Shown here piece by piece: positions 1 through 64,000 of a stretch of 64,000 bases of DNA (position 1 is its first letter; each line of letters opens with the position of its first letter). The translations under genes and the position numbers were made by a program. The notes below the pieces were generated by a model. That model was not told the origin of the DNA, searched no databases, and saw nothing but the letters and a program-made list of their open reading frames with translations. Where the stretch lies: NCBI GenBank assembly GCA_021372725.1, contig JAJFTV010000121.1:1-64000 (forward strand), written 5' to 3'. The DNA is from Chloroflexota bacterium. GTDB taxonomy: Bacteria > Chloroflexota > Anaerolineae > Anaerolineales > Anaerolineaceae.

Positions 1-349
1 AGGGCGGATTGCCGCCAATAATTACAGGCCATTTTTTTGCCCTTCAACGGCACCCTACTCAAGCGCGGATTAACCCATTCACAGGGTGCGGATGCCCTCC
101 CCAGTGCCATGCGTCCATCCACACAGACACAGCTATTCAAATGGGCCTTTATAAAAGCTGAATCATTGGCATTCCGGTTCCATATTATAGAACTTGAACA
201 ATTACCTCATGGGCGGATGCTGAAGGCAATGTCGTGAATAGAGTAGCCGTGTAGGCTGGAACTGGAAAACATGTCTGCCGGCTTTTATTGAGTATCTGCG
301 AAAACCGGCGCCTGACAGATGCTTCGCCCATGTGATGAAAAAACCTTTT
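1..349. other. Window edge, no gene recognised
   Basis: I see no convincing gene here. The short open frames on either strand have no recognisable motif. A GGGCGGAT string at the left edge and again near 211 resembles one end of the interspersed repeat found elsewhere in the window, but the rest of the repeat is not clear. The end of the minus-strand carboxypeptidase gene lies at 350. Confidence 0.4.
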
Positions 350-1420
350 CTACGACCCATCCGATAATTTCATCCGCGCGTACTCCAGCAGACTGATGGA
401 ATCGCTCCACACGTTTTCCGTCGTGCTGTCCAACACCACGGCGATCATCAGCCTGTCGTTGAAATACGCGGAGGAAATCAGGCAGCTTCCCGCCTCGTTG
501 GTGGTGCCGGTTTTGATCCCATTGGCGGGAGCATAGTAGTAGACATCGTGCAAATCCAGCAACCGGTTGGTATTTTGCCACCGCAAGGTAATGGAGCCGT
601 TTTCGGATACGATCTCACGAGTTTGGTAAACGGGTGTCTGCACAATATCTCTGAACGTGCTGTTCTGCATGGCGGTTTGCGCGATGATTGCCAGATCATA
701 CGCGCTGGAATAATGATCGGGGTCGTGAAATCCGTCCGGGTTGACGAAATGTGAATTCAGCGCGCCGATTTCTTTGGCGCGTTTATTCATCATCGCCGAA
801 AAATACGCCACGGCTTCGTCGACGGACGCAAACGCCGTGCCGCTTTCCCGTCGGGCAGTATTTACCGCGATCACAAACGCGGCATCCGAGCCTGAAATAA
901 GCAGCAGACCGTACAACAGGTCTTTCATTGAAATATTCTGTCCCAAAGCCAGACCGGCTTTGTTGGCATTAACACGCAAGGGAGTGTAGGCTTGATCGAT
1001 CTCCTCACCCACCACAATGCGTTCGTCCAGGTCAAAATGCTCCAGCGCCAGCAGCGCCGTCATAATCTTGGTGGTGCTGGCCGGAAACATCTCCTGGGAT
1101 GAGTTTTTCCCAAGCAAAACCTCACCGCTTTGCGCATCCAGCAACACGGCGCTGACGGCGCTCAAATTCAAGCCCGACTGTTCATACAGCAGGTTTTGAT
1201 ATGCTGCGGTGGCGGCTGCATCCGCGGTGGCGGTGGGGCTGAGGGTTTGTGTGGCGGCCGGTGTGGGTGTGTTGAAAGGTGTTTCAGTAGCCGCCGGCGC
1301 TTGCGGTAATAAATCGGCGGCCGGTTTCGGATTGCAAGCGGTCAGCCAGATTGCCATCAGTATAAGCATAAGGAGAAGGCTTTGTTTGGCGATTTTCAGG
1401 CTTTTTTGTGATGCTTTCAT
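350..1420 (-). CDS. D-alanyl-D-alanine carboxypeptidase (peptidase S11), lipoprotein
   Basis: Trims the terminal D-Ala from peptidoglycan pentapeptides outside the cytoplasmic membrane. The 356-residue product has a signal peptide ending in the lipobox LTAC (Cys29), a Pro/Thr/Ala linker to about residue 75, then an S11 domain. The SxxK motif is STTK (Ser115, Lys118) and the KTG motif is at 303-305. The SxN motif reads SGS instead of the usual SGN (176-178), so Asn is replaced by Ser. The start is supported by AGGGTG shortly upstream. The gene lies 8 nt downstream of the CAP/LysM gene on the same strand, so the two are probably co-transcribed as a wall-maintenance pair. The family is clear; whether the enzyme is fully active is not. 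Confidence 0.9.
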   Translation of the reverse strand: MKASQKSLKIAKQSLLLMLILMAIWLTACNPKPAADLLPQAPAATETPFNTPTPAATQTLSPTATADAAATAAYQNLLYEQSGLNLSAVSAVLLDAQSGEVLLGKNSSQEMFPASTTKIMTALLALEHFDLDERIVVGEEIDQAYTPLRVNANKAGLALGQNISMKDLLYGLLLISGSDAAFVIAVNTARRESGTAFASVDEAVAYFSAMMNKRAKEIGALNSHFVNPDGFHDPDHYSSAYDLAIIAQTAMQNSTFRDIVQTPVYQTREIVSENGSITLRWQNTNRLLDLHDVYYYAPANGIKTGTTNEAGSCLISSAYFNDRLMIAVVLDSTTENVWSDSISLLEYARMKLSDGS

Positions 1421-1428
1421 AACACACC

Positions 1429-2418
1429 CTACGGGTTCTTACGCGCCACCTTCACCGCCAGCCAGACGCCCAACACGATCCCCAACACCACCAAACCCGC
1501 GCCCCACAACGGAAAATCCTCACCCGCCGCCTGCAATACAGACACCTTCGTCGGCGACGGACTGGCCGTGGGGGTAATGGTGGCGCTGGGTTTTGGCGTG
1601 GGGGTATCGGCCGCGTGCGTGGGTGTTGAGGTGGGTACGGTGGCCGTCGCTGTGGGTGTGGGCGAGATGGTCACCAAAGTCAGCGGCCACACCAGCAGCA
1701 GCTGCCCGGCGTAGATGTCGCTGGAGTCCACCTTAATGTTGTTCCAGGCGCGGATTTGATCCATGCTGATGTGATAGGCCTCGGCGATAGACCACATGGT
1801 CTGGCCGTAGCCCACCAGATGCACCAGCGAACCGTCCGGGTGAGACGTACTGGTCACCAGCGGCACCAGCGGGATGGGCGAGGGCAGTTCGGTGGGGGGT
1901 GCGTTTGGGTCAGCCGCACTGTCGCCGGAGGGCAGCCCTCCGGGGGGACGTACGTCGATGGTGTAGTACTCATCCACACCATCGTTGGCCACCCCGGCGC
2001 CGATCGACCCGGAAGCGTAGCCCACCATCGGCTTCAGGTGAATGGCATCCTGCCAAATACTGAACACAGCATTTTCAGGGGTGAGGAAACCGATCATGCC
2101 CGTGGCAATGTTTTCTTCATAACCCATTTCCCACGGAGATGAGCCGTTGGCGCGCGTGTGCGTGGCGGTTTTAATGGAGGCCTGGTAATTGGAGTGCGCC
2201 TGGGCTGCGCTCATCAGCCCGCTGTCCACCGTATAGGGGGCCAGCCCATAGCTGGCGCGCAGCAGATTGACCTGATCGATGATAGCGTAAGGCGAAGTGG
2301 CGCGCGTTTGGGCGGCTTTGGCCGGCAGAAAGCAGACCGCCAGCAGGAACAGCAGGCAAAAAGCCGTCCCCTGTAAAGAGCGACGATATATGGATAGTTT
2401 TGTCCGGCGCTGCCGCAT
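1429..2418 (-). CDS. CAP/SCP-domain protein with LysM and C-terminal anchor
   Basis: 329 residues. An N-terminal hydrophobic signal or anchor (about 17-32) is followed by a CAP (SCP/PR1) domain at about 45-160, recognisable from its VNLLRASYGL and AQAHSNYQA stretches and a later ENIATG. A LysM motif follows at about 195-245 (GQTMWSIAEAYHIS), then a Pro/Thr-rich linker and a C-terminal membrane helix at about 303-322 followed by basic residues. The build suggests a surface protein that binds glycan through LysM and is held to the membrane at its C-terminus. Bacterial CAP domains have no single agreed enzymatic role, so none is assigned. It lies just upstream of the S11 carboxypeptidase in the same direction. 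Confidence 0.85.
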   Translation of the reverse strand: MRQRRTKLSIYRRSLQGTAFCLLFLLAVCFLPAKAAQTRATSPYAIIDQVNLLRASYGLAPYTVDSGLMSAAQAHSNYQASIKTATHTRANGSSPWEMGYEENIATGMIGFLTPENAVFSIWQDAIHLKPMVGYASGSIGAGVANDGVDEYYTIDVRPPGGLPSGDSAADPNAPPTELPSPIPLVPLVTSTSHPDGSLVHLVGYGQTMWSIAEAYHISMDQIRAWNNIKVDSSDIYAGQLLLVWPLTLVTISPTPTATATVPTSTPTHAADTPTPKPSATITPTASPSPTKVSVLQAAGEDFPLWGAGLVVLGIVLGVWLAVKVARKNP

Positions 2419-2495
2419 AAATGACGCTTACCTTGTAAGGAATAATGCTTCAGGAGCGATTGTACTCCAAATTGATGAATTTCACCCCATCCCTT

Positions 2496-2534
2496 TACAG
2501 AGGCTGTCCAAAAAGTAAGTAGACAGCCTCTGTA
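2496..2534. repeat. 13-bp perfect inverted repeat resembling an IS end
   Basis: The arms 2496-2508 and 2522-2534 are exact reverse complements around a 13-nt loop. The right-hand bases of the left arm plus loop (AGGCTGTCCAAAAAGT) resemble the terminal repeats of IS1182/IS4-like elements. The transposase relic starts 20 nt further on, which supports an insertion-sequence remnant. It could also act as a hairpin terminator. Confidence 0.5.
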
Positions 2535-2553
2535 CTTTGTTCAAGAAACATGA

Positions 2554-2655
2554 TTCAAAGGTATTGAACTTCGAAAAAAGCGATCTGCGGATGTGGAGAG
2601 TGTTTTTGGGTTGATCAAACAAAATATGGGGTTCAGGAGGTTTCTTTTCAGACAG
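2554..2655 (+). pseudogene. DDE transposase C-terminal relic (IS1182/IS4-like)
   Basis: Read in the frame starting at 2572, the DNA encodes RSADVESVFGLIKQNMGFRR followed by FLF. This closely matches the conserved C-terminal stretch of IS1182/IS4-type transposases (VExVFGxIKxNxGFRRFLLR). An in-frame stop lies at 2551-2553 and no start or upstream domain is present, so about 30 codons of a dead transposase remain. The inverted repeat just upstream is probably part of the same element. Confidence 0.7.
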
Positions 2656-2683
2656 TCCCTACCTCACAGCCAGGAGTGTTACG

Positions 2684-2715
2684 CCCGGTTGTCATCACGA
2701 AAGAGAAATCCACCC
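2684..2715 (+). repeat. Interspersed repeat A, copy 1
   Basis: Contains CCGGTTGTCATCACGAA followed by a GAAATCCACCCATGG end. This matches the consensus TTGTCAT-n-CGAA...GATCCGCCCAGGGG shared with copies near 5.7, 45.2, 50.7, 50.9 and 57.1 kb. It lies in the gap between the transposase relic and the C69 gene. Confidence 0.5.
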
Positions 2716-2795
2716 ATGGTAATCTCGGTCATGCGCCGGTATTTGTGTTAAGATAATCCTGTTAATGATTCTCATCATCCAATATAGAGGTTTCC

Positions 2796-4088
2796 ATGTG
2801 TGATTCATTTGTTGCCCTTCCCCCTGCCACCGCCGGAAAATCGATCATCCTGGCTAAAAGCGCCGACTGTCGTGTCAATGAAGCCCATGCCTTGCTGCAT
2901 CTTCCCCGCCGGACGCATAATCCCGGTGAAATGCTGCTGGCCACCCATATCATGATCCCGCAAGCGGAGGAGACCTGTGATGTCATCCTCAGCCGTTCAT
3001 TCTGGACCTGGGGCGGTGAAATAGGGTTGAACGAGTACGGCGTGGCCATTGGAAACGAAGCCGTCTACTCCACCGTCATGAAGGATGAAAAAGACGACGG
3101 CCTGATCACCATGGATCTGCTGCGGCTGGGGCTCGAGCGCGCCAAAACCGCCCGGCAGGCTGTGCAGATCATCGGTGACCTGGTTCACCGCTTTGGACAG
3201 GGCGGCAACTGTGAGGTGTGCGGCAACTCGCATTTCGATTCGAGCTTCCTGATTGCCGATACGACCGAAGCCTGGATACTGGAAACCGCCGGCCGCGAAT
3301 GGGCAGCAAAAAAGACCAACTCCATCGATTCCATCTCCAACGCCTATACCATCCACAGCGATTGGGATCTGTGCTCGCTAGGCGAGCAGGAGCCCGGTCT
3401 GGACTGGAATGCCAGAATTGCCGATCTGACCAAATTGGAAGAACTGGGTTCCATCGAACGCCAGCAGACGACCGCCGGTTTTCTCAATGACATCGGCAAG
3501 AATATCACCATCCGTGATGCCTTCAACCTTCTTCGCAGCCATCCCGACGGGTATCATCCTTCCAAACCAAACGGGCACCCCATCTGCTCGCATGCCGGCC
3601 CGGGCAGCGGCCTGTGGAATGCCTGTGGAGCCATGGCCTCCGAGGTCGGCCCCGACGGGATGATCGGCTGGTTTACCGGTACATCCGGAACCTGTACCTC
3701 CATTTTCAAGCCGGTCTTCCCCGGCCTGGATCTACCGGATATGGGCACTTATCCCTCTGAAACCTTCGACCCGCAATCCATGTGGTGGATCGGCGAGCTG
3801 CTTCATCGCCGCGCCATGGCCGATTTTGACAATGCCGTGCCCGCCATCCGCAAGGATTTTGACGCCCTGGAGGACAAGTTCATCATCGAAGCTCGCAGCG
3901 TCATCAAGGGCACCCGTATCGAAAAACAGCAGTTCATGGATGAGTGTTTTCGCAGGGCTGCCGAGGCCACCAGCCGCTGGATCTACCTGCTGGCCGGGAG
4001 AAAAGATCTGCAATTCGCCGATCCGGCCTTTGGTGAAGCCTGGGCTCAATACAACCGCGAGGCAGGCCTTACCGGAATGCCAGCCTAG
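2796..4088 (+). CDS. C69-family (secernin-like) peptidase or amidase
   Basis: 430 residues starting MCDSFVAL. In family C69 (dipeptidase A, secernin) the Cys after Met becomes the N-terminal nucleophile after processing, and Cys2 is present here. The following block (KSIILAKSADCRVNEAHAL) corresponds to the family's KNSDR...E region, although the usual Asp-Arg is interrupted (ADCR). Later blocks (WTWGGEIGLNEYGVAIGNEA and LIADTTEAWILETAGREWA) also fit the family. AGAGG sits upstream of the start. No signal peptide is visible, so a cytoplasmic protein is likely. It is the only peptidase here on the plus strand and is separate from the catabolic island. The exact substrate is unknown. Confidence 0.85.
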   Translation: MCDSFVALPPATAGKSIILAKSADCRVNEAHALLHLPRRTHNPGEMLLATHIMIPQAEETCDVILSRSFWTWGGEIGLNEYGVAIGNEAVYSTVMKDEKDDGLITMDLLRLGLERAKTARQAVQIIGDLVHRFGQGGNCEVCGNSHFDSSFLIADTTEAWILETAGREWAAKKTNSIDSISNAYTIHSDWDLCSLGEQEPGLDWNARIADLTKLEELGSIERQQTTAGFLNDIGKNITIRDAFNLLRSHPDGYHPSKPNGHPICSHAGPGSGLWNACGAMASEVGPDGMIGWFTGTSGTCTSIFKPVFPGLDLPDMGTYPSETFDPQSMWWIGELLHRRAMADFDNAVPAIRKDFDALEDKFIIEARSVIKGTRIEKQQFMDECFRRAAEATSRWIYLLAGRKDLQFADPAFGEAWAQYNREAGLTGMPA

Positions 4089-4114
4089 TTTTCTGGCTGT
4101 TCAGAAAGAAAATA

Positions 4115-4154
4115 CAAACCGCCATCACTGCAATTTCAGCGCAATGGCGGTTTG
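4115..4154. terminator. Bidirectional intrinsic terminator
   Basis: A perfect 11-bp stem (4115-4125 with 4144-4154) lies between the converging C69 and lipoprotein genes. It is T-rich beyond the stem on the minus strand and weakly T-rich on the plus strand. Confidence 0.75.
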
Positions 4155-4181
4155 TTGTCAACCCGGTGTGCAAAGTATTTA

Positions 4182-5018
4182 TCACGGGTAGTCGATGGTG
4201 ACGCTTTCGAATTCCACCTCAATGGGGTAAACATTAAACGATGAGACCGAAACCCCGACCTGTCCTTCCTTCAATACATATTTGGTTTCCTCAAGACGTC
4301 TTGTTTCAACTCCGTTGATGTAAAGGATCAATGTTTTTCCCTTGCAAACCACTGCATACTCGTTGATATCCTTGCCGGTGTGGATTGCAGTGGATCCGCC
4401 ATCCGCAATTAATTTGTAATGAGGATCCCTTAGATCATAAAAGTAGATCCAGTACAAACCGCTGTTGGCAATGTTAAACTCATACCAGCCCCGTTCTGCA
4501 TCATACCGGCAGATCAAACTGACGTTATTGTTGTTGTAGCCGCGATTCTCTGCCACAGCGGTAAGCGCTACGTCTTCATAAGAATATGGCGAATACAGCA
4601 GATAGGCGTAAATATCCTCGCCGTTCAAATAAAATGTCAGTTTCCCATTTTTGGTATAGAAATCTGCCTTATCTTCTATCCCTGACATAAAGAAGTATTC
4701 CCAATTCGACAAATCTCCATCAAACTCCTCGGTGAAAAAATCGGGGGCGCTGGCAGGTACGGTGGGACTGGCTTCAACCACAACGGTCGGTGAATCGGTG
4801 GGGATGGATATTGTAGGCACCGGCACCGTCGGAGATGGAAGGTCAGTGGGCACAGGGGATGGGATTTCTGTGTTGGTTGGCTGTGTTACCGCCGGTTCAC
4901 TGGTATTTGTAGGGTTCGTGGTTGTGTCATCCCCTGTTGAAATGGCACAACTGATCATAAATAATCCGATTAAAACAAGAACAAATGCACGAGAAAATCT
5001 TGCCTTGTGATGCTTCAT
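4182..5018 (-). CDS. Lipoprotein with concanavalin/LamG-like domain
   Basis: 278 residues. A signal peptide ends in the lipobox ISCA (Cys near residue 24), followed by a Thr/Pro-rich spacer to about residue 90. The C-terminal ~185 residues are a beta-rich domain beginning FFTEEFDGDLSNWEYFF, with aromatic and Gly/Asn-rich strands. This resembles the concanavalin-like or 3-keto-disaccharide-hydrolase-like domains often seen in Chloroflexota lipoproteins. It may bind a glycan or protein at the surface; no catalytic residues can be assigned. A GGAGG stretch precedes the start. It converges with the C69 gene and is divergent from the small membrane protein. Confidence 0.65.
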   Translation of the reverse strand: MKHHKARFSRAFVLVLIGLFMISCAISTGDDTTTNPTNTSEPAVTQPTNTEIPSPVPTDLPSPTVPVPTISIPTDSPTVVVEASPTVPASAPDFFTEEFDGDLSNWEYFFMSGIEDKADFYTKNGKLTFYLNGEDIYAYLLYSPYSYEDVALTAVAENRGYNNNNVSLICRYDAERGWYEFNIANSGLYWIYFYDLRDPHYKLIADGGSTAIHTGKDINEYAVVCKGKTLILYINGVETRRLEETKYVLKEGQVGVSVSSFNVYPIEVEFESVTIDYP

Positions 5019-5172
5019 GCTTTTCCTCCCATAGATCGAAATAAGACAGAATATTTACCGCCATAGTATAGCATGAAGGTCTGTCCTCCCTTGTATTTTT
5101 ATCCAAAACTATCAAATTTCTTAACCCCTTTTTGTGAGTTGGCTGAAATGGTAGAATAAAGATCACGCTATC

Positions 5173-5610
5173 ATGCGAACTCGACCTCCCCCGGATCGGA
5201 ACAAAGCCATGCAAAATAATGAAATCCCTCCAGTGCCAGAGATCAACCCGCCAGAATCACAAAAATCCAGTCTCTTCCTGAACCTCATGCGTGTCATGGT
5301 GATTGCAGGAGTGTTGAGCGTCGTAGCCGGGATCATCAATCTGTTTGCTGCGCAAACGCAGTCATTGGCCCCGAAAACCAGCCTGGCCGATGGTTTGTTC
5401 AACATCGGCATGGGGGTAATGCTGGTGATCTGTTCCAGATTCCTGACAAAAGGCAAGTCTCTTGTCATCTGGCTGTTTGGCGCAACCATCCTGGGCAGCG
5501 TGGTTTACAGCTATGCCATGGGACGCGGCGCCAACTATATCATTGCCCTGGCAGGTGGTTATGTTCTCGTTCAGCTTTATAACCTGAAGAAAAACAAGGA
5601 ATTGGTGTAG
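5173..5610 (+). CDS. Small integral membrane protein, function unknown
   Basis: Up to 145 residues. A Pro-rich N-terminus is followed by three or four hydrophobic segments (about 38-60, 74-92, 98-115 and 118-135) and a short Lys-rich cytoplasmic tail. I do not recognise the family. The start is uncertain: the Met at 5209 (sequence MQNNEIPP) is an alternative, and neither start has a strong ribosome-binding site. The gene is divergent from the lipoprotein at 4182-5018. Confidence 0.6.
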   Translation: MRTRPPPDRNKAMQNNEIPPVPEINPPESQKSSLFLNLMRVMVIAGVLSVVAGIINLFAAQTQSLAPKTSLADGLFNIGMGVMLVICSRFLTKGKSLVIWLFGATILGSVVYSYAMGRGANYIIALAGGYVLVQLYNLKKNKELV

Positions 5611-5657
5611 AAGTAAGTACCGCTTGCGTTTCCGCATTGAGTTAATTATTCACCTGG

Positions 5658-5694
5658 CCCCTGGGCGGATGGTTCGCTGCGCTCACCATGACAA
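5658..5694 (-). repeat. Interspersed repeat A, copy 2
   Basis: CCTGGGCGGAT followed by GTTCGCTGCGCTC and CATGACAAC. This is the reverse orientation of the repeat. It lies head-to-head with copy 3, 20 nt away. Confidence 0.55.
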
Positions 5695-5713
5695 CGGCGC
5701 GGACATCCCACCC

Positions 5714-5743
5714 CGGTTGTCATCGCGAACGCAGTGAGGGATC
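5714..5743 (+). repeat. Interspersed repeat A, copy 3
   Basis: GGTTGTCATCGCGAACGCAG followed by TGAGGGATC. It is one of the best-conserved copies and forms an inverted pair with copy 2. The pair lies between the membrane-protein gene and the ileS terminator. Confidence 0.6.
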
Positions 5744-5820
5744 GTACAAGGGCCTGCCTCCACAACTCTCCAAATATGCAGTTGTCAGGTGGATTCGCAC
5801 TTTAAACCTGCCACTCCTTG

Positions 5821-5858
5821 AATTAAAAAGGGCTGCCCGATGATTTATCGGGCAGCCC
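5821..5858 (-). terminator. Intrinsic terminator of ileS
   Basis: A perfect 12-bp GC-rich stem (5830-5841 with 5847-5858) with a 5-nt loop is followed on the minus strand by CTTTTTAATT. It lies 22 nt after the ileS stop codon. Confidence 0.9.
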
Positions 5859-5879
5859 TCGTTCATCAAATCATTTCCT

Positions 5880-8800
5880 TTACTTTTCGACTCTCTTGAT
5901 CGCCACCGACAGCTCTTCGCCGTCAAACTTGAACGGTTCGGGACTGTACGCTCCCTCGGGCGCATCACCTTCTGCCAGCTCCAGGGCCAGCACTTCGCCC
6001 ATGACATATTCGCGGTGAGCCTTCATGGCCTGCTGCAAACCATCCGAGGCGTGGTAGTACAACTTGATCCGGTCTGATATCTCAAAACCGGCATCCTTGC
6101 GTATGCTCTGCACGCGCCGCACCACCTCGCGCGCCAGGCCTTCCAACCGCAGTTCGGGCGTGATGATCGAATCGACGGCCACCGTCACCAGACGGTCGGC
6201 AGCTACGGTCAGGCCCTCCACCGGATGAGTCTCCACCAGTATCTCCTCGGGGGCAAGTTCCACCGTTTCGCCATCCAGCGTCACCGGAACCGACTCGCCG
6301 GCAGAAACAGCCCGATTGACTGCATGCCCATCCATTTCAGCCATAGCCTGTTTCAGCGCCGGGAAGCGGCTGCCGAAGCGCGGCCCCAGCAGCTTGTTGT
6401 TGGGCAGAATACGGTAACTGACCAGCTTCTCGGCGTGTGAGACCGTCTCGAAAGATTTTACATTCAGCTCATCCCGGATGATCTCCACCAGAAAGTCCGG
6501 CAGCTCCCGGCCATGATCGGCGGTATAAACCAGCACGCGGGCCAGCGGTTGGCGTACCTTTAGATTCGCACTGGCGCGTGCTCCCAAACCCAGACTGGCA
6601 ATCTTTCTGCCCAATTCCATCTGCGTCACCAGTTCACTGTCCAGTACCGACGTGTCAGCCTGCGGGTAACTGGTAAAGTGAACACTTTCATACGCCTGCT
6701 CATTCATCGAGCGGACCAGGTTCTGGTACATCACCTCGGTGACAAACGGCAGTACCGGTGCCAGCAGCCGTCCCAGTTTGACCAGCACGTGATACAGCGT
6801 GGCATAGGCAGTGTTTTTATCGGCATCATGCTCGCTCTTCCAGAAACGCCGGCGGCTGCGGCGGACATACCAGTTGGTCAGGTCCTCTACAAACGGCTCC
6901 ACCGCCAGTGTCATCGCGAACGCATCCGAGTTTTCCAGCGCTTCATTCACCTGCGCCGTCACATCGTTCAGGCGGGCCAGTATCCACCTGTCCAGCGGGT
7001 TGTCGCTGACCGGGGCGGCACCTTCGGGTATTTGCGGATCGAAGCCAGCCGGGTCGGGCTGCCAGCCGTCCATTGCAGCATACGTGACAAAGAAACTGTA
7101 CACATTCCAGAGCGGGATCAGAAAACCCCGGCGTACCTCTTCCGCCCGGTTATAGCCGAACAACAGATTATTCTCGGGCTTCTGGGCGCAGTACATCCAG
7201 CGCATCACATCCACACCCATCCTGTCGGCCGCCTCGTTGAACTCAATCGAGTTGCCCCTGCTCTTGTGCATCTCTTGCCCGTCTTCAGCCAGCAGGGCTG
7301 CATAGCTGAAAACCTGCTTAAACGGCGCACTGCCATCGATGACGGTCGCCATCACCAGCAGGCTGTAGAACCAGTTGCGGAATTGACCGGGGAATGATTC
7401 ACTGATCCAGTTGGCTGGATACCACTCGCGCCAGTAAGCCGGATCAGAGCGGTAGCGGGTGGTGCTGAAGCTGACAATGCCGGCATCCAGCCAGGGATTG
7501 CCCACATCGGCTATACGATGCATCAATCCTCCGCACTTCGGGCATTTGATCTTGATGGCATCGATATAAGGCCGGTGTGGGGTATGGCCTTCAAACTGTT
7601 CCCAACCCTCAACAGCGCGCTCTTTCAATTCGATTTCATCGCCGATCACCTCGTGATGCTTGCAGGAATCACACACCCAAATCGGCAGCGCCAGCCCCCA
7701 GAAGCGTTTCTTGGAAATCATCCAGTCATGCATATTACGCAGCCAGTCCAGTTCGCGGGCATGCCCAAACTCGGGGATCCAGCGGATCTGGTCAACCACA
7801 TCCATGATTTGGTAGCGCAGGCTGCGGCTCTTTTCTTCGGCGGTCAGTTCTTCGCGCGGTTTGTCGTAGCTCTCCCCCATGCTGATGTACCATTCATCCA
7901 CCAGGCGGAAGACCAGTTCGGTTTTGCAGCGCCAGCAGGTGGGATAGCGGTGGGTATAATTCTCCACCTTGTACAGCAAACCCTTCTGTTCCAGTATTTT
8001 GAAGATCGGCTGGGCCACCTCAGACACATGCATACCGGTAAAATCACCGTAATGTGACAGGAAATAACCCTCTTCATCCAGCGGAGCCAGCAACGGGAAG
8101 CCGTGCTCACGACCCAGTTGGAAATCCTCGGCACCGCAGCCCGGGGCAATATGCACAATACCGGTCCCTTCAGCATCCCCAACATCCTCCCACAGGATCA
8201 CCTGATGAGCCTGAACAGCACTGATCTTCACATCCTTGACCAGCTCTTTCAGTTCGGTACGCCCACCGATCATGTTGGCTGCCTCCAGATCATCAAAAGG
8301 CCCGTCATAGGTCCAGCCCTCCATTTCAGTACCCTTCAGCTCGCCCAGTACCTCGTACTTGCCTTTGAGCATGTGTGTGGTACCCCTGGAAAGATAGAAG
8401 ATTTCATCCCCCTGCTTGACCTTAACGTAGGTTAATTGCGGGCCGACCGCAGCAGCCACGTTGCTGGTCAGCGTCCAGGGAGTTGTGGTCCACACCAGCA
8501 GTGACTCCCCTGGCCGGCCGCGTAGCGGAAAGCGCAGCGTTACACTGGGGTGGGTCAATTCTTCGTACCCGTCGGTGACGATTTCATGCTGGCTGATACC
8601 CGTGGCACAGCGCGGGCACCACGGCATCACATCAGCGCCCTGGTAAAGCCAGCCACGCTCCGCACAGGTCTTGATAAAACGCCAGATCATGTAGTTGTTC
8701 TCATTGGAGAAAGTGAAGTAACTTCCGCCCATTTCAGCCATGCCCAACCGACCTACCAGTTGCTCGACCGTACCTGTGACGGGTCCATCCGCTCCCTGCA

Positions 8801-9311
8801 CGGTCATCATCTGTGACGGATCTTCCACCAGCTTGTCGGCCATCTGGCGCAGCACCTCGGGATCGTTCCAGTCCATCCAGTAACCCAGCCGGACGGATTG
8901 TTCCGTCTGGACGGCGGCGTAGCGCAGGACACGCTCCTTGCATTTGAGCACGAATTTGGCCAGTCCGTATTCTTCGATATTCTTCTTGCTGGCAAAGCCC
9001 AGCGCCTTCTCGACCTCCACTTCCACCCACAGACCCTGGCAGTCAAAACCGTTCTGGTAACGCAGCTCGCGGCCGCGCATGGCCCAGAAGCGATTGAAAA
9101 CGTCCTTGTAGGTACGTCCCCACCCATGGTGGACACCCATGGGATTGTTGGCGGTAATTGGTCCATCGATGAACGACCACTTGGGCTGCCCCTTGTGAAG
9201 TGTACACATTTTGCGGAAAGCAGCGCTGCTTTTCCAGAAATCAAGCACTTCGTGCTCCTGCTCGACAAAATTCACCATGCTGGCTGCTTTTTTGAACGTC
9301 TTGGTTGACAT
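5880..9311 (-). CDS. ileS: Isoleucyl-tRNA synthetase
   Basis: Charges tRNA-Ile with isoleucine and edits mis-activated valine. The product is about 1143 residues, a usual length for the longer IleRS type. The HIGH-region signature reads GVHHGWGRTYKD and the KMSKS loop reads MHKSRGNS, both typical of the type-2 or eukaryote-like IleRS clade. The CP1 editing domain and the anticodon-binding and C-terminal domains follow in the usual order. I chose the start at 9311 (MSTKTFKK) because GAGGAAG sits 7 nt upstream; an in-frame Met nine codons earlier has no such site. The gene stands alone between its T-box leader and its own terminator, so it is controlled by uncharged tRNA-Ile. Confidence 0.97.
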   Translation of the reverse strand: MSTKTFKKAASMVNFVEQEHEVLDFWKSSAAFRKMCTLHKGQPKWSFIDGPITANNPMGVHHGWGRTYKDVFNRFWAMRGRELRYQNGFDCQGLWVEVEVEKALGFASKKNIEEYGLAKFVLKCKERVLRYAAVQTEQSVRLGYWMDWNDPEVLRQMADKLVEDPSQMMTVQGADGPVTGTVEQLVGRLGMAEMGGSYFTFSNENNYMIWRFIKTCAERGWLYQGADVMPWCPRCATGISQHEIVTDGYEELTHPSVTLRFPLRGRPGESLLVWTTTPWTLTSNVAAAVGPQLTYVKVKQGDEIFYLSRGTTHMLKGKYEVLGELKGTEMEGWTYDGPFDDLEAANMIGGRTELKELVKDVKISAVQAHQVILWEDVGDAEGTGIVHIAPGCGAEDFQLGREHGFPLLAPLDEEGYFLSHYGDFTGMHVSEVAQPIFKILEQKGLLYKVENYTHRYPTCWRCKTELVFRLVDEWYISMGESYDKPREELTAEEKSRSLRYQIMDVVDQIRWIPEFGHARELDWLRNMHDWMISKKRFWGLALPIWVCDSCKHHEVIGDEIELKERAVEGWEQFEGHTPHRPYIDAIKIKCPKCGGLMHRIADVGNPWLDAGIVSFSTTRYRSDPAYWREWYPANWISESFPGQFRNWFYSLLVMATVIDGSAPFKQVFSYAALLAEDGQEMHKSRGNSIEFNEAADRMGVDVMRWMYCAQKPENNLLFGYNRAEEVRRGFLIPLWNVYSFFVTYAAMDGWQPDPAGFDPQIPEGAAPVSDNPLDRWILARLNDVTAQVNEALENSDAFAMTLAVEPFVEDLTNWYVRRSRRRFWKSEHDADKNTAYATLYHVLVKLGRLLAPVLPFVTEVMYQNLVRSMNEQAYESVHFTSYPQADTSVLDSELVTQMELGRKIASLGLGARASANLKVRQPLARVLVYTADHGRELPDFLVEIIRDELNVKSFETVSHAEKLVSYRILPNNKLLGPRFGSRFPALKQAMAEMDGHAVNRAVSAGESVPVTLDGETVELAPEEILVETHPVEGLTVAADRLVTVAVDSIITPELRLEGLAREVVRRVQSIRKDAGFEISDRIKLYYHASDGLQQAMKAHREYVMGEVLALELAEGDAPEGAYSPEPFKFDGEELSVAIKRVEK

Positions 9312-9343
9312 TGGCAAACTTCCTCTTTCCATCGTCAAATATT

Positions 9344-9665
9344 AAAAAACCTTCCTCCCGGGCGAACCAAAAGGTTTACGCACACAGGGACGAAGGTCGA
9401 TATATTCACACTTCGCGGTACCACCCCGCTTCCCGCCGTATAACGGGCACTTGCCAGGACGTTTGGCCATGAAGACATGGCTTATTATCCCGTGTCGTTG
9501 ATAACGGACGATTCCCGGCGTACCTAATCAGGTATTATTCCATCTGCCCTTTCAGTTTGCAGCTCCGGAAGGATTTTCAACCTGTCAGGCTGCCCCGGCT
9601 CTCACCACCCCGGGTTCGCTGCCAAACCTTGTACAGGCCTACTCGTTTCCATCACAGCTTTTACG
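9344..9665 (-). promoter_or_regulatory. T-box riboswitch leader of ileS (Ile specifier)
   Basis: On the minus strand the leader contains the T-box core GAAGCGGGGTGGTACCGCG at about 9414-9432. The stem I region has a GATGGAAACGAGTA start and an AGCGAACCCGGGG...GGTGAGAGCC distal part. A likely specifier codon ATC (Ile) lies at 9572-9574, in an AAAATCC...GGAGCTG context like that of Bacillus ileS leaders. After the core a terminator hairpin follows (arms ACCTTC near 9399 and GGAAGGT near 9350, then a T-run to 9344). This arrangement predicts antitermination when uncharged tRNA-Ile binds. Confidence 0.92.
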
Positions 9666-9679
9666 TATTAATAAGGTAG

Positions 9680-9708
9680 ATTATGCCATAATCCCGAAAG
9701 GTGGTCAA
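9680..9708 (-). promoter_or_regulatory. Sigma-70-type promoter of ileS
   Basis: The -35 box TTGACC (9703-9708) and -10 box CATAAT (9680-9685) are separated by exactly 17 nt. This would place transcription start near 9673, just before the T-box stem I. Confidence 0.75.
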
Positions 9709-9813
9709 GTGCAGTGTCAGACCTGCAATGAAACAGAATAATCCCGCGGGTGTTTGTAATGGGCAAGAAAACAAATTAAAAAGCATTTTCCCTATTACTC
9801 AACCTGTCTGATG

Positions 9814-10278
9814 TCAGCTTTTCATTTGGGCTAATACAGCAAGCGGTTCATTATTATCCGGTTCCTCAAGGTATGAGGTTGCATAATGAGTAAATAATAT
9901 TTCGCCTGCTTTAGCGACTAAAAATACGGTCGGTGTGCCGAGCGATAAAAAATGTTTAACCTGAAAATACCGTGCTGCCACCCTTGAACCTTTGTCGCTC
10001 AATATCATGTAAGGTGGATTGTTACTGTTATAGTGCCTTTCAATCATTTTAGGGCCATTGGGAACAATGACCAGCACTTCTGTATTGAAATTCTTGAATT
10101 TTTGATAATCATGGCGCAACTGCGCCATATGATTTGTGCAATGAGGTCAGGCAAAACCGATGTTAAAAACCAACAGAACATTCTGCTTTTGATAAATATC
10201 AGACAATCTAATATCGACACCCTTATGATCGGGGAGAATAAAATCCGGGGCAAGGTCACCCACTGATAAACGTTTCAT
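9814..10278 (-). CDS. Peroxiredoxin-like (AhpC/TSA) protein with in-frame TGA, probable selenoprotein
   Basis: From ATG at 10278 the frame runs 154 residues to a stop at 9814 if the TGA at 10147-10149 (codon 44) is read through. The N-terminus (MKRLSVGDLAPDFILPDHKG) is typical of AhpC/TSA peroxiredoxins. The TGA falls exactly at the catalytic peroxidatic position in NIGFA-[TGA]-PHCTNH, giving a UxxC motif with Cys47. The frame stays intact on both sides and the downstream part is well conserved in character (a TPTVFLV block near the C-terminus). A SECIS-like hairpin begins 12 nt after the TGA. I infer selenocysteine at residue 44. GAGGTG lies just upstream of the start. The real stop is also TGA. 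The selenocysteine machinery genes (selA, selB, selC, selD) are not in the window. The alternative is a recent nonsense mutation. Confidence 0.8.
10107..10134 (-). promoter_or_regulatory. SECIS-like hairpin after the peroxiredoxin TGA
   Basis: On the minus strand a 7-bp stem ATGGCGC/GCGCCAT closes an AGTT apical loop and is extended by a 4-bp AATC/GATT stem past a 2-nt bulge. The loop lies about 26 nt after the TGA and has G at its second position. Bacterial SECIS elements are generally described as lying inside the coding region with a loop roughly 16-37 nt after the UGA and a G among the first loop bases, so the fit is good. Confidence 0.7.
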
Positions 10279-10384
10279 CAACACCTCAATATAGTCGTAA
10301 GCCGTAAAACCACAACCTCAAGTTGCATATTTGGCAATGATCATAACAAATATGGTTTATTGTATCAAAATTTCGAAACCAGGT

Positions 10385-10416
10385 TACCGCTCCCTATCAT
10401 AATACAGGGAGCGGTA
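10385..10416 (-). terminator. Hairpin terminator after the M32 peptidase gene
   Basis: A perfect 11-bp stem (10385-10395 with 10406-10416) with a 10-nt loop lies 22 nt after the M32 stop codon. The T-run is poor. It probably marks the end of the long minus-strand cluster. Confidence 0.65.
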
Positions 10417-10438
10417 TTCTATCGTTGTACCGATTTGC

Positions 10439-11974
10439 TTATCCCTTTGGCGGGAACAGTTGTTCATACTTGTGATTAAGATACCTGAAATACGGCTCTA
10501 CCGTTAACGAGCTACCGGTTGACCGCCGCAGCAGCTCGTCGGGCAGGAAGGCATGGCCGTGACGGTAAACATTTTCTGTTAACCAGTCCAACAAGGGTTG
10601 ATATTCGCCTTTTGCAAGAGCCGGTTCGATTTCCAGGTTTTGTTTCAAGGCTGCTTCATAAAGCTGGGCTGATACCACATTACCCAGTGTATAACTGCAG
10701 AAGGAACCAAATAAACCGGACGACCAGTGGATGTCCTGCAACACGCCCAGGCGGTTATTGGGCGGCGTAACACCCAAATATTCCTGGTATTTGGCGTTCC
10801 AGACCTCGGGCAGCTCTTTAATCGATATAGAGCCATCCAGCAGACCCATTTCAATTTCCACGCGAATCATGATGTGAAAATTGTAGGTGACCTCGTCTGA
10901 TTCGGTTCGAATCAGGCTCGGTTTAACACGGTTGACCGCCCGATAAAACTGCTCTGCATCCACATCTTTGAGCTGGTCAGGGAAATAGGATTGCAGCAAT
11001 GGAAAATGGTTATTCCAGAAGACCTGGCTGCGCCCGACCAGGTTCTCCCACATCCGTGATTGTGCTTCATGAAAACCGTAACTGGTGCCGGCAACGGCAT
11101 ACAAATCAAGCAGATCGGTCGCCAGGGCAGTGCGGGTGATGGCAGGATTTGCACCCTGTTCATAGAGCGCGTGCCCGGTTTCATGAAACAAACCAAACAA
11201 AGCCTGTGGAGCATACTTTTCGTCGTAACGGGTCGTAATGCGGACATCCTGCCGGGTAAAAGAAATCTCAAATGGATGAACAGTCAAATCCACTTTGCCC
11301 CGTTTAAAGTCATAACCGAATTTCCTGGAGATGTCGGTGGCAAATGCTTTTTGTCTGTCAGCCGGGTAGAGCCGCTCGGTCAGAAAATCATGCCGTGCTT
11401 CAGGATATGCCTTTGCCCGCTCAAGGATGGGTGTTAAGCCAGCTTTCAACTCCGCAAATAATGCTTTCAAACGTTTTGCAGTCATGCCGGGTTCATAACG
11501 AACCAGCAAGGCATCATAAGGATGATCGGAGTAACCGACTCCTTCCGCTATTCCGCGCTGAAGTTTGACCATTTTCTCTAAATACGGTGCGAAAGACTGA
11601 AAATCATCGTTCTTGCGGGCTTCAATCCAGACCGTCTGCGAGATCATTTTTAACTCATTCAGCTCTGTGACCAATGAAACTGGAATTTTTCGGGCTACTT
11701 CATAATGCTCACGCGCATAACGTACTGCACGTACGCGGTAACTGTCTTCCGGCTCACCTTTCACCTCTTTTTCAGCGGCTTCGATCATCTGAAGCGTCTT
11801 GGGGTTCGTAAACATCTCCTGGGCAATTCCAGCTACCGTGCTGATCTGATGACCACGGGTCACTGTGCCTTCTTCCGGCATCTGTGTGCGGGCATCCCAG
11901 GTTAACAGATTCAACACACAGCACAGATCGTTAATTTTTCCAATATGAGTATTAAATTCATCATAAGCGCTCAT
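10439..11974 (-). CDS. M32 metallo-carboxypeptidase (Taq family)
   Basis: Removes C-terminal residues from peptides in the cytoplasm using a zinc ion. About 511 residues, the usual length for M32. The zinc motif HETGH is in the middle (GLFHETGHALYEQGANP) and the family blocks HPFEISFTRQDVRITTRY and VTYNFHIMIRVEIE are present. There is no signal peptide. The start at 11974 (MSAYDEFN) is preferred because AAAGGA lies 7 nt upstream; a TTG nine codons earlier is an alternative. It follows the M20 dipeptidase gene by 23 nt, so the two peptidases form the last part of the island and probably finish the breakdown of imported peptides. Confidence 0.93.
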   Translation of the reverse strand: MSAYDEFNTHIGKINDLCCVLNLLTWDARTQMPEEGTVTRGHQISTVAGIAQEMFTNPKTLQMIEAAEKEVKGEPEDSYRVRAVRYAREHYEVARKIPVSLVTELNELKMISQTVWIEARKNDDFQSFAPYLEKMVKLQRGIAEGVGYSDHPYDALLVRYEPGMTAKRLKALFAELKAGLTPILERAKAYPEARHDFLTERLYPADRQKAFATDISRKFGYDFKRGKVDLTVHPFEISFTRQDVRITTRYDEKYAPQALFGLFHETGHALYEQGANPAITRTALATDLLDLYAVAGTSYGFHEAQSRMWENLVGRSQVFWNNHFPLLQSYFPDQLKDVDAEQFYRAVNRVKPSLIRTESDEVTYNFHIMIRVEIEMGLLDGSISIKELPEVWNAKYQEYLGVTPPNNRLGVLQDIHWSSGLFGSFCSYTLGNVVSAQLYEAALKQNLEIEPALAKGEYQPLLDWLTENVYRHGHAFLPDELLRRSTGSSLTVEPYFRYLNHKYEQLFPPKG

Positions 11975-11997
11975 TATTTGTCCTTTCAAATTGTTGC

Positions 11998-13371
11998 TCA
12001 AGTGGCCGCGAGTTCTTTAAAATACAGCACCCAGGCTCTCAATCCATCCTTCAGGCGTTGCACGCGGAAAAATTCGTTGGGGGCGTGATAATCTTCGTCG
12101 GCTGTGGAAAATGAGAAGAAAATGGTATCTGCTTTCAGATAATTTCTAAAGGCCTCAGCAATGGGCAGCGTGGCACCGATCCTCACAATGATCGGTTCCT
12201 GCTGATAAATTTCCTTCAACACGTTTTTCGCCGTCTGCAAACCAATATGGTTCTCCGGCACGCTGTAGGCGGGCACGCCCCTTTCTGATTCTTTTATTTC
12301 CAACCGCACACCAGCCGGTCGATGTTCTTGCAAATGCCTGCTGATCTTTTCGCGGATATCCGCAGGAGACTGGTTGGGTACCAGCCGGCAACTGATCTTT
12401 GCATGGGCTTCTGCCGGTAAGACAGTCTTCATCCCCTCACCCTGATACCCACCCCACATGCCGACAATCTCAAGCGTCGGCCGAGCCCAATTGCGTTCCA
12501 ACAGGCTGAAACCAGGTTCACCAAATCCTTCCGGGGAACCCACTTCTTCCAGATATTTCTTTTCATCAAACGGCAATTCTCTGATCGCCATCCTCTCCGA
12601 TTCGGACAACTCCGCAACCTGGTCGTAGAAACCGTTTACCGCAATCCTGCCATCGGGGTCATGCAAACTGGCCAGCAGCTCTGCCAGCGCGTGCAGCGGA
12701 TTGGCGACCGCGCCGCCATGCCGCCCGGAGTGCAAATCCTTTTTCGGTCCATATACCGAGAATTCCATTGACATACTGCCACGGCTGGCGACAGTCAACG
12801 AGGGTTCGCTGATACGCCACATTGCGCCATCACAGGAAAGCACAAAATCACAGGCCAGGAGCTCGGAATGTGTCCGCATGAATTCATCGATGCTGGGGCT
12901 GCCGATCTCTTCCTCGCCTTCCAGCAAAAATTTGATATTAACCGGTAAAGCCCCGGCTGTTGATAAATACGCCCTGGTCACCTCAACAGCAGTCAGAACG
13001 GGCCCTTTATCATCAGAAACACCCCTCGCATAGATTCTGCCATCCCTGCACTCCGGTTTGAATGGATCCGTTTTCCATTTATCGAGCGGATCGACCGGCT
13101 GAACATCATAATGCCCATAGACCAGGACTGTGGGTTTCCCAGGTGCATCAAGCCATTCGGCATACACCAGTGGATTATGTTCTGTTCTAAATTTTGTGAC
13201 TGAATGCATACCGGCAGATGCCAGCTCATTTACCAGCCAGTCCGCCGCCTTTTCGATCGCTTCGTGGCAATTTGAATCAGCGCTGATACTTGGGATACTG
13301 ACAAATGCCAATAATCGATCCATGATCGGGTCGAAATTCGCGTCAAGATAATCTAAGGTTGATTGAGCCAT
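11998..13371 (-). CDS. M20 family dipeptidase
   Basis: A cytoplasmic zinc dipeptidase of the M20 (CNDP/PepV-like) type. From the Met at 13371 (MAQSTLDYL) the product is 457 residues. Metal-site motifs are present in order: GHYDVQPVDP, ARGVSDDKGP, LEGEEEIGSPS, FVLSCDGAM and, near the C-terminus, EDYHAPNE. The dimerisation domain lies between (DLHSGRHGGAVANP). An in-frame Met 24 codons upstream adds a non-homologous-looking tail and overlaps a hairpin, so the shorter start is preferred. It is separated from the AstE-like gene by 117 nt that include that hairpin, so M20-M32 may be expressed partly separately from the genes upstream. Confidence 0.92.
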   Translation of the reverse strand: MAQSTLDYLDANFDPIMDRLLAFVSIPSISADSNCHEAIEKAADWLVNELASAGMHSVTKFRTEHNPLVYAEWLDAPGKPTVLVYGHYDVQPVDPLDKWKTDPFKPECRDGRIYARGVSDDKGPVLTAVEVTRAYLSTAGALPVNIKFLLEGEEEIGSPSIDEFMRTHSELLACDFVLSCDGAMWRISEPSLTVASRGSMSMEFSVYGPKKDLHSGRHGGAVANPLHALAELLASLHDPDGRIAVNGFYDQVAELSESERMAIRELPFDEKKYLEEVGSPEGFGEPGFSLLERNWARPTLEIVGMWGGYQGEGMKTVLPAEAHAKISCRLVPNQSPADIREKISRHLQEHRPAGVRLEIKESERGVPAYSVPENHIGLQTAKNVLKEIYQQEPIIVRIGATLPIAEAFRNYLKADTIFFSFSTADEDYHAPNEFFRVQRLKDGLRAWVLYFKELAAT

Positions 13372-13424
13372 TGCTTCTCCAATCCAGGGCGACTCTATCC
13401 GCTGCTTCCTCTGTTTTGCGATAA

Positions 13425-13452
13425 GAGAGACTGCTGTTTCCAACAGTCTCTC
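13425..13452 (-). terminator. Hairpin between AstE-like and M20 genes
   Basis: The arms GAGAGACTG (13425-13433) and CAGTCTCTC (13444-13452) form a stem that can extend inward to 11 of 12 pairs. There is no long T-run. It may attenuate transcription from the island into M20-M32 or stabilise the upstream mRNA end. Confidence 0.5.
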
Positions 13453-13488
13453 ATACCAAGGGAGAAAAATGAAAATGAACGAAAGTGA

Positions 13489-14445
13489 TTAAGCTCCAAT
13501 GGCCAGCAAAGGATCATCGTTGTTGATGGCCAACGACGAGACCAGGAATAATACCCGCCCGGTTGCAGTGGCTGTAACAGTTTGCAGGGTGTTGCCCCAG
13601 ACGTCTGTAACTTTGCCCAGAACCTGGCCTTTCTGCACATCCTCGCCAACATTAATGCCCGGATACCAGAAACCGGTATGCTCGCTGCGCAGCCAGATGA
13701 AATCCTGCAAAACGATTGTTTCAACTTTCTCTGGTTTACCACCGCTCAGCATGTCATACTGGCGCATGACACGGTTGACACCCTGAACAAGACATTCTAC
13801 ATCCTTGCGCGGCCAGATGCCCTGACCACCGGATTCAACCAAAAGGGCCGGAGTACCGCCGCCCGCAACTGCCGAGAAGGTTGACCCGGCTGTGCCTACT
13901 TTGCGAACCAGATATTTGATGCCAAATACCTGTGCCAGCTCAAGCGAGGCTTTATCAACAGAAGGGTTGCCTGTTTCCGGGAAGAGTGCGAAAGGAACCA
14001 GTGCTTCGATCAAATCGCCGCCATGAAGATCAATAAAATAATTTGCCTGTTGGATCACGTTTTTAGTCAGCCAGGCTGCAATTTGTTCTGATGGACCGCC
14101 ATCCGCTTTTCCGGGGAAAACACGGTTTAGATTAACGCCGTCCATCGGATTGAGATAGATCGAGCGAACAGGAAAGCCCGCTTGATTGACGACAGGTACA
14201 ACAATCACACAGCCATTTATATCTTCAGGTTTCAAGGTTTGGCCAATTTCAAGGGCTGCCGCGGCACTGGCATATTCAGCCGCGTGGATGCCGCCAAAAA
14301 TAACCAGAGTTGGGCCGTCATTTTTCCCATTGATCAAAAACACAGGCAGGGAAAATGGCTTTCCATTTACTGGAAATTCAACAACACCTGTCACTTTCTC
14401 GCCGGCTTTGGCAGATAATGTACTGACAACACATTCCTTTTTCAC
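13489..14445 (-). CDS. AstE/AspA-like zinc deacylase, paralogue 1
   Basis: 318 residues, succinylglutamate desuccinylase/aspartoacylase family (M14-like fold). These enzymes cleave the amide bond of N-acyl amino acids. Zinc ligands fit as His54 and Glu57 (GGIHAAEY) and His141 (IDLHGGD); the catalytic Glu is about Glu204 (LLVESGGQG). The substrate-carboxylate motif is intact (NLNRVFPGK). A C-terminal barrel-like extension from about residue 235 is present, as in the shorter DUF2817/AstE-like members. It follows two creatininase-family genes by 21 nt, the same order as at 28.1-30.6 kb. The acyl group and amino acid are not known. Confidence 0.82.
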   Translation of the reverse strand: MKKECVVSTLSAKAGEKVTGVVEFPVNGKPFSLPVFLINGKNDGPTLVIFGGIHAAEYASAAAALEIGQTLKPEDINGCVIVVPVVNQAGFPVRSIYLNPMDGVNLNRVFPGKADGGPSEQIAAWLTKNVIQQANYFIDLHGGDLIEALVPFALFPETGNPSVDKASLELAQVFGIKYLVRKVGTAGSTFSAVAGGGTPALLVESGGQGIWPRKDVECLVQGVNRVMRQYDMLSGGKPEKVETIVLQDFIWLRSEHTGFWYPGINVGEDVQKGQVLGKVTDVWGNTLQTVTATATGRVLFLVSSLAINNDDPLLAIGA

Positions 14446-14466
14446 AAAATATCTCCTCTTCTCAGC

Positions 14467-15303
14467 TTATTTTTTCGCCAGGGGGCCGGTCGTTTCCACC
14501 GGGGGCAGCGTTACTTTGCGGAATTCTTCGATAAAATTAGCCAGATAGTCAGCCTGGCCTTCCAGGAATCTTTCACCAATTTCTTTGGTTCCGGTCGAAG
14601 GCTCAATTGTATAGTCTTTGGCTCCAGTTAATCCAAATTCCATCAGATCGCCGGTGTCGGTGATGTCTGCGGTAAACAGGTTCACGCCCACAACACCGCC
14701 CTGGAATTTTGTGGAATGCGGATCAAGCGTAACAAGTTTGTCGCTCAGGTCCTTATTCTTGGGGAGCCTGGCTACATCCATATCCACCAGGCTCTCATCG
14801 ATACCCAAAACCGCCGATACTTCCACATAATCGGCATGACCAATGGCCTGCCAGCTTGGATCAATGGCCGGTGCAATCTGCCACCAAACCGCCACGGCTG
14901 AAGGGATACAGCGTTCGCGCAGCCAGATGCCGCATTGGCGCAAAGCGTTTAAGTTACCGCCGTGGCCATCAATGAACAAGATGTGCGTGGTTCCATATTT
15001 CAAAAGATCTTCACAGAGGTCAATCAATACCTGACGCAGGGTATCCTCGTGTAAGGACATGGTCCCCGGAAAGGTGGTGTGATATTTGGCATAACCAAAC
15101 GGGATGGTGGGGGTGACAATGACTTTGGATTTTTTTACCAGACGGGCAGCAATCTCACGGGGAACCATAAAATCTGTCCCTACCGGGAGGTGCGGGCCGT
15201 GCTGTTCAGTTGATCCAATCGGTATGACTACGAAGGTTGTGTCTTCAAAAGCTTTTTTCGCTTTTGGCCAGGTTAATTTTTCCAGCATGTATCCTTTTTC
15301 CAT
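14467..15303 (-). CDS. Creatininase-family amidohydrolase, paralogue 1
   Basis: 278 residues. The creatininase family opens cyclic amides (creatinine) or cleaves formamides and related bonds with a two-metal site. Ligand candidates are Glu33 and His35 (STEQHGPHLP), Asp44 (GTDF), the His of DGHGGN and the Glu of HADYVEVS, the same pattern as in Pseudomonas creatininase. AGAGGA lies upstream of ATG at 15303. It is clearly homologous along its length to the neighbour at 15334-16185 (shared KYHT, FPGTM and LLKYGTTHILF blocks), so the two probably form a duplicated or hetero-oligomeric pair. The substrate is unknown; creatinine itself is not implied. Confidence 0.88.
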   Translation of the reverse strand: MEKGYMLEKLTWPKAKKAFEDTTFVVIPIGSTEQHGPHLPVGTDFMVPREIAARLVKKSKVIVTPTIPFGYAKYHTTFPGTMSLHEDTLRQVLIDLCEDLLKYGTTHILFIDGHGGNLNALRQCGIWLRERCIPSAVAVWWQIAPAIDPSWQAIGHADYVEVSAVLGIDESLVDMDVARLPKNKDLSDKLVTLDPHSTKFQGGVVGVNLFTADITDTGDLMEFGLTGAKDYTIEPSTGTKEIGERFLEGQADYLANFIEEFRKVTLPPVETTGPLAKK

Positions 15304-15333
15304 TTTGTCCTCTTTTTGTGTGATGTATGATAG

Positions 15334-16185
15334 TTATTTCTTTTGTTTTCGTAATTCGGCAGCAGGGCCTTCCTCACCCACTGGCGGGAATTTGACCTTG
15401 CGAAATTCCTCAATAAACTCTGCCAGATAGTCCGCCAGAGAATTTAAGATCTTGTTGCCCATCTCGGCGCTGGCTGTCGTCGGTTCGATATCATAGTTCT
15501 CTGCCGCAGACTCGCCGTATTCCAGCATATCGCCGGTCACGGTCACATCGGTCATCACACCATTAATCATCAATGTATGCCCTTTGAACCTGACAACACC
15601 CAGGTTATCCAACTGCAGAGCGGGTGTCAGGCTGCGGTTTTTATGGTTCTTCGCTACCTGTAAATCGACCAGCGCGGGATCGATCGCCAGCATGGCGGCC
15701 GTTTCAATATAATCGGCATGTCCGATCATGTTATAGCTGGGATCGGCGATGGTGGCCATCTCCCACCATGATGCGACAGATGCCGGTACGCATCTTTCAC
15801 GCAGCCATTCACCGGCCTTTTTCAGCGGGCCATGATTGCCGCCATGGCCATTTACAAACAAAATATGAGTGGTTCCGTACTTCAATAAATCCTCACAGAC
15901 ATCGATTAAAGCATGTTGCAGCGTCTCTTCCTGCAATGCCATGGTTCCGGGAAAACCGGTGTGATACTTGGCATATCCGAAAGGCAGGATGGGGGTGACA
16001 ATCACCTTTGACCTTTCCGAAACGCGCCTTGCAAGCTCCTTTGCGACAATCCAGTCGGTTCCAGTTGGCAGATGAGGGCCATGCTGTTCATTTGAGCCGG
16101 TTGGGATGACAACAACAGTCGTTTCTTTAAAAGCTTCCCGTGCTTGCGGCCAGGTAAGCTTCTCCAATAAATAACCCTTTGTCAT
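15334..16185 (-). CDS. Creatininase-family amidohydrolase, paralogue 2
   Basis: 283 residues. The same metal-site pattern is present: NEQHGPHLPTGTD, NGHGGNHG and GHADYIETAA. GGAGGG lies upstream of the ATG. It is followed 30 nt later by its paralogue and then the AstE-like gene. It differs from paralogue 1 mainly in the C-terminal third (ITVTGDMLEYG against ITDTGDLMEFG regions), so a related but distinct substrate or a structural partner role is possible. It lies downstream of the amidohydrolase gene with a 47-nt gap. Confidence 0.88.
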   Translation of the reverse strand: MTKGYLLEKLTWPQAREAFKETTVVVIPTGSNEQHGPHLPTGTDWIVAKELARRVSERSKVIVTPILPFGYAKYHTGFPGTMALQEETLQHALIDVCEDLLKYGTTHILFVNGHGGNHGPLKKAGEWLRERCVPASVASWWEMATIADPSYNMIGHADYIETAAMLAIDPALVDLQVAKNHKNRSLTPALQLDNLGVVRFKGHTLMINGVMTDVTVTGDMLEYGESAAENYDIEPTTASAEMGNKILNSLADYLAEFIEEFRKVKFPPVGEEGPAAELRKQKK

Positions 16186-16232
16186 GTCTTTAAACCCTCC
16201 AAAATTTCCTATTAGTCCAAAGCGGGAAGATA

Positions 16233-17453
16233 TCAGATTTCTTCTCCGCCCTTATAGACTCGAACGATATTTTCTTTCCGCTGCAATATGCTCACATCGG
16301 TCAACGGGTTACCTTTGACAAACACCAGGTCTGCCAGTTTGCCTGCTTCGATGGTACCGATATCTTTATCCATATCCAGGCATTCAGCTCCATTTCGGGT
16401 AGCTGCGATGATGGCCTCCATGGGTGAATATCCACCGTTTACCAGCTCTTCAAGTTCCATGGCATTTTTTCCGTGATATGCCCAGAACCCGGCATCCGTA
16501 CCGACACATACTTTTACACCCGCCTTGTGCGCCCGTTCCAGAGATACCCAGCGGTCATCACATACTTTAAGAATCCAGTTCCAGCCGCCTTCACTTGAAC
16601 CCGTCCGCTCCTTGCCATAAGCAAGACCCTGCGTGTGAGTCGTCAGTGTCGGCACATAAAAGACTCCTTTCTCTGCCATCATTTTGGTTTGCTCATCGCT
16701 CAACCACGGGGCATGTTCAATGGAATTTAAGCCGGCCCGTATGCCGTCGGTTATTCCCTGGCCGCCATGCGCATGTGCGGCTACGCGCACTTTCGCCCAA
16801 CGGGCTTCTTCACACACAGCAGCCATTTCCTCATAACTCATTTCCTGACGGTACGGTTCAGACAAATCATGTGAACCGCCGGCAGCATTCACCTTCAGCG
16901 TATCAGCTCCCCGTTTAAGCTGCTCACGTGCCGCTCTGCGGCAGCCCCAGGGGCCATCACCCACACCGGTTCTTCCCCAGACCATCACTTCCGGCACAAC
17001 CGATGCTTTATCCATGTGCCCGCCCGTTACGCAGATACCCTGACCGGCTGTTCTCATCCGTGGGCCAATTACCAGGCCGGCGTTAATCGCATTCCGCAAG
17101 GCCACATCCACGTAAAACGGTGCATCCAGGCATCGTATGGTTGTAAACCCTGCCTCCAGATCTTTCCTGGCATTGGCAGAAGCACGAAAGGCAAGATCAG
17201 CTTGAGAATGTGTGATTTTATCCAGCTCATAGTCTGACAGGCCGCCTTCCACATGGACATGCGTGTGGCAATCCACCATACCAGGGATGACAGTGTACGC
17301 CGTTGCATCGATCACCTCGTCTTCCGGCGAAACCTGCACAGCCTCGGTTGGCAGAACAGCCTTTATCCGGCTGCCTTCTATCAGAATTGAGTAATTTTCC
17401 ATTACATATTCATGAATACTGTCAATCAGAATACCGCTACGAATGATTTTCAC
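16233..17453 (-). CDS. Metal-dependent amidohydrolase (Xaa-Pro/Xaa-Arg dipeptidase-like)
   Basis: 406 residues, amidohydrolase superfamily with an N-terminal small beta domain and a TIM barrel. Metal ligands can be placed: His63 and His65 (DCHTHVH), a probable carboxylated Lys187 (DTLKVNAAGG), His227 (AAHAHGG), His247 (SIEHAP) and Asp320 (VGTDAG). This is the pattern of the prolidase-like or imidazolonepropionase-like branch that includes uncultured Xaa-Pro and Xaa-Arg dipeptidases. There is no signal peptide, so it is cytoplasmic. It lies 9 nt downstream of the ATPase genes of ABC system A, which suggests it acts on what that system imports. Confidence 0.85.
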   Translation of the reverse strand: MKIIRSGILIDSIHEYVMENYSILIEGSRIKAVLPTEAVQVSPEDEVIDATAYTVIPGMVDCHTHVHVEGGLSDYELDKITHSQADLAFRASANARKDLEAGFTTIRCLDAPFYVDVALRNAINAGLVIGPRMRTAGQGICVTGGHMDKASVVPEVMVWGRTGVGDGPWGCRRAAREQLKRGADTLKVNAAGGSHDLSEPYRQEMSYEEMAAVCEEARWAKVRVAAHAHGGQGITDGIRAGLNSIEHAPWLSDEQTKMMAEKGVFYVPTLTTHTQGLAYGKERTGSSEGGWNWILKVCDDRWVSLERAHKAGVKVCVGTDAGFWAYHGKNAMELEELVNGGYSPMEAIIAATRNGAECLDMDKDIGTIEAGKLADLVFVKGNPLTDVSILQRKENIVRVYKGGEEI

Positions 17454-17462
17454 AATGCGCTC

Positions 17463-18485
17463 CTATTTCACAGCGAAACAAGATACAAAATGACCGCTGG
17501 ATTTCTCTTCCAGTCTTGGGAATTCCACTGCACAGCGGTCGAATGATAGCGGACAACGCGGCCTGAATGGGCAGCCAGGCGGAATATTGATTGGATTGGG
17601 AGGTTCACCGGCAATGGCGATCGCCTTCTTGCGCTTACGCGGGTTCGCCACTGGTGCAGCAGCCAGCAGCGCCTGTGAGTATGGATGCAGAGGTAAGATG
17701 AACAAATCTCTGGCAGGAGCCAGTTCTACAATGCTGCCCAGATACATGACAGCAACGCGGTCGCTTACGTGTTGTACCAGACGCAGGTCATGGGTAATAA
17801 ACATCATAGCCAGTTGATATTTTTCTCGTAATTCCATCAACAGGTTAATCACCTGCGCCTGAATGGATACATCCAGTGCCGAAACGGGTTCGTCCGCCAC
17901 AATAAATTTGGGGTTTACTGCCAACGCGCGCGCCAGCCCCACCCGTTGCCGCTGACCACCGCTTAATGAGTGCGGGTATCTCTCTGCGATATCAGGTCCC
18001 AGACCAACCGTGTTGAGCAGATTTTTCACACGGTCGTCAAGCTCACTAACGCTGCAAATGTGGTGTACCAGATTCGGTTCACCAACTATCCGGCCGACTT
18101 TCTGTCGCGGGTTTAATGATGAATAGGGATCTTGAAAAACTACCTGCATCTTGGAGCGCATCGTTACCACATCCCGGCCTTTCATCTCCAGGAAATTTTT
18201 GCCCTCGAATAACACCTCGCCTTTATCCGGTTCATACAGGCGCAAGATACAACGTCCAAGCGTAGTTTTGCCACAGCCACTTTCACCTACCAGGCCAAGA
18301 CACTCACCGGCTTTAATAGCCAGGTCAACTTCATAAACCGCCCGCAGATATTCGGGTTTCTTTCCCAGCGCCTGGCGTAAAACCGATTTACCCAGCACAA
18401 ACGTTTTCGAAAGATTTTTAACCTGCACTAAAGGCGTCTCAATAGTATCCACATTTATTTTCTCTTCCACCGGGTTCAGCTCCAT
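17463..18485 (-). CDS. Peptide ABC transporter ATPase, OppF-like (system A)
   Basis: 340 residues. One of the two ATPases of an Opp/Dpp importer. Walker A GESGCGKTTLGR, signature LSGGQRQRVGLARAL, Walker B FIVADEPVSALD and the H-loop FITHDL are all present. The oligopeptide-transporter C-terminal extension with its Cys cluster (PPGCPFRPRCPLSFDRC) is intact. The start overlaps the end of the OppD-like gene by 10 nt, indicating translational coupling. Confidence 0.95.
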   Translation of the reverse strand: MELNPVEEKINVDTIETPLVQVKNLSKTFVLGKSVLRQALGKKPEYLRAVYEVDLAIKAGECLGLVGESGCGKTTLGRCILRLYEPDKGEVLFEGKNFLEMKGRDVVTMRSKMQVVFQDPYSSLNPRQKVGRIVGEPNLVHHICSVSELDDRVKNLLNTVGLGPDIAERYPHSLSGGQRQRVGLARALAVNPKFIVADEPVSALDVSIQAQVINLLMELREKYQLAMMFITHDLRLVQHVSDRVAVMYLGSIVELAPARDLFILPLHPYSQALLAAAPVANPRKRKKAIAIAGEPPNPINIPPGCPFRPRCPLSFDRCAVEFPRLEEKSSGHFVSCFAVK

Positions 18486-19456
18486 ATTTCCTCAAATCGA
18501 ATACAGGCAGAGAAATGGCCTGGCTTTACTGGCCTGAGCTGCGGATCTGCTGTTCTACAGGCATCCATCACATAACGGCAGCGGGGAGCAAACGAGCAGC
18601 CTGCCGGCAAATTAAGCAAATCAGGCGGGTTCCCCTGTATCGGGACCAATTTTTTACCTTTCAACTCACCGGTTGGGATTGATTCCATCAAGCCGAGTGT
18701 GTATGGATGCCGGCTGTTCTCGAACAGCTCGATCACATCTGCCATCTCCACAATTCTGCCAGCATACATCACTGCCACCCGATCGCAGAGCTGTGCCACA
18801 ACACCCAAATCGTGGGTTACCCACACCACACTGGCGCCAGTCTCAGCCTGAAGATCTTGAACCAGCTTGATGATCTGATCCTGAATGGTCACATCCAGGG
18901 CTGTCGTAGGTTCATCGGCCAGCAAAACTTTTGGACGGCACGATAGAGCAATGGCGATCATTGCCCGTTGGCGCATACCTCCGCTGAATTGATGGGGGTA
19001 CTCGCTAATCCGGCGTTCAGGCACAGGTATGCCCACCTTGCGCAGCAGCTCGATGGATTGATTGCGGGCTTCTGACTGAGATACACCTTCATGCTGCACA
19101 ATCGTCTCCATCATTTGTTCCCCGATCGTCCAGACCGGGTTAAGTGCTGTCATCGGCTCCTGCAAGATCATAGAGACTTCTTTTCCGCGATATTGCACCA
19201 ATCGGCTCTCCGGCCAATCCAGGATATCCATTTCATTGTAAAAAATCTTTCCGTTGACAATTTTCCCAGGTTCCGGGACAAGCCGCAGGATGGAACGACA
19301 GGTCATACTTTTACCGCTGCCGCTTTCTCCAACCAATCCCAATACTTCACCTTCCTTGACAGAAAATGTCACACCATCTACAGCTTTTACCAAACCATCC
19401 TGAAGTTTGAAATAAGTTTTTAGATCCTGAACTTTTAAGATTTCCGCCATATCCAT
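18476..19456 (-). CDS. Peptide ABC transporter ATPase, OppD-like (system A)
   Basis: 326 residues from ATG at 19456 (MDMAEILKV), with GGATAGTGAGA upstream. An open frame extends 44 codons further but lies within the end of the permease gene. Walker [13 protein letters not shown], signature [15 protein letters not shown], Walker [13 protein letters not shown] and the C-terminal Cys extension ([17 protein letters not shown]) are complete. It pairs with the OppF-like subunit to drive system A. Confidence 0.95.
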
Positions 19457-19488
19457 TCTCACTATCCTAAAAACTGGTTCCTTGGAGC

Positions 19489-20361
19489 TTAATCCTTCGG
19501 CCGCAGTAAGCCGGATAAGCCGTCTCCGAACAAGCTGAAAGAAAAGCCAACAACGGCCAGCGCCAATCCAGGGAAAATACTCAACCATGGAGCAATGGTA
19601 ATAAATTCGCGGCCATTGGCAATTTCAACACCCCATTCCGGTTTTGGTGGTTGTACACCAAGCCCCAGGAATCCCAGGGACGCTCCGGCCATAATACACA
19701 TAACAACATCTGACATGGCATACACAATATTCGGTGAGATGATATTGGGCAACAAATGCTGGATCAAGATCCGCCAATCACTGTATCCCAGCGCCTTGGC
19801 AGCCAGGACATATTCCTGGTTCTTCGCCACCAGCACTTCTCCACGAGTAATCCTGGCGTAAGAAATCCAACCCACCAGAATCAGGGCAATATACATGTTC
19901 ATTAAACCTGGTCCCAGCACTGCAAGAATCACAATCACCAACACATAAAACGGAAAAGCGACGTTGATATCCACAAACCTCATTAATATTGAATCAATCG
20001 CTCCGCCATAATAACCGGATACCGCTCCTATCACGCATCCAAAAACGAACGGGATTGAAACGCAAATAATCCCAATTGAGAGGTCGAGCCGCGAGGCAAT
20101 GATGATACGCGACAGGATATCTCTACCAAATTTATCGGTACCCAGCAAATGTCCAGTTGTGCCTGGTGGTTTTAAGATAGCTTGATAATCGGTTTCAATG
20201 GGATCGTATGGCGCCAGACTCTCAGCGAAAAGGGCGACAAGACAGATTAACAAAACTGCAACGACGCCAAGGACAAATGTCCTTCTCCTCACAATAAACT
20301 GCCAGAGATGTTTCCAGGTGTTTTTACCGGTATTTTTTTTCTCAAGCGTTACAACAGTCAT
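19489..20361 (-). CDS. Peptide ABC transporter permease, OppC-like (system A)
   Basis: 290 residues. An N-terminal basic stretch and a first membrane helix are followed by the OppC-type periplasmic domain (APYDPIETDYQ) and a five-helix permease core. The ATPase-coupling EAA-type loop (ALGYSDWRILIQHLLPN) and the GASLGFLGLGVQPPKPEWG motif near the C-terminus identify the C-type permease. It is adjacent to OppB-like (12-nt gap). Confidence 0.94.
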   Translation of the reverse strand: MTVVTLEKKNTGKNTWKHLWQFIVRRRTFVLGVVAVLLICLVALFAESLAPYDPIETDYQAILKPPGTTGHLLGTDKFGRDILSRIIIASRLDLSIGIICVSIPFVFGCVIGAVSGYYGGAIDSILMRFVDINVAFPFYVLVIVILAVLGPGLMNMYIALILVGWISYARITRGEVLVAKNQEYVLAAKALGYSDWRILIQHLLPNIISPNIVYAMSDVVMCIMAGASLGFLGLGVQPPKPEWGVEIANGREFITIAPWLSIFPGLALAVVGFSFSLFGDGLSGLLRPKD

Positions 20362-20373
20362 GAAGAAGCCTCC

Positions 20374-21315
20374 TCATAGAGTCACCCTTGGATCCAGGAA
20401 GGAGTAAACAATATCGTTCGCCAGGTAAATGAACGATACCAGAATCCCAAAGACCAGTGTCAGACCCTGGACAACGATGTAATCTCGCCCGTTGATACCC
20501 TGTATCATCGTGTAACCCATGCCGGGGATGGCAAAAACGGTCTCAATAACCACTGAACCACCAACCATCGAACTTAAATAAAGACCGACAATGGTGACAC
20601 TAGAAATCGCAGCATTTCGCAGTACATGCCGTAAAAAAATCAGTCGTTCACGCAGCCCTTTCGCATGGGCAAAGACAACGTGCTCCGACTGTAAAATGCT
20701 AATGATGTTATCGCGCATGTTACGGGTTAACACAGCCGTCATGTGCAGGCTTAATGTGACAGCCGGCAGGAATAAATCCTGTAAACGATTAAGAAAACCT
20801 TCCCTGACGCCCCCAACCGGGAAAATTGGAATTTTCACTCCAAAAAGAATTAGCAGGATAATCCCAACCCAGAAATTGGGTGTTGATAACGTACCCATCA
20901 ACACTACTCGAACCACCTGGTCAAACCAGCCATTTTTATGAAGCGCAGTCAGAAGCGAAAGCGGAATAGAAACAACTAATGAAATAAACACTGCATAAAA
21001 GGCAAGGAACAGAGTTAGAGGCAGGCGGTTTTGAATTAATTCAGTCACAGGTGTGCGCAGGATGACCGAATCACCAAGCTGGCCTTTTGCAATGTTCTGT
21101 AAAAATATTACAAATTGCATATACAAAGGTTTATCAAGACCCATATAACGGGTTAACGCTTCCACCCGTTCAGGTGTTGCTTTTAACCCCAACATGACTG
21201 TCGCCGGGTCACCAGGGATTAATCTGATGATAAAAAACACCACCACCGTGATGATGATAATTGTAGGAATAGCCTGTAATATTCTTCCCACAATGTAGAT
21301 AAACTTGTCATTCAT
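20374..21315 (-). CDS. Peptide ABC transporter permease, OppB-like (system A)
   Basis: 313 residues with six predicted membrane helices. Family blocks are present: FIIRLIPGDPATVMLGLKAT near the start, FAHAKGLRERLIFLRHVLRN (coupling loop) and SVVIETVFAIPGMGYTMI. It is separated from the solute-binding-protein gene by 76 nt that hold a strong stem-loop. Confidence 0.94.
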   Translation of the reverse strand: MNDKFIYIVGRILQAIPTIIIITVVVFFIIRLIPGDPATVMLGLKATPERVEALTRYMGLDKPLYMQFVIFLQNIAKGQLGDSVILRTPVTELIQNRLPLTLFLAFYAVFISLVVSIPLSLLTALHKNGWFDQVVRVVLMGTLSTPNFWVGIILLILFGVKIPIFPVGGVREGFLNRLQDLFLPAVTLSLHMTAVLTRNMRDNIISILQSEHVVFAHAKGLRERLIFLRHVLRNAAISSVTIVGLYLSSMVGGSVVIETVFAIPGMGYTMIQGINGRDYIVVQGLTLVFGILVSFIYLANDIVYSFLDPRVTL

Positions 21316-21344
21316 TCAACAAAGCCCTCCAGATGACAGTGGGG

Positions 21345-21374
21345 TTGTGAGCTGGCCTTTCAGCCAGCTCACAA
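21345..21374 (-). promoter_or_regulatory. Stem-loop after solute-binding-protein gene A
   Basis: A perfect 12-bp stem (21345-21356 with 21363-21374) with a 6-nt loop lies between the binding-protein stop codon and the OppB start. There is no T-run. Such a structure typically stabilises the binding-protein mRNA and lowers permease expression; here that role is inferred. Confidence 0.7.
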
Positions 21375-21391
21375 TCTTGCCTGAATTCGAC

Positions 21392-23053
21392 TTACTGAGA
21401 AAGCCAAACCTTACCGAACTTCAACCAGCCCAGAGGAATCTGATAGAAGTTGTTGACATTCTTGTTTACGAACGTGTCGAACGGGTTGTTGAACAAAATG
21501 ACAGCTACACCCTGTTCGTTGAATATCTTTTGCAATTCTTTGTACATGTCACAGCGAGCGTCAGGATCAAATTCTTTGCGGGCTTTGTCTGCCAGTTCAA
21601 GGGCAGCATCGTCAGTCCAGCCGGAATACAACGCCGGGTCAACCATGAAGAAAGCAGTCTGTTCTTCTGGATCAAGGACATCATCTGTCCACTGATAACC
21701 AGCAATGGCGGTGAAGGTTTTCTGCGAGAATGATTCGCTGACCACAGGGCCTTCCAACTGCTGAGTTTCAACGGTAAAACCAACCTGGCTCCACATATCC
21801 TGCAATGCTGTGGCAATGTCGCTGCCAATCAGAGAACTGGAGGGAATATCCATGTGAATGGTTGGAATCTCGCCGCCTGCATATTTTGACTGGGCAATTA
21901 ATTCCCTGGCTTTTTCCGGGTCGTATTCAAAACCATAGTCGCCGGTCCAGCAGGCGCTGCCGGGTGAGAAGAATGATTTGGCGGGGGTGGCAACACCAGA
22001 GGTGGTAACCTGTACCAGGGCTTCCCGGTCAATAGCGTAATTCAAAGCAAGCCGGATATTCACGTCATCGAATGGGGGTTTGGTGTGATTGAGGAAAATA
22101 TAACGGCTCTGGGTGGCCGGCCACAGTGTGAGATTGGCAACGGGATCGCTCTTGAGCGTTTCGATCATTGAGTAAGGAGACCCATCAGTACCCAATACGG
22201 TTTCAGACTGAACCTGAAGAACCCTGGTGGTCGCTTCAGGGACCTGGGTAACAACTATTTCGTCCAGGTAGGGCAGTGGCTGGCCATCTTCACCCAACTG
22301 CCAGTAATAGGGATTGGGCTCCAGAACGAACACTTCGCCGACTTTCCATTCTTTAACCATGAACGGGCCGGTGGTTACCGGATCTTTCATAAATTCATCG
22401 ACGCCCAACTTTTCAAATTCCGCTTTGTTATAAACACCAACTGCCAGCAGCGACATAAGAGAAAGGGCTGACGGCGAGGGCTCAGCCAGGGTCATCTTGA
22501 AGGTCTTGGCATCAACGGCTTCTGTTGAGGCAATATTTTCAAACAACCAGGTGTTTGAGCCATCGGTGCGGGCACGGTCTATAGAGAAGACGACATCATC
22601 TGCAGTCAGATCAGTGCCATTGTTAAATTTGGCATCCCTCAGATGGAAGGTGTAAGATAATTCATCTTCACTCATTTCCCATGTCTCAGCCAGGCCGGGT
22701 TCCAGGTCTGTGCCGGCGTCGTTGAGCATGACCAGTGGTTCAATTACGTTTACCATAATCCACCAGTCTTGATTAGCAGTTGACCAGGTCATATCCAGGT
22801 TTTCCGGGATGGCACCGCGCGCCCAGGAGAGTGTACCGCCGCGAACAATTCCGGAAGCAGGTGGTTCGGGGGTTGGTGGTATGGTTGGTTGAACCGGTAC
22901 CTCTGTTGCAGCAGGGGCCTCAACTTCTGCCGGTGCTTCAGTTGCAGCAGGGGCTTCAGATGACGGTGCTTCAGTTGCTGCAGGAGCACACCCGGCCAAA
23001 ACGATCGTAAAAACGATCATCAGGCTTAACAAGATTTCTACGTTTTTTTTCAT
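21392..23053 (-). CDS. Peptide-type solute-binding lipoprotein (SBP_bac_5), system A
   Basis: 553 residues. The signal peptide ends in the lipobox LAGC (Cys22). An Ala/Pro/Glu-rich spacer leads to residue ~70, then a full cluster-C (DppA/OppA) binding protein with landmarks ETWEMSEDELSYTFHLRDAK, FNNGTDLTADDVVFSIDRA, DVNIRLALNYAIDREALV and a C-terminal NEQGVAVILFNNP. It is anchored outside the membrane and delivers its ligand to permeases A. AAGGAG precedes the ATG. The leader upstream carries a second, very strong Shine-Dalgarno-like sequence about 100 nt from the start. Confidence 0.93.
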   Translation of the reverse strand: MKKNVEILLSLMIVFTIVLAGCAPAATEAPSSEAPAATEAPAEVEAPAATEVPVQPTIPPTPEPPASGIVRGGTLSWARGAIPENLDMTWSTANQDWWIMVNVIEPLVMLNDAGTDLEPGLAETWEMSEDELSYTFHLRDAKFNNGTDLTADDVVFSIDRARTDGSNTWLFENIASTEAVDAKTFKMTLAEPSPSALSLMSLLAVGVYNKAEFEKLGVDEFMKDPVTTGPFMVKEWKVGEVFVLEPNPYYWQLGEDGQPLPYLDEIVVTQVPEATTRVLQVQSETVLGTDGSPYSMIETLKSDPVANLTLWPATQSRYIFLNHTKPPFDDVNIRLALNYAIDREALVQVTTSGVATPAKSFFSPGSACWTGDYGFEYDPEKARELIAQSKYAGGEIPTIHMDIPSSSLIGSDIATALQDMWSQVGFTVETQQLEGPVVSESFSQKTFTAIAGYQWTDDVLDPEEQTAFFMVDPALYSGWTDDAALELADKARKEFDPDARCDMYKELQKIFNEQGVAVILFNNPFDTFVNKNVNNFYQIPLGWLKFGKVWLSQ

Positions 23054-23165
23054 TACAAATTCTCCTTTTACTCATTTATCATAAACTTCTACATTTCAGA
23101 CATGTCAGATAGGATCCATGTCTTTCCATTTTGTGTGTTTTATCTCGTCCTCACCTCCTTTTCAA
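23054..23165 (-). promoter_or_regulatory. Leader of binding-protein gene A with distal strong SD
   Basis: On the minus strand AAAAGGAGGTGAGG lies at about 23151-23162, about 101 nt upstream of the true ATG, which has its own weaker site. It is followed by a GTG with a TAA four codons later, so at most a tiny leader peptide could be made. The same spacing is seen at three other binding-protein genes in the window. Confidence 0.5.
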
Positions 23166-23213
23166 AAACATTCAAACTGAACCTGCAACATAAATATATT
23201 TCTCCTCTGGCAG

Positions 23214-24605
23214 CTACATTATAGGGTGCTTTTCGTACCAGAATGCTGCACGTTCGTATGCTGAAGCCACTTGCAAGATTGTAGCTTCAGCCATTGGTGC
23301 TCCGGCAATCTGCAGCCCGAGCGGCAGATGATCCTGCCCAAATCCGCAGGGAACCGTCACTGCCGGCAGCCCTGTTAGATTGTAAATTCCTGTTCGTCTT
23401 GCCTCATCTGAACCCTGACCCGCTGCCACCACCGGGTCCTCCGCTGGCGCCTCAAAAGCCACTGTTGGATTGACAATCACATCCACTTTTTGAAAAACCT
23501 CAAGAAAAGCTGCCAGCAGTTTATTGCGGTATTGTTGGGCTCGTAGATAATCCACCGCGGAAAGCATTGTGCCAAGTTCAAGCTGCTGGCGCGTCATTTC
23601 CGCATAATTCTCGGGTTCTTCCTTTAACATGTGTTCATGCGCCAGCGTGGCTTCAGGCAATATTGAAATCAGCATAGCCTGGTCCGCCAGATCGATATCC
23701 GGTATGGAAACCGGCACCAGTTCACCGCCAAGTTCTTCCAACGTTTTTACAGCTTTCCAACTGACTTCTCCAACCAGGGGACGAAGATCAGGATGGTTTA
23801 TATGATGTTCCAGAACACCAATTTTCACCCCCTTCAATTCCATGTTTAAACCGACACAATAATCCGGCACCGGGCTACGGGATGAAGTTGGATCCTGCGG
23901 GTCATATCCGGCGACCACTTGCAGGAGAATCGCCGCATCTTTAACCGAGCGTGCCATAATTCCAACATGATCCAATGACCAGGAAAGCGGAAATACACCA
24001 TGCTTGCTTACCCGTCCGTAGGTAGGTTTAAGCCCCACAACGCCACAGTAAGACGCCGGAATACGAATTGAACCACCCGTATCTGTTCCCAGGGAACCCC
24101 AGCCAATCCCTGCTGAAATGGATGCTGCCGATCCGCTGCTCGAACCGCCTGCCGTCCGGGAAACATCCCACGGATTATTGCACTGACCGTAATCTGGATG
24201 CACAATGCCATAGGCAAATTCCAGCAAGTTGCATTTACCGATTAAAATTGCGCCGGAATCCATGAGCCGCTGGGCGCTGGTTGCCGTCTGTTCGGGAATA
24301 CGGTTTACCCAGTGACGTGATCCGGCAGTCGTGCGAATACCGGCGGTATCAAAAATATCCTTCAATGAAAAGGGGATGCCATGCAGCGGGCCTAAATCCA
24401 GACCACTACGCAGGGCTATTTCGGCATCTTGAGCGTCTCTCAGCGCCTGTTCTCTCAGCACGGTGATAAATGCATTCAGGCGGCCATCCACCTGTTCGAT
24501 TCTGTCCAACACAGCCCGGGTAACCTCAACCGGAGACAGAGCGCCGCTGCGGTACAGCTTGCCAAGCGAAGTGATATCCTGATATAAAAGCTCGCTGTCG
24601 CTCAT
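23214..24605 (-). CDS. Amidase-signature hydrolase (GatA/AtzE-like)
   Basis: 463 residues, amidase-signature family. The Ser-cisSer-Lys triad can be placed: Lys82 (PFSLKDIFDTAG), a Ser in GGSSSGSA at about 155-156 and the nucleophile Ser179 (TGGSIRIP). The product is cytoplasmic, without a signal peptide. It overlaps the small GatC-like gene by 4 nt (ATGA), a sign of translational coupling and of a two-subunit enzyme. No gatB is present, so a metabolic amidase of the AtzE/AtzG kind is more likely than the tRNA amidotransferase, although an unlinked gatB cannot be excluded. Confidence 0.85.
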   Translation of the reverse strand: MSDSELLYQDITSLGKLYRSGALSPVEVTRAVLDRIEQVDGRLNAFITVLREQALRDAQDAEIALRSGLDLGPLHGIPFSLKDIFDTAGIRTTAGSRHWVNRIPEQTATSAQRLMDSGAILIGKCNLLEFAYGIVHPDYGQCNNPWDVSRTAGGSSSGSAASISAGIGWGSLGTDTGGSIRIPASYCGVVGLKPTYGRVSKHGVFPLSWSLDHVGIMARSVKDAAILLQVVAGYDPQDPTSSRSPVPDYCVGLNMELKGVKIGVLEHHINHPDLRPLVGEVSWKAVKTLEELGGELVPVSIPDIDLADQAMLISILPEATLAHEHMLKEEPENYAEMTRQQLELGTMLSAVDYLRAQQYRNKLLAAFLEVFQKVDVIVNPTVAFEAPAEDPVVAAGQGSDEARRTGIYNLTGLPAVTVPCGFGQDHLPLGLQIAGAPMAEATILQVASAYERAAFWYEKHPIM

Positions 24606-24823
24606 TGTTGCTCATTCTCCTGGTCATGAACCATCCAGGCAGAAGGTTGAAAGAAATTTACCGGTTCAACACCTGCGCGGTTCAGGGCTTCAATCTTGCC
24701 GGCTTCCTCCAACATCCAGTCAAGCTGTGGTGCGAGGATTTCACAGCGTTCGAGATTTAACCCAAAGCCTGCCAATTTTGCCAGCAGCAAAGCCGTCTCA
24801 GCACTCACACTACCGCGTTTCAT
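24602..24823 (-). CDS. Small GatC/AtzG-like amidase partner
   Basis: 73 residues. The pattern is that of GatC-like proteins: an N-terminal helix (ALLLAKLAGFGLNLERC), a second helix ending in LEEAGKIEALN and then a VEPV turn (AGVEPVNFF). Proteins of this kind wrap around amidase-signature enzymes and stabilise them (GatC with GatA, AtzG with AtzE). The ATGA overlap with the amidase supports a 1:1 complex. It starts 6 nt after the AstE-like paralogue 2 gene. Confidence 0.72.
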   Translation of the reverse strand: MKRGSVSAETALLLAKLAGFGLNLERCEILAPQLDWMLEEAGKIEALNRAGVEPVNFFQPSAWMVHDQENEQQ

Positions 24824-24829
24824 CGCTGA

Positions 24830-25801
24830 TTAATCCTCATGTCCTGTCACACGATCCAGTTCGATGACCACATTTCCGGCATCGACATGCGGGCTGGTGC
24901 GGATAACCGTGACGTGTCCATCAAACAGCGCTTTCACATCGGAAATATGCTCGCCAAATACATTTCTGTATTCGCCGATCACCTGGCTTTCCTTCACCCA
25001 GTCGCCCAGTTTGACGGCCGGGTACCACATGGCGTCAACCTCGCTGCGGATGGCAGCATGTTCAGCACTGAACATGCGTTTGACCGTATTGACAATGGTT
25101 CCCTTCCGCATACCCAGATGGATCATGATATTTCGCAGGCCCACCAGGTGGCGCTCGGTATCTTCCATGGTCAGAATACCCTGTTTTCCTGACTCCGCCA
25201 GGATCGACGGAATACCTTCCAGCGACATCGCCCGGAAACCGGATGTGTGCAAAGGTCTGGGGAGTTGGGTCAGGTCACCGCCTACCACCATCGGGATGTT
25301 ATAGACCATTGCCAATTCACGGGATTTTTCATCCACTGCTTCATTGCCGGTGATTGGGGCATTGACAAACGGCACCAGCGCTTCCGGAATATCACCGCCG
25401 TGCAATTCTACATAATAATCAGCCGTGCGCAGAACGTTTTCGGTGATGTGATAAGCCATCACCTCGCTAAATGAGCCTTCCGGATCGCCCGGAAAAACCC
25501 GCCCTGGATTGATGCCATCCTGGGGAACCAAAAAGCCCAGGTTGTTTTCAAATGCCGGCAGATTATAGATCATGACAACTTTAAGAGTGCCCTTCAGTTT
25601 TTCCGGTTCAACCTCACGGAACAGGCGAATGGCTGCTTCTATCCCGCAGAATTCACTGCCATGCATGCCGCCCAGAACAACCAGTGTGGGGCCTTCTTCA
25701 ACACCATAAACCGTACCAACCGGAAAACGGATTGCTTCACCGGTTGGTTTATAAGTAAACTCCAGCCAACCCTGTTCTTTTTTACCCGGCGTCTTTGTCA
25801 T
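24830..25801 (-). CDS. AstE/AspA-like zinc deacylase, paralogue 2
   Basis: 323 residues from ATG at 25801 (MTKTPGKKEQG), chosen because AAGGAG lies 8 nt upstream; an in-frame Met 37 codons earlier adds an unrelated Lys-rich tail. Zinc ligands fit His47 and Glu50 (GGMHGSEF) and His134 (VELHGGD), with catalytic Glu about 203 (LAESGKQG). The substrate-binding motif reads NPGRVFPGD: Arg is kept but the preceding Asn is Gly. It resembles paralogue 3 far more than paralogue 1. It lies immediately upstream of the GatC-like/amidase pair, so it probably supplies or shares their substrate. Confidence 0.82.
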   Translation of the reverse strand: MTKTPGKKEQGWLEFTYKPTGEAIRFPVGTVYGVEEGPTLVVLGGMHGSEFCGIEAAIRLFREVEPEKLKGTLKVVMIYNLPAFENNLGFLVPQDGINPGRVFPGDPEGSFSEVMAYHITENVLRTADYYVELHGGDIPEALVPFVNAPITGNEAVDEKSRELAMVYNIPMVVGGDLTQLPRPLHTSGFRAMSLEGIPSILAESGKQGILTMEDTERHLVGLRNIMIHLGMRKGTIVNTVKRMFSAEHAAIRSEVDAMWYPAVKLGDWVKESQVIGEYRNVFGEHISDVKALFDGHVTVIRTSPHVDAGNVVIELDRVTGHED

Positions 25802-25883
25802 GTTAGTTTCTCCTTGTTTTTGTATTCCATAACACAAATTTTTTTTGTTGCTTATCTTGGTAGTGATGTTGTAAATAGCCTGC

Positions 25884-26900
25884 CTAAATCTCGGCAATTT
25901 CCATCGTTTCACCCCTGAACAGAATCAACCGTTCAGGATCAGGTTTCCCTGAGCAGGTCATCTTCATTAAACCATCCGGCCCAGGCTGTGATCCCGCATT
26001 ATCCAGATGGGCAGCATCGACACCGGCCTTAAAGGCATGATCGAGAAAAACCAGTGCCCCAAATGTCATGCCGGGAGAGTCAAAATCAGGCAACGGATCA
26101 CCGTTCAATGCCAGGCGGAATAACTCATTACTGTGCGACGGTACCTGGGGTGACCAGTGCCGAACACGCACCATACGGTTCGGCCAGAGTTTACCGGAGG
26201 GTGAAACCGTGGATACCATGCCATCGGCCGTCAGCACCGTGCATTGCGGCCAGAGTTCCAGCGCCGCTTCGGCCAGTTTTGCTGCAGCCGGATCGTGCAT
26301 AGTCAGAAAAACAGAGAATGGCTGGTTCTCCGCAGGCAGACTGTCAAGCCAGGCTGCACCCCGTTTTTCGATTGCAAAACGAAACGCCTCCAGGCTTTTA
26401 TTCACATAACGCTGTTCGTCCTCATCCAGTTTGGTTAATGGCAGCAAATGCTCTGGCCATGGCAGCGCAGTCCAATCAACAGAAGGCGCCAGGGGTGCTG
26501 CACCGGCCAATGCGCGGGCAATACCATCCACGCCGGTGGACATTCGATAGCGGCGGGCTGAGGTCTGAGGCCATTCCATCAGCTCCTCCACTGTGCTCTT
26601 CACAAATACGACGGGAACTTTCTCTGACAGTTTACCGGCTACCCGCTCGAAACGGGACGATTCACCCAGGTACACCAGAATATCAACATCATCCGGATCA
26701 ACAGGCAGCGGGTCAATACCAAATACCGAAAACGCCGGCAGCCAGCTTTTCTCCATCTTTCCGGCTGCGTCCCATGCGGCAACAATTGACTCTTCTTCCT
26801 CTTTTCCAAGCGCTGCGAAAACAACTGCCAAGCCCACACGCGGCGCCAGTTTTCCCGTTGTTTCATTTTGATTGAAGTTTTTCGATTTGTTCAAGGTCAT
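25884..26900 (-). CDS. Unrecognised 338-residue protein of the catabolic island
   Basis: I do not recognise this family. It has no signal peptide and no clear membrane segment. The N-terminal half alternates hydrophobic strands and helices (VDILVYLGESSRFERVA and VPVVFVKSTVEELMEW), suggestive of a Rossmann-like or type-1 periplasmic-binding-like fold. The C-terminal half has a conserved-looking GMTFGALVFLDHAFKAG stretch. AGAGAG precedes the ATG. It sits between asd and AstE-like paralogue 2, all on one strand, so it is probably part of the same pathway, either as an enzyme subunit or a ligand sensor. The codon use looks like that of its neighbours. Confidence 0.7.
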   Translation of the reverse strand: MTLNKSKNFNQNETTGKLAPRVGLAVVFAALGKEEEESIVAAWDAAGKMEKSWLPAFSVFGIDPLPVDPDDVDILVYLGESSRFERVAGKLSEKVPVVFVKSTVEELMEWPQTSARRYRMSTGVDGIARALAGAAPLAPSVDWTALPWPEHLLPLTKLDEDEQRYVNKSLEAFRFAIEKRGAAWLDSLPAENQPFSVFLTMHDPAAAKLAEAALELWPQCTVLTADGMVSTVSPSGKLWPNRMVRVRHWSPQVPSHSNELFRLALNGDPLPDFDSPGMTFGALVFLDHAFKAGVDAAHLDNAGSQPGPDGLMKMTCSGKPDPERLILFRGETMEIAEI

Positions 26901-27021
26901 TCTCTCTGTTTTTCAAATAATTCCCGCATGCCCATTTCAAGCCAAATTTCACGTCCTCTATTGAGGAGGAAATCAAAGTCCCCCTTTCCACCTCAATAGA
27001 ATACTCGTAAATCAATATTCT

Positions 27022-28062
27022 TTACTGATGTTTCTTTTTCCACTCGTCGACCAGACCGCGTTTGACCAGTTCCTGTGCGATCTGAACTGCATTCTGGGCA
27101 GCACCCTTGCGTACATTATCGGATACTACAAAGAAATTCAAGGTATTCGGGTTGGAGATGTCCTCACGGATCCGGCCGATATGAGTATCATTGCCACCGG
27201 CCACTTTAACCGGCTGCGGGAATTCGAGCTTCTCGATATCATCCACGACCTTCAAACCGGATTGTTTGCGGCATGCTTCACGGAATTCATCGGCGGTCAC
27301 TTTTCGCTCGGTTTCAACATTCAGGCTGACAGCATGGCAAACCAAAGTCGGAACACGAATACAGGTGCAGGTAATGGCGATCTTGTCATCGTGCAATATC
27401 TTGCGTGTTTCATTGACCATCTTCCATTCTTCCAGGGTATACCCCTGATCGCCAAATTTATCGATGAAAGGAATCAGGTTATAAGCAATTTGATAGTTGA
27501 AAATCTGCGGCGGCGTTATCGGGAAACCGGAAGCTCCATCCATAGCCTGTTTCTTCAATTCCATCATGCCGCGTACCGCACCGCCTGAAGTGGACTGATA
27601 GGACGAGGCGACAATTCGTTTGATGGGTGAAAGATTGTATAAAACTTTATCAGCGATGATGCAGGCAGCAGTAGTACAGTTGGGGTTGGCAACGATGCCG
27701 GGATGCCAGTTCAGATCATCACCATTAACTTCGGGAATCACCAGGGGTACGTCGGGAACTTGTCGAAAAGTACGGCTGTTATCAATGGCAATGGCGCCTT
27801 TTTTTACAGCCCTGGGTACAAGGTCTTTGCTGATTTCATCGTTGGTGGCAAACAGAACAATATCCATTCCCTCAAATGCCTCTTCGCATGCTTCCTGGGT
27901 CAGATAGATCTTGTCTTTAAATTTAACAGGCGCGCCAACCATGTTTTTAGCTTCCAGCAGGCGTAATTCATCGACAGGAAAATCATACTCTTCCAAAATC
28001 TGGGTCATGGTGGTTCCAACCAGTCCAAGTGCCCCTGCAACTGCAACATTATATTTTTTCAT
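27022..28062 (-). CDS. asd: Aspartate-semialdehyde dehydrogenase
   Basis: 346 residues. Reduces aspartyl-4-phosphate to aspartate-4-semialdehyde with NADPH. The nucleotide-binding loop is GALGLVGTTM, the catalytic Cys129 is in VANPNCTTAA and the catalytic His lies in GGNDTHIGRIRED. The phosphate-binding DNSRTFR and the SSYQSTSGGAVRGM region are also intact, so this is a true Asd rather than a succinylornithine-type reductase. GGAG precedes the ATG. Its position in a hydrolase cluster, away from lysine, threonine or methionine genes, is unusual. The partner aspartokinase is 12 kb upstream in the same run of genes. Confidence 0.95.
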   Translation of the reverse strand: MKKYNVAVAGALGLVGTTMTQILEEYDFPVDELRLLEAKNMVGAPVKFKDKIYLTQEACEEAFEGMDIVLFATNDEISKDLVPRAVKKGAIAIDNSRTFRQVPDVPLVIPEVNGDDLNWHPGIVANPNCTTAACIIADKVLYNLSPIKRIVASSYQSTSGGAVRGMMELKKQAMDGASGFPITPPQIFNYQIAYNLIPFIDKFGDQGYTLEEWKMVNETRKILHDDKIAITCTCIRVPTLVCHAVSLNVETERKVTADEFREACRKQSGLKVVDDIEKLEFPQPVKVAGGNDTHIGRIREDISNPNTLNFFVVSDNVRKGAAQNAVQIAQELVKRGLVDEWKKKHQ

Positions 28063-28099
28063 TGTTAATCATCTCCTATAATCTTCAAACTATTTGGTT

Positions 28100-29068
28100 C
28101 TAACTTTCTTCACTTGCGATAAAGCCATGTTCAATCAACGTGTTGCCAACCTTGATGGCTGGGCTTGTACGTACCATTGAGACGATCCCGTCCAGCTTTG
28201 CCCTCACTTCAGCCACAGGCTCACCGAAATAATCGCGGATATAGCCAACTACCTCGCCTGTTGTGACGCGCTGATTGAGATGAACAACCGGGTACCACAT
28301 ACCGGCATATTCTGAACGGATTGACGTATAGTTTTCAATGAATTTGCGCTTGGCGGTGTTGACAATCTCTCCGTTCATCATTCCCAGGTGCACCATAATA
28401 TTCCGCAAACCTGTAAGATGAGTCTCGACTTCGTCCATCTTTAAAATTCCCTGCTGTCCAGATTCGGCCAGCATGGATGGTGCCCCGCGCATCATGGCCG
28501 TACCAAAGGCATTGTGAGGCGGGTTATCTTTGGAGAATTGTGCTCCCTTTACAACCAGTGGAATGTTGTAAATTTCAGCCATCTTGCGGGATTTTTCGTC
28601 CACATCCGGGTCACCGCTGCGCAAATGCATCACAAAGGGTGTCAGCGCTTCAGGAATATCGCCGCCATGCAGTTCTACAAAATAATCGCACTTGCTCAGC
28701 ACTTCCTGGTTGAAATAAAATGCCATGGCTTCGCCGTACGTACCCAGGCGGCTGCCTGGAAAAGTGCTCATCGGGTTCTTGCCATCATGCGGCACCAGAA
28801 ATCCGAGATTATTTTCAAAAGCCGGCACGTTGTACATCATGCCAACTTTCAAAACACCCCTTAATTTTTTGGGGTCGGCTTCATTGAACAGCCGGATCGC
28901 GGCTTCAATTCCGGCGAATTCACTGCCGTGCATTCCACCCAACACCAGCAGTGTGGGTCCGTCATTTTCACCATAGACGGTGCCGACCGGAAATCGAATG
29001 GGTTCGCCGGTATTCCGATATTGAAAAGTCAGCCAGCCGTGCTCTTTCACGCCTTTTTTCTCAGGCAT
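28100..29068 (-). CDS. AstE/AspA-like zinc deacylase, paralogue 3
   Basis: 322 residues from ATG at 29068 (MPEKKGVKEHG), with GGAGGG upstream. Zinc ligands His47 and Glu50 (GGMHGSEF) and His about 134 (VELHGGD) are present, as is the catalytic Glu (LAESGQQG). The usual Arg that binds the substrate carboxylate is missing: the block reads NPMSTFPGS where paralogue 2 has NPGRVFPGD. This points to a different substrate or a changed role. It follows two creatininase-family genes and overlaps the end of the nearer one by a few nucleotides only if an upstream Met is used. The order repeats that at 13.5-16.2 kb. Confidence 0.82.
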   Translation of the reverse strand: MPEKKGVKEHGWLTFQYRNTGEPIRFPVGTVYGENDGPTLLVLGGMHGSEFAGIEAAIRLFNEADPKKLRGVLKVGMMYNVPAFENNLGFLVPHDGKNPMSTFPGSRLGTYGEAMAFYFNQEVLSKCDYFVELHGGDIPEALTPFVMHLRSGDPDVDEKSRKMAEIYNIPLVVKGAQFSKDNPPHNAFGTAMMRGAPSMLAESGQQGILKMDEVETHLTGLRNIMVHLGMMNGEIVNTAKRKFIENYTSIRSEYAGMWYPVVHLNQRVTTGEVVGYIRDYFGEPVAEVRAKLDGIVSMVRTSPAIKVGNTLIEHGFIASEES

Positions 29069-29088
29069 AATACCCTCCAATAACCCAA

Positions 29089-29814
29089 TCAAACATTAGC
29101 CGTTTTCTGAAATTTATCCCAGCCGTTTTGCAGAAAATCTTCCAGTTCTGTAACAGCCAGCTCAAAGAATTCACGCATGACAGGTTCAGGCTGCAAATAC
29201 TTGCCGCCTTTTACCCCATCTCCTGAGACGGCTTTGACATCTTCAGGGGTCTGTGCATACGTATCTTCGAAGTAAACCTGCTCCTTGAACTTGTCCGGGA
29301 TGGGCGCAACCATATTGATCCACTGGAAGGTCTCCAACCACGAGGCATGATCGCGCTGTGTACCGCCCAGCTCGTTAATACGGGCATAAGTCTTCGGCAT
29401 CAAATACCATTCGCGGAATTTCAATGTCAAATCGGAATGATCCACCAGGTATTCTGTGATCGCTTCCTTGGCGCGCATATTGCCGCCATGACCGCTGAAG
29501 AACAATATTCTCTTAAAACCAACCCGGGCAACACTGTCGATCATATCTTTGATCAGACTGTAATAAGTGCTGACTCTCAGCGAGACTGTACCGGGAAACG
29601 CCAGCGAGAATGGAGAGGGCCCAAAGTGAAGCGGCGGTGCCAGAAGGATATTCTGCCGGGTGCAGGCTTCTTTTGCAATCTCATAGGCGCATTGCGTATC
29701 TGTCGAAAGCGATGCATAACCATGTTCCTCAGTTGCGCCTAAAACAAAGACGATACGATCATCCTTCTTCAAATATTCTTCTACCATCATCCAGTTTGCT
29801 TTTTCAACTAACAT
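29089..29814 (-). CDS. Creatininase-family amidohydrolase, paralogue 3
   Basis: 241 residues, shorter than paralogues 1 and 2 and from another branch of the family. Ligand candidates are Glu29 and His31 (GATEEHGY), Asp39 (STDT), the His in FSGHGGNMRA and the Glu of HASWLETFQW. AAGGAG lies upstream of the ATG. It is near-identical in layout to paralogue 4 directly upstream (shared VEKxNWMMVEEYLKKDDRI, PLHFGPS and FPGTVSLR blocks), so the pair arose by tandem duplication. The substrate is unknown. Confidence 0.87.
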   Translation of the reverse strand: MLVEKANWMMVEEYLKKDDRIVFVLGATEEHGYASLSTDTQCAYEIAKEACTRQNILLAPPLHFGPSPFSLAFPGTVSLRVSTYYSLIKDMIDSVARVGFKRILFFSGHGGNMRAKEAITEYLVDHSDLTLKFREWYLMPKTYARINELGGTQRDHASWLETFQWINMVAPIPDKFKEQVYFEDTYAQTPEDVKAVSGDGVKGGKYLQPEPVMREFFELAVTELEDFLQNGWDKFQKTANV

Positions 29815-29870
29815 ATACTTTCTCCTTGTCTGTAAACAGTTTGTTCTTTATTGGCACAATTCACTGCCGG

Positions 29871-30599
29871 TTACTTTACCGGTTCAGTCTTCAGGAATTT
29901 GTCCCAGCCATTTTGCAGAAAATCTTCCAGTTCACTGACTGCCAGCTCATAAAGCCCACGCATCACAGGTTCCGGTTGTGTATATTTACCGCCAAACACA
30001 CCATCTCCAATTGCCGAACGCAATTCTTCAGGTGACAGGGCATAATGATCTGCAATATAGACCTGTTCCTTGAACTTGTCGGGGATCTCAACCGGCTGGT
30101 TGATCCATGGAAAACTCTCAAGCCAGGAAGCATGATCCCAGGAAGTGGATCCAAGTTCCGTGATTCTGGCGTATGTTTTTGGTAACAGATACCATTCGCG
30201 GAATTTAAGTGTAAGGTCTGAGCGGGTTAACAGATATTCAGTGCTGGCTTCTTTTGCGCGCATATTGCCGCCATGGCCGCTGAAGAACAGAATACGTTTG
30301 AACCCAACCCTGGCTGCGCTGTCAATCATATCCTTGATCACATTCAGATATGTTTCATTTCGCAGGGATACAGTTCCCGGAAATGCCAGCGAAAAAGCAG
30401 AGGGCCCAAAATGGAGAGGGGGAGCCAACAACACATTCTGTCGTTCACAGGCTTCTTTGGCAATTTCCCAGGCACACTGAGTGTCTGTCGAGAGCGTGTT
30501 GTACCCATGTTCCTCTGTCGCCCCCAGAACATACACAATCCGGTCATCTTTTTTCAGATACTCTTCAACCATCATCCAGTTTGACTTTTCAACTAACAT
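29871..30599 (-). CDS. Creatininase-family amidohydrolase, paralogue 4
   Basis: 242 residues from ATG at 30599 (MLVEKSNWMMV), with AAAGGAAAG upstream; a Met five codons earlier is an alternative. The metal-site motifs are the same as in paralogue 3 (ATEEHGYN, STDTQ, FSGHGGNMR, HASWLESFPW). The conserved Glu in the last motif is kept. It is the first hydrolase gene after the permease genes of ABC system B (gap of about 96 nt), which suggests that it acts on the imported compound. Confidence 0.87.
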   Translation of the reverse strand: MLVEKSNWMMVEEYLKKDDRIVYVLGATEEHGYNTLSTDTQCAWEIAKEACERQNVLLAPPLHFGPSAFSLAFPGTVSLRNETYLNVIKDMIDSAARVGFKRILFFSGHGGNMRAKEASTEYLLTRSDLTLKFREWYLLPKTYARITELGSTSWDHASWLESFPWINQPVEIPDKFKEQVYIADHYALSPEELRSAIGDGVFGGKYTQPEPVMRGLYELAVSELEDFLQNGWDKFLKTEPVK

Positions 30600-30695
30600 G
30601 CTCTTTCCTTTCATTTAATAAATATTTTAAAGGTTGCTCAAATAAAATCATGAGCCGCATTAATTCATTGTTATCTCCGTCTTTTTGCAGCATCT

Positions 30696-31583
30696 CTACG
30701 CTTCCTGTCCACCAACCCTTAATACATCTGCCAATCCGTCTGCCAGCAAGGCAAAACCACCGCCAGTGATAATGATGGCTATCCCAGGGAAGAAGGAAAT
30801 CCACCAGGCTGTGGTCATAAAGTTGCGCCCTTCAGCAATAATCGTCCCCCACTCTGGTGTAGGTGGCTGAACACCCAGTCCCAAAAAGCCCAGCGTGGCA
30901 GCCAACAGAATATCCAAAGAAATGTCAAGAGCACCAAAAAGGATAGCAGTACTGACAACATTCGGTAAAATATGCCGCAGCATGATACGAAGATCGCTAT
31001 AGCCCAGCACTTTGGCAGAAATAACATATTCCTGTTTTTTTGCTATTAATATTTCGCTGCGTACAACTCTGGCATAAATAATCCAACTTGAAATCGTTAC
31101 AGCAATAATTACGTTTTTTAGGCCAGGCCCTAAAACAGCAATCAAGGCAATGATCAGCACCATAAACGGAAAAGCAACCACGATATCTACCAAACGCATA
31201 AATAGGGTGTCAAGAAATCCTCCATAATATCCTGAAATCAATCCGATGATGATGCCAATAATCAATGGAAATAATACCGATAAAACACCAATCTCAAGGT
31301 CCAGAGGGGTTGCACTGATAATTCTCGAAAACAGGTCTCGCCCGTATTGGTCAGTGCCTAAAATGTGTACACGATCAGGTGGTTGTAACAAGTTTTTCAG
31401 GTTCTGTTCAACCGGATCGAACGGTGATATTTGCTGACTAAAAATTGCAACAATTACAATCGCACAGACAATGATCATGCCCCAAAAGAATGATGGATTC
31501 CTTCGCCAGATGCGGGATTTGCTGGAAAACCACTGCCAAACATCCATTTCGTTTGTTTGGTCAGATAATGATAAAAGGGTCAT
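30696..31583 (-). CDS. Peptide ABC transporter permease, OppC-like (system B)
   Basis: 295 residues. OppC-type N-terminus with the first helix followed by SPFDPVEQNLKNLL, a permease core with coupling loop VLGYSDLRIMLRHILPN and the C-terminal TLGFLGLGVQPPTPEWG motif. It lies 23 nt downstream of the OppB-like gene. System B has no ATPase genes of its own. Its closest relative here is the OppC of system C, with which it shares long blocks. Confidence 0.94.
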   Translation of the reverse strand: MTLLSLSDQTNEMDVWQWFSSKSRIWRRNPSFFWGMIIVCAIVIVAIFSQQISPFDPVEQNLKNLLQPPDRVHILGTDQYGRDLFSRIISATPLDLEIGVLSVLFPLIIGIIIGLISGYYGGFLDTLFMRLVDIVVAFPFMVLIIALIAVLGPGLKNVIIAVTISSWIIYARVVRSEILIAKKQEYVISAKVLGYSDLRIMLRHILPNVVSTAILFGALDISLDILLAATLGFLGLGVQPPTPEWGTIIAEGRNFMTTAWWISFFPGIAIIITGGGFALLADGLADVLRVGGQEA

Positions 31584-31606
31584 ATAGAACAGTTCTCCAA
31601 TTTATT

Positions 31607-32548
31607 TCACTCAAGTGTCACACGAGGATCAATAACTGAGTACATCAGATCTGTTGCCAGATTGATCAGGATAATCATTGCCGAAAAATACAAAGTCACC
31701 GCCTGCACCACTGTATAATCGCGGGAAAATATTGCATCCAACATCAGGCTGCCCATACCAGGTATGGCAAAAACTTTTTCAACAACAACTGTTCCGCCAA
31801 CAAGGTAGCCAATGTTCACGCCCAATATTGTTACAGTCGGTATTAGCGAATTACGCAGAATGTGGCGAATAAGAACAAGCCGCTCCTGTAAACCTTTCGC
31901 CCGGGCAAAGTCGACATAATCAGCCTGAACAACGTTGATAATATCTGAACGCAGGGATCGAACCATCCATGAAGATTGATGTAAGGCAAGTGCGAAAGCT
32001 GGTAAAAACAGGTGTACAAAATGTTGAGGGAAAGTATCACCATAACCGCTTACGGGAAAAATATTAAATTTAAGACTAAAAATCAATAAGAGAATAATGC
32101 TTACCCAAAAATCAGGCATTCCTAAAGCGATCATAAATCCACCGCGAATCAAGTTGTCAGCGGGTGAATCCTTATGCAATGCTGCATATAAGGCCGTGGG
32201 TAACGTAATAAAAATGGAAATTATCGTAGCATAAAGTGTCAAAAAAAGGGTTATTGGTAATCTTCTGCCAATTAAATTGGAGGCAGGAGTATTGTACATA
32301 ATTGAATTACCAAGGTTCAATGTAAGAATATCTCTTACAAAGATGCCATACTGAACTAACACTGGTTTATCCAAACCCATCTGACGATGAAGGTTCGCAA
32401 CCCCTTCAGGTGTAGCTCTAATTCCCAAACGAATAACAGCAGGGTCACCAGGGATTGCCCTGATCAGGAAGAATAATGCGATTGTGATACCCAGAACAAC
32501 TGGCACCATTTGCATTAGTCGAACAAGAATATAATTCACTCGCTGCAT
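31607..32548 (-). CDS. Peptide ABC transporter permease, OppB-like (system B)
   Basis: 313 residues with six predicted membrane helices. It has the FLIRAIPGDPAVIRLGIRAT block, coupling loop FARAKGLQERLVLIRHILRN and the VVVEKVFAIPGMGSLML block. Start MQRVNYI with CGGAG upstream. It is very similar to OppB of system C (MQRINYI). A 16-bp stem-loop separates it from its binding-protein gene. Confidence 0.94.
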   Translation of the reverse strand: MQRVNYILVRLMQMVPVVLGITIALFFLIRAIPGDPAVIRLGIRATPEGVANLHRQMGLDKPVLVQYGIFVRDILTLNLGNSIMYNTPASNLIGRRLPITLFLTLYATIISIFITLPTALYAALHKDSPADNLIRGGFMIALGMPDFWVSIILLLIFSLKFNIFPVSGYGDTFPQHFVHLFLPAFALALHQSSWMVRSLRSDIINVVQADYVDFARAKGLQERLVLIRHILRNSLIPTVTILGVNIGYLVGGTVVVEKVFAIPGMGSLMLDAIFSRDYTVVQAVTLYFSAMIILINLATDLMYSVIDPRVTLE

Positions 32549-32578
32549 TTCCTGGTCTCCGCGTTACAAAGTAAACAG

Positions 32579-32622
32579 GCGTTCCACCTCCCTCATATTG
32601 GGATACGAGGGAGGTGGAACGC
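32579..32622 (-). promoter_or_regulatory. Stem-loop after solute-binding-protein gene B
   Basis: A perfect 16-bp stem (32579-32594 with 32607-32622) with a 12-nt loop begins 7 nt after the binding-protein stop codon. It is the strongest hairpin of the island and is expected to give more binding protein than permease. Confidence 0.75.
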
Positions 32623-32628
32623 ACGAAA

Positions 32629-34197
32629 TCATTCCGTAACAGTTAAATCACGCCAAATATAGGTTCCTAATGGTGTCTGATAAAAATTTTGGACATTAGA
32701 GCGAGTAATTACCAGGAATGGATTGTGGTATAGAGGAATGAAAGGTACTTCTTCATTAAAAATCTCCTGAATACGCTTATACATCGCCTCACGTTCAGGA
32801 CCATCCGGGGTTTTTAAGGCATCCGCTGCCAATTGATCGATTTCATCATTTTGGAAGCCAGTGTGGAATGACTCTGCAGTATCGTACACCACGGAATAGT
32901 TCACGCTTTCACTCGGATCCGGAATATCGTCTGTCCAATAATTGAATTGCAGCTCAAAATTATTGTCATAATACGATTGATTCCACAGGCCAGACTCAAG
33001 TGGCTCAATCACTAAATCAACGCCCAATTTGGACCACATATCTTTAATCAGCGTTGCCAATTGAAGTGATGATTCGCTGCCAGTTATTATCTGAACAGTG
33101 ATCTTGAATCCATCAGGGTAACCGGCCTCTTGCATCAGAGCCTGTGCTTTTTCGAGGTCAAATGGCCAACCTTCCAGGTCAGTGTTGTAATACAACGAGC
33201 CCCGTGGTCGAAAAGTGGTTGCAACTTCACCGACTCCAAAATTGATCGCATCAATAAGAGCCTGGCGGTCAATCGCGTAAGCCAATGCGGTGCGTACTTT
33301 TACATCATTTAGCGGCTCATTTCTCATATTGAGTGTTACAGAGCCGGTGTAAGTTGATGGAAAAGTGAGAACTGTTAGATTAGTATCCGTTTTTAGTTCA
33401 TTTACACGATTGAAGGGTGGATAGTTTATGGCATCCACCTCACCGGCCTGAAGAGCTATGATTCGAGTATTATCATCCGGGATGGTTTTAATTAATATTT
33501 CGTCCATGGAAATATTGGCTGCATCCCAATAATATGGGTTTTTGACAAGCAGCATTGATTCGCCACGCTTCCACTCTTTCATAATGTAGGGTCCGGCACC
33601 GATGGGTTTTTCCATAAATGCTTCCCACCCACCGGCTGCTTCCACCAGTTTCTTTGGCATAACCACTGCATTAAATAATGCCGGTGTATAGATGAATGGA
33701 GTGTATGGTTCTGTCAGTGAGAAAACGACCTTCTCCTCGTCAGCGGTTACCTCTGATACAGCATCAAATGTAAATGACCAAATTCCATTATTTGGATCTC
33801 TTGCCCGATTCAATGACCATTCCCAGTCTTCAGGAGTTATTGGAGAACCGTCGGCAAACTTAAGATCAGGCTTAAGATAGAAAGTCCATGTTAATTGGTC
33901 CTCACTCACTTCCCATCGCTCAGCCAGATCAGCTTCGACGGTGTTATCTTTGGTAAACCGAAGTAAGCCGGAGTAATACTGCTGCATGTACCAGATATCA
34001 GCATTGGCATCATTCATAACCGGATCCGGGTTTACCGCATCCATATAACGACCAAATACAAATACTTTCTTCTCAGCAGGGGCGGCTTCGGTTGCAGACG
34101 TTTGTTCAGCCGGCGCAGATGGTGCACAACCTGCAATCATTGCAAGCATCATGACGATGAAGACAACAAAACTAATATCCCGAAATCTTGTTGACAT
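32629..34197 (-). CDS. Peptide-type solute-binding lipoprotein (SBP_bac_5), system B
   Basis: 522 residues from ATG at 34197 (MSTRFRDISF), with GAGGAGG upstream. The lipobox is IAGC (Cys24). It is a cluster-C peptide-binding protein with landmarks DPVMNDANADIWYMQQYYSG, LKFADGSPITPEDWEWSLNR, DVKVRTALAYAIDRQALI and a C-terminal NEEVPFIPLYHNP. It is a recent paralogue of binding protein C, sharing the start (MSTRF) and many blocks. The open frame extends seven codons further upstream without support. Confidence 0.93.
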   Translation of the reverse strand: MSTRFRDISFVVFIVMMLAMIAGCAPSAPAEQTSATEAAPAEKKVFVFGRYMDAVNPDPVMNDANADIWYMQQYYSGLLRFTKDNTVEADLAERWEVSEDQLTWTFYLKPDLKFADGSPITPEDWEWSLNRARDPNNGIWSFTFDAVSEVTADEEKVVFSLTEPYTPFIYTPALFNAVVMPKKLVEAAGGWEAFMEKPIGAGPYIMKEWKRGESMLLVKNPYYWDAANISMDEILIKTIPDDNTRIIALQAGEVDAINYPPFNRVNELKTDTNLTVLTFPSTYTGSVTLNMRNEPLNDVKVRTALAYAIDRQALIDAINFGVGEVATTFRPRGSLYYNTDLEGWPFDLEKAQALMQEAGYPDGFKITVQIITGSESSLQLATLIKDMWSKLGVDLVIEPLESGLWNQSYYDNNFELQFNYWTDDIPDPSESVNYSVVYDTAESFHTGFQNDEIDQLAADALKTPDGPEREAMYKRIQEIFNEEVPFIPLYHNPFLVITRSNVQNFYQTPLGTYIWRDLTVTE

Positions 34198-34312
34198 TAT
34201 TCCTCCTCTAAAGAACATTATTCAATAGTCACACCGGTGAACACCGGTTTTGCCGATCTGATTCTGTTTTCAAACCAATATCAATCATTAATGTTTCAAA
34301 AACCTCCTTTTA
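34198..34312 (-). promoter_or_regulatory. Leader of binding-protein gene B with hairpin and distal SD
   Basis: AAAAGGAGGTTTTT lies near 34298-34311 on the minus strand, about 106 nt upstream of the ATG, with no start codon at usual spacing. Between them is an ACCGGTG/CACCGGT stem at 34233-34248, which may end transcription from the ATPase genes or shape the leader. Confidence 0.45.
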
Positions 34313-34362
34313 GAATTTCTCCCAAGTCAAAAATAACCATACGAAAAGGTTACTTTCCCCTA

Positions 34363-35406
34363 TTAAAGGTTTTTCCTTGCATTCATCACCACCGGACAGG
34401 CAGCCATGTGTTTGTAACCTGCTTCAATTAATTCAGGTTGATCCACTTTGCAGCTTTCAATAGCCAGCGGGCAGCGCGGGTGAAACCGGCAGCCGGGTGG
34501 TATATGGATCGGGCTTGGAGGGTCGCCAAGTAAGGCAGGTCTTTCTGTTCGGTTTTCAGGATCCAGCTCCGGTGCAGCCGCCAGCAATGCTTGTGTGTAA
34601 GGATGAACAGGATTATTAAAGATCTCGCGGGTCGAGCCAATTTCCATAATCTTGCCCAGATACATCACCGCAATCCGGTCGCTGACATGGCGCACCACCC
34701 GCAGATCATGTGTTACAAACAACATGGTCAAATCGAGCTTTTCTTTTAAATCCAGCAGCAGGTTAATGACTTGAGCCTGAATGGACACATCCAGCGCAGA
34801 GACCGGTTCATCGGCCAGCAGCAGCCTGGGTTCCATGGCCAGCGCTTTTGCAACGCCAATCCTTTGCCGTTGCCCACCGCTGAAATTTGCTGGCAGACGA
34901 TTCAAAGCATCCGATGTCAACCCAACCATCGTCAGCAATTCATTCACCCTGTCCAGACGTTCTTCCTCAGGCCGGATATTATGAACACTCAATATCTCCA
35001 TCAAAACCTGTTTGACAGTCATGCGCGGGTTCAACGATGAGTAAGGATCCTGAAATACAACCTGGAACTTGCGTCGTTCAGTTCGAAGCTCTTTTTTACT
35101 CAATTTCAGGATGTCTTTGCCTTCATGCATGATGATTCCGCTGCTGGGATCGTAAATACGCGCAATGCACCGCAATAATGTGGTTTTACCGCTTCCGGAT
35201 TCACCCACCAAACCCAGCGTTTCGCCCTTGTAAATGTCAAGCGATACATCATCCACTGCGTGAACCGTTTCTTTTTCGTACCGTAAGATAGTCTTCAGCA
35301 GTCCACGCGGCAGGTCAAAATATTTTTTGACATGCTTTATTTCAACCAACGGCTGTTGATCACCGTGCCCGTCGAGTTTATCTGTTTTTTCCATCATCGC
35401 TTCCAT
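34363..35406 (-). CDS. Peptide ABC transporter ATPase, OppF-like (system C)
   Basis: 347 residues from ATG at 35406 (MEAMMEKTDK), with GAGGTG upstream; the open frame upstream overlaps the OppD-like gene and lacks homology. Walker A GESGSGKTTLLR, signature FSGGQRQRIGVAKAL, Walker B LLLADEPVSALD and the C-terminal Cys cluster (PPGCRFHPRCPLAIESC) are complete. It is followed by binding protein B, so it could energise both systems B and C. Confidence 0.95.
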   Translation of the reverse strand: MEAMMEKTDKLDGHGDQQPLVEIKHVKKYFDLPRGLLKTILRYEKETVHAVDDVSLDIYKGETLGLVGESGSGKTTLLRCIARIYDPSSGIIMHEGKDILKLSKKELRTERRKFQVVFQDPYSSLNPRMTVKQVLMEILSVHNIRPEEERLDRVNELLTMVGLTSDALNRLPANFSGGQRQRIGVAKALAMEPRLLLADEPVSALDVSIQAQVINLLLDLKEKLDLTMLFVTHDLRVVRHVSDRIAVMYLGKIMEIGSTREIFNNPVHPYTQALLAAAPELDPENRTERPALLGDPPSPIHIPPGCRFHPRCPLAIESCKVDQPELIEAGYKHMAACPVVMNARKNL

Positions 35407-35411
35407 TTGTG

Positions 35412-36404
35412 TCACCTCACATCCTTGATACAGGCTGACACGTGCCCGGGAGCTACTTCCCGCAAGCCGATTTCTCCCTGCCTGCATTCATCTGTTGCAT
35501 AAACACAGCGCGGGTTGAAACGACAGCCTGGCGGAACATGTGCCATGTTCGGTGGCAATCCCGGGATTGGATCCAGCTTTTCGCCTGCCAGTTTTTTCGA
35601 TGGGATTGAGTTCATCAATCCAATGGTGTACGGGTGATGCGGCTTCTTAAACAGTGTCACCGTATCTGTCATCTCCATGATCCGTCCGGCATACATCACG
35701 GCTACACGGTCTGTGGTTTGTGCAATCACACCCAAATCATGCGTGACCAGCACAAGCCCCATACCCAGTTTTTGCTGCAGGCTGACCAAAAGCTTTAGAA
35801 TTTGATCCTGTATGGTCACATCCAGGGCAGTAGTCGGTTCATCAGCCAGCATCAAGTTCGGGTTGCGCGATAATGCAATCGCGATCATTACCCGCTGCCG
35901 CATGCCGCCACTGAATTGATGCGGGTATTCGTTCAACCGTCTTTCCGGTGCAGGAATGCCCACCAGTTTCATCAAATGCACAGCCCGCTCGGTGATATCC
36001 TTTTCGCTCATGTGGATATCTTCTTCAAGCGTTTCTTTGATTTGATCCCGTATTTTCATCACCGGGTTCAAAGCCGTCATCGGATCCTGCATGATCATGG
36101 CAATATCGTTGCCCCGGATTTCATAATATTGCCGGCTGCTTATTTTGGTCAGCTCTTGTCCCTTGTATTGAATAGACCCCGATACGATTTTCCCTGGCGG
36201 GTGGATCAGTCCAATGACCGATTTAATGGTCACGCTCTTGCCGCTGCCTGATTCACCAACAAGGCCAAAGGCTTCTCCTTCCCGGACTGACAATGAAACG
36301 CCATCCACAGCCTTGATATACGCCTTGGCAGTCTCGAAATAAACGTGCAAATCCTCAATCTTTAGCAGTTCTTTTCCTTTATCTGGTTCTTTATTGGGTG
36401 CCAT
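35412..36404 (-). CDS. Peptide ABC transporter ATPase, OppD-like (system C)
   Basis: 330 residues from ATG at 36404 (MAPNKEPDKG), with GGAGG upstream. Walker [13 protein letters not shown], signature [15 protein letters not shown], Walker [13 protein letters not shown] and the C-terminal Cys cluster (PPGCRFNPRCVYATDEC) are intact. It starts 2 nt after the OppC-like stop codon, and its own stop is 5 nt before the OppF-like start. Confidence 0.95.
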   Translation of the reverse strand: MAPNKEPDKGKELLKIEDLHVYFETAKAYIKAVDGVSLSVREGEAFGLVGESGSGKSVTIKSVIGLIHPPGKIVSGSIQYKGQELTKISSRQYYEIRGNDIAMIMQDPMTALNPVMKIRDQIKETLEEDIHMSEKDITERAVHLMKLVGIPAPERRLNEYPHQFSGGMRQRVMIAIALSRNPNLMLADEPTTALDVTIQDQILKLLVSLQQKLGMGLVLVTHDLGVIAQTTDRVAVMYAGRIMEMTDTVTLFKKPHHPYTIGLMNSIPSKKLAGEKLDPIPGLPPNMAHVPPGCRFNPRCVYATDECRQGEIGLREVAPGHVSACIKDVR

Positions 36405-36406
36405 TT

Positions 36407-37294
36407 TTAATCCTCCTGTCCGCCAGCTCGTAGCACATCTGCCAGACCATCTGCCAACAGCGCAAACCCGGTACCGGTGATTATGATTGCAATACCGGGG
36501 AAGAACGAAATCCACCATGCATTACCGATGAAACCAATTCCTTCAGAAGCAATGGACCCCCATTCTGGTGTAGGTGGTTTTACGCCGAGCCCTAAAAAGC
36601 CCAGTGTCGCTATCAGTAAAATGTCGAGGGCTATATCCAGTGCAGCAAAGATGATGACTGTCGATACTGTATTCGGAAGAATATGGCGCACCATGATGCG
36701 GAGATCACTGAAACCAAGTGTCCTGGCGCTCATCACATATTCACTATTTTTCTGAACCAAAATCTCACTGCGGACGATGCGGGCATAGATCACCCAACTA
36801 CCGATCGTTACCGCGATCACAACATTCTGTAATCCGGTACCAATGACCGCGATCAATAAGATAACCAATATGATAAAGGGAAAGGCTAAAGTAATATCCA
36901 CCAGACGCATCAGGATCTGATCGAGAACACCGCCGTAATATCCGGCCAATGTTCCAACAATGATCCCAATAATCAAGGGGAATAACACCGACAGAAAACC
37001 AACGGTCAGATCCAGCCTGGTGCTGGCCAGAATCCGCGAAAAAACATCCCGTCCATAATTATCGGTTCCCAGCCAATGTTGAGCACTGGGTGGTTGCAGG
37101 GTATTTTTCCAGTCCTGTTTTACCGGGTCATAGGGTACCAGTCGATCTGAAAAAATTGCCACAAGGATTACAAGAAGCAGAATCACCACCCCCCAGAAAA
37201 AGGATGGGTTTTTCCGCCAGATACGGGCTTTACTGGTAAACCAGCTTCCGGTTGGTTTTTCATTTTCATCATTTTGTAAAGTTACAACTGTCAT
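36407..37294 (-). CDS. Peptide ABC transporter permease, OppC-like (system C)
   Basis: 295 residues. OppC-type N-terminus and periplasmic segment (VPYDPVKQDWKNTLQPP), coupling loop TLGFSDLRIMVRHILPN and a TLGFLGLGVKPPTPEWG C-terminal motif. It is closely related to the system B permease, consistent with duplication of a transporter block. Confidence 0.94.
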   Translation of the reverse strand: MTVVTLQNDENEKPTGSWFTSKARIWRKNPSFFWGVVILLLVILVAIFSDRLVPYDPVKQDWKNTLQPPSAQHWLGTDNYGRDVFSRILASTRLDLTVGFLSVLFPLIIGIIVGTLAGYYGGVLDQILMRLVDITLAFPFIILVILLIAVIGTGLQNVVIAVTIGSWVIYARIVRSEILVQKNSEYVMSARTLGFSDLRIMVRHILPNTVSTVIIFAALDIALDILLIATLGFLGLGVKPPTPEWGSIASEGIGFIGNAWWISFFPGIAIIITGTGFALLADGLADVLRAGGQED

Positions 37295-37307
37295 AACCAG
37301 CTCCTTA

Positions 37308-38249
37308 TTAACCCAGTGTTACCCGCGGATCAAGAACCGAATACAAGAGATCGGTAATGAGATTAATCAAAATCACAAGGATCGCGAAGAAAAAGGTGAT
37401 AGCCTGGATGACAACATAATCGCGCGAGAAAATGGCGTCAATCATCAAGGTACCCATCCCGGGCAGTGAAAATATTTTCTCAACCACAACCGAGCCGCCC
37501 AGTAATTTTCCAAAATTAAGCCCTAATATGGTGACAGTAGGTAAAAGCGCATTGCGCAGGATATGACGAAGGTACACAAAACGTTCTCTCAATCCTTTGG
37601 CGCGTGCAAAATCAACGTAATCGGATTTCATCACATTGATAATGTCAGAGCGCAGGGAGCGAACCAGCCAGGATGATTGTGACATCGCCAGGGTTAAAGC
37701 TGGCAAGAATAAATGCCAGAGTGTATCCTTGAAGTTGTCACCAAAACCGCTGACCGGAAAAATAGAAAGCCTGACCGAAAAGATCATCAATAAAACCGTC
37801 CCGATCCAGAACTGCGGCATGCCCAGCGCAACCATAAATGTGACCCGGATAACCTGGTCAACAGGTTGATCTTTCTTAAAGGCTGCCACCATGGCCAACG
37901 GAACGGTTAAGATAATTGAAATGAGCGTTGCATACACTGCCAAAGTGACAGTTCTCGGCAATCTCTCCGCAATTAAATCGCTCACCGGGGTTGCATAAAG
38001 AAGAGAATTTCCAAAATCGAACTTGACCAGTTTTGCCATGAAAATGCCATATTGCACGATAACCGGTTTATCAAGCCCCATCTGCCTGCGAACATTTTCC
38101 ACAGCTTCGGGTGTGGCTCGTATGCCAAGCCGAATCAACGCCGGATCGCCAGGGATCATTCGGACAACAAAAAACAGGATGATCGTAATCCCAAGCGCGA
38201 CCGGGATTAGCTGTAATAGCCGGACAAGGATATAGTTGATCCTTTGCAC
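37308..38249 (-). CDS. Peptide ABC transporter permease, OppB-like (system C)
   Basis: 313 residues. It begins with GTG at 38249 (read as Met, then QRINYI), preceded by GAGGAGGGG. It has the VVRMIPGDPALIRLGIRAT block, the coupling loop FARAKGLRERFVYLRHILRN and VVVEKIFSLPGMGTLMI. There are six predicted membrane helices. It is separated from binding protein C by 112 nt that include a stem-loop. Confidence 0.94.
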   Translation of the reverse strand: MQRINYILVRLLQLIPVALGITIILFFVVRMIPGDPALIRLGIRATPEAVENVRRQMGLDKPVIVQYGIFMAKLVKFDFGNSLLYATPVSDLIAERLPRTVTLAVYATLISIILTVPLAMVAAFKKDQPVDQVIRVTFMVALGMPQFWIGTVLLMIFSVRLSIFPVSGFGDNFKDTLWHLFLPALTLAMSQSSWLVRSLRSDIINVMKSDYVDFARAKGLRERFVYLRHILRNALLPTVTILGLNFGKLLGGSVVVEKIFSLPGMGTLMIDAIFSRDYVVIQAITFFFAILVILINLITDLLYSVLDPRVTLG

Positions 38250-38318
38250 GAATAACCCCTCCTCCTAAAATTTATAAATTTTCAAAAACTCCGAAACTAC
38301 AATTCAAGAAAACAGGGC

Positions 38319-38346
38319 AGGCTCCCCTGCTCTCGCAGAGGAGCCT
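38319..38346 (-). promoter_or_regulatory. Stem-loop after solute-binding-protein gene C
   Basis: The arms 38319-38329 and 38336-38346 pair at 10 of 11 positions around a 6-nt loop, 15 nt after the binding-protein stop codon. Its position matches the stem-loops in systems A and B. Confidence 0.65.
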
Positions 38347-38361
38347 TCTACTACAGTGGAT

Positions 38362-40011
38362 CTACTTGATATCGAGGTCTCTCCAAATGTAAATCCCAAG
38401 ATTGGATTGTTGGAAACCTTCGACATTGTTGCGGACTGCTACGACGAGGGGTTCTGACCATAACGGAATGAAGGCCGCATCTTCGTTGTGAATTTCCTGA
38501 ATGCGCCAGTACATGGCTTTGCGTTTGTCAGGGTCCTGCTCGGTTAAGGCGGCTTTGGCAAGCTCCTGAATTTCAGCGTTGTTGTAATCGGAGTGATAGG
38601 ACTGAATGGTGTCGTAAACCACTGCATAGTTGGTGTGCTGTGATGGATCGGGAATATCATCAGTCCAGGCAGCAGCGTGCAGTTGGAAGTTGCCATCCCA
38701 GTAATTTTGGCGGTTGATACCACCTTCCTGCGGTTCGATTTCAAGCGTGACACCGATATCGGCGAACATAGCCTGCAGCATGGTTCCATACTGCATTTGT
38801 TGTTCACGTCCGGTTACAACATCAAGCTTGATCGTAAAGCCGTCCGGATAACCAGCCTCTGCCAGAAGCGCTTTTGCCTTCTCAGGATCATACGGCCACC
38901 CTACAAGGCTGTCATTGAAATACAGAGTACCCGCAGGACGATACGTTGTCGCAGGAATACCTAAACCAAAGGTGACATTATCAACCAGCGCCTGCCGGTC
39001 AATGGCATAGTTCAATGCCTGGCGTACTCTTACATCATTTAATGGAGCATTTCGGTGGTTGGGGATGACCTGTACAATCTGTCCGACGGGGAATTTTAAG
39101 ACTTCGATATTGGGATCAGCTTCCAGCTCAGCAACACGGGAGAAGGGCGGATAATTGATCGCATCGACTTCGCCAGCCTGAAGAGCCATGATCCGTGCAT
39201 TGTCATCGGGGATGAATTTCAGGATGATCTCGTCGAGTTTGACATTTGCTGCATCCCAGTAATAAGGATTCTTCTCAAGAATCATCTTGTCGCCTTTGAT
39301 CCATTCTTTCATAATGAATGGACCGGCTCCACAGGGATGTAACATAAAGTTCTCCCAACCGCCGGCGGCTTCAACCTGGGCTTTGGGCATGACGACTGCA
39401 TTGAACAATGTCGGGCTGTACATGAAAGGCACATAGGGCTCTTTCAGTGTAAAGACAACTTTTTCTTCATCTGCTGTAATGGTATCGACATATTCAAGCG
39501 TGAAACTCCAAATACCATTTTCGGGGTTGCGGGCTCGTTCCAACGACCACAGCCAGTCCTCGGGGGTAATGGGACTGCCATCGCAGAACTTGAGGTCTTT
39601 GCGGAGGTAATAGGTGAAGGTTAAACCATCTTCACTCATTTCCCAGCTTTCCGCCAGCTCGGGTTCGATTTCTGCGGTCGCGTTGGTGCGTACCAGACCT
39701 GCATAATATTGCTGCATATACCAAATATCAGCATTGGCATCATTCATGACAGGATCAGGCAGGAAAGCATCGAGAAAACGCCCGAATGTGAAGACCTTTT
39801 TCGCTGCGGGTGCTTCAGTAGCGGCAGGTACTTCGGTAGCTGCGGGCATTTCGGTGGCAACAGCGGGCACTTCGGTAGGTACAACCGCTTCAGTTTCTGC
39901 GGGTGCTTCCACGGTTGGCGCTTCTGTCGCGGCAGGTGCACAGCCGGCAAGCATGCCAAAAACCATCACAAACAATAGTGCAAAACTAAATCCTTTAAAA
40001 CGAGTTGACAT
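38362..40011 (-). CDS. Peptide-type solute-binding lipoprotein (SBP_bac_5), system C
   Basis: 549 residues from ATG at 40011 (MSTRFKGFSF), with GGAGG upstream. Lipobox LAGC (Cys24), then a repetitive Ala/Thr/Glu/Pro/Val spacer, then a full cluster-C peptide-binding protein (DPVMNDANADIWYMQQYYAG, LKFCDGSPITPEDWLWSLER, DVRVRQALNYAIDRQALV, NEDAAFIPLWSEP). An in-frame GTG 28 codons upstream gives a poor N-terminus. It is a paralogue of binding protein B with a longer spacer. It is the first transporter gene after aspartokinase. Confidence 0.93.
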   Translation of the reverse strand: MSTRFKGFSFALLFVMVFGMLAGCAPAATEAPTVEAPAETEAVVPTEVPAVATEMPAATEVPAATEAPAAKKVFTFGRFLDAFLPDPVMNDANADIWYMQQYYAGLVRTNATAEIEPELAESWEMSEDGLTFTYYLRKDLKFCDGSPITPEDWLWSLERARNPENGIWSFTLEYVDTITADEEKVVFTLKEPYVPFMYSPTLFNAVVMPKAQVEAAGGWENFMLHPCGAGPFIMKEWIKGDKMILEKNPYYWDAANVKLDEIILKFIPDDNARIMALQAGEVDAINYPPFSRVAELEADPNIEVLKFPVGQIVQVIPNHRNAPLNDVRVRQALNYAIDRQALVDNVTFGLGIPATTYRPAGTLYFNDSLVGWPYDPEKAKALLAEAGYPDGFTIKLDVVTGREQQMQYGTMLQAMFADIGVTLEIEPQEGGINRQNYWDGNFQLHAAAWTDDIPDPSQHTNYAVVYDTIQSYHSDYNNAEIQELAKAALTEQDPDKRKAMYWRIQEIHNEDAAFIPLWSEPLVVAVRNNVEGFQQSNLGIYIWRDLDIK

Positions 40012-40125
40012 TTTTTCCTCCAGAAATTTTAGATGAACTAAATTACCAGTGGATCTGGTTGTTATTGCAGTTTCTTTGAAAACTGCACAAAACACAATCG
40101 ATATCTTCGTTAACTCACCTCCTCC
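40012..40125 (-). promoter_or_regulatory. Leader of binding-protein gene C with distal strong SD
   Basis: GGGAGGAGGTGAG lies near 40113-40125 on the minus strand, about 107 nt upstream of the ATG. A GTG overlapping it is followed by TAA two codons later. The spacing matches the leaders of the other three binding-protein genes. Confidence 0.5.
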
Positions 40126-40222
40126 CTAAAGCCTTTCTGTACGGTTATCTCAGTGTTGAACAACTGGTGTTTTATCGAATATCGATCACAAATCTACAAA
40201 TAACCAGAACAGAACGCTTTAT

Positions 40223-40278
40223 GCTTTGTCAAACATTACCTGGGCAAGACTAAATCACGGTTTTATGTTTGACAAAGC
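40223..40278 (-). promoter_or_regulatory. 14-bp perfect inverted repeat between lysC-like and binding-protein genes
   Basis: GCTTTGTCAAACAT (40223-40236) and its exact reverse complement (40265-40278) flank 28 nt. It starts 9 nt after the aspartokinase stop codon. It could be a long-loop mRNA hairpin separating the metabolic genes from the transporter genes, or two operator half-sites; the sequence does not decide. Confidence 0.55.
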
Positions 40279-40286
40279 GCCGGTAT

Positions 40287-41477
40287 TTATAAATAGCCGT
40301 TCAATGCATTGTAGAGTGTTTCCAATGTCTTCTTCGCCTTACCTTCCTCAACAACAAAGGTTGTCCGGCGAGGCTGTATGTCATGATAAAGAACCGGTAA
40401 TTGTTCCTTTGTAAGTACCTTTTCCGCTTGGCCATCAATTTCCGGCTGTGCTTCGGGTGTTCCAACCAAAGTAACAAGACTTACCCCCGTCTGCCAGGTA
40501 ACCGGTGGCACACCATGTGCTGAAAGCTCTGTATCTACCTCACCAATGGTGTCACCGGACGGTGCACAAAAGATTAGTTTGCCGGAACGACTATCTTCCA
40601 CCGTCAACAGACCAATATGCTGCTCCAGCGTATCCAGATCCTTTTGGGAAAGATGATGGTCGGTTGCTTCAGCCACATAAGCACTTGAGATAAGAGAAAA
40701 ACCAACCAGCGGCTTTCGATCAGGTTTGTCGTTGATCAGTGTGCCTTCAGATTGCGAAAATGTAGATCGTACTCGTATCGGCAGATGATTTTCCATGCCA
40801 ACTTTTACAGCTCTGGGATGGATCACCTTGGAACCAAAGCGTGCCATTTCATAAGCTGCCTCAAATGAAATTTCTTCCAGTTTTGGGGCGTCTGGAATGA
40901 CACGCGGATCCATGGCAAGCATGTACTCGACATCGGTATAAATATCGGATCGTTCGGCATCCAGCATCACACCCACCAACACACCTGAAGTATCGCTGCC
41001 GCCCCGTCCAAGAATACTGAAGTCTCCATCTGTCTGGGTGATACCCTGTCCACCGGTTACAACCGGGATTTTCCCCTCACTGACGATCTTTTTTATGCGC
41101 CTGTTATCCAGTCTCACCACGCCGGCGCTCATGTAAAAATCTTCAGTAATAACGCCTGCCTGGCCGCCGGTCAGGGATACGGCATCAAAGCCTGCCAGTT
41201 TTAACGTGTGTGCCATAACACCGGCAGAAATAATTTCACCTGTAACAAATAGAAAACTGTAATTGCGTGGTTCAACGGTACCGCCCGCATTGCGCATGAG
41301 ATCAAGCAGTGTATCAGTGGCATAGGGATCACCCCTGCGACCCATGGCCGAGATGACCAGCGCAACATGATACCCGGCATCAACTTCACGCCGTACATGC
41401 TCTACAATCATTGCCCGCCGTTCAGGGGTAGCAACTGATGTTCCCCCGAATTTCATCGATAAAACACGCTCACTCAC
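40287..41477 (-). CDS. Aspartokinase
   Basis: 396 residues. Phosphorylates L-aspartate to aspartyl-4-phosphate. The kinase-domain motifs KFGGTSVA (residues 8-15) and LGRGGSDTSGVLVG are present, with the aspartokinase-specific FGSKVIHPRAVK block. The C-terminal ~150 residues are ACT-like (SQKDLDTLEQHIGLLTVED) and may bind a regulatory amino acid. The start is GTG at 41477, supported by GAGGTG 5 nt upstream. It lies 37 nt after the aminotransferase gene. It is unusual that it heads a peptide-transporter block rather than a lysine or threonine operon. Confidence 0.93.
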   Translation of the reverse strand: MSERVLSMKFGGTSVATPERRAMIVEHVRREVDAGYHVALVISAMGRRGDPYATDTLLDLMRNAGGTVEPRNYSFLFVTGEIISAGVMAHTLKLAGFDAVSLTGGQAGVITEDFYMSAGVVRLDNRRIKKIVSEGKIPVVTGGQGITQTDGDFSILGRGGSDTSGVLVGVMLDAERSDIYTDVEYMLAMDPRVIPDAPKLEEISFEAAYEMARFGSKVIHPRAVKVGMENHLPIRVRSTFSQSEGTLINDKPDRKPLVGFSLISSAYVAEATDHHLSQKDLDTLEQHIGLLTVEDSRSGKLIFCAPSGDTIGEVDTELSAHGVPPVTWQTGVSLVTLVGTPEAQPEIDGQAEKVLTKEQLPVLYHDIQPRRTTFVVEEGKAKKTLETLYNALNGYL

Positions 41478-41513
41478 ATTTCACCTCGGGATATTTCAAC
41501 TTGATAAGGTTCA

Positions 41514-42701
41514 TTAAAGGATGCTGACAAACTTTTCGATACGGATAACGGCTTCAGCCAGCATTTCATCCGAATTTGCAAAAGACAGGCGTATATGCCC
41601 CACACCACCTGGTCCAAACGCTGAGCCGGGTGTCACGGCAACCAGTTCTTCCTCCAACAGCCTGGAAGCAAAATCCATATCGGACAAACCGGTGTGGGAT
41701 ATTTCTGGAAAAGCATAAAATGCACCCGCCGGAACCTCACAATGGATGCCGGGGATCTTGTTCAAACCGGCAGCCAGGTTATCGCGGCGCGTTTTATAAC
41801 GGCCGACCATGTAGTTTGTGTATTCCTGTGAACCTTCCAAAGCTGCAATTGCCCCCTTCTGTACAAATGAGGCTGCGCAGGTGGATGAATGTGAGTGGAT
41901 CTTCAGCATTTCTGAAATCACTTTTTCGGGCCCGAGCAGCCAGCCCATACGCCATCCGGTCATCGCATGGCTTTTGCTCAACCCATTCAAAACCAGAGTG
42001 TTTCGCGTCATTCCCGGCAGGCTGGCAATCGATACATGCGGCTGATCTTCGAAAATCAGTTTTTCGTATATCTCATCGGAGAGAACGTATAAATTATGTG
42101 ACTGAACAAAATCTGCAACGACTTCAAGCTGTTCTTTTGACCAGACAAAACCGCTGGGGTTATTGGGGGTGTTGAGAATGACAATTCGGGTTCGGCCGGA
42201 TACGGCTTTTTGCAGATTGGCTTTTAGAACAGCCAGCGTGGTATGGTTATCCATGGTCACATAGACGCACTTCCCACCGGCCAGCTCGATACAGGGAGCA
42301 TAGGAAACCCAGCAAGGGTCGAACAAGATCGCTTCATCTCCAGGGTTGATAATTGCCTGGGCGGCAGTGTACAAAGCCGTTTTAGCGCCGGGAGTTACCA
42401 GGATCTCTTTTTTGGCATCATAGGCTGCACCATTTTCATGCTCTGTTTTATAGGCAATTGCTTTTAGCAATTCAGGGAACCCGCGGCTGGGTGTATAGTG
42501 CGTGAAACCGTCTTTTAGTGCCGAGATTGCTGCTTCCGTCACATGCGGAGCGGTAACAAAATCCGGGTCGCCACCGCTCAGGTCAACCACCGGCTGCCCG
42601 GCAGCTTTCAACTTGCGGGCCTTATCCATCACCGCAATGGTTGGAGATTCAGATAAACCTTTTACACGATCCGCGAGCTGCAAATTATCTTCGTCTGCCA
42701 T
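41514..42701 (-). CDS. PLP-dependent aminotransferase, class I (aspartate-type)
   Basis: About 395 residues from the Met at 42701 (MADEDNLQLADRV), where GGAG lies 6 nt upstream; Met codons at 42713 and 42740 are alternatives. It belongs to the AspC/PatA-like subfamily I-gamma. The PLP-binding motif is NGLSKSHAMTGWRMGW with the Schiff-base Lys, and the NTPNNPSG and LSDEIYEKL blocks are present. The conserved C-terminal Arg is in HIRLSFA. It probably interconverts aspartate and oxaloacetate, or acts on a related amino acid, next to aspartokinase. The start region is close to the end of the RraA-like gene, suggesting coupling. Confidence 0.9.
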   Translation of the reverse strand: MADEDNLQLADRVKGLSESPTIAVMDKARKLKAAGQPVVDLSGGDPDFVTAPHVTEAAISALKDGFTHYTPSRGFPELLKAIAYKTEHENGAAYDAKKEILVTPGAKTALYTAAQAIINPGDEAILFDPCWVSYAPCIELAGGKCVYVTMDNHTTLAVLKANLQKAVSGRTRIVILNTPNNPSGFVWSKEQLEVVADFVQSHNLYVLSDEIYEKLIFEDQPHVSIASLPGMTRNTLVLNGLSKSHAMTGWRMGWLLGPEKVISEMLKIHSHSSTCAASFVQKGAIAALEGSQEYTNYMVGRYKTRRDNLAAGLNKIPGIHCEVPAGAFYAFPEISHTGLSDMDFASRLLEEELVAVTPGSAFGPGGVGHIRLSFANSDEMLAEAVIRIEKFVSIL

Positions 42702-42717
42702 TTTCGTCTCCATTGAA

Positions 42718-43446
42718 TTAATCTTGATCCCTGTATTCACCAGGTTTGGCCGTCAGCCCAGCCTTTTTTACTGCTTCCTCCATCCCCAGGAGCGTATAAG
42801 GTGTTATTCCCTGTTCCAATTTCGACATCATATTCTCTTCACGCTGCACTCTGGCTTTTGCAGCCGCCAGCGCAGCTTCCATTTTTTGCTGTGGGAAAAC
42901 GACAATACCGTCATCATCTGCCATGATCAGATCGCCTGGGTGGATTAACACACCGCCACAGGTTACCGGCACGTTGATGCTGCCAGGTCCTTTTCTTTGG
43001 CTTCCACGCGGGCTGTAGGAGCGCGTCCAAACGGGGAATTTCACCTCACGAATATGGGCAGAGTCCCGCACGCTGCCATCGATAATTGCACCGGCAATCC
43101 CGCGCCCCATGGCTGCCACCGTCACCATTTTTCCCCAGGTGGCGCTGGGGTTTTCTTCTTCACAGGTAATCACCAGCACATCACCCGCCTTGCTCAACTC
43201 AAGCGCATAGTGCATCATCAACGTATCACCGCGGGTATTCAAGACGGTCAGCGCCGGTCCGATAATCTGCGCGCCATGCCACACCGGTCTGATCTCAGAA
43301 CCCAATAACGTCTCCAGACCAAGGCCTTCCATAACATCCGAGACACCCACTTCAGAAAATGGTCTCAAAGATTCACGGTCAGGGCGCGGCAGATCGGCAA
43401 AAGCCTGATATTTTTTCGAGACCGATTGGGGAAGATTTTCTGTCAT
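42718..43446 (-). CDS. RraA-like / HMG-aldolase-family protein
   Basis: 242 residues. The family contains the RNase E regulator RraA and divalent-metal aldolases and decarboxylases acting on 4-hydroxy-4-methyl-2-oxoglutarate or oxaloacetate. The active-site block IIDGSVRDSAHIRE holds the Arg-Asp pair that binds substrate and metal, and the GSINVPVTCGG...HPGD...ADDDGIVVFP block is complete, so an enzyme is more likely than an RNase inhibitor. Beside an aspartate-type aminotransferase, oxaloacetate decarboxylation or a 2-oxo-acid aldol cleavage is plausible (inference). It begins 11 nt after the GntR regulator gene. Confidence 0.85.
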   Translation of the reverse strand: MTENLPQSVSKKYQAFADLPRPDRESLRPFSEVGVSDVMEGLGLETLLGSEIRPVWHGAQIIGPALTVLNTRGDTLMMHYALELSKAGDVLVITCEEENPSATWGKMVTVAAMGRGIAGAIIDGSVRDSAHIREVKFPVWTRSYSPRGSQRKGPGSINVPVTCGGVLIHPGDLIMADDDGIVVFPQQKMEAALAAAKARVQREENMMSKLEQGITPYTLLGMEEAVKKAGLTAKPGEYRDQD

Positions 43447-43457
43447 GGGAGTGCGAT

Positions 43458-44465
43458 TTACACCTGTTTTTCCAGGATTTTTTTCGGATTGAACAATTCT
43501 TTCACAAGCAAAGGTCTCAAACGGTTAATGGATTCGGGGTTTGGCGCGTGTAAAAATTCAAACATCTCCAGATCTTTCGGAGCCCATTCCTTGACAATAT
43601 CCGACCCGCTGGCATAGATCAGGACATCGATCTCGATTAACATATCCTTGACAAGCTCTTCCTGTGAAATCAGCGCAACCAAAGGCGGGCGAATGATCGG
43701 GTTATGAGCCGCCAGTTCATTTAACATCGTATGGACATACTCAGGATAAGTTGAAACGATACCGATTTTTTGATCCGGCTTGATGGCTGTCAATCGCTGA
43801 ACGGTGATCTGGCTAACCTGGAAAGCAACAGCCACAACCCGGCAGTATTCAGGTTCCAGGATTTCCCGTACCTCTTGCAGCCGCGCGGGGATAGTCAATG
43901 CCAACTGGGCGTTCTTGATCTCGGGCAATAACTCCGGCAATTTGGTATCCATATCTTCAAGAGTAAGAGGCACGACCTTTACATTAAGATCTTGCAGCAT
44001 CGCCTCAATTTCCTGCGCATAATAGTGGGTGGCATTGGAAAAATTCGAAATCATCAGGATCGTTTTTTGTACATCAGCATTGGCCAGATTCTCGTCGGCC
44101 TGCGAAAATGCGGTACGGATTTCTTCCATGGAATAACCCATCAATTTTGCATGACGGATCGCTTGAGTAAAAATTGTTTGCGAATTTTGTTGGGTGATTT
44201 CATCATGATTCTTGCCGTTGGTTAATCCCATCTCATTTACAAAAACTCCGACATAGGGTTTGCTGATCAATAAACTTTTTTCGATCAATTCACGGTAGAC
44301 CTTTGAAACGGTCACCGGCGAGACCTTGAGGATACCTGCCAGTGCTCTTACCGAAGGAAGGGTTTCTCCCGGCTGAAGTGTGCCCAATGATATTGCATAG
44401 ATAATCTGCCCTTTTATCTGTTCAGCGATGGGGATAGGTAAATCACGTTCCAGTTTCCATTCCAT
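43458..44465 (-). CDS. GntR-family transcriptional regulator 1
   Basis: 335 residues. An N-terminal winged helix-turn-helix (about 1-75, with SVRALAGILKVSPVTVSKVY as recognition region) belongs to the GntR superfamily. The C-terminal ~240 residues form an alpha/beta ligand-binding domain of the periplasmic-binding-like kind, with stretches such as QKIGIVSTYPEYVHTML and IDVLIYASGSDIV. It is the first gene of the 34-kb minus-strand run. Its promoter is overlapped by repeated TGTAACA sites, so autoregulation and control of the island by an imported or derived ligand are likely. It is strongly similar along its whole length to regulator 2 at 47822-48784. Confidence 0.9.
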   Translation of the reverse strand: MEWKLERDLPIPIAEQIKGQIIYAISLGTLQPGETLPSVRALAGILKVSPVTVSKVYRELIEKSLLISKPYVGVFVNEMGLTNGKNHDEITQQNSQTIFTQAIRHAKLMGYSMEEIRTAFSQADENLANADVQKTILMISNFSNATHYYAQEIEAMLQDLNVKVVPLTLEDMDTKLPELLPEIKNAQLALTIPARLQEVREILEPEYCRVVAVAFQVSQITVQRLTAIKPDQKIGIVSTYPEYVHTMLNELAAHNPIIRPPLVALISQEELVKDMLIEIDVLIYASGSDIVKEWAPKDLEMFEFLHAPNPESINRLRPLLVKELFNPKKILEKQV

Positions 44466-44551
44466 TTTTTTGAAGATTCCTCAATGAAAAGAATTTGTTT
44501 GGCAGAATGCGCAGCTATTGGTTCGGGTTTATTGGTGCAACAAATCTTAAG

Positions 44552-44589
44552 TGTTACAGAGATGTTTCTGTTACAGAGTGCTGTTACAG
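44552..44589 (-). promoter_or_regulatory. Probable GntR operator: three TGTTACAG sites
   Basis: On the plus strand TGTTACAG occurs at 44552-44559, 44569-44576 and 44582-44589. The last one overlaps the -10 box of the promoter and forms an imperfect palindrome with the bases beside it (TGTTACAGTGTAGCA). The same half-sites occur at regulator gene 2. Confidence 0.65.
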
Positions 44590-44616
44590 TGTAGCATTTT
44601 TATTAAGTCATGTCAA
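44588..44616 (-). promoter_or_regulatory. Promoter of regulator gene 1 and the island
   Basis: The -35 box TTGACA (44611-44616) and -10 box TACACT (44588-44593) have exactly 17 nt between them. The operator repeats begin at the -10 box and continue downstream, an arrangement typical of repression. Confidence 0.75.
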
Positions 44617-44665
44617 GAGTTTTTTGACAGGTGTGTCAGCCAAACTTTAAAAGTGAACTGATACC

Positions 44666-44905
44666 ATGAGAAAAAAAGGAACTGAAGGGCTACTGCATAA
44701 AAGCCGAGGAAAAACAAGCCATAATCAACTGAGTGAAGAACTCAAGAAAAGAGTATTGGATATTTTGTTGGAAAATACCGAGATTTCGGTCCAACCCTGG
44801 CGACAGAAAAACTGGTAGAAAACCATGGAATCAAGATATCTGATGAGAGTGTGAGAAAGCTCATGATAGCGGAAGGGTTGTGGAAACAACATCGATTGAC
44901 TGGGA
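44666..44905 (+). pseudogene. ISNCY-type transposase N-terminal relic, frameshifted
   Basis: From ATG at 44666 the frame reads MRKKGTEGLLHKSRGK and then SEELKKRVLDILLE. A one-base shift near 44783 moves to a second frame that continues KYRDFGPTLATEKLVENHGI and SDESVRKLMIAEGLWK. The combined pattern (LxHKSRGKxS...DFGPTLAxEKL...LxxAGLW-like) matches the N-terminal DNA-binding region of ISNCY-family transposases. The catalytic part is missing and sequence of different, GC-richer character follows from about 44915. Confidence 0.7.
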
Positions 44906-45230
44906 TGGGGTCGGCGAAGCGCACCGATGAGCTGACCAACATGCTGCGCGGCATGGACATCACCATCTGCTGAATGACCTGCAAAAACTCGGCCACGCGC
45001 TGCTGGTTGCGCCTGCCATTGCGCAGTGACCCCCATAAATAAAAGTTATCCCTCCGAAGGGGGAGTAACAGCATAATTGGCAGGATATTGCTTTCGGAAA
45101 ATCAATTATGTTATCGCAAGCCAATTTTTGGCGTGGCGATCTGGGTTATGGTTTTGAGATTGAAAAGCAAACCAGATTGCTTCGCTGTGCTCGCGATGAC
45201 GGTTATATTCACCAAAGCGCCTTTGATTTT
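44906..45230. other. Degenerate DNA, no gene recognised
   Basis: A GC-rich piece (about 44915-45030) has an open minus-strand frame but no motif I recognise. It is followed by a more AT-rich stretch with interspersed repeat A copy 4. It is probably a graveyard of insertions. Confidence 0.4.
45174..45204 (-). repeat. Interspersed repeat A, copy 4
   Basis: GATTGCTTCGCTGTGCTCGC followed by GATGACGG, reverse orientation. It keeps the core of the repeat but has lost the GGGCGGAT end. Confidence 0.5.
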
Positions 45231-45833
45231 TTATAAATTGATTACTTTATAAAACCGATGCAGGATTTCCAGCCGCCCGTCGCAATTCCCAACCCCGCGC
45301 CGGTGAATAAACCATCCATCAGCGATGTAGGTAGTGAGATAGTGTCCATCTACTTCGGTAACCAGGTGGATGGGACGCACCGTGCGGCCGCGGGCCACCG
45401 CCACCTCATTGAGCACTTCCCACTCACCCAGGCGCTCGTCTCCACACCAGTGTTCGACGCACAGCAACATGCGCTTTTCTAACCAGTAGTCACCCTCCAA
45501 CAGGCGAGGAAGGAACTTTCGTCAACGGTCGAGTTGCACCTCAATCAGAAAACCAAACCGCTCCAGGTTGATTCCCAATACCGGCACGTCCACTGCCACG
45601 CACAGGTGACCAACGCGCAGCATCGAGCCATCGCCGCCCAGCACAATCGCCAGGTCATACCGGCCCGAGCGTATCTCATCCTGTGATCGATCATCAATCG
45701 GGGTCCCCAGGTAAGGGTTTATGTCATTGGCTTGCAGATACTCCATCACTCCCTCAGCTTCAACGCGCGCTTCAGGCATGGCGGGGTTCGCGAGCATGGC
45801 AATACGTTGTGGAGCAGCATTCTTTCCTTCCAT
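45231..45833 (-). pseudogene. nadK: NAD kinase pseudogene
   Basis: The N-terminal half (MEGKNAAPQRIAMLANPAMP, then LAIVLGGDGSMLRVGHL and VLGINLERFGFLIEVQLDR) is a normal bacterial NAD kinase, including the GGDG motif. A TGA at 45522-45524 follows in the same frame, where homologues often have Trp. Beyond it the frame continues as LLEGDYWLEKRMLLCVEHW, VLNEVAVARG and LTTYIADG, then departs from the family before the TPTGSTAY region. The gene therefore has a nonsense codon and a lost C-terminus. NAD kinase is normally essential, so a functional copy is expected elsewhere. Confidence 0.8.
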
Positions 45834-46145
45834 AGTTTGTTAATTATAGCGTGAACATCGTAAAGGATTGAGAGTAAATCTAAATCAATCCCATTACTGA
45901 CGACCATACATTGCAGATTACGCCCGATCTGCAACGCGGCGCGCATGTCCGCTGCCGGGTTGAGGTGCGCCAACGCGTGGTGGACGGGAGACTCAGTGAC
46001 TGGAACCGACGGCCAGTGCCAAAAAGAAAGCGCTTGAAAAACGATCGGCAGGCGGCTTCCAGAGCCGCCTGCCGATCACCATTAGGAAAGAATGGATAAA
46101 AAAGGAGAAAGGAGGGTTTTCCCTTTAAGGTTTCTCCTCTTCTGC
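45834..46145. other. No intact gene; possible relic upstream of nadK
   Basis: A minus-strand frame around 45850-46000 contains LAHLNPAADMRAALQIGRNL and then LLSILYDVHAIINKL. It looks protein-like but has no start with a ribosome-binding site and no family I recognise. It may be the remains of the gene once upstream of nadK. Confidence 0.35.
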
Positions 46146-47240
46146 TTACACGTCTGCTCCCTGTGATATAGAGAGACCTCTTTTCTTTCTCTCCCGCTGT
46201 ATACGGAGGAACTCTTCGTAATATCCAGGTCTCGCCGCAGGCATCCACGTAGAATACTCCGTCGCCCTTTCGGGGCCAGATGTCCAAACACCTCCCCAAA
46301 ACAGGTCGGTTGTTCCGGCATTCCGAATTTGGTGGCTCGAGTTTGTTGGCATAAACACTGAATCAAATTTTTCTAGCGTGTAATCCTCATACTCTGTACA
46401 TAATTTAGCTATCCCATCGAACACTACGTAAATTTCCTCGAAATGTCCTTCTATTTCTTCCAGATGTGTATGGCATGATTCTTTCGCTCCAGGGGGTTGG
46501 CAGCAGACGCTATATCCACCGGTTGGAACATTGAACCATTGCGATTTCTCTGGAAACCATCCACCCAAATAGGTTCTATCGGTTCCACCTATGATGTCCC
46601 TTTGCCAAAAAATGGGTTCTGCTTCTTTACTCCTGAATACGGTAACATGCGGCCTTTCTGCTTGAGGCTCCTCATCCTCTTTTGCTTCTAACATTACACC
46701 TGGTGATATGGGGAGCCCTCTTTTCATTCTCGCTCTCTGTATGCGGAGGAACTCTTCGTAATATCCGGGGCCGGTGATTTCTGGCGAGACAGGTACCTTT
46801 TCACCTGCTTCGTCCCCTTTCATATCGGCTTCCCATTTTTTCCCTCCCATTGACCAAAAAGACCAAAACCATGCACCCTCTGTTCCGGCATTAATTATTT
46901 GGTGGGCGGCATCGTTTGGAGCAAACATTGAGTCATATTTTTCCAGTACATAGTCCTCAAACTCTGTACGAAGAGTAGCTTTCCCTTCCATCACTTGGTA
47001 GACAACTTCGAATCCCTTTTCATGCTCAGACGAATGTGAAAGGAACCCAGTCTTCGCACCTGGGGGAAGATACAGCCACCCCCACCCACCACTACCGTTA
47101 GCAAGCCACCTGGAATCCTCTGGTTTGTTGGTACATAGCCACCAGGTTCTGTCAGATGCACCAATTGTGTTCCTTGGGAAAAAAACAGGTTCAAGATCTT
47201 TAAACCTGAAAACCAGGGGTTTCTTTCTTTCATCTGTCAT
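46146..47240 (-). CDS. Bicupin protein with internal duplication
   Basis: 364 residues made of two cupin units of about 180 residues. Each ends in nearly the same tail (GPGYYEEFLRIQRARMKRGL at about 157-176 and RPGYYEEFLRIQRERKKRGL near the C-terminus). The C-terminal unit has a better metal site (CHTHLEE...HFEEIYVV and NSSHQI) than the N-terminal one (HSSEHEKGFEVVYQV and DAAHQI). Bicupins can be dioxygenases, decarboxylases, isomerases or sugar-binding proteins; no choice can be made here. GGAG precedes the ATG. It stands alone between the nadK relic and a MITE-like element, and its codon use looks more AT-rich than that of the catabolic island. Confidence 0.8.
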   Translation of the reverse strand: MTDERKKPLVFRFKDLEPVFFPRNTIGASDRTWWLCTNKPEDSRWLANGSGGWGWLYLPPGAKTGFLSHSSEHEKGFEVVYQVMEGKATLRTEFEDYVLEKYDSMFAPNDAAHQIINAGTEGAWFWSFWSMGGKKWEADMKGDEAGEKVPVSPEITGPGYYEEFLRIQRARMKRGLPISPGVMLEAKEDEEPQAERPHVTVFRSKEAEPIFWQRDIIGGTDRTYLGGWFPEKSQWFNVPTGGYSVCCQPPGAKESCHTHLEEIEGHFEEIYVVFDGIAKLCTEYEDYTLEKFDSVFMPTNSSHQIRNAGTTDLFWGGVWTSGPERATEYSTWMPAARPGYYEEFLRIQRERKKRGLSISQGADV

Positions 47241-47821
47241 GATAGGTCTCCTTTACTTAATTGAATTTGCAACTCCAAATTAGCTATTTATATCACAAGG
47301 GGAGTCGTATTTCAAGGATATGAAACTCAAGATATGAAACTCAAGTTCGGACAAGAGATCGGACATTGGTGACGAAAGAACGGAAAGAAGAACAAGCCAG
47401 AAGCGAAATGTTAGCGAGTTGAGGTGGAGAGAGATCAGGTTTAAGCTTTGAGGAAGACAAAAATGCCAGAATAGAGAAGGTGCTTGCGAGAATTTTCAGG
47501 AAAAAGGGAAGCACGCAGGGCTTCGCCTAACCAAAGGCTTATCCCCCAACAATTCCTTTGTCCGGTCTCTTGTCCGATCTTCAGTTTTTTGACAGGTTTT
47601 TTTGATAATTCGCCAAACCAAAGTTGAAATCTTGCATGAGGACTGGTGTTGAATAAACCCACGTTCGATGTGAAAATAGATTGACTGCCCAGAAATTAAG
47701 AATTAACGTGGAAAAAAGAAAAAACTGATAATTTTTCGTAAAAGTTAGAATGAATTTTCTACCGTTGGAGTATGATTTACTCACGGGGGTTGAAATTTTT
47801 GTTTGGGTTGGAAATTTCTGC
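47241..47821. other. Intergenic DNA with a MITE-like element
   Basis: An AT-rich stretch without a supported gene. The only clear structure is the inverted-repeat element at 47347-47577. Short open frames on the minus strand show no family signature. Confidence 0.5.
47347..47577. mobile_element. MITE-like element with 19-bp terminal inverted repeats
   Basis: The left end TCGGACAAGAGATCGGACA (47347-47365) and the reverse complement of the right end (47559-47577) match at 18 of 19 bases. The 231-bp unit carries no intact gene. A frame beginning near 47369 (TKERKEEQARSEML, interrupted by TGA) may be a leftover of a transposase or passenger gene. I did not find a clear target-site duplication. 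Confidence 0.6.
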
Positions 47822-48784
47822 TTAAAGCAAAGGCCTCAAACGATTGACGGAATCGGGTTTTGGCGTATGTAAAAATTCAAACATCTCCAGGCCTTTTGGA
47901 GCCCATTCCTTGACAATTTCCGATCCGCTCGCATAGATCAAAACATCAATTTCGAGCAACATCTTCTTTACGCGCTCTTCCTGGGAGAGAAGCGCAACGA
48001 TCGGTGTGTGGGTAATTGGCCCATAAGCTGTCAATTCATTCAACATTGTGTTGACATATTCAGGATAAGTAGAGACAATACCGACTTTTTGATCCGGAGT
48101 GATGGCTGACAATTGTTTTATTGTGGTTTGGCTTAGTTCAAAGGCAATAGCCAAAACCCGGCAGTAATCAGGCTCCAGAATTTCCCTTACCTCTTGCAAC
48201 CGTTCAGGAACAGTCACCGCAAATTGAGCGTTCTTGATCTGAGGTAATAACTCTGGTAAGCGGGTCTTCAAATCAGTCAGAATGAGCGGCACAGCCTTCA
48301 GGTTAATCCCCTCTAAAATCGATTCAATTTCCAAGGCATAATAATGGGTGGCATCATAAAAATTCGAAATCACCAGGATCGTCTTTTGAATATCAGCATT
48401 TGCCAGATTCAAATCGGCCTGTGAAAATGCAGCTCGAATTTCTTCCGTGGAATAACCCATCAGTTTTGCTTGCCGGATTGCATTAATAAAAATGGTCTGC
48501 AAATTTTGATGTGTGATTTCTTCAAAATTTTGACCATTTATGACGCCCAGTTCATTTACAAATACGCCAATATAGGGCTTGCTGACCAACAAACTTTTTT
48601 TGATCAGTTCGCGATAAACTTTTGAAATGGTTACGGGCGAAACCTTAAGAATGCCTGCCAGTTCCCTTATTGAAGGAAGGGCTTCCCCCGGCTGAAGCGT
48701 ACCAAATGAAATAGCATAAACAATCTGTCCTGTTATCTGTTCAGCTATCGGGATGGGTAAATCACGCTCTATTTTCCATTCCAT
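47822..48784 (-). CDS. GntR-family transcriptional regulator 2
   Basis: 320 residues, a full-length paralogue of regulator 1: the same N-terminal winged helix-turn-helix (MEWKIERDLPIPIAEQITGQ, then SIRELAGILKVSPVTISKVY) and the same C-terminal ligand-binding domain (QKVGIVSTYPEYVNTML, IDVLIYASGSEIV). It is about 15 residues shorter at the C-terminus. It stands as a single gene with its own promoter and a palindromic TGTTACA-n6-TGTAACA site. It may have been split from the island by the insertions between 44.6 and 47.6 kb. Differences in the recognition helix are small, so cross-regulation is likely. Confidence 0.9.
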   Translation of the reverse strand: MEWKIERDLPIPIAEQITGQIVYAISFGTLQPGEALPSIRELAGILKVSPVTISKVYRELIKKSLLVSKPYIGVFVNELGVINGQNFEEITHQNLQTIFINAIRQAKLMGYSTEEIRAAFSQADLNLANADIQKTILVISNFYDATHYYALEIESILEGINLKAVPLILTDLKTRLPELLPQIKNAQFAVTVPERLQEVREILEPDYCRVLAIAFELSQTTIKQLSAITPDQKVGIVSTYPEYVNTMLNELTAYGPITHTPIVALLSQEERVKKMLLEIDVLIYASGSEIVKEWAPKGLEMFEFLHTPKPDSVNRLRPLL

Positions 48785-48892
48785 ATTTTAAGAGGATTCC
48801 TTAATGATGAAATTTTCCTGGGTTTTTCTGAAATTGCTGATCTTGGTTTATTGGAAAACAATATGTGTTGTAATGTATTATGAGAATTTTAG

Positions 48893-48912
48893 TGTTACAG
48901 AATATTGTAACA
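48893..48912 (-). promoter_or_regulatory. Palindromic operator TGTTACA-n6-TGTAACA
   Basis: A perfect 7-bp inverted repeat spaced by 6 nt, overlapping the edge of the -10 box. Half-sites are identical to those at regulator gene 1, so it is probably the binding site of one or both GntR regulators. Confidence 0.72.
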
Positions 48913-48940
48913 GTTTATCTTCCTTTGAATAACGCGTCAA
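48912..48940 (-). promoter_or_regulatory. Promoter of regulator gene 2
   Basis: The -35 box TTGACG (48935-48940) and -10 box TAAACT (48912-48917) are 17 nt apart. The operator starts directly at the -10 box, as at regulator gene 1. Confidence 0.7.
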
Positions 48941-49093
48941 GCAAAACCAGATATTTGAAACCAAATATTTGGTAAACCAATTATTAAGGTTTTGTGTGAA
49001 AATGTCAAACCAAAATCGAGGTTTTCCCGTTTGCCAGAAAAACGAGAAACCCGCCACCAAGATTATGTATACGAAAATTCGATATTGATATTG

Positions 49094-49110
49094 CGCGTGT
49101 TTCGTGGTTA
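49094..49110 (+). repeat. Interspersed repeat B, copy 1
   Basis: CGCGTGTTTCGTGGTTA overlaps the stop codon of the ATPase gene (TAA on the minus strand at 49108-49110). Other copies are near 50.66, 51.84, 57.09 and 57.30 kb. Confidence 0.4.
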
Positions 49111-50535
49111 TTTTAACGCCGCATCCAGATTGTTGAGATTCACCGCCAGCCCGCCGAACTTTTGAAGCTGGTTGTAGGCCGCCGGCAGAAAACCTTTTCG
49201 GGAAAAGAACGCATAATGTACCTGCCAGCCCTCTCCCTCGGCTGGCAGATCCTGCAGCACCCAGCGCGACTTCGTCTCCGTCAACGCCCGAACCTCCAGC
49301 ACATCCACCGGATCGGTCTTCCACTTGCACTCCCCCAGCAAAATATCCCGGCTTGTCCAGTTAATCCCCACCACATCCAGGGTTACCCGGCCATTCCAAA
49401 AACTCCCGATATCATCCATCGTAAAAGGGACTTTCCCGGCGGAGGCCTGCGTCTGCAGCCAGTTCCTGGCCAGCTCAGGGAAAACGCTTTCGCCCACAAA
49501 GTCAGACAGGCCGCCCCGAAAGAAATCCGCCACTTGCCCGCTGGAAAAGGGGTAAGACGAAAGAAACGGTTCCAAAAACCACATATAAAATTGAAAATAG
49601 GCATCGGAAATGAAATAGCGGCCGTTGTGGGCCCGCCCTCGTCCGGATGCCTGAACGGTGACCGGCAGCCGCCGCTCCACCAGGTGCAGTTCCTGCAAAA
49701 CGCCCAGGTAAAACGTCACACTGGTGGCCGGGATGGCCGTCCCCGCACTGATCTCCGTCAACGTATGGGCTCCGCTGCTGATGGCTTTCATGATCCCCAG
49801 ATAGTTGTTGGGCTCGCGCAGCTCATCATAAAGCAGGAAGTCCGGCTCCGCAAGGAACATGCTTCCGGGATGGAGAATCGTTTGCTGGAAATTGTCCGTC
49901 AGGCTCAACTCAGGGTTCAACCAGTTGAGATAGGCCGGCACCCCCCCGCTGATGGCATACGCCGCCACACGATTTTCAGCATCCCAGCCGGGGAAGAATT
50001 CCTGCATATCTGAAAATGGAAGCGGAGCCAAATCCATCCTGGCCGTCACCTGTTGCTGGAGGAGAGATTTATCCGAGAGCAGCCCCGCCATGATGCGCCC
50101 ATGCGAGCCGCACAAAATTACTGTCATCTGTGATGTCTGAAAATAACGCTCCCAGGCCGCGTGCAGTGCGGGCAGCATTTCGTCATCCGCTTCGACTGCA
50201 TACGGCAGATTATCCAGGATCAGGATGCGGTGATTTCTCGTCAGCACCCGGCCGGCCGCGTCCCACAGCTCTCTCCATGAGCCATAAACCGGCGCAAAGT
50301 CAAGCAACGTATCGTTCAGCCTGGCAGATAAACGAGCTCGCTGCCGTACGGCCGGTTCCTTGACCGCCGCCCAGTAGATGTACGGCGTCCCGCTCTGTTC
50401 TGCCCAGTGGAGGAGCAGCTCTGTTTTACCCACCCGTCGCCGTCCTGTCACAACGCCCAACCGGGCAGAACCCGCCTGCGCCCTGGCAAGCAGGTCGTTG
50501 AGATAAACCATTTCATGCTGCCGGTTGATAAACAT
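49108..50535 (-). CDS. DUF234-type AAA ATPase with nuclease-like C-terminus
   Basis: 475 residues from the Met at 50535 (MFINRQHEM); seven more codons are open upstream. The N-terminal domain is a STAND/archaeal-type ATPase with Walker A VTGRRRVGKTEL and Walker B HRILILDNL. A winged-helix linker follows (about 255-310), then a C-terminal DUF234 domain whose DVVGINWTSRDILLGECKWK stretch resembles the Asp...Glu-x-Lys core of PD-(D/E)XK nucleases. Such proteins are common in archaea and in some bacteria and are often linked to mobile or defence regions, but their function is not established. It stands alone. Its stop codon lies inside a repeat, so the C-terminus may have been set by an insertion. 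Confidence 0.8.
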   Translation of the reverse strand: MFINRQHEMVYLNDLLARAQAGSARLGVVTGRRRVGKTELLLHWAEQSGTPYIYWAAVKEPAVRQRARLSARLNDTLLDFAPVYGSWRELWDAAGRVLTRNHRILILDNLPYAVEADDEMLPALHAAWERYFQTSQMTVILCGSHGRIMAGLLSDKSLLQQQVTARMDLAPLPFSDMQEFFPGWDAENRVAAYAISGGVPAYLNWLNPELSLTDNFQQTILHPGSMFLAEPDFLLYDELREPNNYLGIMKAISSGAHTLTEISAGTAIPATSVTFYLGVLQELHLVERRLPVTVQASGRGRAHNGRYFISDAYFQFYMWFLEPFLSSYPFSSGQVADFFRGGLSDFVGESVFPELARNWLQTQASAGKVPFTMDDIGSFWNGRVTLDVVGINWTSRDILLGECKWKTDPVDVLEVRALTETKSRWVLQDLPAEGEGWQVHYAFFSRKGFLPAAYNQLQKFGGLAVNLNNLDAALK

Positions 50536-50652
50536 ATTTTTTCTCTCTATATTCATGACTATTCAATTATATAATATTATAGTCTGGAATATATATATAT
50601 TTCAGAGATAATCTGAAAATGTAAAATATGGTCATCATTCGTTGATGGTTTT

Positions 50653-50676
50653 ATAACCACGAAATACGCAAAATGG
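50653..50676 (-). repeat. Interspersed repeat B, copy 2
   Basis: ATAACCACGAAATACGCAAA, the reverse orientation of the TTTCGTG...TTTCGTGGTTA repeat. Confidence 0.45.
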
Positions 50677-50730
50677 AAAATGGCCGCAATGACCTCTACA
50701 GCATATTGAGATCATTGTTCAACCAGCTCT

Positions 50731-50780
50731 CGGGCGGATTCTGATGGGTCGTTCTTCGAACGGACTCATCAGAATGACAA
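50731..50780 (-). repeat. Interspersed repeat A, copy 5
   Basis: CGGGCGGATTCTGATGGGTC, then GTTCTTCGAACGGACTCATC and AGAATGACAA. It keeps the GGGCGGAT and ATGACAA ends and contains an internal imperfect hairpin. Confidence 0.55.
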
Positions 50781-50922
50781 TATGGGTAAGCCGGTGCATA
50801 TCAGGCTGGTTATGAAAGCACACTCACGGGTAAATACGGGGCGATCACGGACCTTTCCTTACAATACACGCGGAAGGAGCAAAATGATTCCAGCGAGTCA
50901 CCAACATGCGAAACACCACTCT

Positions 50923-50961
50923 CGTTGTCATACTGAACGACAGTGAAGCATCCGCCCAGGG
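50923..50961 (+). repeat. Interspersed repeat A, copy 6
   Basis: CGTTGTCATACTGAACGACA, then GTGAAGCATCCGCCCAGGGG. It is the most complete plus-orientation copy, with both ends. Confidence 0.6.
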
Positions 50962-51059
50962 GTCTATTTCCACAACAAACCAAATATGCAGCGAACACCC
51001 GTGCTTGTTCGTTTATTCGTTTGCAGCCGCAGGCCGAATTGGTTGGTGGTCTTTTCCAG

Positions 51060-51719
51060 TCATCCCCCTGAATAAAGCTCACAAAACACCTGCCACCCAT
51101 TCGGCAGCAGCGGTGGACTCCACTCCGGGTTCGGCCGCCAGTTTAGCCATGATCCATCCAGCGGGTACAAGTGATGATCGATGCGCTCGAATACTTCCGG
51201 CTGTGATTGCTCGATACCCTTTACCCATTCAGGGCGGATACCGCCTGAATCGATTGCCTTGCGGTAATCAGCCTCGTCCTTCCAATACCATTCGTAAGAA
51301 GGCTCGATGACGATGTCGAGATCCAGATCCAGGCTATCGAAGCCCAGCCGGCTGCGTTGGAAAGGAAGCTGAAAGTTGATGTAATAGCTCACAAACTGGT
51401 TCGTTTCATGATGCCAAAATAACATGCAGGCATAGTATTTTTCCGGTTCTAGAAACATCAGGACACGGTTAGTATGCCAGGAGTAAACCCGGTGTTGGAT
51501 GTGTTCGGCTTTGGATTCACCCCAGCGCGTGCCGCGGGAGTAATCACCTTTTTTCCAAAACCAGTATCCTTCAGGCAGGGCACATTGAGAACCGGGCTGC
51601 AGGAAAAGGATGGTTCGCTCCGCCGAATCCTGTACGACAATCAATGATTGACCCATCCATACCCGGTCATTCACGATACCACGTAAGACACAATGTTCTC
51701 CCGGCTGCCAGTATTTCAT
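51060..51719 (-). CDS. DUF402 (FomD/Ntdp-like) protein
   Basis: 219 residues. The central block (YYINFQLPFQRSRLGFDSLD, then LDLDIVIEPSYEWYWKDEAD) carries the Asp-rich metal-binding pattern of DUF402 proteins, some of which hydrolyse nucleoside di- or triphosphates or cytidylyl-phosphonate intermediates (FomD). There is no signal peptide. It stands between the repeat region and the molybdoenzyme genes, with no clear operon partner. The function is inferred only at the level of a metal-dependent phosphohydrolase. Confidence 0.8.
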   Translation of the reverse strand: MKYWQPGEHCVLRGIVNDRVWMGQSLIVVQDSAERTILFLQPGSQCALPEGYWFWKKGDYSRGTRWGESKAEHIQHRVYSWHTNRVLMFLEPEKYYACMLFWHHETNQFVSYYINFQLPFQRSRLGFDSLDLDLDIVIEPSYEWYWKDEADYRKAIDSGGIRPEWVKGIEQSQPEVFERIDHHLYPLDGSWLNWRPNPEWSPPLLPNGWQVFCELYSGG

Positions 51720-51824
51720 CGCTGATGCTTCCTTTTATGATGATATGGTATTTACATAGATCGAATAATTGTGCGTCAAACGAAAATCGGGCGTTCGAAA
51801 ACAAGGACAGCCTTTGAATTTCCC

Positions 51825-51852
51825 CTTTTTCGTGATTTTTGTGTTTTTCGAG
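51825..51852 (+). repeat. Interspersed repeat B, copy 3
   Basis: CTTTTTCGTGATTTTTGTGT followed by TTTTCGAG. A short GC-rich tandem (CCGCATCCTCCGCGTCTCCG) follows at about 51869-51888, as is common next to such repeats. Confidence 0.4.
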
Positions 51853-51901
51853 GTCTGACTTTTACCCTCCGCATCCTCCGCGTCTCCGCGTGAACCCCGG
51901 T

Positions 51902-54802
51902 CTATTTGTTCTCTTTCAGCGCCCGCCACAACTTCTCCGGCGTGATCGGCAGATCATGCATCCACACACCACAGGCATTGTGCACCGCATTCACCAGCGC
52001 CGGCGCAACCCCGTCGATCGAGATTTCCGCCACCGACTTGGCCCCATACGGCCCGCTCGGCTCATCGGTCTGCACGAAGATCACATCGGTCACCGGCATT
52101 TCCGGCGCGCGGTAAATGTGATAGGCACCCAGCCGGTCGTTGGCCACATCGCCTTGCTCGTCGAAGATCGTCTCTTCGGTGTGCACAAAGCCCAGTGCCT
52201 GCGTCATGCCGCCTTCCACCTGTCCGGCGGCCGTCATCGGGTTGATCACCCGCCCGCAGTCTACGGCCATCAGCATGCGCTCCACCTTGATCTCACCGGT
52301 CTCGGTATCCACCTCCACCTCCACAAACTGCGCTGCGGTGGGAGGCGGGCTTTCCAGGCTCATGTGCGAGGCGGTCGCCATGATCTGGTGCTGGTTCTGC
52401 TGGTGCAGGCTGCTCAAACCAATATCCTGGAAGGTCAGCGAGCGCCCGTCCGGAGCGGTCACCTTGCGATCCCCCGTCTTCATCCCTTCGCTGCTGTCCA
52501 GATCCAGCATCACAGCCGCCTGCTCGAACAACTGCTCCTTGATCTTTTCGGCCGCCTTCCGTACTGCCCCGCCACTGATGTAGGTGGTGCTGCTGGCATA
52601 AGCGCCCTTGTCAAAGGGAGTGAAATCGGTGTCGGAGGAATAGACGATAAAATCCTCCACCGGCATCTGCAGCACCTCGGCCGCAATCTGTGCCAAAATC
52701 GTATCCGAGCCGGTGCCGATATCCGTCGCACCGATCTGCAGGTTGAACGAACCGTCGTCATTCATCTTGAGCGTGGCGGAAGCCATATCCAGCCCGGCGA
52801 TACCACTGCCGTGGAATGCCACTGACATGCCGATACCTTTGCGCTTCGTCCCTGTCTGCTTCTCATAAGCACGCCGCTTGGCATAATAATTCGTTGCCTC
52901 CAGCCCGATATCCACGCATTGCGCCATGGCGCTGGTATTCATTTTTTGATCGAAACCCTCGCGCCCCTCGCCCAGTTTGCGCGACATATACATCGGCTCA
53001 CCCACCTGGATCCAATTCTGGCGCTTGAACTCCACCACGTCCATGCCGATCTTTTCGGCAATCTCCTCCATCAGCACTTCGATGCCAAACTGCTCCTGCA
53101 TGGCTCCGTAGCCGCGAAAGGCCCCGGAAGGCGGGGTGTTGGTGTACACCACATCGCAGATCAGGCGCGCGTTGGGTGGATTGTACAGTGTGAGCCCCTT
53201 GAAAGCGCCCACCATGTTCACTGTCAAGGCGTGGGATCCATAAGCCCCGGTATCCCCAATCAGGCGCAGCTCCAGTACGTTCAACTGGTCGTCCCTGATA
53301 CCGGCCTTGTAGTGGATGGTCTGGGGGTGCCGGCTGCGTCCGCCGGTAAATTCCTGGCTGCGTGTCATTTCCAGCTTGACCGGCTTCCCGGTCCTGATTG
53401 TCAACAGCGCACACAGGTCTTCCAGCAGCATCTCCTGTTTGCCCCCAAAGCCGCCGCCAACACGCGGCTTGATGACGCGGATCTGCTTGATCGGCAACCC
53501 AATCAATGGAGCGATAATCCGCCGTACGTGGAAAGGCACCTGTGTGCTGGTGCGTACCACCATCCGGTGATCCTCATCCCACCAGGTGATGGTGGTATGC
53601 GGCTCGGTCTGGGCGTGTTGCTGCTTGGGGGTGTGAAATTCCCCTTCCACCACCAGATCGGCAGTGGCAAAAGCCATATCCACATTGCCGTTTTCTTCCT
53701 CGATGTGATAGACCTGGTTGCGCTGCGGGTTGTAAATTCCTTCCGTATCCGGCTCGTCGTGGATTACCGGCGCGCCGGGCTGCATGGCTTCTTCCATATC
53801 GAACACCGCCGGCAGTACTTCGTACACCACATCGATCAGTTTCAACGCCTGGCGGGCAATTTCGGGCGTATCGGCGGCCACCACGGCCACCCGGTCGCCT
53901 ACGTGACGTACCTTGTCATCCAGGCTGACCTGGTCATACGGCAGAAGCTGTGGATAACTCTGTCCGCCCGAAGCGTACTTGACGCGCGGCACATCCAGAT
54001 GGGTCAGCACAGCCTGAACGCCGGGCAGGGCGCGTGCCTTGCTGGCGTCGATGTGCTGGATGCGGGCATGCGCATGCGGACTGGTAAGCAGCGCCCCGTA
54101 CAGCATGCCGGGAATGTGCACATCGCCGGTGTATACCGGCCGTCCGGCGGCCAGTTTTTCGACATCCACCTTTTTCTCGGCCTTGCCTACATATCTGGTT
54201 TTGCTCATCTCAGCCGGAGTGTAAACCAGCGGAGGCAGCGGCCAGCGGTTGCCGTCCTTGCGATACCAGGCTTCCGGCAGGCGGATGCTGCGCGTTTCCT
54301 TTGGGAGTTCCAGCTCGATGTGTGTCACAGGCGGCAGTTCTTCACCTCTCATCATCGCAGCCGCCCGCTTGACTGCATCGACGATGCGTACCCAGCCGGT
54401 ACAGCGGCAGGTATCCCCGCCCAATGCCTCGCGGATCTCGCATTCCGACGGGTTCGGGTTGGCGGAAAGCAGGGCATAACTGACCAGCAGTTGTGACGGT
54501 GTGCAGAAACCGCACTGGATGGCTCCGCTCTCCATGAATGCTTTCTGAATGGGGTGTGGCTGTCCGCCCTGGCTGAGTCCTTCCACGGTCATCACCGAGC
54601 GGCCTTGCATATCATCCACCCGCAGCATGCAGCTCCGCATCGGCTTGCCATCCACCAGCACCGTGCAGACCCCGCAGTCACCGGTGCTGCAGCCGTTCTT
54701 GACGCTGAACATGCCCAGCTCGCGCAGCATCACCAGCAGGGATTTGTTACGGTGCGCCTCAGTGTGAACCTTTTGCCCGTTGAGGATAAAATCATCATTC
54801 AT
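51902..54802 (-). CDS. Xanthine dehydrogenase-family molybdoenzyme, fused FeS and Mo subunits
   Basis: 966 residues. The N-terminal ~160 residues are a two-cluster [2Fe-2S] subunit: Cys38, Cys43, Cys46 and Cys58 for the ferredoxin-type cluster and Cys97, Cys100, Cys132 and Cys134 for the second (QCGFCTPSQ, TCRCTGW). From about residue 200 comes the molybdopterin subunit with PRVGGGFGGKQEML and SGAFRGYGAMQEQF, the XDH-like rather than CO-dehydrogenase-like active-site loop. A catalytic Glu is likely in YGAKSVAEISIDG. It hydroxylates an aromatic or purine-like heterocycle, or oxidises an aldehyde. It overlaps the FAD-subunit gene by 4 nt. FeS-Mo fusion in this order is known in the family. No XdhC-like maturation gene is nearby. 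Confidence 0.92.
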   Translation of the reverse strand: MNDDFILNGQKVHTEAHRNKSLLVMLRELGMFSVKNGCSTGDCGVCTVLVDGKPMRSCMLRVDDMQGRSVMTVEGLSQGGQPHPIQKAFMESGAIQCGFCTPSQLLVSYALLSANPNPSECEIREALGGDTCRCTGWVRIVDAVKRAAAMMRGEELPPVTHIELELPKETRSIRLPEAWYRKDGNRWPLPPLVYTPAEMSKTRYVGKAEKKVDVEKLAAGRPVYTGDVHIPGMLYGALLTSPHAHARIQHIDASKARALPGVQAVLTHLDVPRVKYASGGQSYPQLLPYDQVSLDDKVRHVGDRVAVVAADTPEIARQALKLIDVVYEVLPAVFDMEEAMQPGAPVIHDEPDTEGIYNPQRNQVYHIEEENGNVDMAFATADLVVEGEFHTPKQQHAQTEPHTTITWWDEDHRMVVRTSTQVPFHVRRIIAPLIGLPIKQIRVIKPRVGGGFGGKQEMLLEDLCALLTIRTGKPVKLEMTRSQEFTGGRSRHPQTIHYKAGIRDDQLNVLELRLIGDTGAYGSHALTVNMVGAFKGLTLYNPPNARLICDVVYTNTPPSGAFRGYGAMQEQFGIEVLMEEIAEKIGMDVVEFKRQNWIQVGEPMYMSRKLGEGREGFDQKMNTSAMAQCVDIGLEATNYYAKRRAYEKQTGTKRKGIGMSVAFHGSGIAGLDMASATLKMNDDGSFNLQIGATDIGTGSDTILAQIAAEVLQMPVEDFIVYSSDTDFTPFDKGAYASSTTYISGGAVRKAAEKIKEQLFEQAAVMLDLDSSEGMKTGDRKVTAPDGRSLTFQDIGLSSLHQQNQHQIMATASHMSLESPPPTAAQFVEVEVDTETGEIKVERMLMAVDCGRVINPMTAAGQVEGGMTQALGFVHTEETIFDEQGDVANDRLGAYHIYRAPEMPVTDVIFVQTDEPSGPYGAKSVAEISIDGVAPALVNAVHNACGVWMHDLPITPEKLWRALKENK

Positions 54803-55509
54803 GCTGCTGCTCCTTCCAGACAGGCCTGCAGGGCACGGCGGGTCATGACGCCTGCCATCGATTTTCGATATTCAGCACTGCCGCGGTAATCTTCGCGCGG
54901 GGCAGTCTCTTCCATCACCGCATTGGCAGTTTGATGGATGTTCGCCTCATTCAGCGGGTGACTTACCAGCACTCCGGCTGATTTTGCCAGCGTCACGCTT
55001 TGGCTCCAGACACCGCTGAGCGCAATGCGGGCCTGCTGAACCACACCGTCCTTCAAATCAACCACCGCCATCGCCCACACAATCGGGAAATCGGTGGGCG
55101 TGCTGCCGGTGCGGGTTTCTGCCCACACCCGGCCGGGGATATCCAATGGGAGAGCCAGTGTCCGGATGCGGTTGTGGCCTCCAGGTTCAGCCAGCACGGC
55201 TTCCAGCGGCTGTTCGCTGCCGTCGTCCAGGATGCAGCCTGTCCCCCAGGCCAGCAGTGCTCCCACAAATTGGGGCGCCAACCCGGGCGCGGCCAGGATG
55301 TGGTCAATGCTGAACTCGCTGCGCTTCTGCCAGGTCACCTTTCCGTAAATAACGCTGTGTAAAAACACCGGGCACATCGGGTGTGTCAATACATCGTCCA
55401 GCACTGCCCCGGTTTGCAGTACCAGCCGGCTTGTTCCGTTTCGATAAGGAATGTCAGTCACTTCAAACATGGATTCCATTAAGGCCTCCCGTGGAGTAAT
55501 CAGGGTCAT
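54799..55509 (-). CDS. FAD-binding subunit of the molybdoenzyme, divergent
   Basis: About 236 residues from the Met at 55509 (MTLITPREAL); 12 more codons are open upstream. The C-terminal half fits the CO-dehydrogenase/XDH flavoprotein C-domain (VDLKDGVVQQARIALSGVW and DYRGSAEYRKSMAGVMTRRA). The N-terminal FAD-binding signature (an AGGxxLxP-type loop) is not recognisable and the protein is about 40-50 residues shorter than usual. The 4-nt overlap with the catalytic gene indicates coupling. It may be an FAD subunit with a modified site, or an assembly subunit that no longer binds FAD. Confidence 0.75.
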   Translation of the reverse strand: MTLITPREALMESMFEVTDIPYRNGTSRLVLQTGAVLDDVLTHPMCPVFLHSVIYGKVTWQKRSEFSIDHILAAPGLAPQFVGALLAWGTGCILDDGSEQPLEAVLAEPGGHNRIRTLALPLDIPGRVWAETRTGSTPTDFPIVWAMAVVDLKDGVVQQARIALSGVWSQSVTLAKSAGVLVSHPLNEANIHQTANAVMEETAPREDYRGSAEYRKSMAGVMTRRALQACLEGAAA

Positions 55510-55589
55510 TTTTTTAATTCTATTCGAGAGAAAGGTTTCACACAAGGCTTGTCAGACAAGTAGCCCGTCAGACAGGCTGGGCTTGTTTA

Positions 55590-56084
55590 TTAATCAGGCT
55601 TATCCAGGAAACGGCTGTCAGAACGTGCATCATCCACCCTGCCATTGGCGTTCTCCAGCCAGCCCCTCCTGATTTCAGCATCCTGTTCAAACCCAGGCAC
55701 AAAAGGTTTGATGTCCAGCAAGGGTGTGCCGTCCAGCATATCGACGTTTTCGATATAAAGAATTTGTCCCTCACGCCTGACCAGCTTAACCACCGAAAGA
55801 CCGATCGGGTTTGGGCGTTTGGGTGCACGCGTGGCAAATAAACCATGCGGGCGGGTATCCAGGAAAGGCACTACGGATAATCGAAAACCTTCGGATTTAT
55901 GAAAGTGAAACAAAAGATAGATGTGAGAAAAACCTTCCAGATCCGTCAGCCCTTCGATAAATTCAGGATATACCTCTACCCAGCCTGGCACGCCCAATGC
56001 CCCGGTCGGCTGGATGGGCATATCTTCCAAAAGGGTATATGGAGTGTGAATAATGCCGATAGGCGTGAAAGAAATTGTTGCCAT
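55590..56084 (-). CDS. trmO: tRNA m6t6A37 methyltransferase TrmO
   Basis: 164 residues from the Met at 56084 (MATISFTPIGIIHTPY), with AAAGG upstream; 17 further codons are open but overlap the neighbouring gene. The TsaA/TrmO beta-barrel is clear: GFSHIYLLFHFHKSEGF, DTRPHGLFATRAPKRPNPIG and DMLDGTPLLDIKPFVP. TrmO adds the N6-methyl group to threonylcarbamoyl-A37 in certain tRNAs using SAM. It follows the methyltransferase gene by 17 nt. Confidence 0.93.
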   Translation of the reverse strand: MATISFTPIGIIHTPYTLLEDMPIQPTGALGVPGWVEVYPEFIEGLTDLEGFSHIYLLFHFHKSEGFRLSVVPFLDTRPHGLFATRAPKRPNPIGLSVVKLVRREGQILYIENVDMLDGTPLLDIKPFVPGFEQDAEIRRGWLENANGRVDDARSDSRFLDKPD

Positions 56085-56101
56085 TGTGAAGAACCTTTCT
56101 G

Positions 56102-56911
56102 TCAATCTCCCGCTCGAGCCGTCAACAAATAACACATGGGGATCTTCTGATATTTTTCCAGACGAGCAAAAGCCAGCGAAATATCGTACGAATATTCCTT
56201 GAACCCGGTCAGGATGAACCCGCTGCCGATCACCGCTGACAAAATATCGGATAATGAATGGGCAAAGCCAATCGATACCTTCCCCTCATACGCGGTACCG
56301 CCGATGTAATCCAGGCCGTCGGTACTCACCCAGGGTTGGTCGTTGAAATAGGGGTAAACGATCTTCAACTCATCATTTGGATCATATCCGGGCTCGCCTG
56401 GTTCGGCAAATAAGTTTAGAACGGGGTGCATCTCATAGACGAAAAGGTGTCCGCCCGGGTTGAGCAGCCGCCGGCTTATCGCAAACAAACGCGGCAGATC
56501 CGCAATCCATGTCAGGGCGCCGATGGTGAACGCCACCAGGTCAAAGGTGCCGTCATACGTTTCCGGTATTTCCAGCACATTGGTTCGCACAAAATCACAG
56601 TTCACCCCGCCTGTTTCGGCCAGCTTGCGAGCTTCGTCTATAAACGCATCCGAGATGTCGAAACCGGTGCCATGAGCGGCTCCCAGCTTCAGCATCGAAA
56701 TCAACTCCACGCCGTTATTGCAGCACAGGTGTGCGATGTTCTTCCCGCGTAAGCCAATCTTCTCCAGCGCCTGCATCTCCACCTCACCCAGCACGTTGAA
56801 ATCGGCGGCCTTTACCGCTGCATGCAAATCTATTTTCCGATGTTCCTGGTGATAGGGAGCTGCTTCATTCCATGCAGCCCGATTTTTCTCGGCGTAGTCG
56901 TTGATTTCCAT
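56102..56911 (-). CDS. Class I SAM-dependent methyltransferase
   Basis: About 269 residues from the Met at 56911 (MEINDYAEKN), which has GGGGA at good spacing; a Met five codons upstream is possible. The SAM-binding fold is seen in IAHLCCNNGVELISML (motif I, with Cys-Asn-Asn in place of the usual Gly-rich loop), TGFDISDAFIDEAR (motif II) and FDLVAFTIGALTWIADL. The substrate is unknown. It is upstream of trmO on the same strand and probably co-transcribed, but this does not by itself imply a tRNA substrate. Confidence 0.88.
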   Translation of the reverse strand: MEINDYAEKNRAAWNEAAPYHQEHRKIDLHAAVKAADFNVLGEVEMQALEKIGLRGKNIAHLCCNNGVELISMLKLGAAHGTGFDISDAFIDEARKLAETGGVNCDFVRTNVLEIPETYDGTFDLVAFTIGALTWIADLPRLFAISRRLLNPGGHLFVYEMHPVLNLFAEPGEPGYDPNDELKIVYPYFNDQPWVSTDGLDYIGGTAYEGKVSIGFAHSLSDILSAVIGSGFILTGFKEYSYDISLAFARLEKYQKIPMCYLLTARAGD

Positions 56912-56964
56912 ATTATGATTCCCCATATTCGATTAAGGATGATTTTGTGTTGGCAACAGTCAAA

Positions 56965-57087
56965 TTATAAACATTTTTTCCAGTCGGAGATCTGTCCAAC
57001 CGCTTTTTTAGCCAGTTTCCGGATAAATACACCGCCGTTATCCCATGCAAGAAAATCACGAATAAAGGCCTCATGTTTTTCCTTATT
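56965..57087 (-). pseudogene. C-terminal gene relic
   Basis: A minus-strand frame reads HEAFIRDFLAWDNGGVFIRK, then LAKKAVGQISDWKKCL and a stop at 56965-56967. It looks like the natural C-terminal end of a protein whose upstream part was replaced by repeat B. I do not recognise the family. Confidence 0.35.
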
Positions 57088-57107
57088 TCGTGTATTTCGT
57101 GGTTAAA
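57075..57107 (+). repeat. Interspersed repeat B, copy 4
   Basis: TTTTTCCTTATTTCGTGTAT followed by TTCGTGGTTAAAA, the best copy of the repeat. Confidence 0.5.
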
Positions 57108-57140
57108 ACCCCTTCCATAACGGGATGCCCGTACATCAAG

Positions 57141-57180
57141 CCCTTGGGCGGATTCCTCACTTCGCTCGGAAAGACAATGG
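57141..57180 (-). repeat. Interspersed repeat A, copy 7
   Basis: CCCTTGGGCGGATTCCTCAC, then TTCGCTCGGAAAGACAATGG. It has both the GGGCGGAT end and the GACAAT end. Confidence 0.6.
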
Positions 57181-57286
57181 AGGTGTTTTTTGAAATTCCT
57201 TTATCCGCTTGCGCCAGCAGTTTATGGCCTGCTGTCAAATTCATTGACGGTTTTTCTTGATTGTGCAGGAAACAATTTTTTGAATT

Positions 57287-57323
57287 TGTTTTTCTTCGTG
57301 TATTTCGTGCTTTTCGTGGATAA
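57287..57323 (+). repeat. Interspersed repeat B, copy 5
   Basis: TTTTTCTTCGTGTATTTCGT, then GCTTTTCGTGGATAA. It contains three TTCGTG units. Confidence 0.45.
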
Positions 57324-57335
57324 ATAGTGTCTGGC

Positions 57336-57755
57336 TCATTCCGCCGCAACGAACAACAATTCCACCCCATCCGCAGTGATGATCTTCAACTGCCCCTCGC
57401 CAACCTCGAAGCTCTGCGCATCCTGCAGATAAGCCATGAACGCCTGCTCCTGATCCATCACACCCGAGTCTGTACACGCCATCAGAGTGGAGGCCAGTTC
57501 GGCTGTCCCAAGCTTGTTGCCCTTTACATCGTAGGTTCCTCCGAACGAATTGCATCCCGACGAGCCGCTGATCTCCCCGTTGGAAAACTGAACCGTAATC
57601 GTTGTGCTTTCCATTGACGGCGACCCTGCCAGGCTCGTCAGCGTCCAGGATGTTCCCTCCAGCGAGTCGCCTCCTGCAGCCAGGCTGCAACCGGCCAGGA
57701 TAAATATACCCAAAATCATCGTACCCATCTCAATCAAGCTTATCTGACGTTTCAT
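57336..57755 (-). CDS. META-domain (HslJ-like) lipoprotein
   Basis: 139 residues from the Met at 57755, where GAGG lies 6 nt upstream; a Met two codons earlier is an alternative. The signal peptide ends in the lipobox LAGC. The META domain is identified by SWTLTSLAGSP, SGCNSFGGTYDVKGNKL and STLMACTD. The domain occurs in the heat-shock protein HslJ and in many surface lipoproteins; no enzymatic activity is known. It stands alone. Confidence 0.88.
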   Translation of the reverse strand: MKRQISLIEMGTMILGIFILAGCSLAAGGDSLEGTSWTLTSLAGSPSMESTTITVQFSNGEISGSSGCNSFGGTYDVKGNKLGTAELASTLMACTDSGVMDQEQAFMAYLQDAQSFEVGEGQLKIITADGVELLFVAAE

Positions 57756-58157
57756 ATCCATCCTCTTTCGCGTCCATTGACGATTGTATTTTCATTGTCC
57801 TCACGAGGCGAATCAACTTACGGCGCTTGCAAAGCGGTGTACACCGGCTGCAAGACCTTCCATCAAATCTCATTCTAACTGGAAAAATAACAGGAAACCA
57901 GTATCGACTTCCCAAAATTAGCTCAATTGTGGTAAAAAGACGGCCTTTTCTACTTGTGTTTATTGATATTAATGGGTATACTGAGATTGTGCCGGCTGTT
58001 GAGATGAGCAGTGTTTTCCCCGATTAATAGGAATAAGATCAGAGTACTTTTGTATTGAATCCTTTCCCTAAAGTCGCACTGGTAGTCCAAATAACACTTT
58101 GTTCGTAACCTGGTGTGTGCCTGGCTGTTAATTTTTTTTTAGTCAAATGGAGATAGA
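57756..58157. other. Intergenic region upstream of the RRM gene
   Basis: I see no gene on either strand. The last 20 nt before the RRM gene contain a T-run and GGAGATAG, the ribosome-binding site. The rest may hold the promoters of the two divergent genes, but I could not pick boxes with confidence. Confidence 0.4.
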
Positions 58158-58505
58158 ATGGAATCCAAGCTTTATGTAGGAAATCTGTCGTACACCGCCA
58201 CAGAGGAAGAACTGCAGAATTTATTCGCTCAGGCCGGAACGGTGAAATCCGTTACCGTCGTCAAAGATCGCGAAACAGGCCGCGCCAGAGGTTTTGCCTT
58301 TGTGGAAATGGGCACTGATGCCGATGCGCAAAAAGCAATCAGTATGCTCAATGGAGCAAATTTTATGGACCGCGCTCTCACGGTCAATCTTGCCAGACCG
58401 CGTGAAGAACGCGGCGGTGGCGGAGGTAATCGCGGTAGTGGTTTTGATCGCCGTCGTGATGACCGGTCACGTGGGGGCGGCGGAGGATACGAGCGCCGTC
58501 GCTAG
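58158..58505 (+). CDS. RRM-type RNA-binding protein with Gly/Arg tail
   Basis: 115 residues. A single RRM at 1-80 has RNP2 LYVGNL (5-10) and RNP1 RGFAFVEM. The C-terminal 35 residues are Gly/Arg-rich with Asp ([10 protein letters not shown] and [10 protein letters not shown]), like cyanobacterial and other bacterial cold-inducible Rbp proteins. It is a cytoplasmic RNA chaperone type. GGAG lies 7 nt upstream of the ATG. Single gene with its own terminator. Confidence 0.95.
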
Positions 58506-58578
58506 TAACCCAAAGGCATAACCGGAAATCGGAACTGATCACTTCAACAGGGTCAGCACCTTTCTCGGAATAATCACG

Positions 58579-58615
58579 CAGAGGGGAATAGGGAAATGCC
58601 CCTCTGTATTTTTTT
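58579..58615 (+). terminator. Intrinsic terminator of the RRM gene
   Basis: An 8-bp stem CAGAGGGG/CCCCTCTG (58579-58586 with 58599-58606) is followed by TATTTTTTT. Confidence 0.9.
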
Positions 58616-58639
58616 GAAACACACAGGCACGTAAATCCC

Positions 58640-59452
58640 ATGACACAGCCCGTCCTTGCATCTACATTGCATGATCCCCGCGCCAGCATGCTGGATCAAA
58701 TTCTGCGTGTGCTCCCATCCTTGCAAACAATCTTTCCGGCTATCACCGTTCGCACCAGCTCCACCACCCACCCCGATATGATTCATGTCCTGCGGACAGC
58801 CGGCATAACAGTGGATGACCGCCCCGCTCCGGCCGGCGACGGGCATAAACTTGGTCTGGCCCGCAGTCAGGCAGTCTCGCTGGCGCTGCAAAACACATCT
58901 CCTTTCATCCTTTATTGCGATTTTGACCGCACCCTGCACTGGGCAGAACATTATCCCGCTGAACTGGCAGAGACCGGCGAGCGTATCCAGGAGTTCGACT
59001 TCACCGTGTTGGGCCGCACCGGGCACGCCTGGCAGACCCATCCGCGCGTACAGCGTGATACGGAAGCCATTATCAACCACGTTTTTCAACTCATTACCAA
59101 CCTGGATTGGGATGTATGTAGCGGTGCACGCGGCCTTTCCCGGCGCGCCGCCCAGGCGCTGCTTTCCGGCTGCAAGGATGAAAATCTGAGCACCGATGTT
59201 TCCTGGCCGTTGTACCTGCGCAGTCTCACATCTTCAAATTTTGGCTATACGCAGACTTGTATCCTCACCGAAGGATTGGGGTTCGAAACCCAGGACCGTC
59301 ACTCCCCTGAAGTGCAGGCAGCCGGCGGGCTGGATGCCTGGTTGAACCAGTTCGATGCCGACCCGCAGCGCTGGCTGGAACGTCTTGAACTGGCCGCCGG
59401 CCATCTACGCGCCATGCTTCAATTTGTCGACAAACCGGCTGACAACTCCTGA
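58640..59452 (+). CDS. Glycosyltransferase-like protein
   Basis: 270 residues without a signal peptide. An alpha/beta domain has FILYCDFDRTLHWAEHYP at about 89-106, which resembles the DxD metal/nucleotide-sugar motif of GT-A folds. Arg- and His-rich blocks follow (GRTGHAWQTHPRVQRDTEAI, CSGARGLSRRAAQALL). I do not recognise a named family. The ribosome-binding site is weak. It begins just after the RRM gene's terminator, so it is probably transcribed separately. Confidence 0.65.
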   Translation: MTQPVLASTLHDPRASMLDQILRVLPSLQTIFPAITVRTSSTTHPDMIHVLRTAGITVDDRPAPAGDGHKLGLARSQAVSLALQNTSPFILYCDFDRTLHWAEHYPAELAETGERIQEFDFTVLGRTGHAWQTHPRVQRDTEAIINHVFQLITNLDWDVCSGARGLSRRAAQALLSGCKDENLSTDVSWPLYLRSLTSSNFGYTQTCILTEGLGFETQDRHSPEVQAAGGLDAWLNQFDADPQRWLERLELAAGHLRAMLQFVDKPADNS

Positions 59453-59646
59453 CGGCTGCCGATGGCAGCCTCCAACTACGCTGCCTGCCGTTCACCAATC
59501 AGATCCCTTGAAGATGCATACGGGTAAGAACGCCGGCGAACTACCCTGCCGCCTTTTGAATGAGCCCAAGGCAGCAGATAGAGGCGATTCTCACCGGGTA
59601 TGACAGGGAAAAATCTGAAACGCTGATATCTCAAGGTGGATTCCGG

Positions 59647-60333
59647 CTATTTCGCCGCTCCGGTTTTGGGGCTAAAAAGAAACCAGGTATGGACAGGCCC
59701 GATATCGCCCTCCCCCGTAACATGGTAACCAAAATGGCTGTAAATCGCCAGGTTGACCGGATCCTGAGTGTCCAAACCCACACCGGTTGAAAGCGGGTCT
59801 TCCTCTGACAGCCGGTTCACATACTTCAAAAGCCTGCCTCCAAAGCCTTTTCCCCGATAGTCTGATAATGTGGCAATGGATTCAATGTACAGATGCGGCT
59901 GCTTTGGTTTGCCGATCTCTTTCAGAGCATAATATTCCAGGATACGCGCGTGGGTTTGCTCGCCAAAAGTGTGGTTGAGTTGATTTTCCATTTCCTCCAG
60001 GCGCATTGCCGTCAGGGGACTCCCTTCATAACAGATGACTCCTCCTTCCGAAGTACTGCTTCCCACTACCAGCGCAACCGCGGTCAGCTTTCCATCCGCC
60101 AGCACACCCAGCAATGGCCAGCCCATGCCCAGTTTCCAGAGACAATCCATCCGAAAGGATTCCGTCAGCATCCTGCGCCGTCTTGAACCATGGCCGGCAA
60201 GGATGTAATAATCCAGGGGATAATCGATAAATACAGTTGTCAGAACTTCAGCCGCTTCATCCAGCCGGTCCAAACCAATATCAAATACTGGCGATTCTGA
60301 CATTTCGTTCGGCATATCGGATTGAGCCATCAT
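59647..60333 (-). CDS. GNAT-family N-acetyltransferase
   Basis: 228 residues. The acetyl-CoA-binding motif is IATLSDYRGKGFGGRLLKYV (motif A, with RGKGFG), followed by GLDTQDPVNLAIYSHFGYHV (motif B). The substrate is unknown. GGAAGG precedes the ATG at 60333, and a second Met follows directly. It stands alone. An MFS gene lies upstream on the same strand, more than 200 nt away. Confidence 0.9.
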   Translation of the reverse strand: MMAQSDMPNEMSESPVFDIGLDRLDEAAEVLTTVFIDYPLDYYILAGHGSRRRRMLTESFRMDCLWKLGMGWPLLGVLADGKLTAVALVVGSSTSEGGVICYEGSPLTAMRLEEMENQLNHTFGEQTHARILEYYALKEIGKPKQPHLYIESIATLSDYRGKGFGGRLLKYVNRLSEEDPLSTGVGLDTQDPVNLAIYSHFGYHVTGEGDIGPVHTWFLFSPKTGAAK

Positions 60334-60539
60334 TACAGTATCCTTCCTTTTACAGGGGTCCGTTCCCCCATCACCTGCCGATCAGACGCAGCCGTTTTTC
60401 GGGATGAGTGTCTGGACAGTTAAAACGGTTTTCGATTTCCTTGCACAGCGAGGGAATCCGCCCCCTGATCCGGTTCCGGCAGTTTACCACAACATGCGGC
60501 CGCAGCAAACTCTCCTGACCGGTGCAGCAGTCTGGGCTT

Positions 60540-61829
60540 TCAATCACACGTTTTTACCTTGCGTGGATCCGTGACAGTCAACGACAGCAGCATCAATCCT
60601 AAAACGCTAAAAATGAGTGACAGCAGAAACATGGCCGGATAACCGGTCCAGCCCGCCACAGCGCCTGCCATCACCGGCGCCAGTAAAAGCATGGGGGCAG
60701 TCAATGTGCGCGCCAGCCCTATGTAAGATGGCCGCCGCGGCCCGCTGTCAAACTCCATCGCCATATTAAGATCACCTATGGTATTGCCCGGCTGTGCCAG
60801 CCCCAACAGTGCAAACGCCAGGTACAGCCCCCACTGCGCAGGTATCGTTAGTAAAAGCACCAGCGCCAAAATCCATAAGACAGCGCTGCCCATTAAAACA
60901 AGCTTGTTCCCAAACCGGTCACCCACCCCACCCCAGACAATAAAGCCAATTGTTTGAAAGCCTACCAGCACCGAGGTAAAGATTGCAGCGTAGGCATCCG
61001 GTAAATTAAAACGCTGGATGCCATAAACCGCCACAAAACTGACGGCCATGTTTCCCAAATAACACATACTGCGGCTCAAGATATAACGGCGGAAGTTGCG
61101 ATCTTCTTTCAGGATGCTCCACAACTGTTCTGAAAAAGCGGTTTTTACGGCAGCCGGATCGGATACCCGTTCCACACTAGGTGGCTCTTTGCTAAGGCAG
61201 AGAAAAACCCACGACAGCATCACACCGATGAAAGCCAGCACAAACAACATGGAGTAATTATTGGGATATGCATAACGTGACAGGATGACGGCCGCCAGCG
61301 CCGAACCTCCCAGACCCATCAACTTGCCCAGAAACTGGGAAATGCCGAAAAACCGCCCGCGCAGCCAGACCGGTATCAATGTGGCAATTAGCTCCTGCCA
61401 TGGCAGCCCCACCATACCGGCAGACAATCCTTTGAAGGCAATCAACAGCAGAAAAAGCCAGATAGCCGCATCACCCTTCAATGTTGGCAGCCATAAGGCA
61501 GCAAAGATCATCAGCAAAAATGGCACCCGTTCGATCAATGCCATCCACCTTACCAACGGCAGGCGTTGCTGGACCCGCTCCAGCAGCGGGGCAAAGAACA
61601 ACTGCGGCAGATACCAACCGGCGTCATTGATCGCCGGCACCAGGCCGATCAAAACGGTTGAACTGGTCAGTGTGGAAGCAAAAACCGGCAGGATGGTTTG
61701 GGCTGCGGCAAACGTATCACCGAAATTAAAGGCCATCGTATCCAACGTGTTAACGATAAAATTACGCTTGATATAGGGCGTGGCCGGATCATTTTCTGCT
61801 TCCGGCGGGATGTTAAAAAAGCGCGCCAT
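60540..61829 (-). CDS. MFS transporter
   Basis: 429 residues from the Met at 61829 (MARFFNIPPEAEN), with AGGA 5 nt upstream; 22 more codons are open. About 12 hydrophobic segments lie in two halves with a cytoplasmic loop (LSKEPPSVERVSDPAAVK) between helices 6 and 7. The MFS motif GVGDRFGNKLVLMGS is in the second half. It probably exports or imports a small molecule; the substrate cannot be told. Single gene. Confidence 0.88.
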   Translation of the reverse strand: MARFFNIPPEAENDPATPYIKRNFIVNTLDTMAFNFGDTFAAAQTILPVFASTLTSSTVLIGLVPAINDAGWYLPQLFFAPLLERVQQRLPLVRWMALIERVPFLLMIFAALWLPTLKGDAAIWLFLLLIAFKGLSAGMVGLPWQELIATLIPVWLRGRFFGISQFLGKLMGLGGSALAAVILSRYAYPNNYSMLFVLAFIGVMLSWVFLCLSKEPPSVERVSDPAAVKTAFSEQLWSILKEDRNFRRYILSRSMCYLGNMAVSFVAVYGIQRFNLPDAYAAIFTSVLVGFQTIGFIVWGGVGDRFGNKLVLMGSAVLWILALVLLLTIPAQWGLYLAFALLGLAQPGNTIGDLNMAMEFDSGPRRPSYIGLARTLTAPMLLLAPVMAGAVAGWTGYPAMFLLSLIFSVLGLMLLSLTVTDPRKVKTCD

Positions 61830-62252
61830 GGTAATCCTGATATATGAAATATAAACCCGTGAAAAGACCTGTGTTACCGGCAAACCGCTGGGCAAACGCT
61901 GAAATCATACCACGCGTTGTCCAATATAAGTAATAAATGATGTGCATATTTCTGTTCCTGAATTCAGTGGCTGAATATTGACAAGTTCGAATTGATAAAA
62001 CATAATGCCATGGGGTTAGTTATATAATCATGAAGCTTTCCTTTTATAGCGATGTTGCGCTGATTTTCATGATCCACCTGTCCCCCACCAAAACTGCTTC
62101 ATAGTAAGATTATTTGTGAGGAAATTCGGTATACTATTTAATATCGAGAAAGGAGGTGGCCCGACAGAACCCTATTCTCATTGTTGTCTTGATACTTGGA
62201 ACAGTCGATGATTATTTTCTGATTCTTACGCTCTTAACAATAGGAGACTTTT
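61830..62252 (+). promoter_or_regulatory. Intergenic region and leader of binding-protein gene 4
   Basis: AGAAAGGAGGTG lies at 62147-62158, a 12-nt complement of the usual 16S rRNA 3' tail, 97 nt before the ATG. The ATG has its own site (AATAGGAG). TATACT at 62130-62135 could be a -10 box, but no good -35 box is spaced for it. No gene is seen in the rest. Confidence 0.5.
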
Positions 62253-63977
62253 ATGTCACGCAAAATGTTCTTTACCATGATCATCCTTCTTGGAATGCTC
62301 GTTTCAGTTGCAGGGTGTACCCCAACTACAGCAGCATCGGATGCAACGCCTCAAACAATCATTGAAACAGTCATTGTGGAAGGAACTCCCCAGGTCATTG
62401 AAAAAGTGGTCACCCCCACACCTGTGGCAATCGACAAATCGGGTGGTGTATTTACCTGGGCCATCCCTGAAGAACCTCCGTCATTCAATCCGATCCTCAG
62501 CGATAACTGGACCGAGTTGTATGTGCTCCAATTCGATTCTGAGCCATTAACTTGGGGAGGGGAAAACTATCCTACCACACTCAATCCAATCCTGGCGGAA
62601 ACCTGGGAAACCAGTCAGGATGGCCTGGTCTGGACCGTTCACCTTCGCCAGGGCGTCAAATGGCATGACGGCACCGAGTTCACTTCGGAAGACGTGGTCT
62701 TTTGGGCCTCAGCCTTACAGGATCCCGAGCTGCCTGCCGCCTGGTTTGGCTATCGCTTCTTCACCGGTGAAGACCCATACCTCTTCGAAGCGATTGACGA
62801 TTACACTGTCCAGATAACAACCAAGGAACCTGTTCCAAATCTTCTGAACCTGATCTGCGTTCCGCTCATTCCTGCCCATTATTTCATTGAAAACAACATT
62901 ACGCCAAAAGACATGGCAACCGAACCTTTCAACACGCAGGGGAATATTGGAACCGGGCCATTTAAATTTGGCGAGTACACTCGTGGCGAAGCAGTTACAT
63001 TGGTCCGCAATGACGATTATTGGCGGGGTAAACCGTTACTGGATAAAGTCGTTTTTCGTGTCATCCCGGAAGCGGAATCCCGCATGATCGCGCTATTGAA
63101 TGGCGAGGTGGATTGGACGCAGCTTGATCCACAAAATGTTCCACAGGTTGTAGGTAACCCGAACGTTACCCTGCACATTCTGAACATGGACAGATTAAGT
63201 GGACTGGATGTCAACACCCACAAACCTATGCTGGCCGACAAACGGACACGCCAGGCCATGTCCTATGCCCTGGATCGCCAGGCGATCATCAACACCGTAA
63301 TGCTGGGCTACGCAACCGTCGCCGATTCACCTTTCAATCCGGTGGTTAGCGCTTACGAACCGCTGCCAAAATATGATTACAATCCGGATAAAGCCCTATC
63401 TCTGTTGGCGGAAGTCGGCTGGGAGATGGGAGCGGATGGCGTAATGGTTGCAAAAAATGTCGAAGGTGTCGATGCGGGAACTCGTTTCCATATCGAAATC
63501 ATGAGTTCCAATCCAAACGATCAAATTGCCACCATGGTTCAGTCCTACCTGGGTAAAATCGGGATCGAAGTTGAACAAAAAGTCGTGGATTTCGCGACCT
63601 ATACCGAAGAGAATCTTGGCAAGGATCCGAAAAACTATGACATCGGTGTCCGCGGCGGCGCTTTCTTTGGTTCCGATGCAGGCACGTATGGTACCTTCTT
63701 TGCCGCAGGTGATTATCAGAGCACGCGCGGCGGGTATTACAATCCCGATGTTCAGGCTCTATTTGACCAGGCCCGGATACAAAAAACCCAGGCTGAAGCC
63801 GATGTATACTACAAACAAGCTGCCGAAATTATCTGGGATGAAATGCCGGTGATCGCGCTGTACTGGCCACAGCAAATTTGGGGTGCAAGCAACCGCCTCC
63901 ATGTGGAAGACGCCGAAATGAATGCTTCTCTGCTCGGGGTCTTTACTTACCCGGAAAAACTCTGGGTCGAAAAGTAA
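62253..63977 (+). CDS. Peptide-type solute-binding lipoprotein (SBP_bac_5), system 4
   Basis: 574 residues. The signal peptide ends in the lipobox VAGC (Cys22), followed by a short Thr/Val-rich spacer and a full cluster-C peptide-binding protein (ETWETSQDGLVWTVHLRQGV, TRQAMSYALDRQAIINTV and a C-terminal WDEMPVIALYWPQQ). It is only distantly like binding proteins A-C. AGGAG lies 6 nt upstream of the ATG. The stop is 20 nt from the window edge, so permease genes may follow outside the window. Confidence 0.92.
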   Translation: MSRKMFFTMIILLGMLVSVAGCTPTTAASDATPQTIIETVIVEGTPQVIEKVVTPTPVAIDKSGGVFTWAIPEEPPSFNPILSDNWTELYVLQFDSEPLTWGGENYPTTLNPILAETWETSQDGLVWTVHLRQGVKWHDGTEFTSEDVVFWASALQDPELPAAWFGYRFFTGEDPYLFEAIDDYTVQITTKEPVPNLLNLICVPLIPAHYFIENNITPKDMATEPFNTQGNIGTGPFKFGEYTRGEAVTLVRNDDYWRGKPLLDKVVFRVIPEAESRMIALLNGEVDWTQLDPQNVPQVVGNPNVTLHILNMDRLSGLDVNTHKPMLADKRTRQAMSYALDRQAIINTVMLGYATVADSPFNPVVSAYEPLPKYDYNPDKALSLLAEVGWEMGADGVMVAKNVEGVDAGTRFHIEIMSSNPNDQIATMVQSYLGKIGIEVEQKVVDFATYTEENLGKDPKNYDIGVRGGAFFGSDAGTYGTFFAAGDYQSTRGGYYNPDVQALFDQARIQKTQAEADVYYKQAAEIIWDEMPVIALYWPQQIWGASNRLHVEDAEMNASLLGVFTYPEKLWVEK

Positions 63978-64000
63978 GTTTAAGGTTTTCAGGCTGTCAG

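Follow-up and report, generated by a model that had tools for sequence, protein, structure and literature searches.

The frame examined here lies in a window of 64,000 nucleotides, the whole stretch of DNA analysed (contig JAJFTV010000121.1, positions 1 to 64,000), from an Anaerolineaceae (Chloroflexota) genome. It raises two linked questions: whether a TGA codon in the middle of an otherwise intact gene is a lesion or a codon for selenocysteine (Sec, U), and, if the latter, what kind of redox enzyme the gene encodes. The evidence assembled below indicates that this is almost certainly a functional selenoprotein gene whose UGA is read as selenocysteine. That confidence is based on the UGA, the SECIS hairpin, the Sec machinery, conservation and the predicted fold, and the substrate lies outside it.

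A reading frame with one internal TGA

Read from an ATG at 10278-10276, the frame extends for 154 codons, and its sole internal stop is the TGA at codon 44; the true stop is a second TGA at 9816-9814. The initial annotation had given the extent of the frame, the codon count and the single TGA correctly, and the strand is minus (Table 1). With the internal TGA read as U, the region translates to MKRLSVGDLAPDFILPDHKGVDIRLSDIYQKQNVLLVFNIGFA-U-PHCTNHMAQLRHDYQKF..., and the peroxiredoxin sequence described earlier as intact on both sides of the TGA is indeed so, with protein-level constraint on either flank. A GAGGTG just 5' of the ATG is a possible Shine-Dalgarno sequence. Under the standard code the region yields only a 104-aa open reading frame starting at Met51, which falls within the hairpin and downstream of the active site, and this fragment, which has no active site, is all that standard gene calling would retain.

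Table 1. Features of the locus and its surroundings, in window coordinates
Feature	Position	Strand	Basis
UxxC peroxiredoxin-like selenoprotein gene, 154 aa + stop, Sec predicted at codon 44	9814..10278	minus	PF00578 match, homologues
In-frame TGA taken as selenocysteine, U44 of NIGFA-U-PHC	10147..10149	minus	TGA in homologues, SECIS
Putative bacterial SECIS hairpin: lower stem AAUCA/UGAUU, upper stem UGGCGC/GCGCCA, AGUU apical loop	10107..10134	minus	folding, conservation
Possible extended -10 promoter, TTGATA-17-TATGAT, ~60 nt upstream of the ATG	10340..10368	minus	consensus match only
T-box leader	9383-9664	minus	Rfam match
ileS	5880-9338		
Hydrolase and transporter cluster	11998-23053	minus	ORF translations only

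The surroundings were also surveyed. When ileS, an M32 carboxypeptidase and an M20 peptidase were sought as conserved neighbours in close loci, none was found. The T-box leader lies directly upstream of ileS and scores 85.9 bits, slightly under the Rfam gathering score of 93. The cluster at the other side of the gene, assigned from ORF translations only, comprises M20-type and AstE-like hydrolases, two tandem creatininase-like paralogues, an amidohydrolase and a peptide ABC transporter.

Hairpin and decoding machinery

The SECIS-like hairpin with an AGTT loop that the initial annotation had placed about 26 nt after the TGA is present, with the loop beginning 25 nt past the UGA. The sequence 3' of the UGA folds as AAUCA-UA-UGGCGC-AGUU-GCGCCA-UGAUU with a minimum free energy (MFE) of -13.7 kcal/mol, and over a 37-nt stretch its z-score is -4.55, with 0 of 200 shuffles equally stable. 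The published bSECIS model (PMC13188914) specifies a loop of 3-9 nt, a stem of 4-16 bp, 16-37 nt from UGA to loop and an MFE of -7.5 kcal/mol or lower, together with a G, often GG or GU, within the first two loop positions. The hairpin conforms to this published description throughout (loop AGUU, 6-bp upper stem, 25 nt, -13.7 kcal/mol). When positions 9300-10500 were compared with Rfam to look for a known family of SECIS, the T-box leader was the only match; the absence of an Rfam SECIS match is no evidence against a SECIS.

Conservation of the hairpin at the nucleotide level far exceeds that of the protein around it. Of 94 distinct genes, 91 share an unchanged SECIS core GCGCAGTTGCG, although many of their proteins have no more than 35-45% identity to the window protein. 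Ala52 is encoded by GCG in 93/93 genes, compared with a GCG share of 30% in the rest of the set, and Leu54 by TTG in 93/94, compared with 25%. No other codon of the gene is under synonymous constraint as strong as these two, the median being 0.07 bits per codon. Binomial probabilities for the 31-gene set, 4e-23 for Ala52 and 2e-17 for Leu54, are illustrative and ignore shared ancestry. In a covariation test the stem was 97.3% paired, with a single double change, to A-U in one homologue (L044; one of six pairs). Compensatory changes are few because the stem is almost invariant.

The source genome, a draft of 3.55 Mb in 200 contigs that is 92% complete, encodes the full set of factors whose presence the selenoprotein reading predicts: SelA (561 bits), SelB (367 bits), SelD (353 bits) and a 96-nt tRNA-Sec with anticodon UCA (68.3 bits, above cut-off). 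A lack of selB or selC, the finding that would have counted most directly against a selenoprotein, is thus not what this genome presents. The SelD gene (L026, G000:C159:1066-2001) carries its own in-frame TGA, in the context NCAG-U-AAK and followed by GGCGCAGGTACTGCGCC, and its product is by its sequence a Sec-containing selenophosphate synthetase. In addition, four of the seven PF00578 matches in the genome contain one in-frame TGA each. Besides the window gene on contig C16, these are a UxxC paralogue on the minus strand of C57 (L004, G000:C57:3012-3467), 37% identical to the window protein and with the same SECIS core, and two TxxU-type peroxiredoxin genes, L002 (G000:C18:13839) and L003 (G000:C45:17868), with the motifs WTPI-U and FTFV-U. 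Selenocysteine would seem to be in routine use in Anaerolineaceae redox proteins.

In the mechanism we propose, the hairpin that follows the UGA is recognised by SelB carrying Sec-tRNA(UCA), which recodes the UGA as selenocysteine 44. Insertion of Sec at codon 44 in vivo is what the gene and its decoding apparatus together predict, and the expected product would be a 154-aa protein of peroxiredoxin/thioredoxin fold with a U-P-H-C active site.

Conservation of the TGA and its hairpin

Among the matches listed from 251 genomes of the order, all those down to an E-value of 2.5e-22 have one in-frame TGA, and down to 7.5e-21 only three are without it; these three homologues (L060-L062) have TGC, for Cys, at the Sec column. 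A wider scan of 84,980 named GTDB genomes used the peptide pattern H[ML]AQLR[QHR]D[YS], which lies after the Sec codon. The pattern is biased toward genes that encode the MAQLR peptide but toward no particular codon choice, and, being degenerate and downstream of the Sec codon, it leaves the scan unbiased toward TGA. In the best 80 loci, TGA occupied the Sec codon in 80/80. The TGA-bearing loci span Chloroflexota, Desulfobacterota, Ignavibacteriota, Spirochaetota, Thermomicrobiota and Marinimicrobia, so that homologues from several phyla have retained both the TGA and the hairpin. Homologues also occur in the cultured Anaerolineaceae Anaerolinea thermolimosa and Bellilinea caldifistulae (L100/L102). 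Homologues have TGA or Cys at this column, as expected for a Sec position, and no close relative was found that combined another residue with nearby frameshifts.

The nearest Cys homologues, L060-L062, are informative in their own right. In the MAQLR region they read CTC-GCG-CAG-CTG-CGC, CTG-ACT-CAA-CTT-CGG and CTT-TCC-CAA-CTG-CGC, and the AGTT-loop hairpin is absent from all three; since the Cys genes use other codons at the SECIS region, the hairpin goes with the TGA. All three come from one family of the order, and in a quick tree they group with a TGA-bearing gene of that family (L045; support 90), as would be expected if Sec had reverted to Cys and the SECIS had then decayed. L060 retains GCGCAGCTGCGC, which is one base off the SECIS core and has the look of a SECIS in decay after such a change.

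Across 61 genomes of the family, tRNA-Sec was detected in 28 of the 31 with the TGA-SECIS pattern and in 22 of the 30 without it (Fisher P 0.11); with a tRNA-Sec in most genomes, the comparison says little. The pattern had no match in a viral collection. Three relatives with the pattern gave no strong tRNA-Sec match; SelB exceeds the cut-off in two of these, and in the third, G210 (87% complete), neither tRNA-Sec nor SelB is convincing. Incomplete assemblies are the likely cause of these missing matches. One genome that is 99% complete (G263) has the pattern, SelB above the cut-off and a borderline tRNA-Sec match of 47.0 bits; its tRNA-Sec is possibly divergent or missing.

These observations bear on two simpler accounts of the TGA. 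A pseudogene, or a sequencing or assembly error that created a TGA by chance, would leave the C-terminal 104 aa from Met51 as the product; the standard-code ORF list does give this fragment, and the genome is a draft that is 92% complete. The codon is TGA, however, in about 100 independent assemblies from several phyla, the flanks are constrained as protein on both sides in addition to the RNA-level signal, and Met51 lies inside the SECIS, past the active site. The initial annotation had argued that a chance nonsense mutation would rarely strike such a position and also come with such a hairpin, and retention of TGA and hairpin over several phyla goes far beyond chance. We reject this account on the conservation of both elements in independent genomes, and consider it highly improbable. 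A genome-wide change of code, by which TGA would specify another residue such as Trp or Cys, found no support in our analysis and has a negligible probability: TGA terminates the window gene itself, which is our reason for rejecting a code change, as well as several homologues; a dedicated tRNA-Sec, SelA and SelB are present; and Trp was never found at the Sec column. The earlier proposal of a selenoprotein in this lineage is supported by every computational check put forward with it: the decoding genes, the TGA/Cys column and the agreement with the bSECIS rules.

The conserved TGA and SECIS could be used for testing SelB-SECIS specificity, and they suggest a simple re-annotation rule for the group, namely TGA-xx-Cys followed by GCGCAGTTGCG 24 nt after the first TGA base.

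Which enzyme, and which relatives

The protein belongs by profile to the AhpC-TSA family (PF00578, 77.2 bits, cut-off 26), with a Redoxin match (PF08534) of 61.3 bits. An AF2 model with Cys substituted for Sec has a pLDDT of 90.6, and among solved folds it most resembles BCP proteins and AhpE (Z 22.6, rmsd 1.9); ResA-type structures are also among the matches, at a TM of ~0.73 versus ~0.85-0.89 for peroxiredoxins. Canonical peroxiredoxins are defined by a PxxxT/SxxC motif together with an Arg. Profile alignment to solved BCP/PrxQ structures aligns U44 with the Thr/Ser of F-T-x-x-C and C47 with its peroxidatic Cys, and both U44 and C47 are invariant in 31 sequences. The Pro of PxxxTxxC corresponds to position 40, which is Arg, Ile, Val or Leu, and the catalytic Arg to Pro116, invariant in the 31 sequences; what the protein has is UxxC (UPHC) instead of TxxU, and neither the Thr/Ser at -3, the Pro at -7 nor the Arg of a canonical peroxiredoxin. 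The earlier statement that the TGA lies exactly at the peroxidatic position is thus off by three residues.

This placement weighs on the choice of enzyme. The reading of the initial annotation, a canonical peroxiredoxin with Sec as the peroxidatic residue, draws on the PF00578 and PF08534 matches and on BCP and AhpE as the closest solved folds, but Sec falls on the Thr of TxxC, C47 fills the peroxidatic column, position 40 and Pro116 depart from the canonical residues, and the genome has separate TxxU peroxiredoxin genes on C18 and C45; we regard this reading as unlikely. A dedicated thiol:disulfide oxidoreductase of thioredoxin/ResA-like type, with little peroxidase activity, would account for the UxxC motif, the ResA-type fold matches and the invariant Pro, which probably corresponds to the cis-Pro of thioredoxins. 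The overall fold is nearer to that of peroxiredoxins than to ResA, and we give this alternative not quite an even chance. Of the original designation, selenocysteine peroxiredoxin (UxxC), the selenoprotein and UxxC parts hold and the peroxiredoxin part is doubtful. Because Sec occupies the N-terminal position of UxxC and an invariant Pro replaces the catalytic Arg, "Prx-like thiol:disulfide oxidoreductase" appears the safer name.

By analogy with established thioredoxin-fold chemistry, the nucleophile that attacks a peroxide or disulfide would most likely be Sec44, which stands at the N-terminal end of the active-site helix, like its thioredoxin counterpart. Cys47 would be expected to resolve the resulting selenenic acid or mixed selenenylsulfide, giving an Se-S bridge that thioredoxin or another reductant might recycle. 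The activity, the attacking residue, the substrate and the reductant are all inferred.

No NCBIfam model reaches its own cut-off for the window protein, and the Sec form is therefore probably missed by automatic annotation. One such model, for a SelL-related redox protein (NF040769), is matched by 31/31 aligned members at E < 0.001 (best E 3.3e-25), whereas the window protein scores 54.1 bits, under the curated cut-off of 120.

The added interest of the gene is modest, lying in its near-invariant SECIS core and in the use of selenoproteins by Anaerolineaceae. In a quick tree the window protein falls in a branch of 20 sequences (support 100, with a long stem of 1.04), nearly all from Anaerolineaceae/Anaerolineales. 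We suggest tentatively, as a possibility with the balance against it, that this branch is an unrecognised, so far Sec-only UxxC subfamily with its own substrate, and that the near-invariant 11-nt SECIS core GCGCAGUUGCG reflects unusually strict SelB recognition or a coupled constraint on the MAQLR active-site helix. The core is shared by Chloroflexota, Desulfobacterota, Spirochaetota, Ignavibacteriota and Marinimicrobia, and Desulfobacterota homologues (L104, L108, L138) fall in the same tree as the window gene.

Judged by its sequence, the gene fits a layout already described, and the class is not new. In the portions of the literature available to us, the Sargasso Sea survey described a Prx-like family with UXXC, as opposed to the TXXU of Sec-peroxiredoxin (PMC1088965), the GOS survey a "Prx-like 1" family (PF00578, UxxC) of 225 selenoproteins (PMC2398784), and a 2026 review lists a "Prx-like thiol:disulfide oxidoreductase" with PF00578 and UxxC (PMC13188914); in Chloroflexi, a 2006 survey recorded no more than three selenoproteins (PMC1794560). 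As these sources present them, such proteins share with the window gene the PF00578 domain, UxxC with an N-terminal Sec, a SECIS right after the UGA, and an occurrence in Sec-decoding anaerobes including Desulfobacterota. The window gene differs in belonging to a long, well-supported Chloroflexota branch (NxGFx-U-x-HCxNHMAQLR, EEPDN) that goes unnamed in those portions; its link to the described family, whose reference sequence is WP_010940744.1, is one of shared layout. TxxU peroxiredoxins (PrxU) also have the PF00578 fold and an active-site Sec, but there Sec replaces the peroxidatic Cys, whereas in the window protein it would stand three residues earlier, with a Cys at the peroxidatic place. 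BCP/PrxQ and AhpE, the closest solved folds, carry T/S-x-x-Cys-P and an Arg where the window protein would have U-x-x-C and a Pro.
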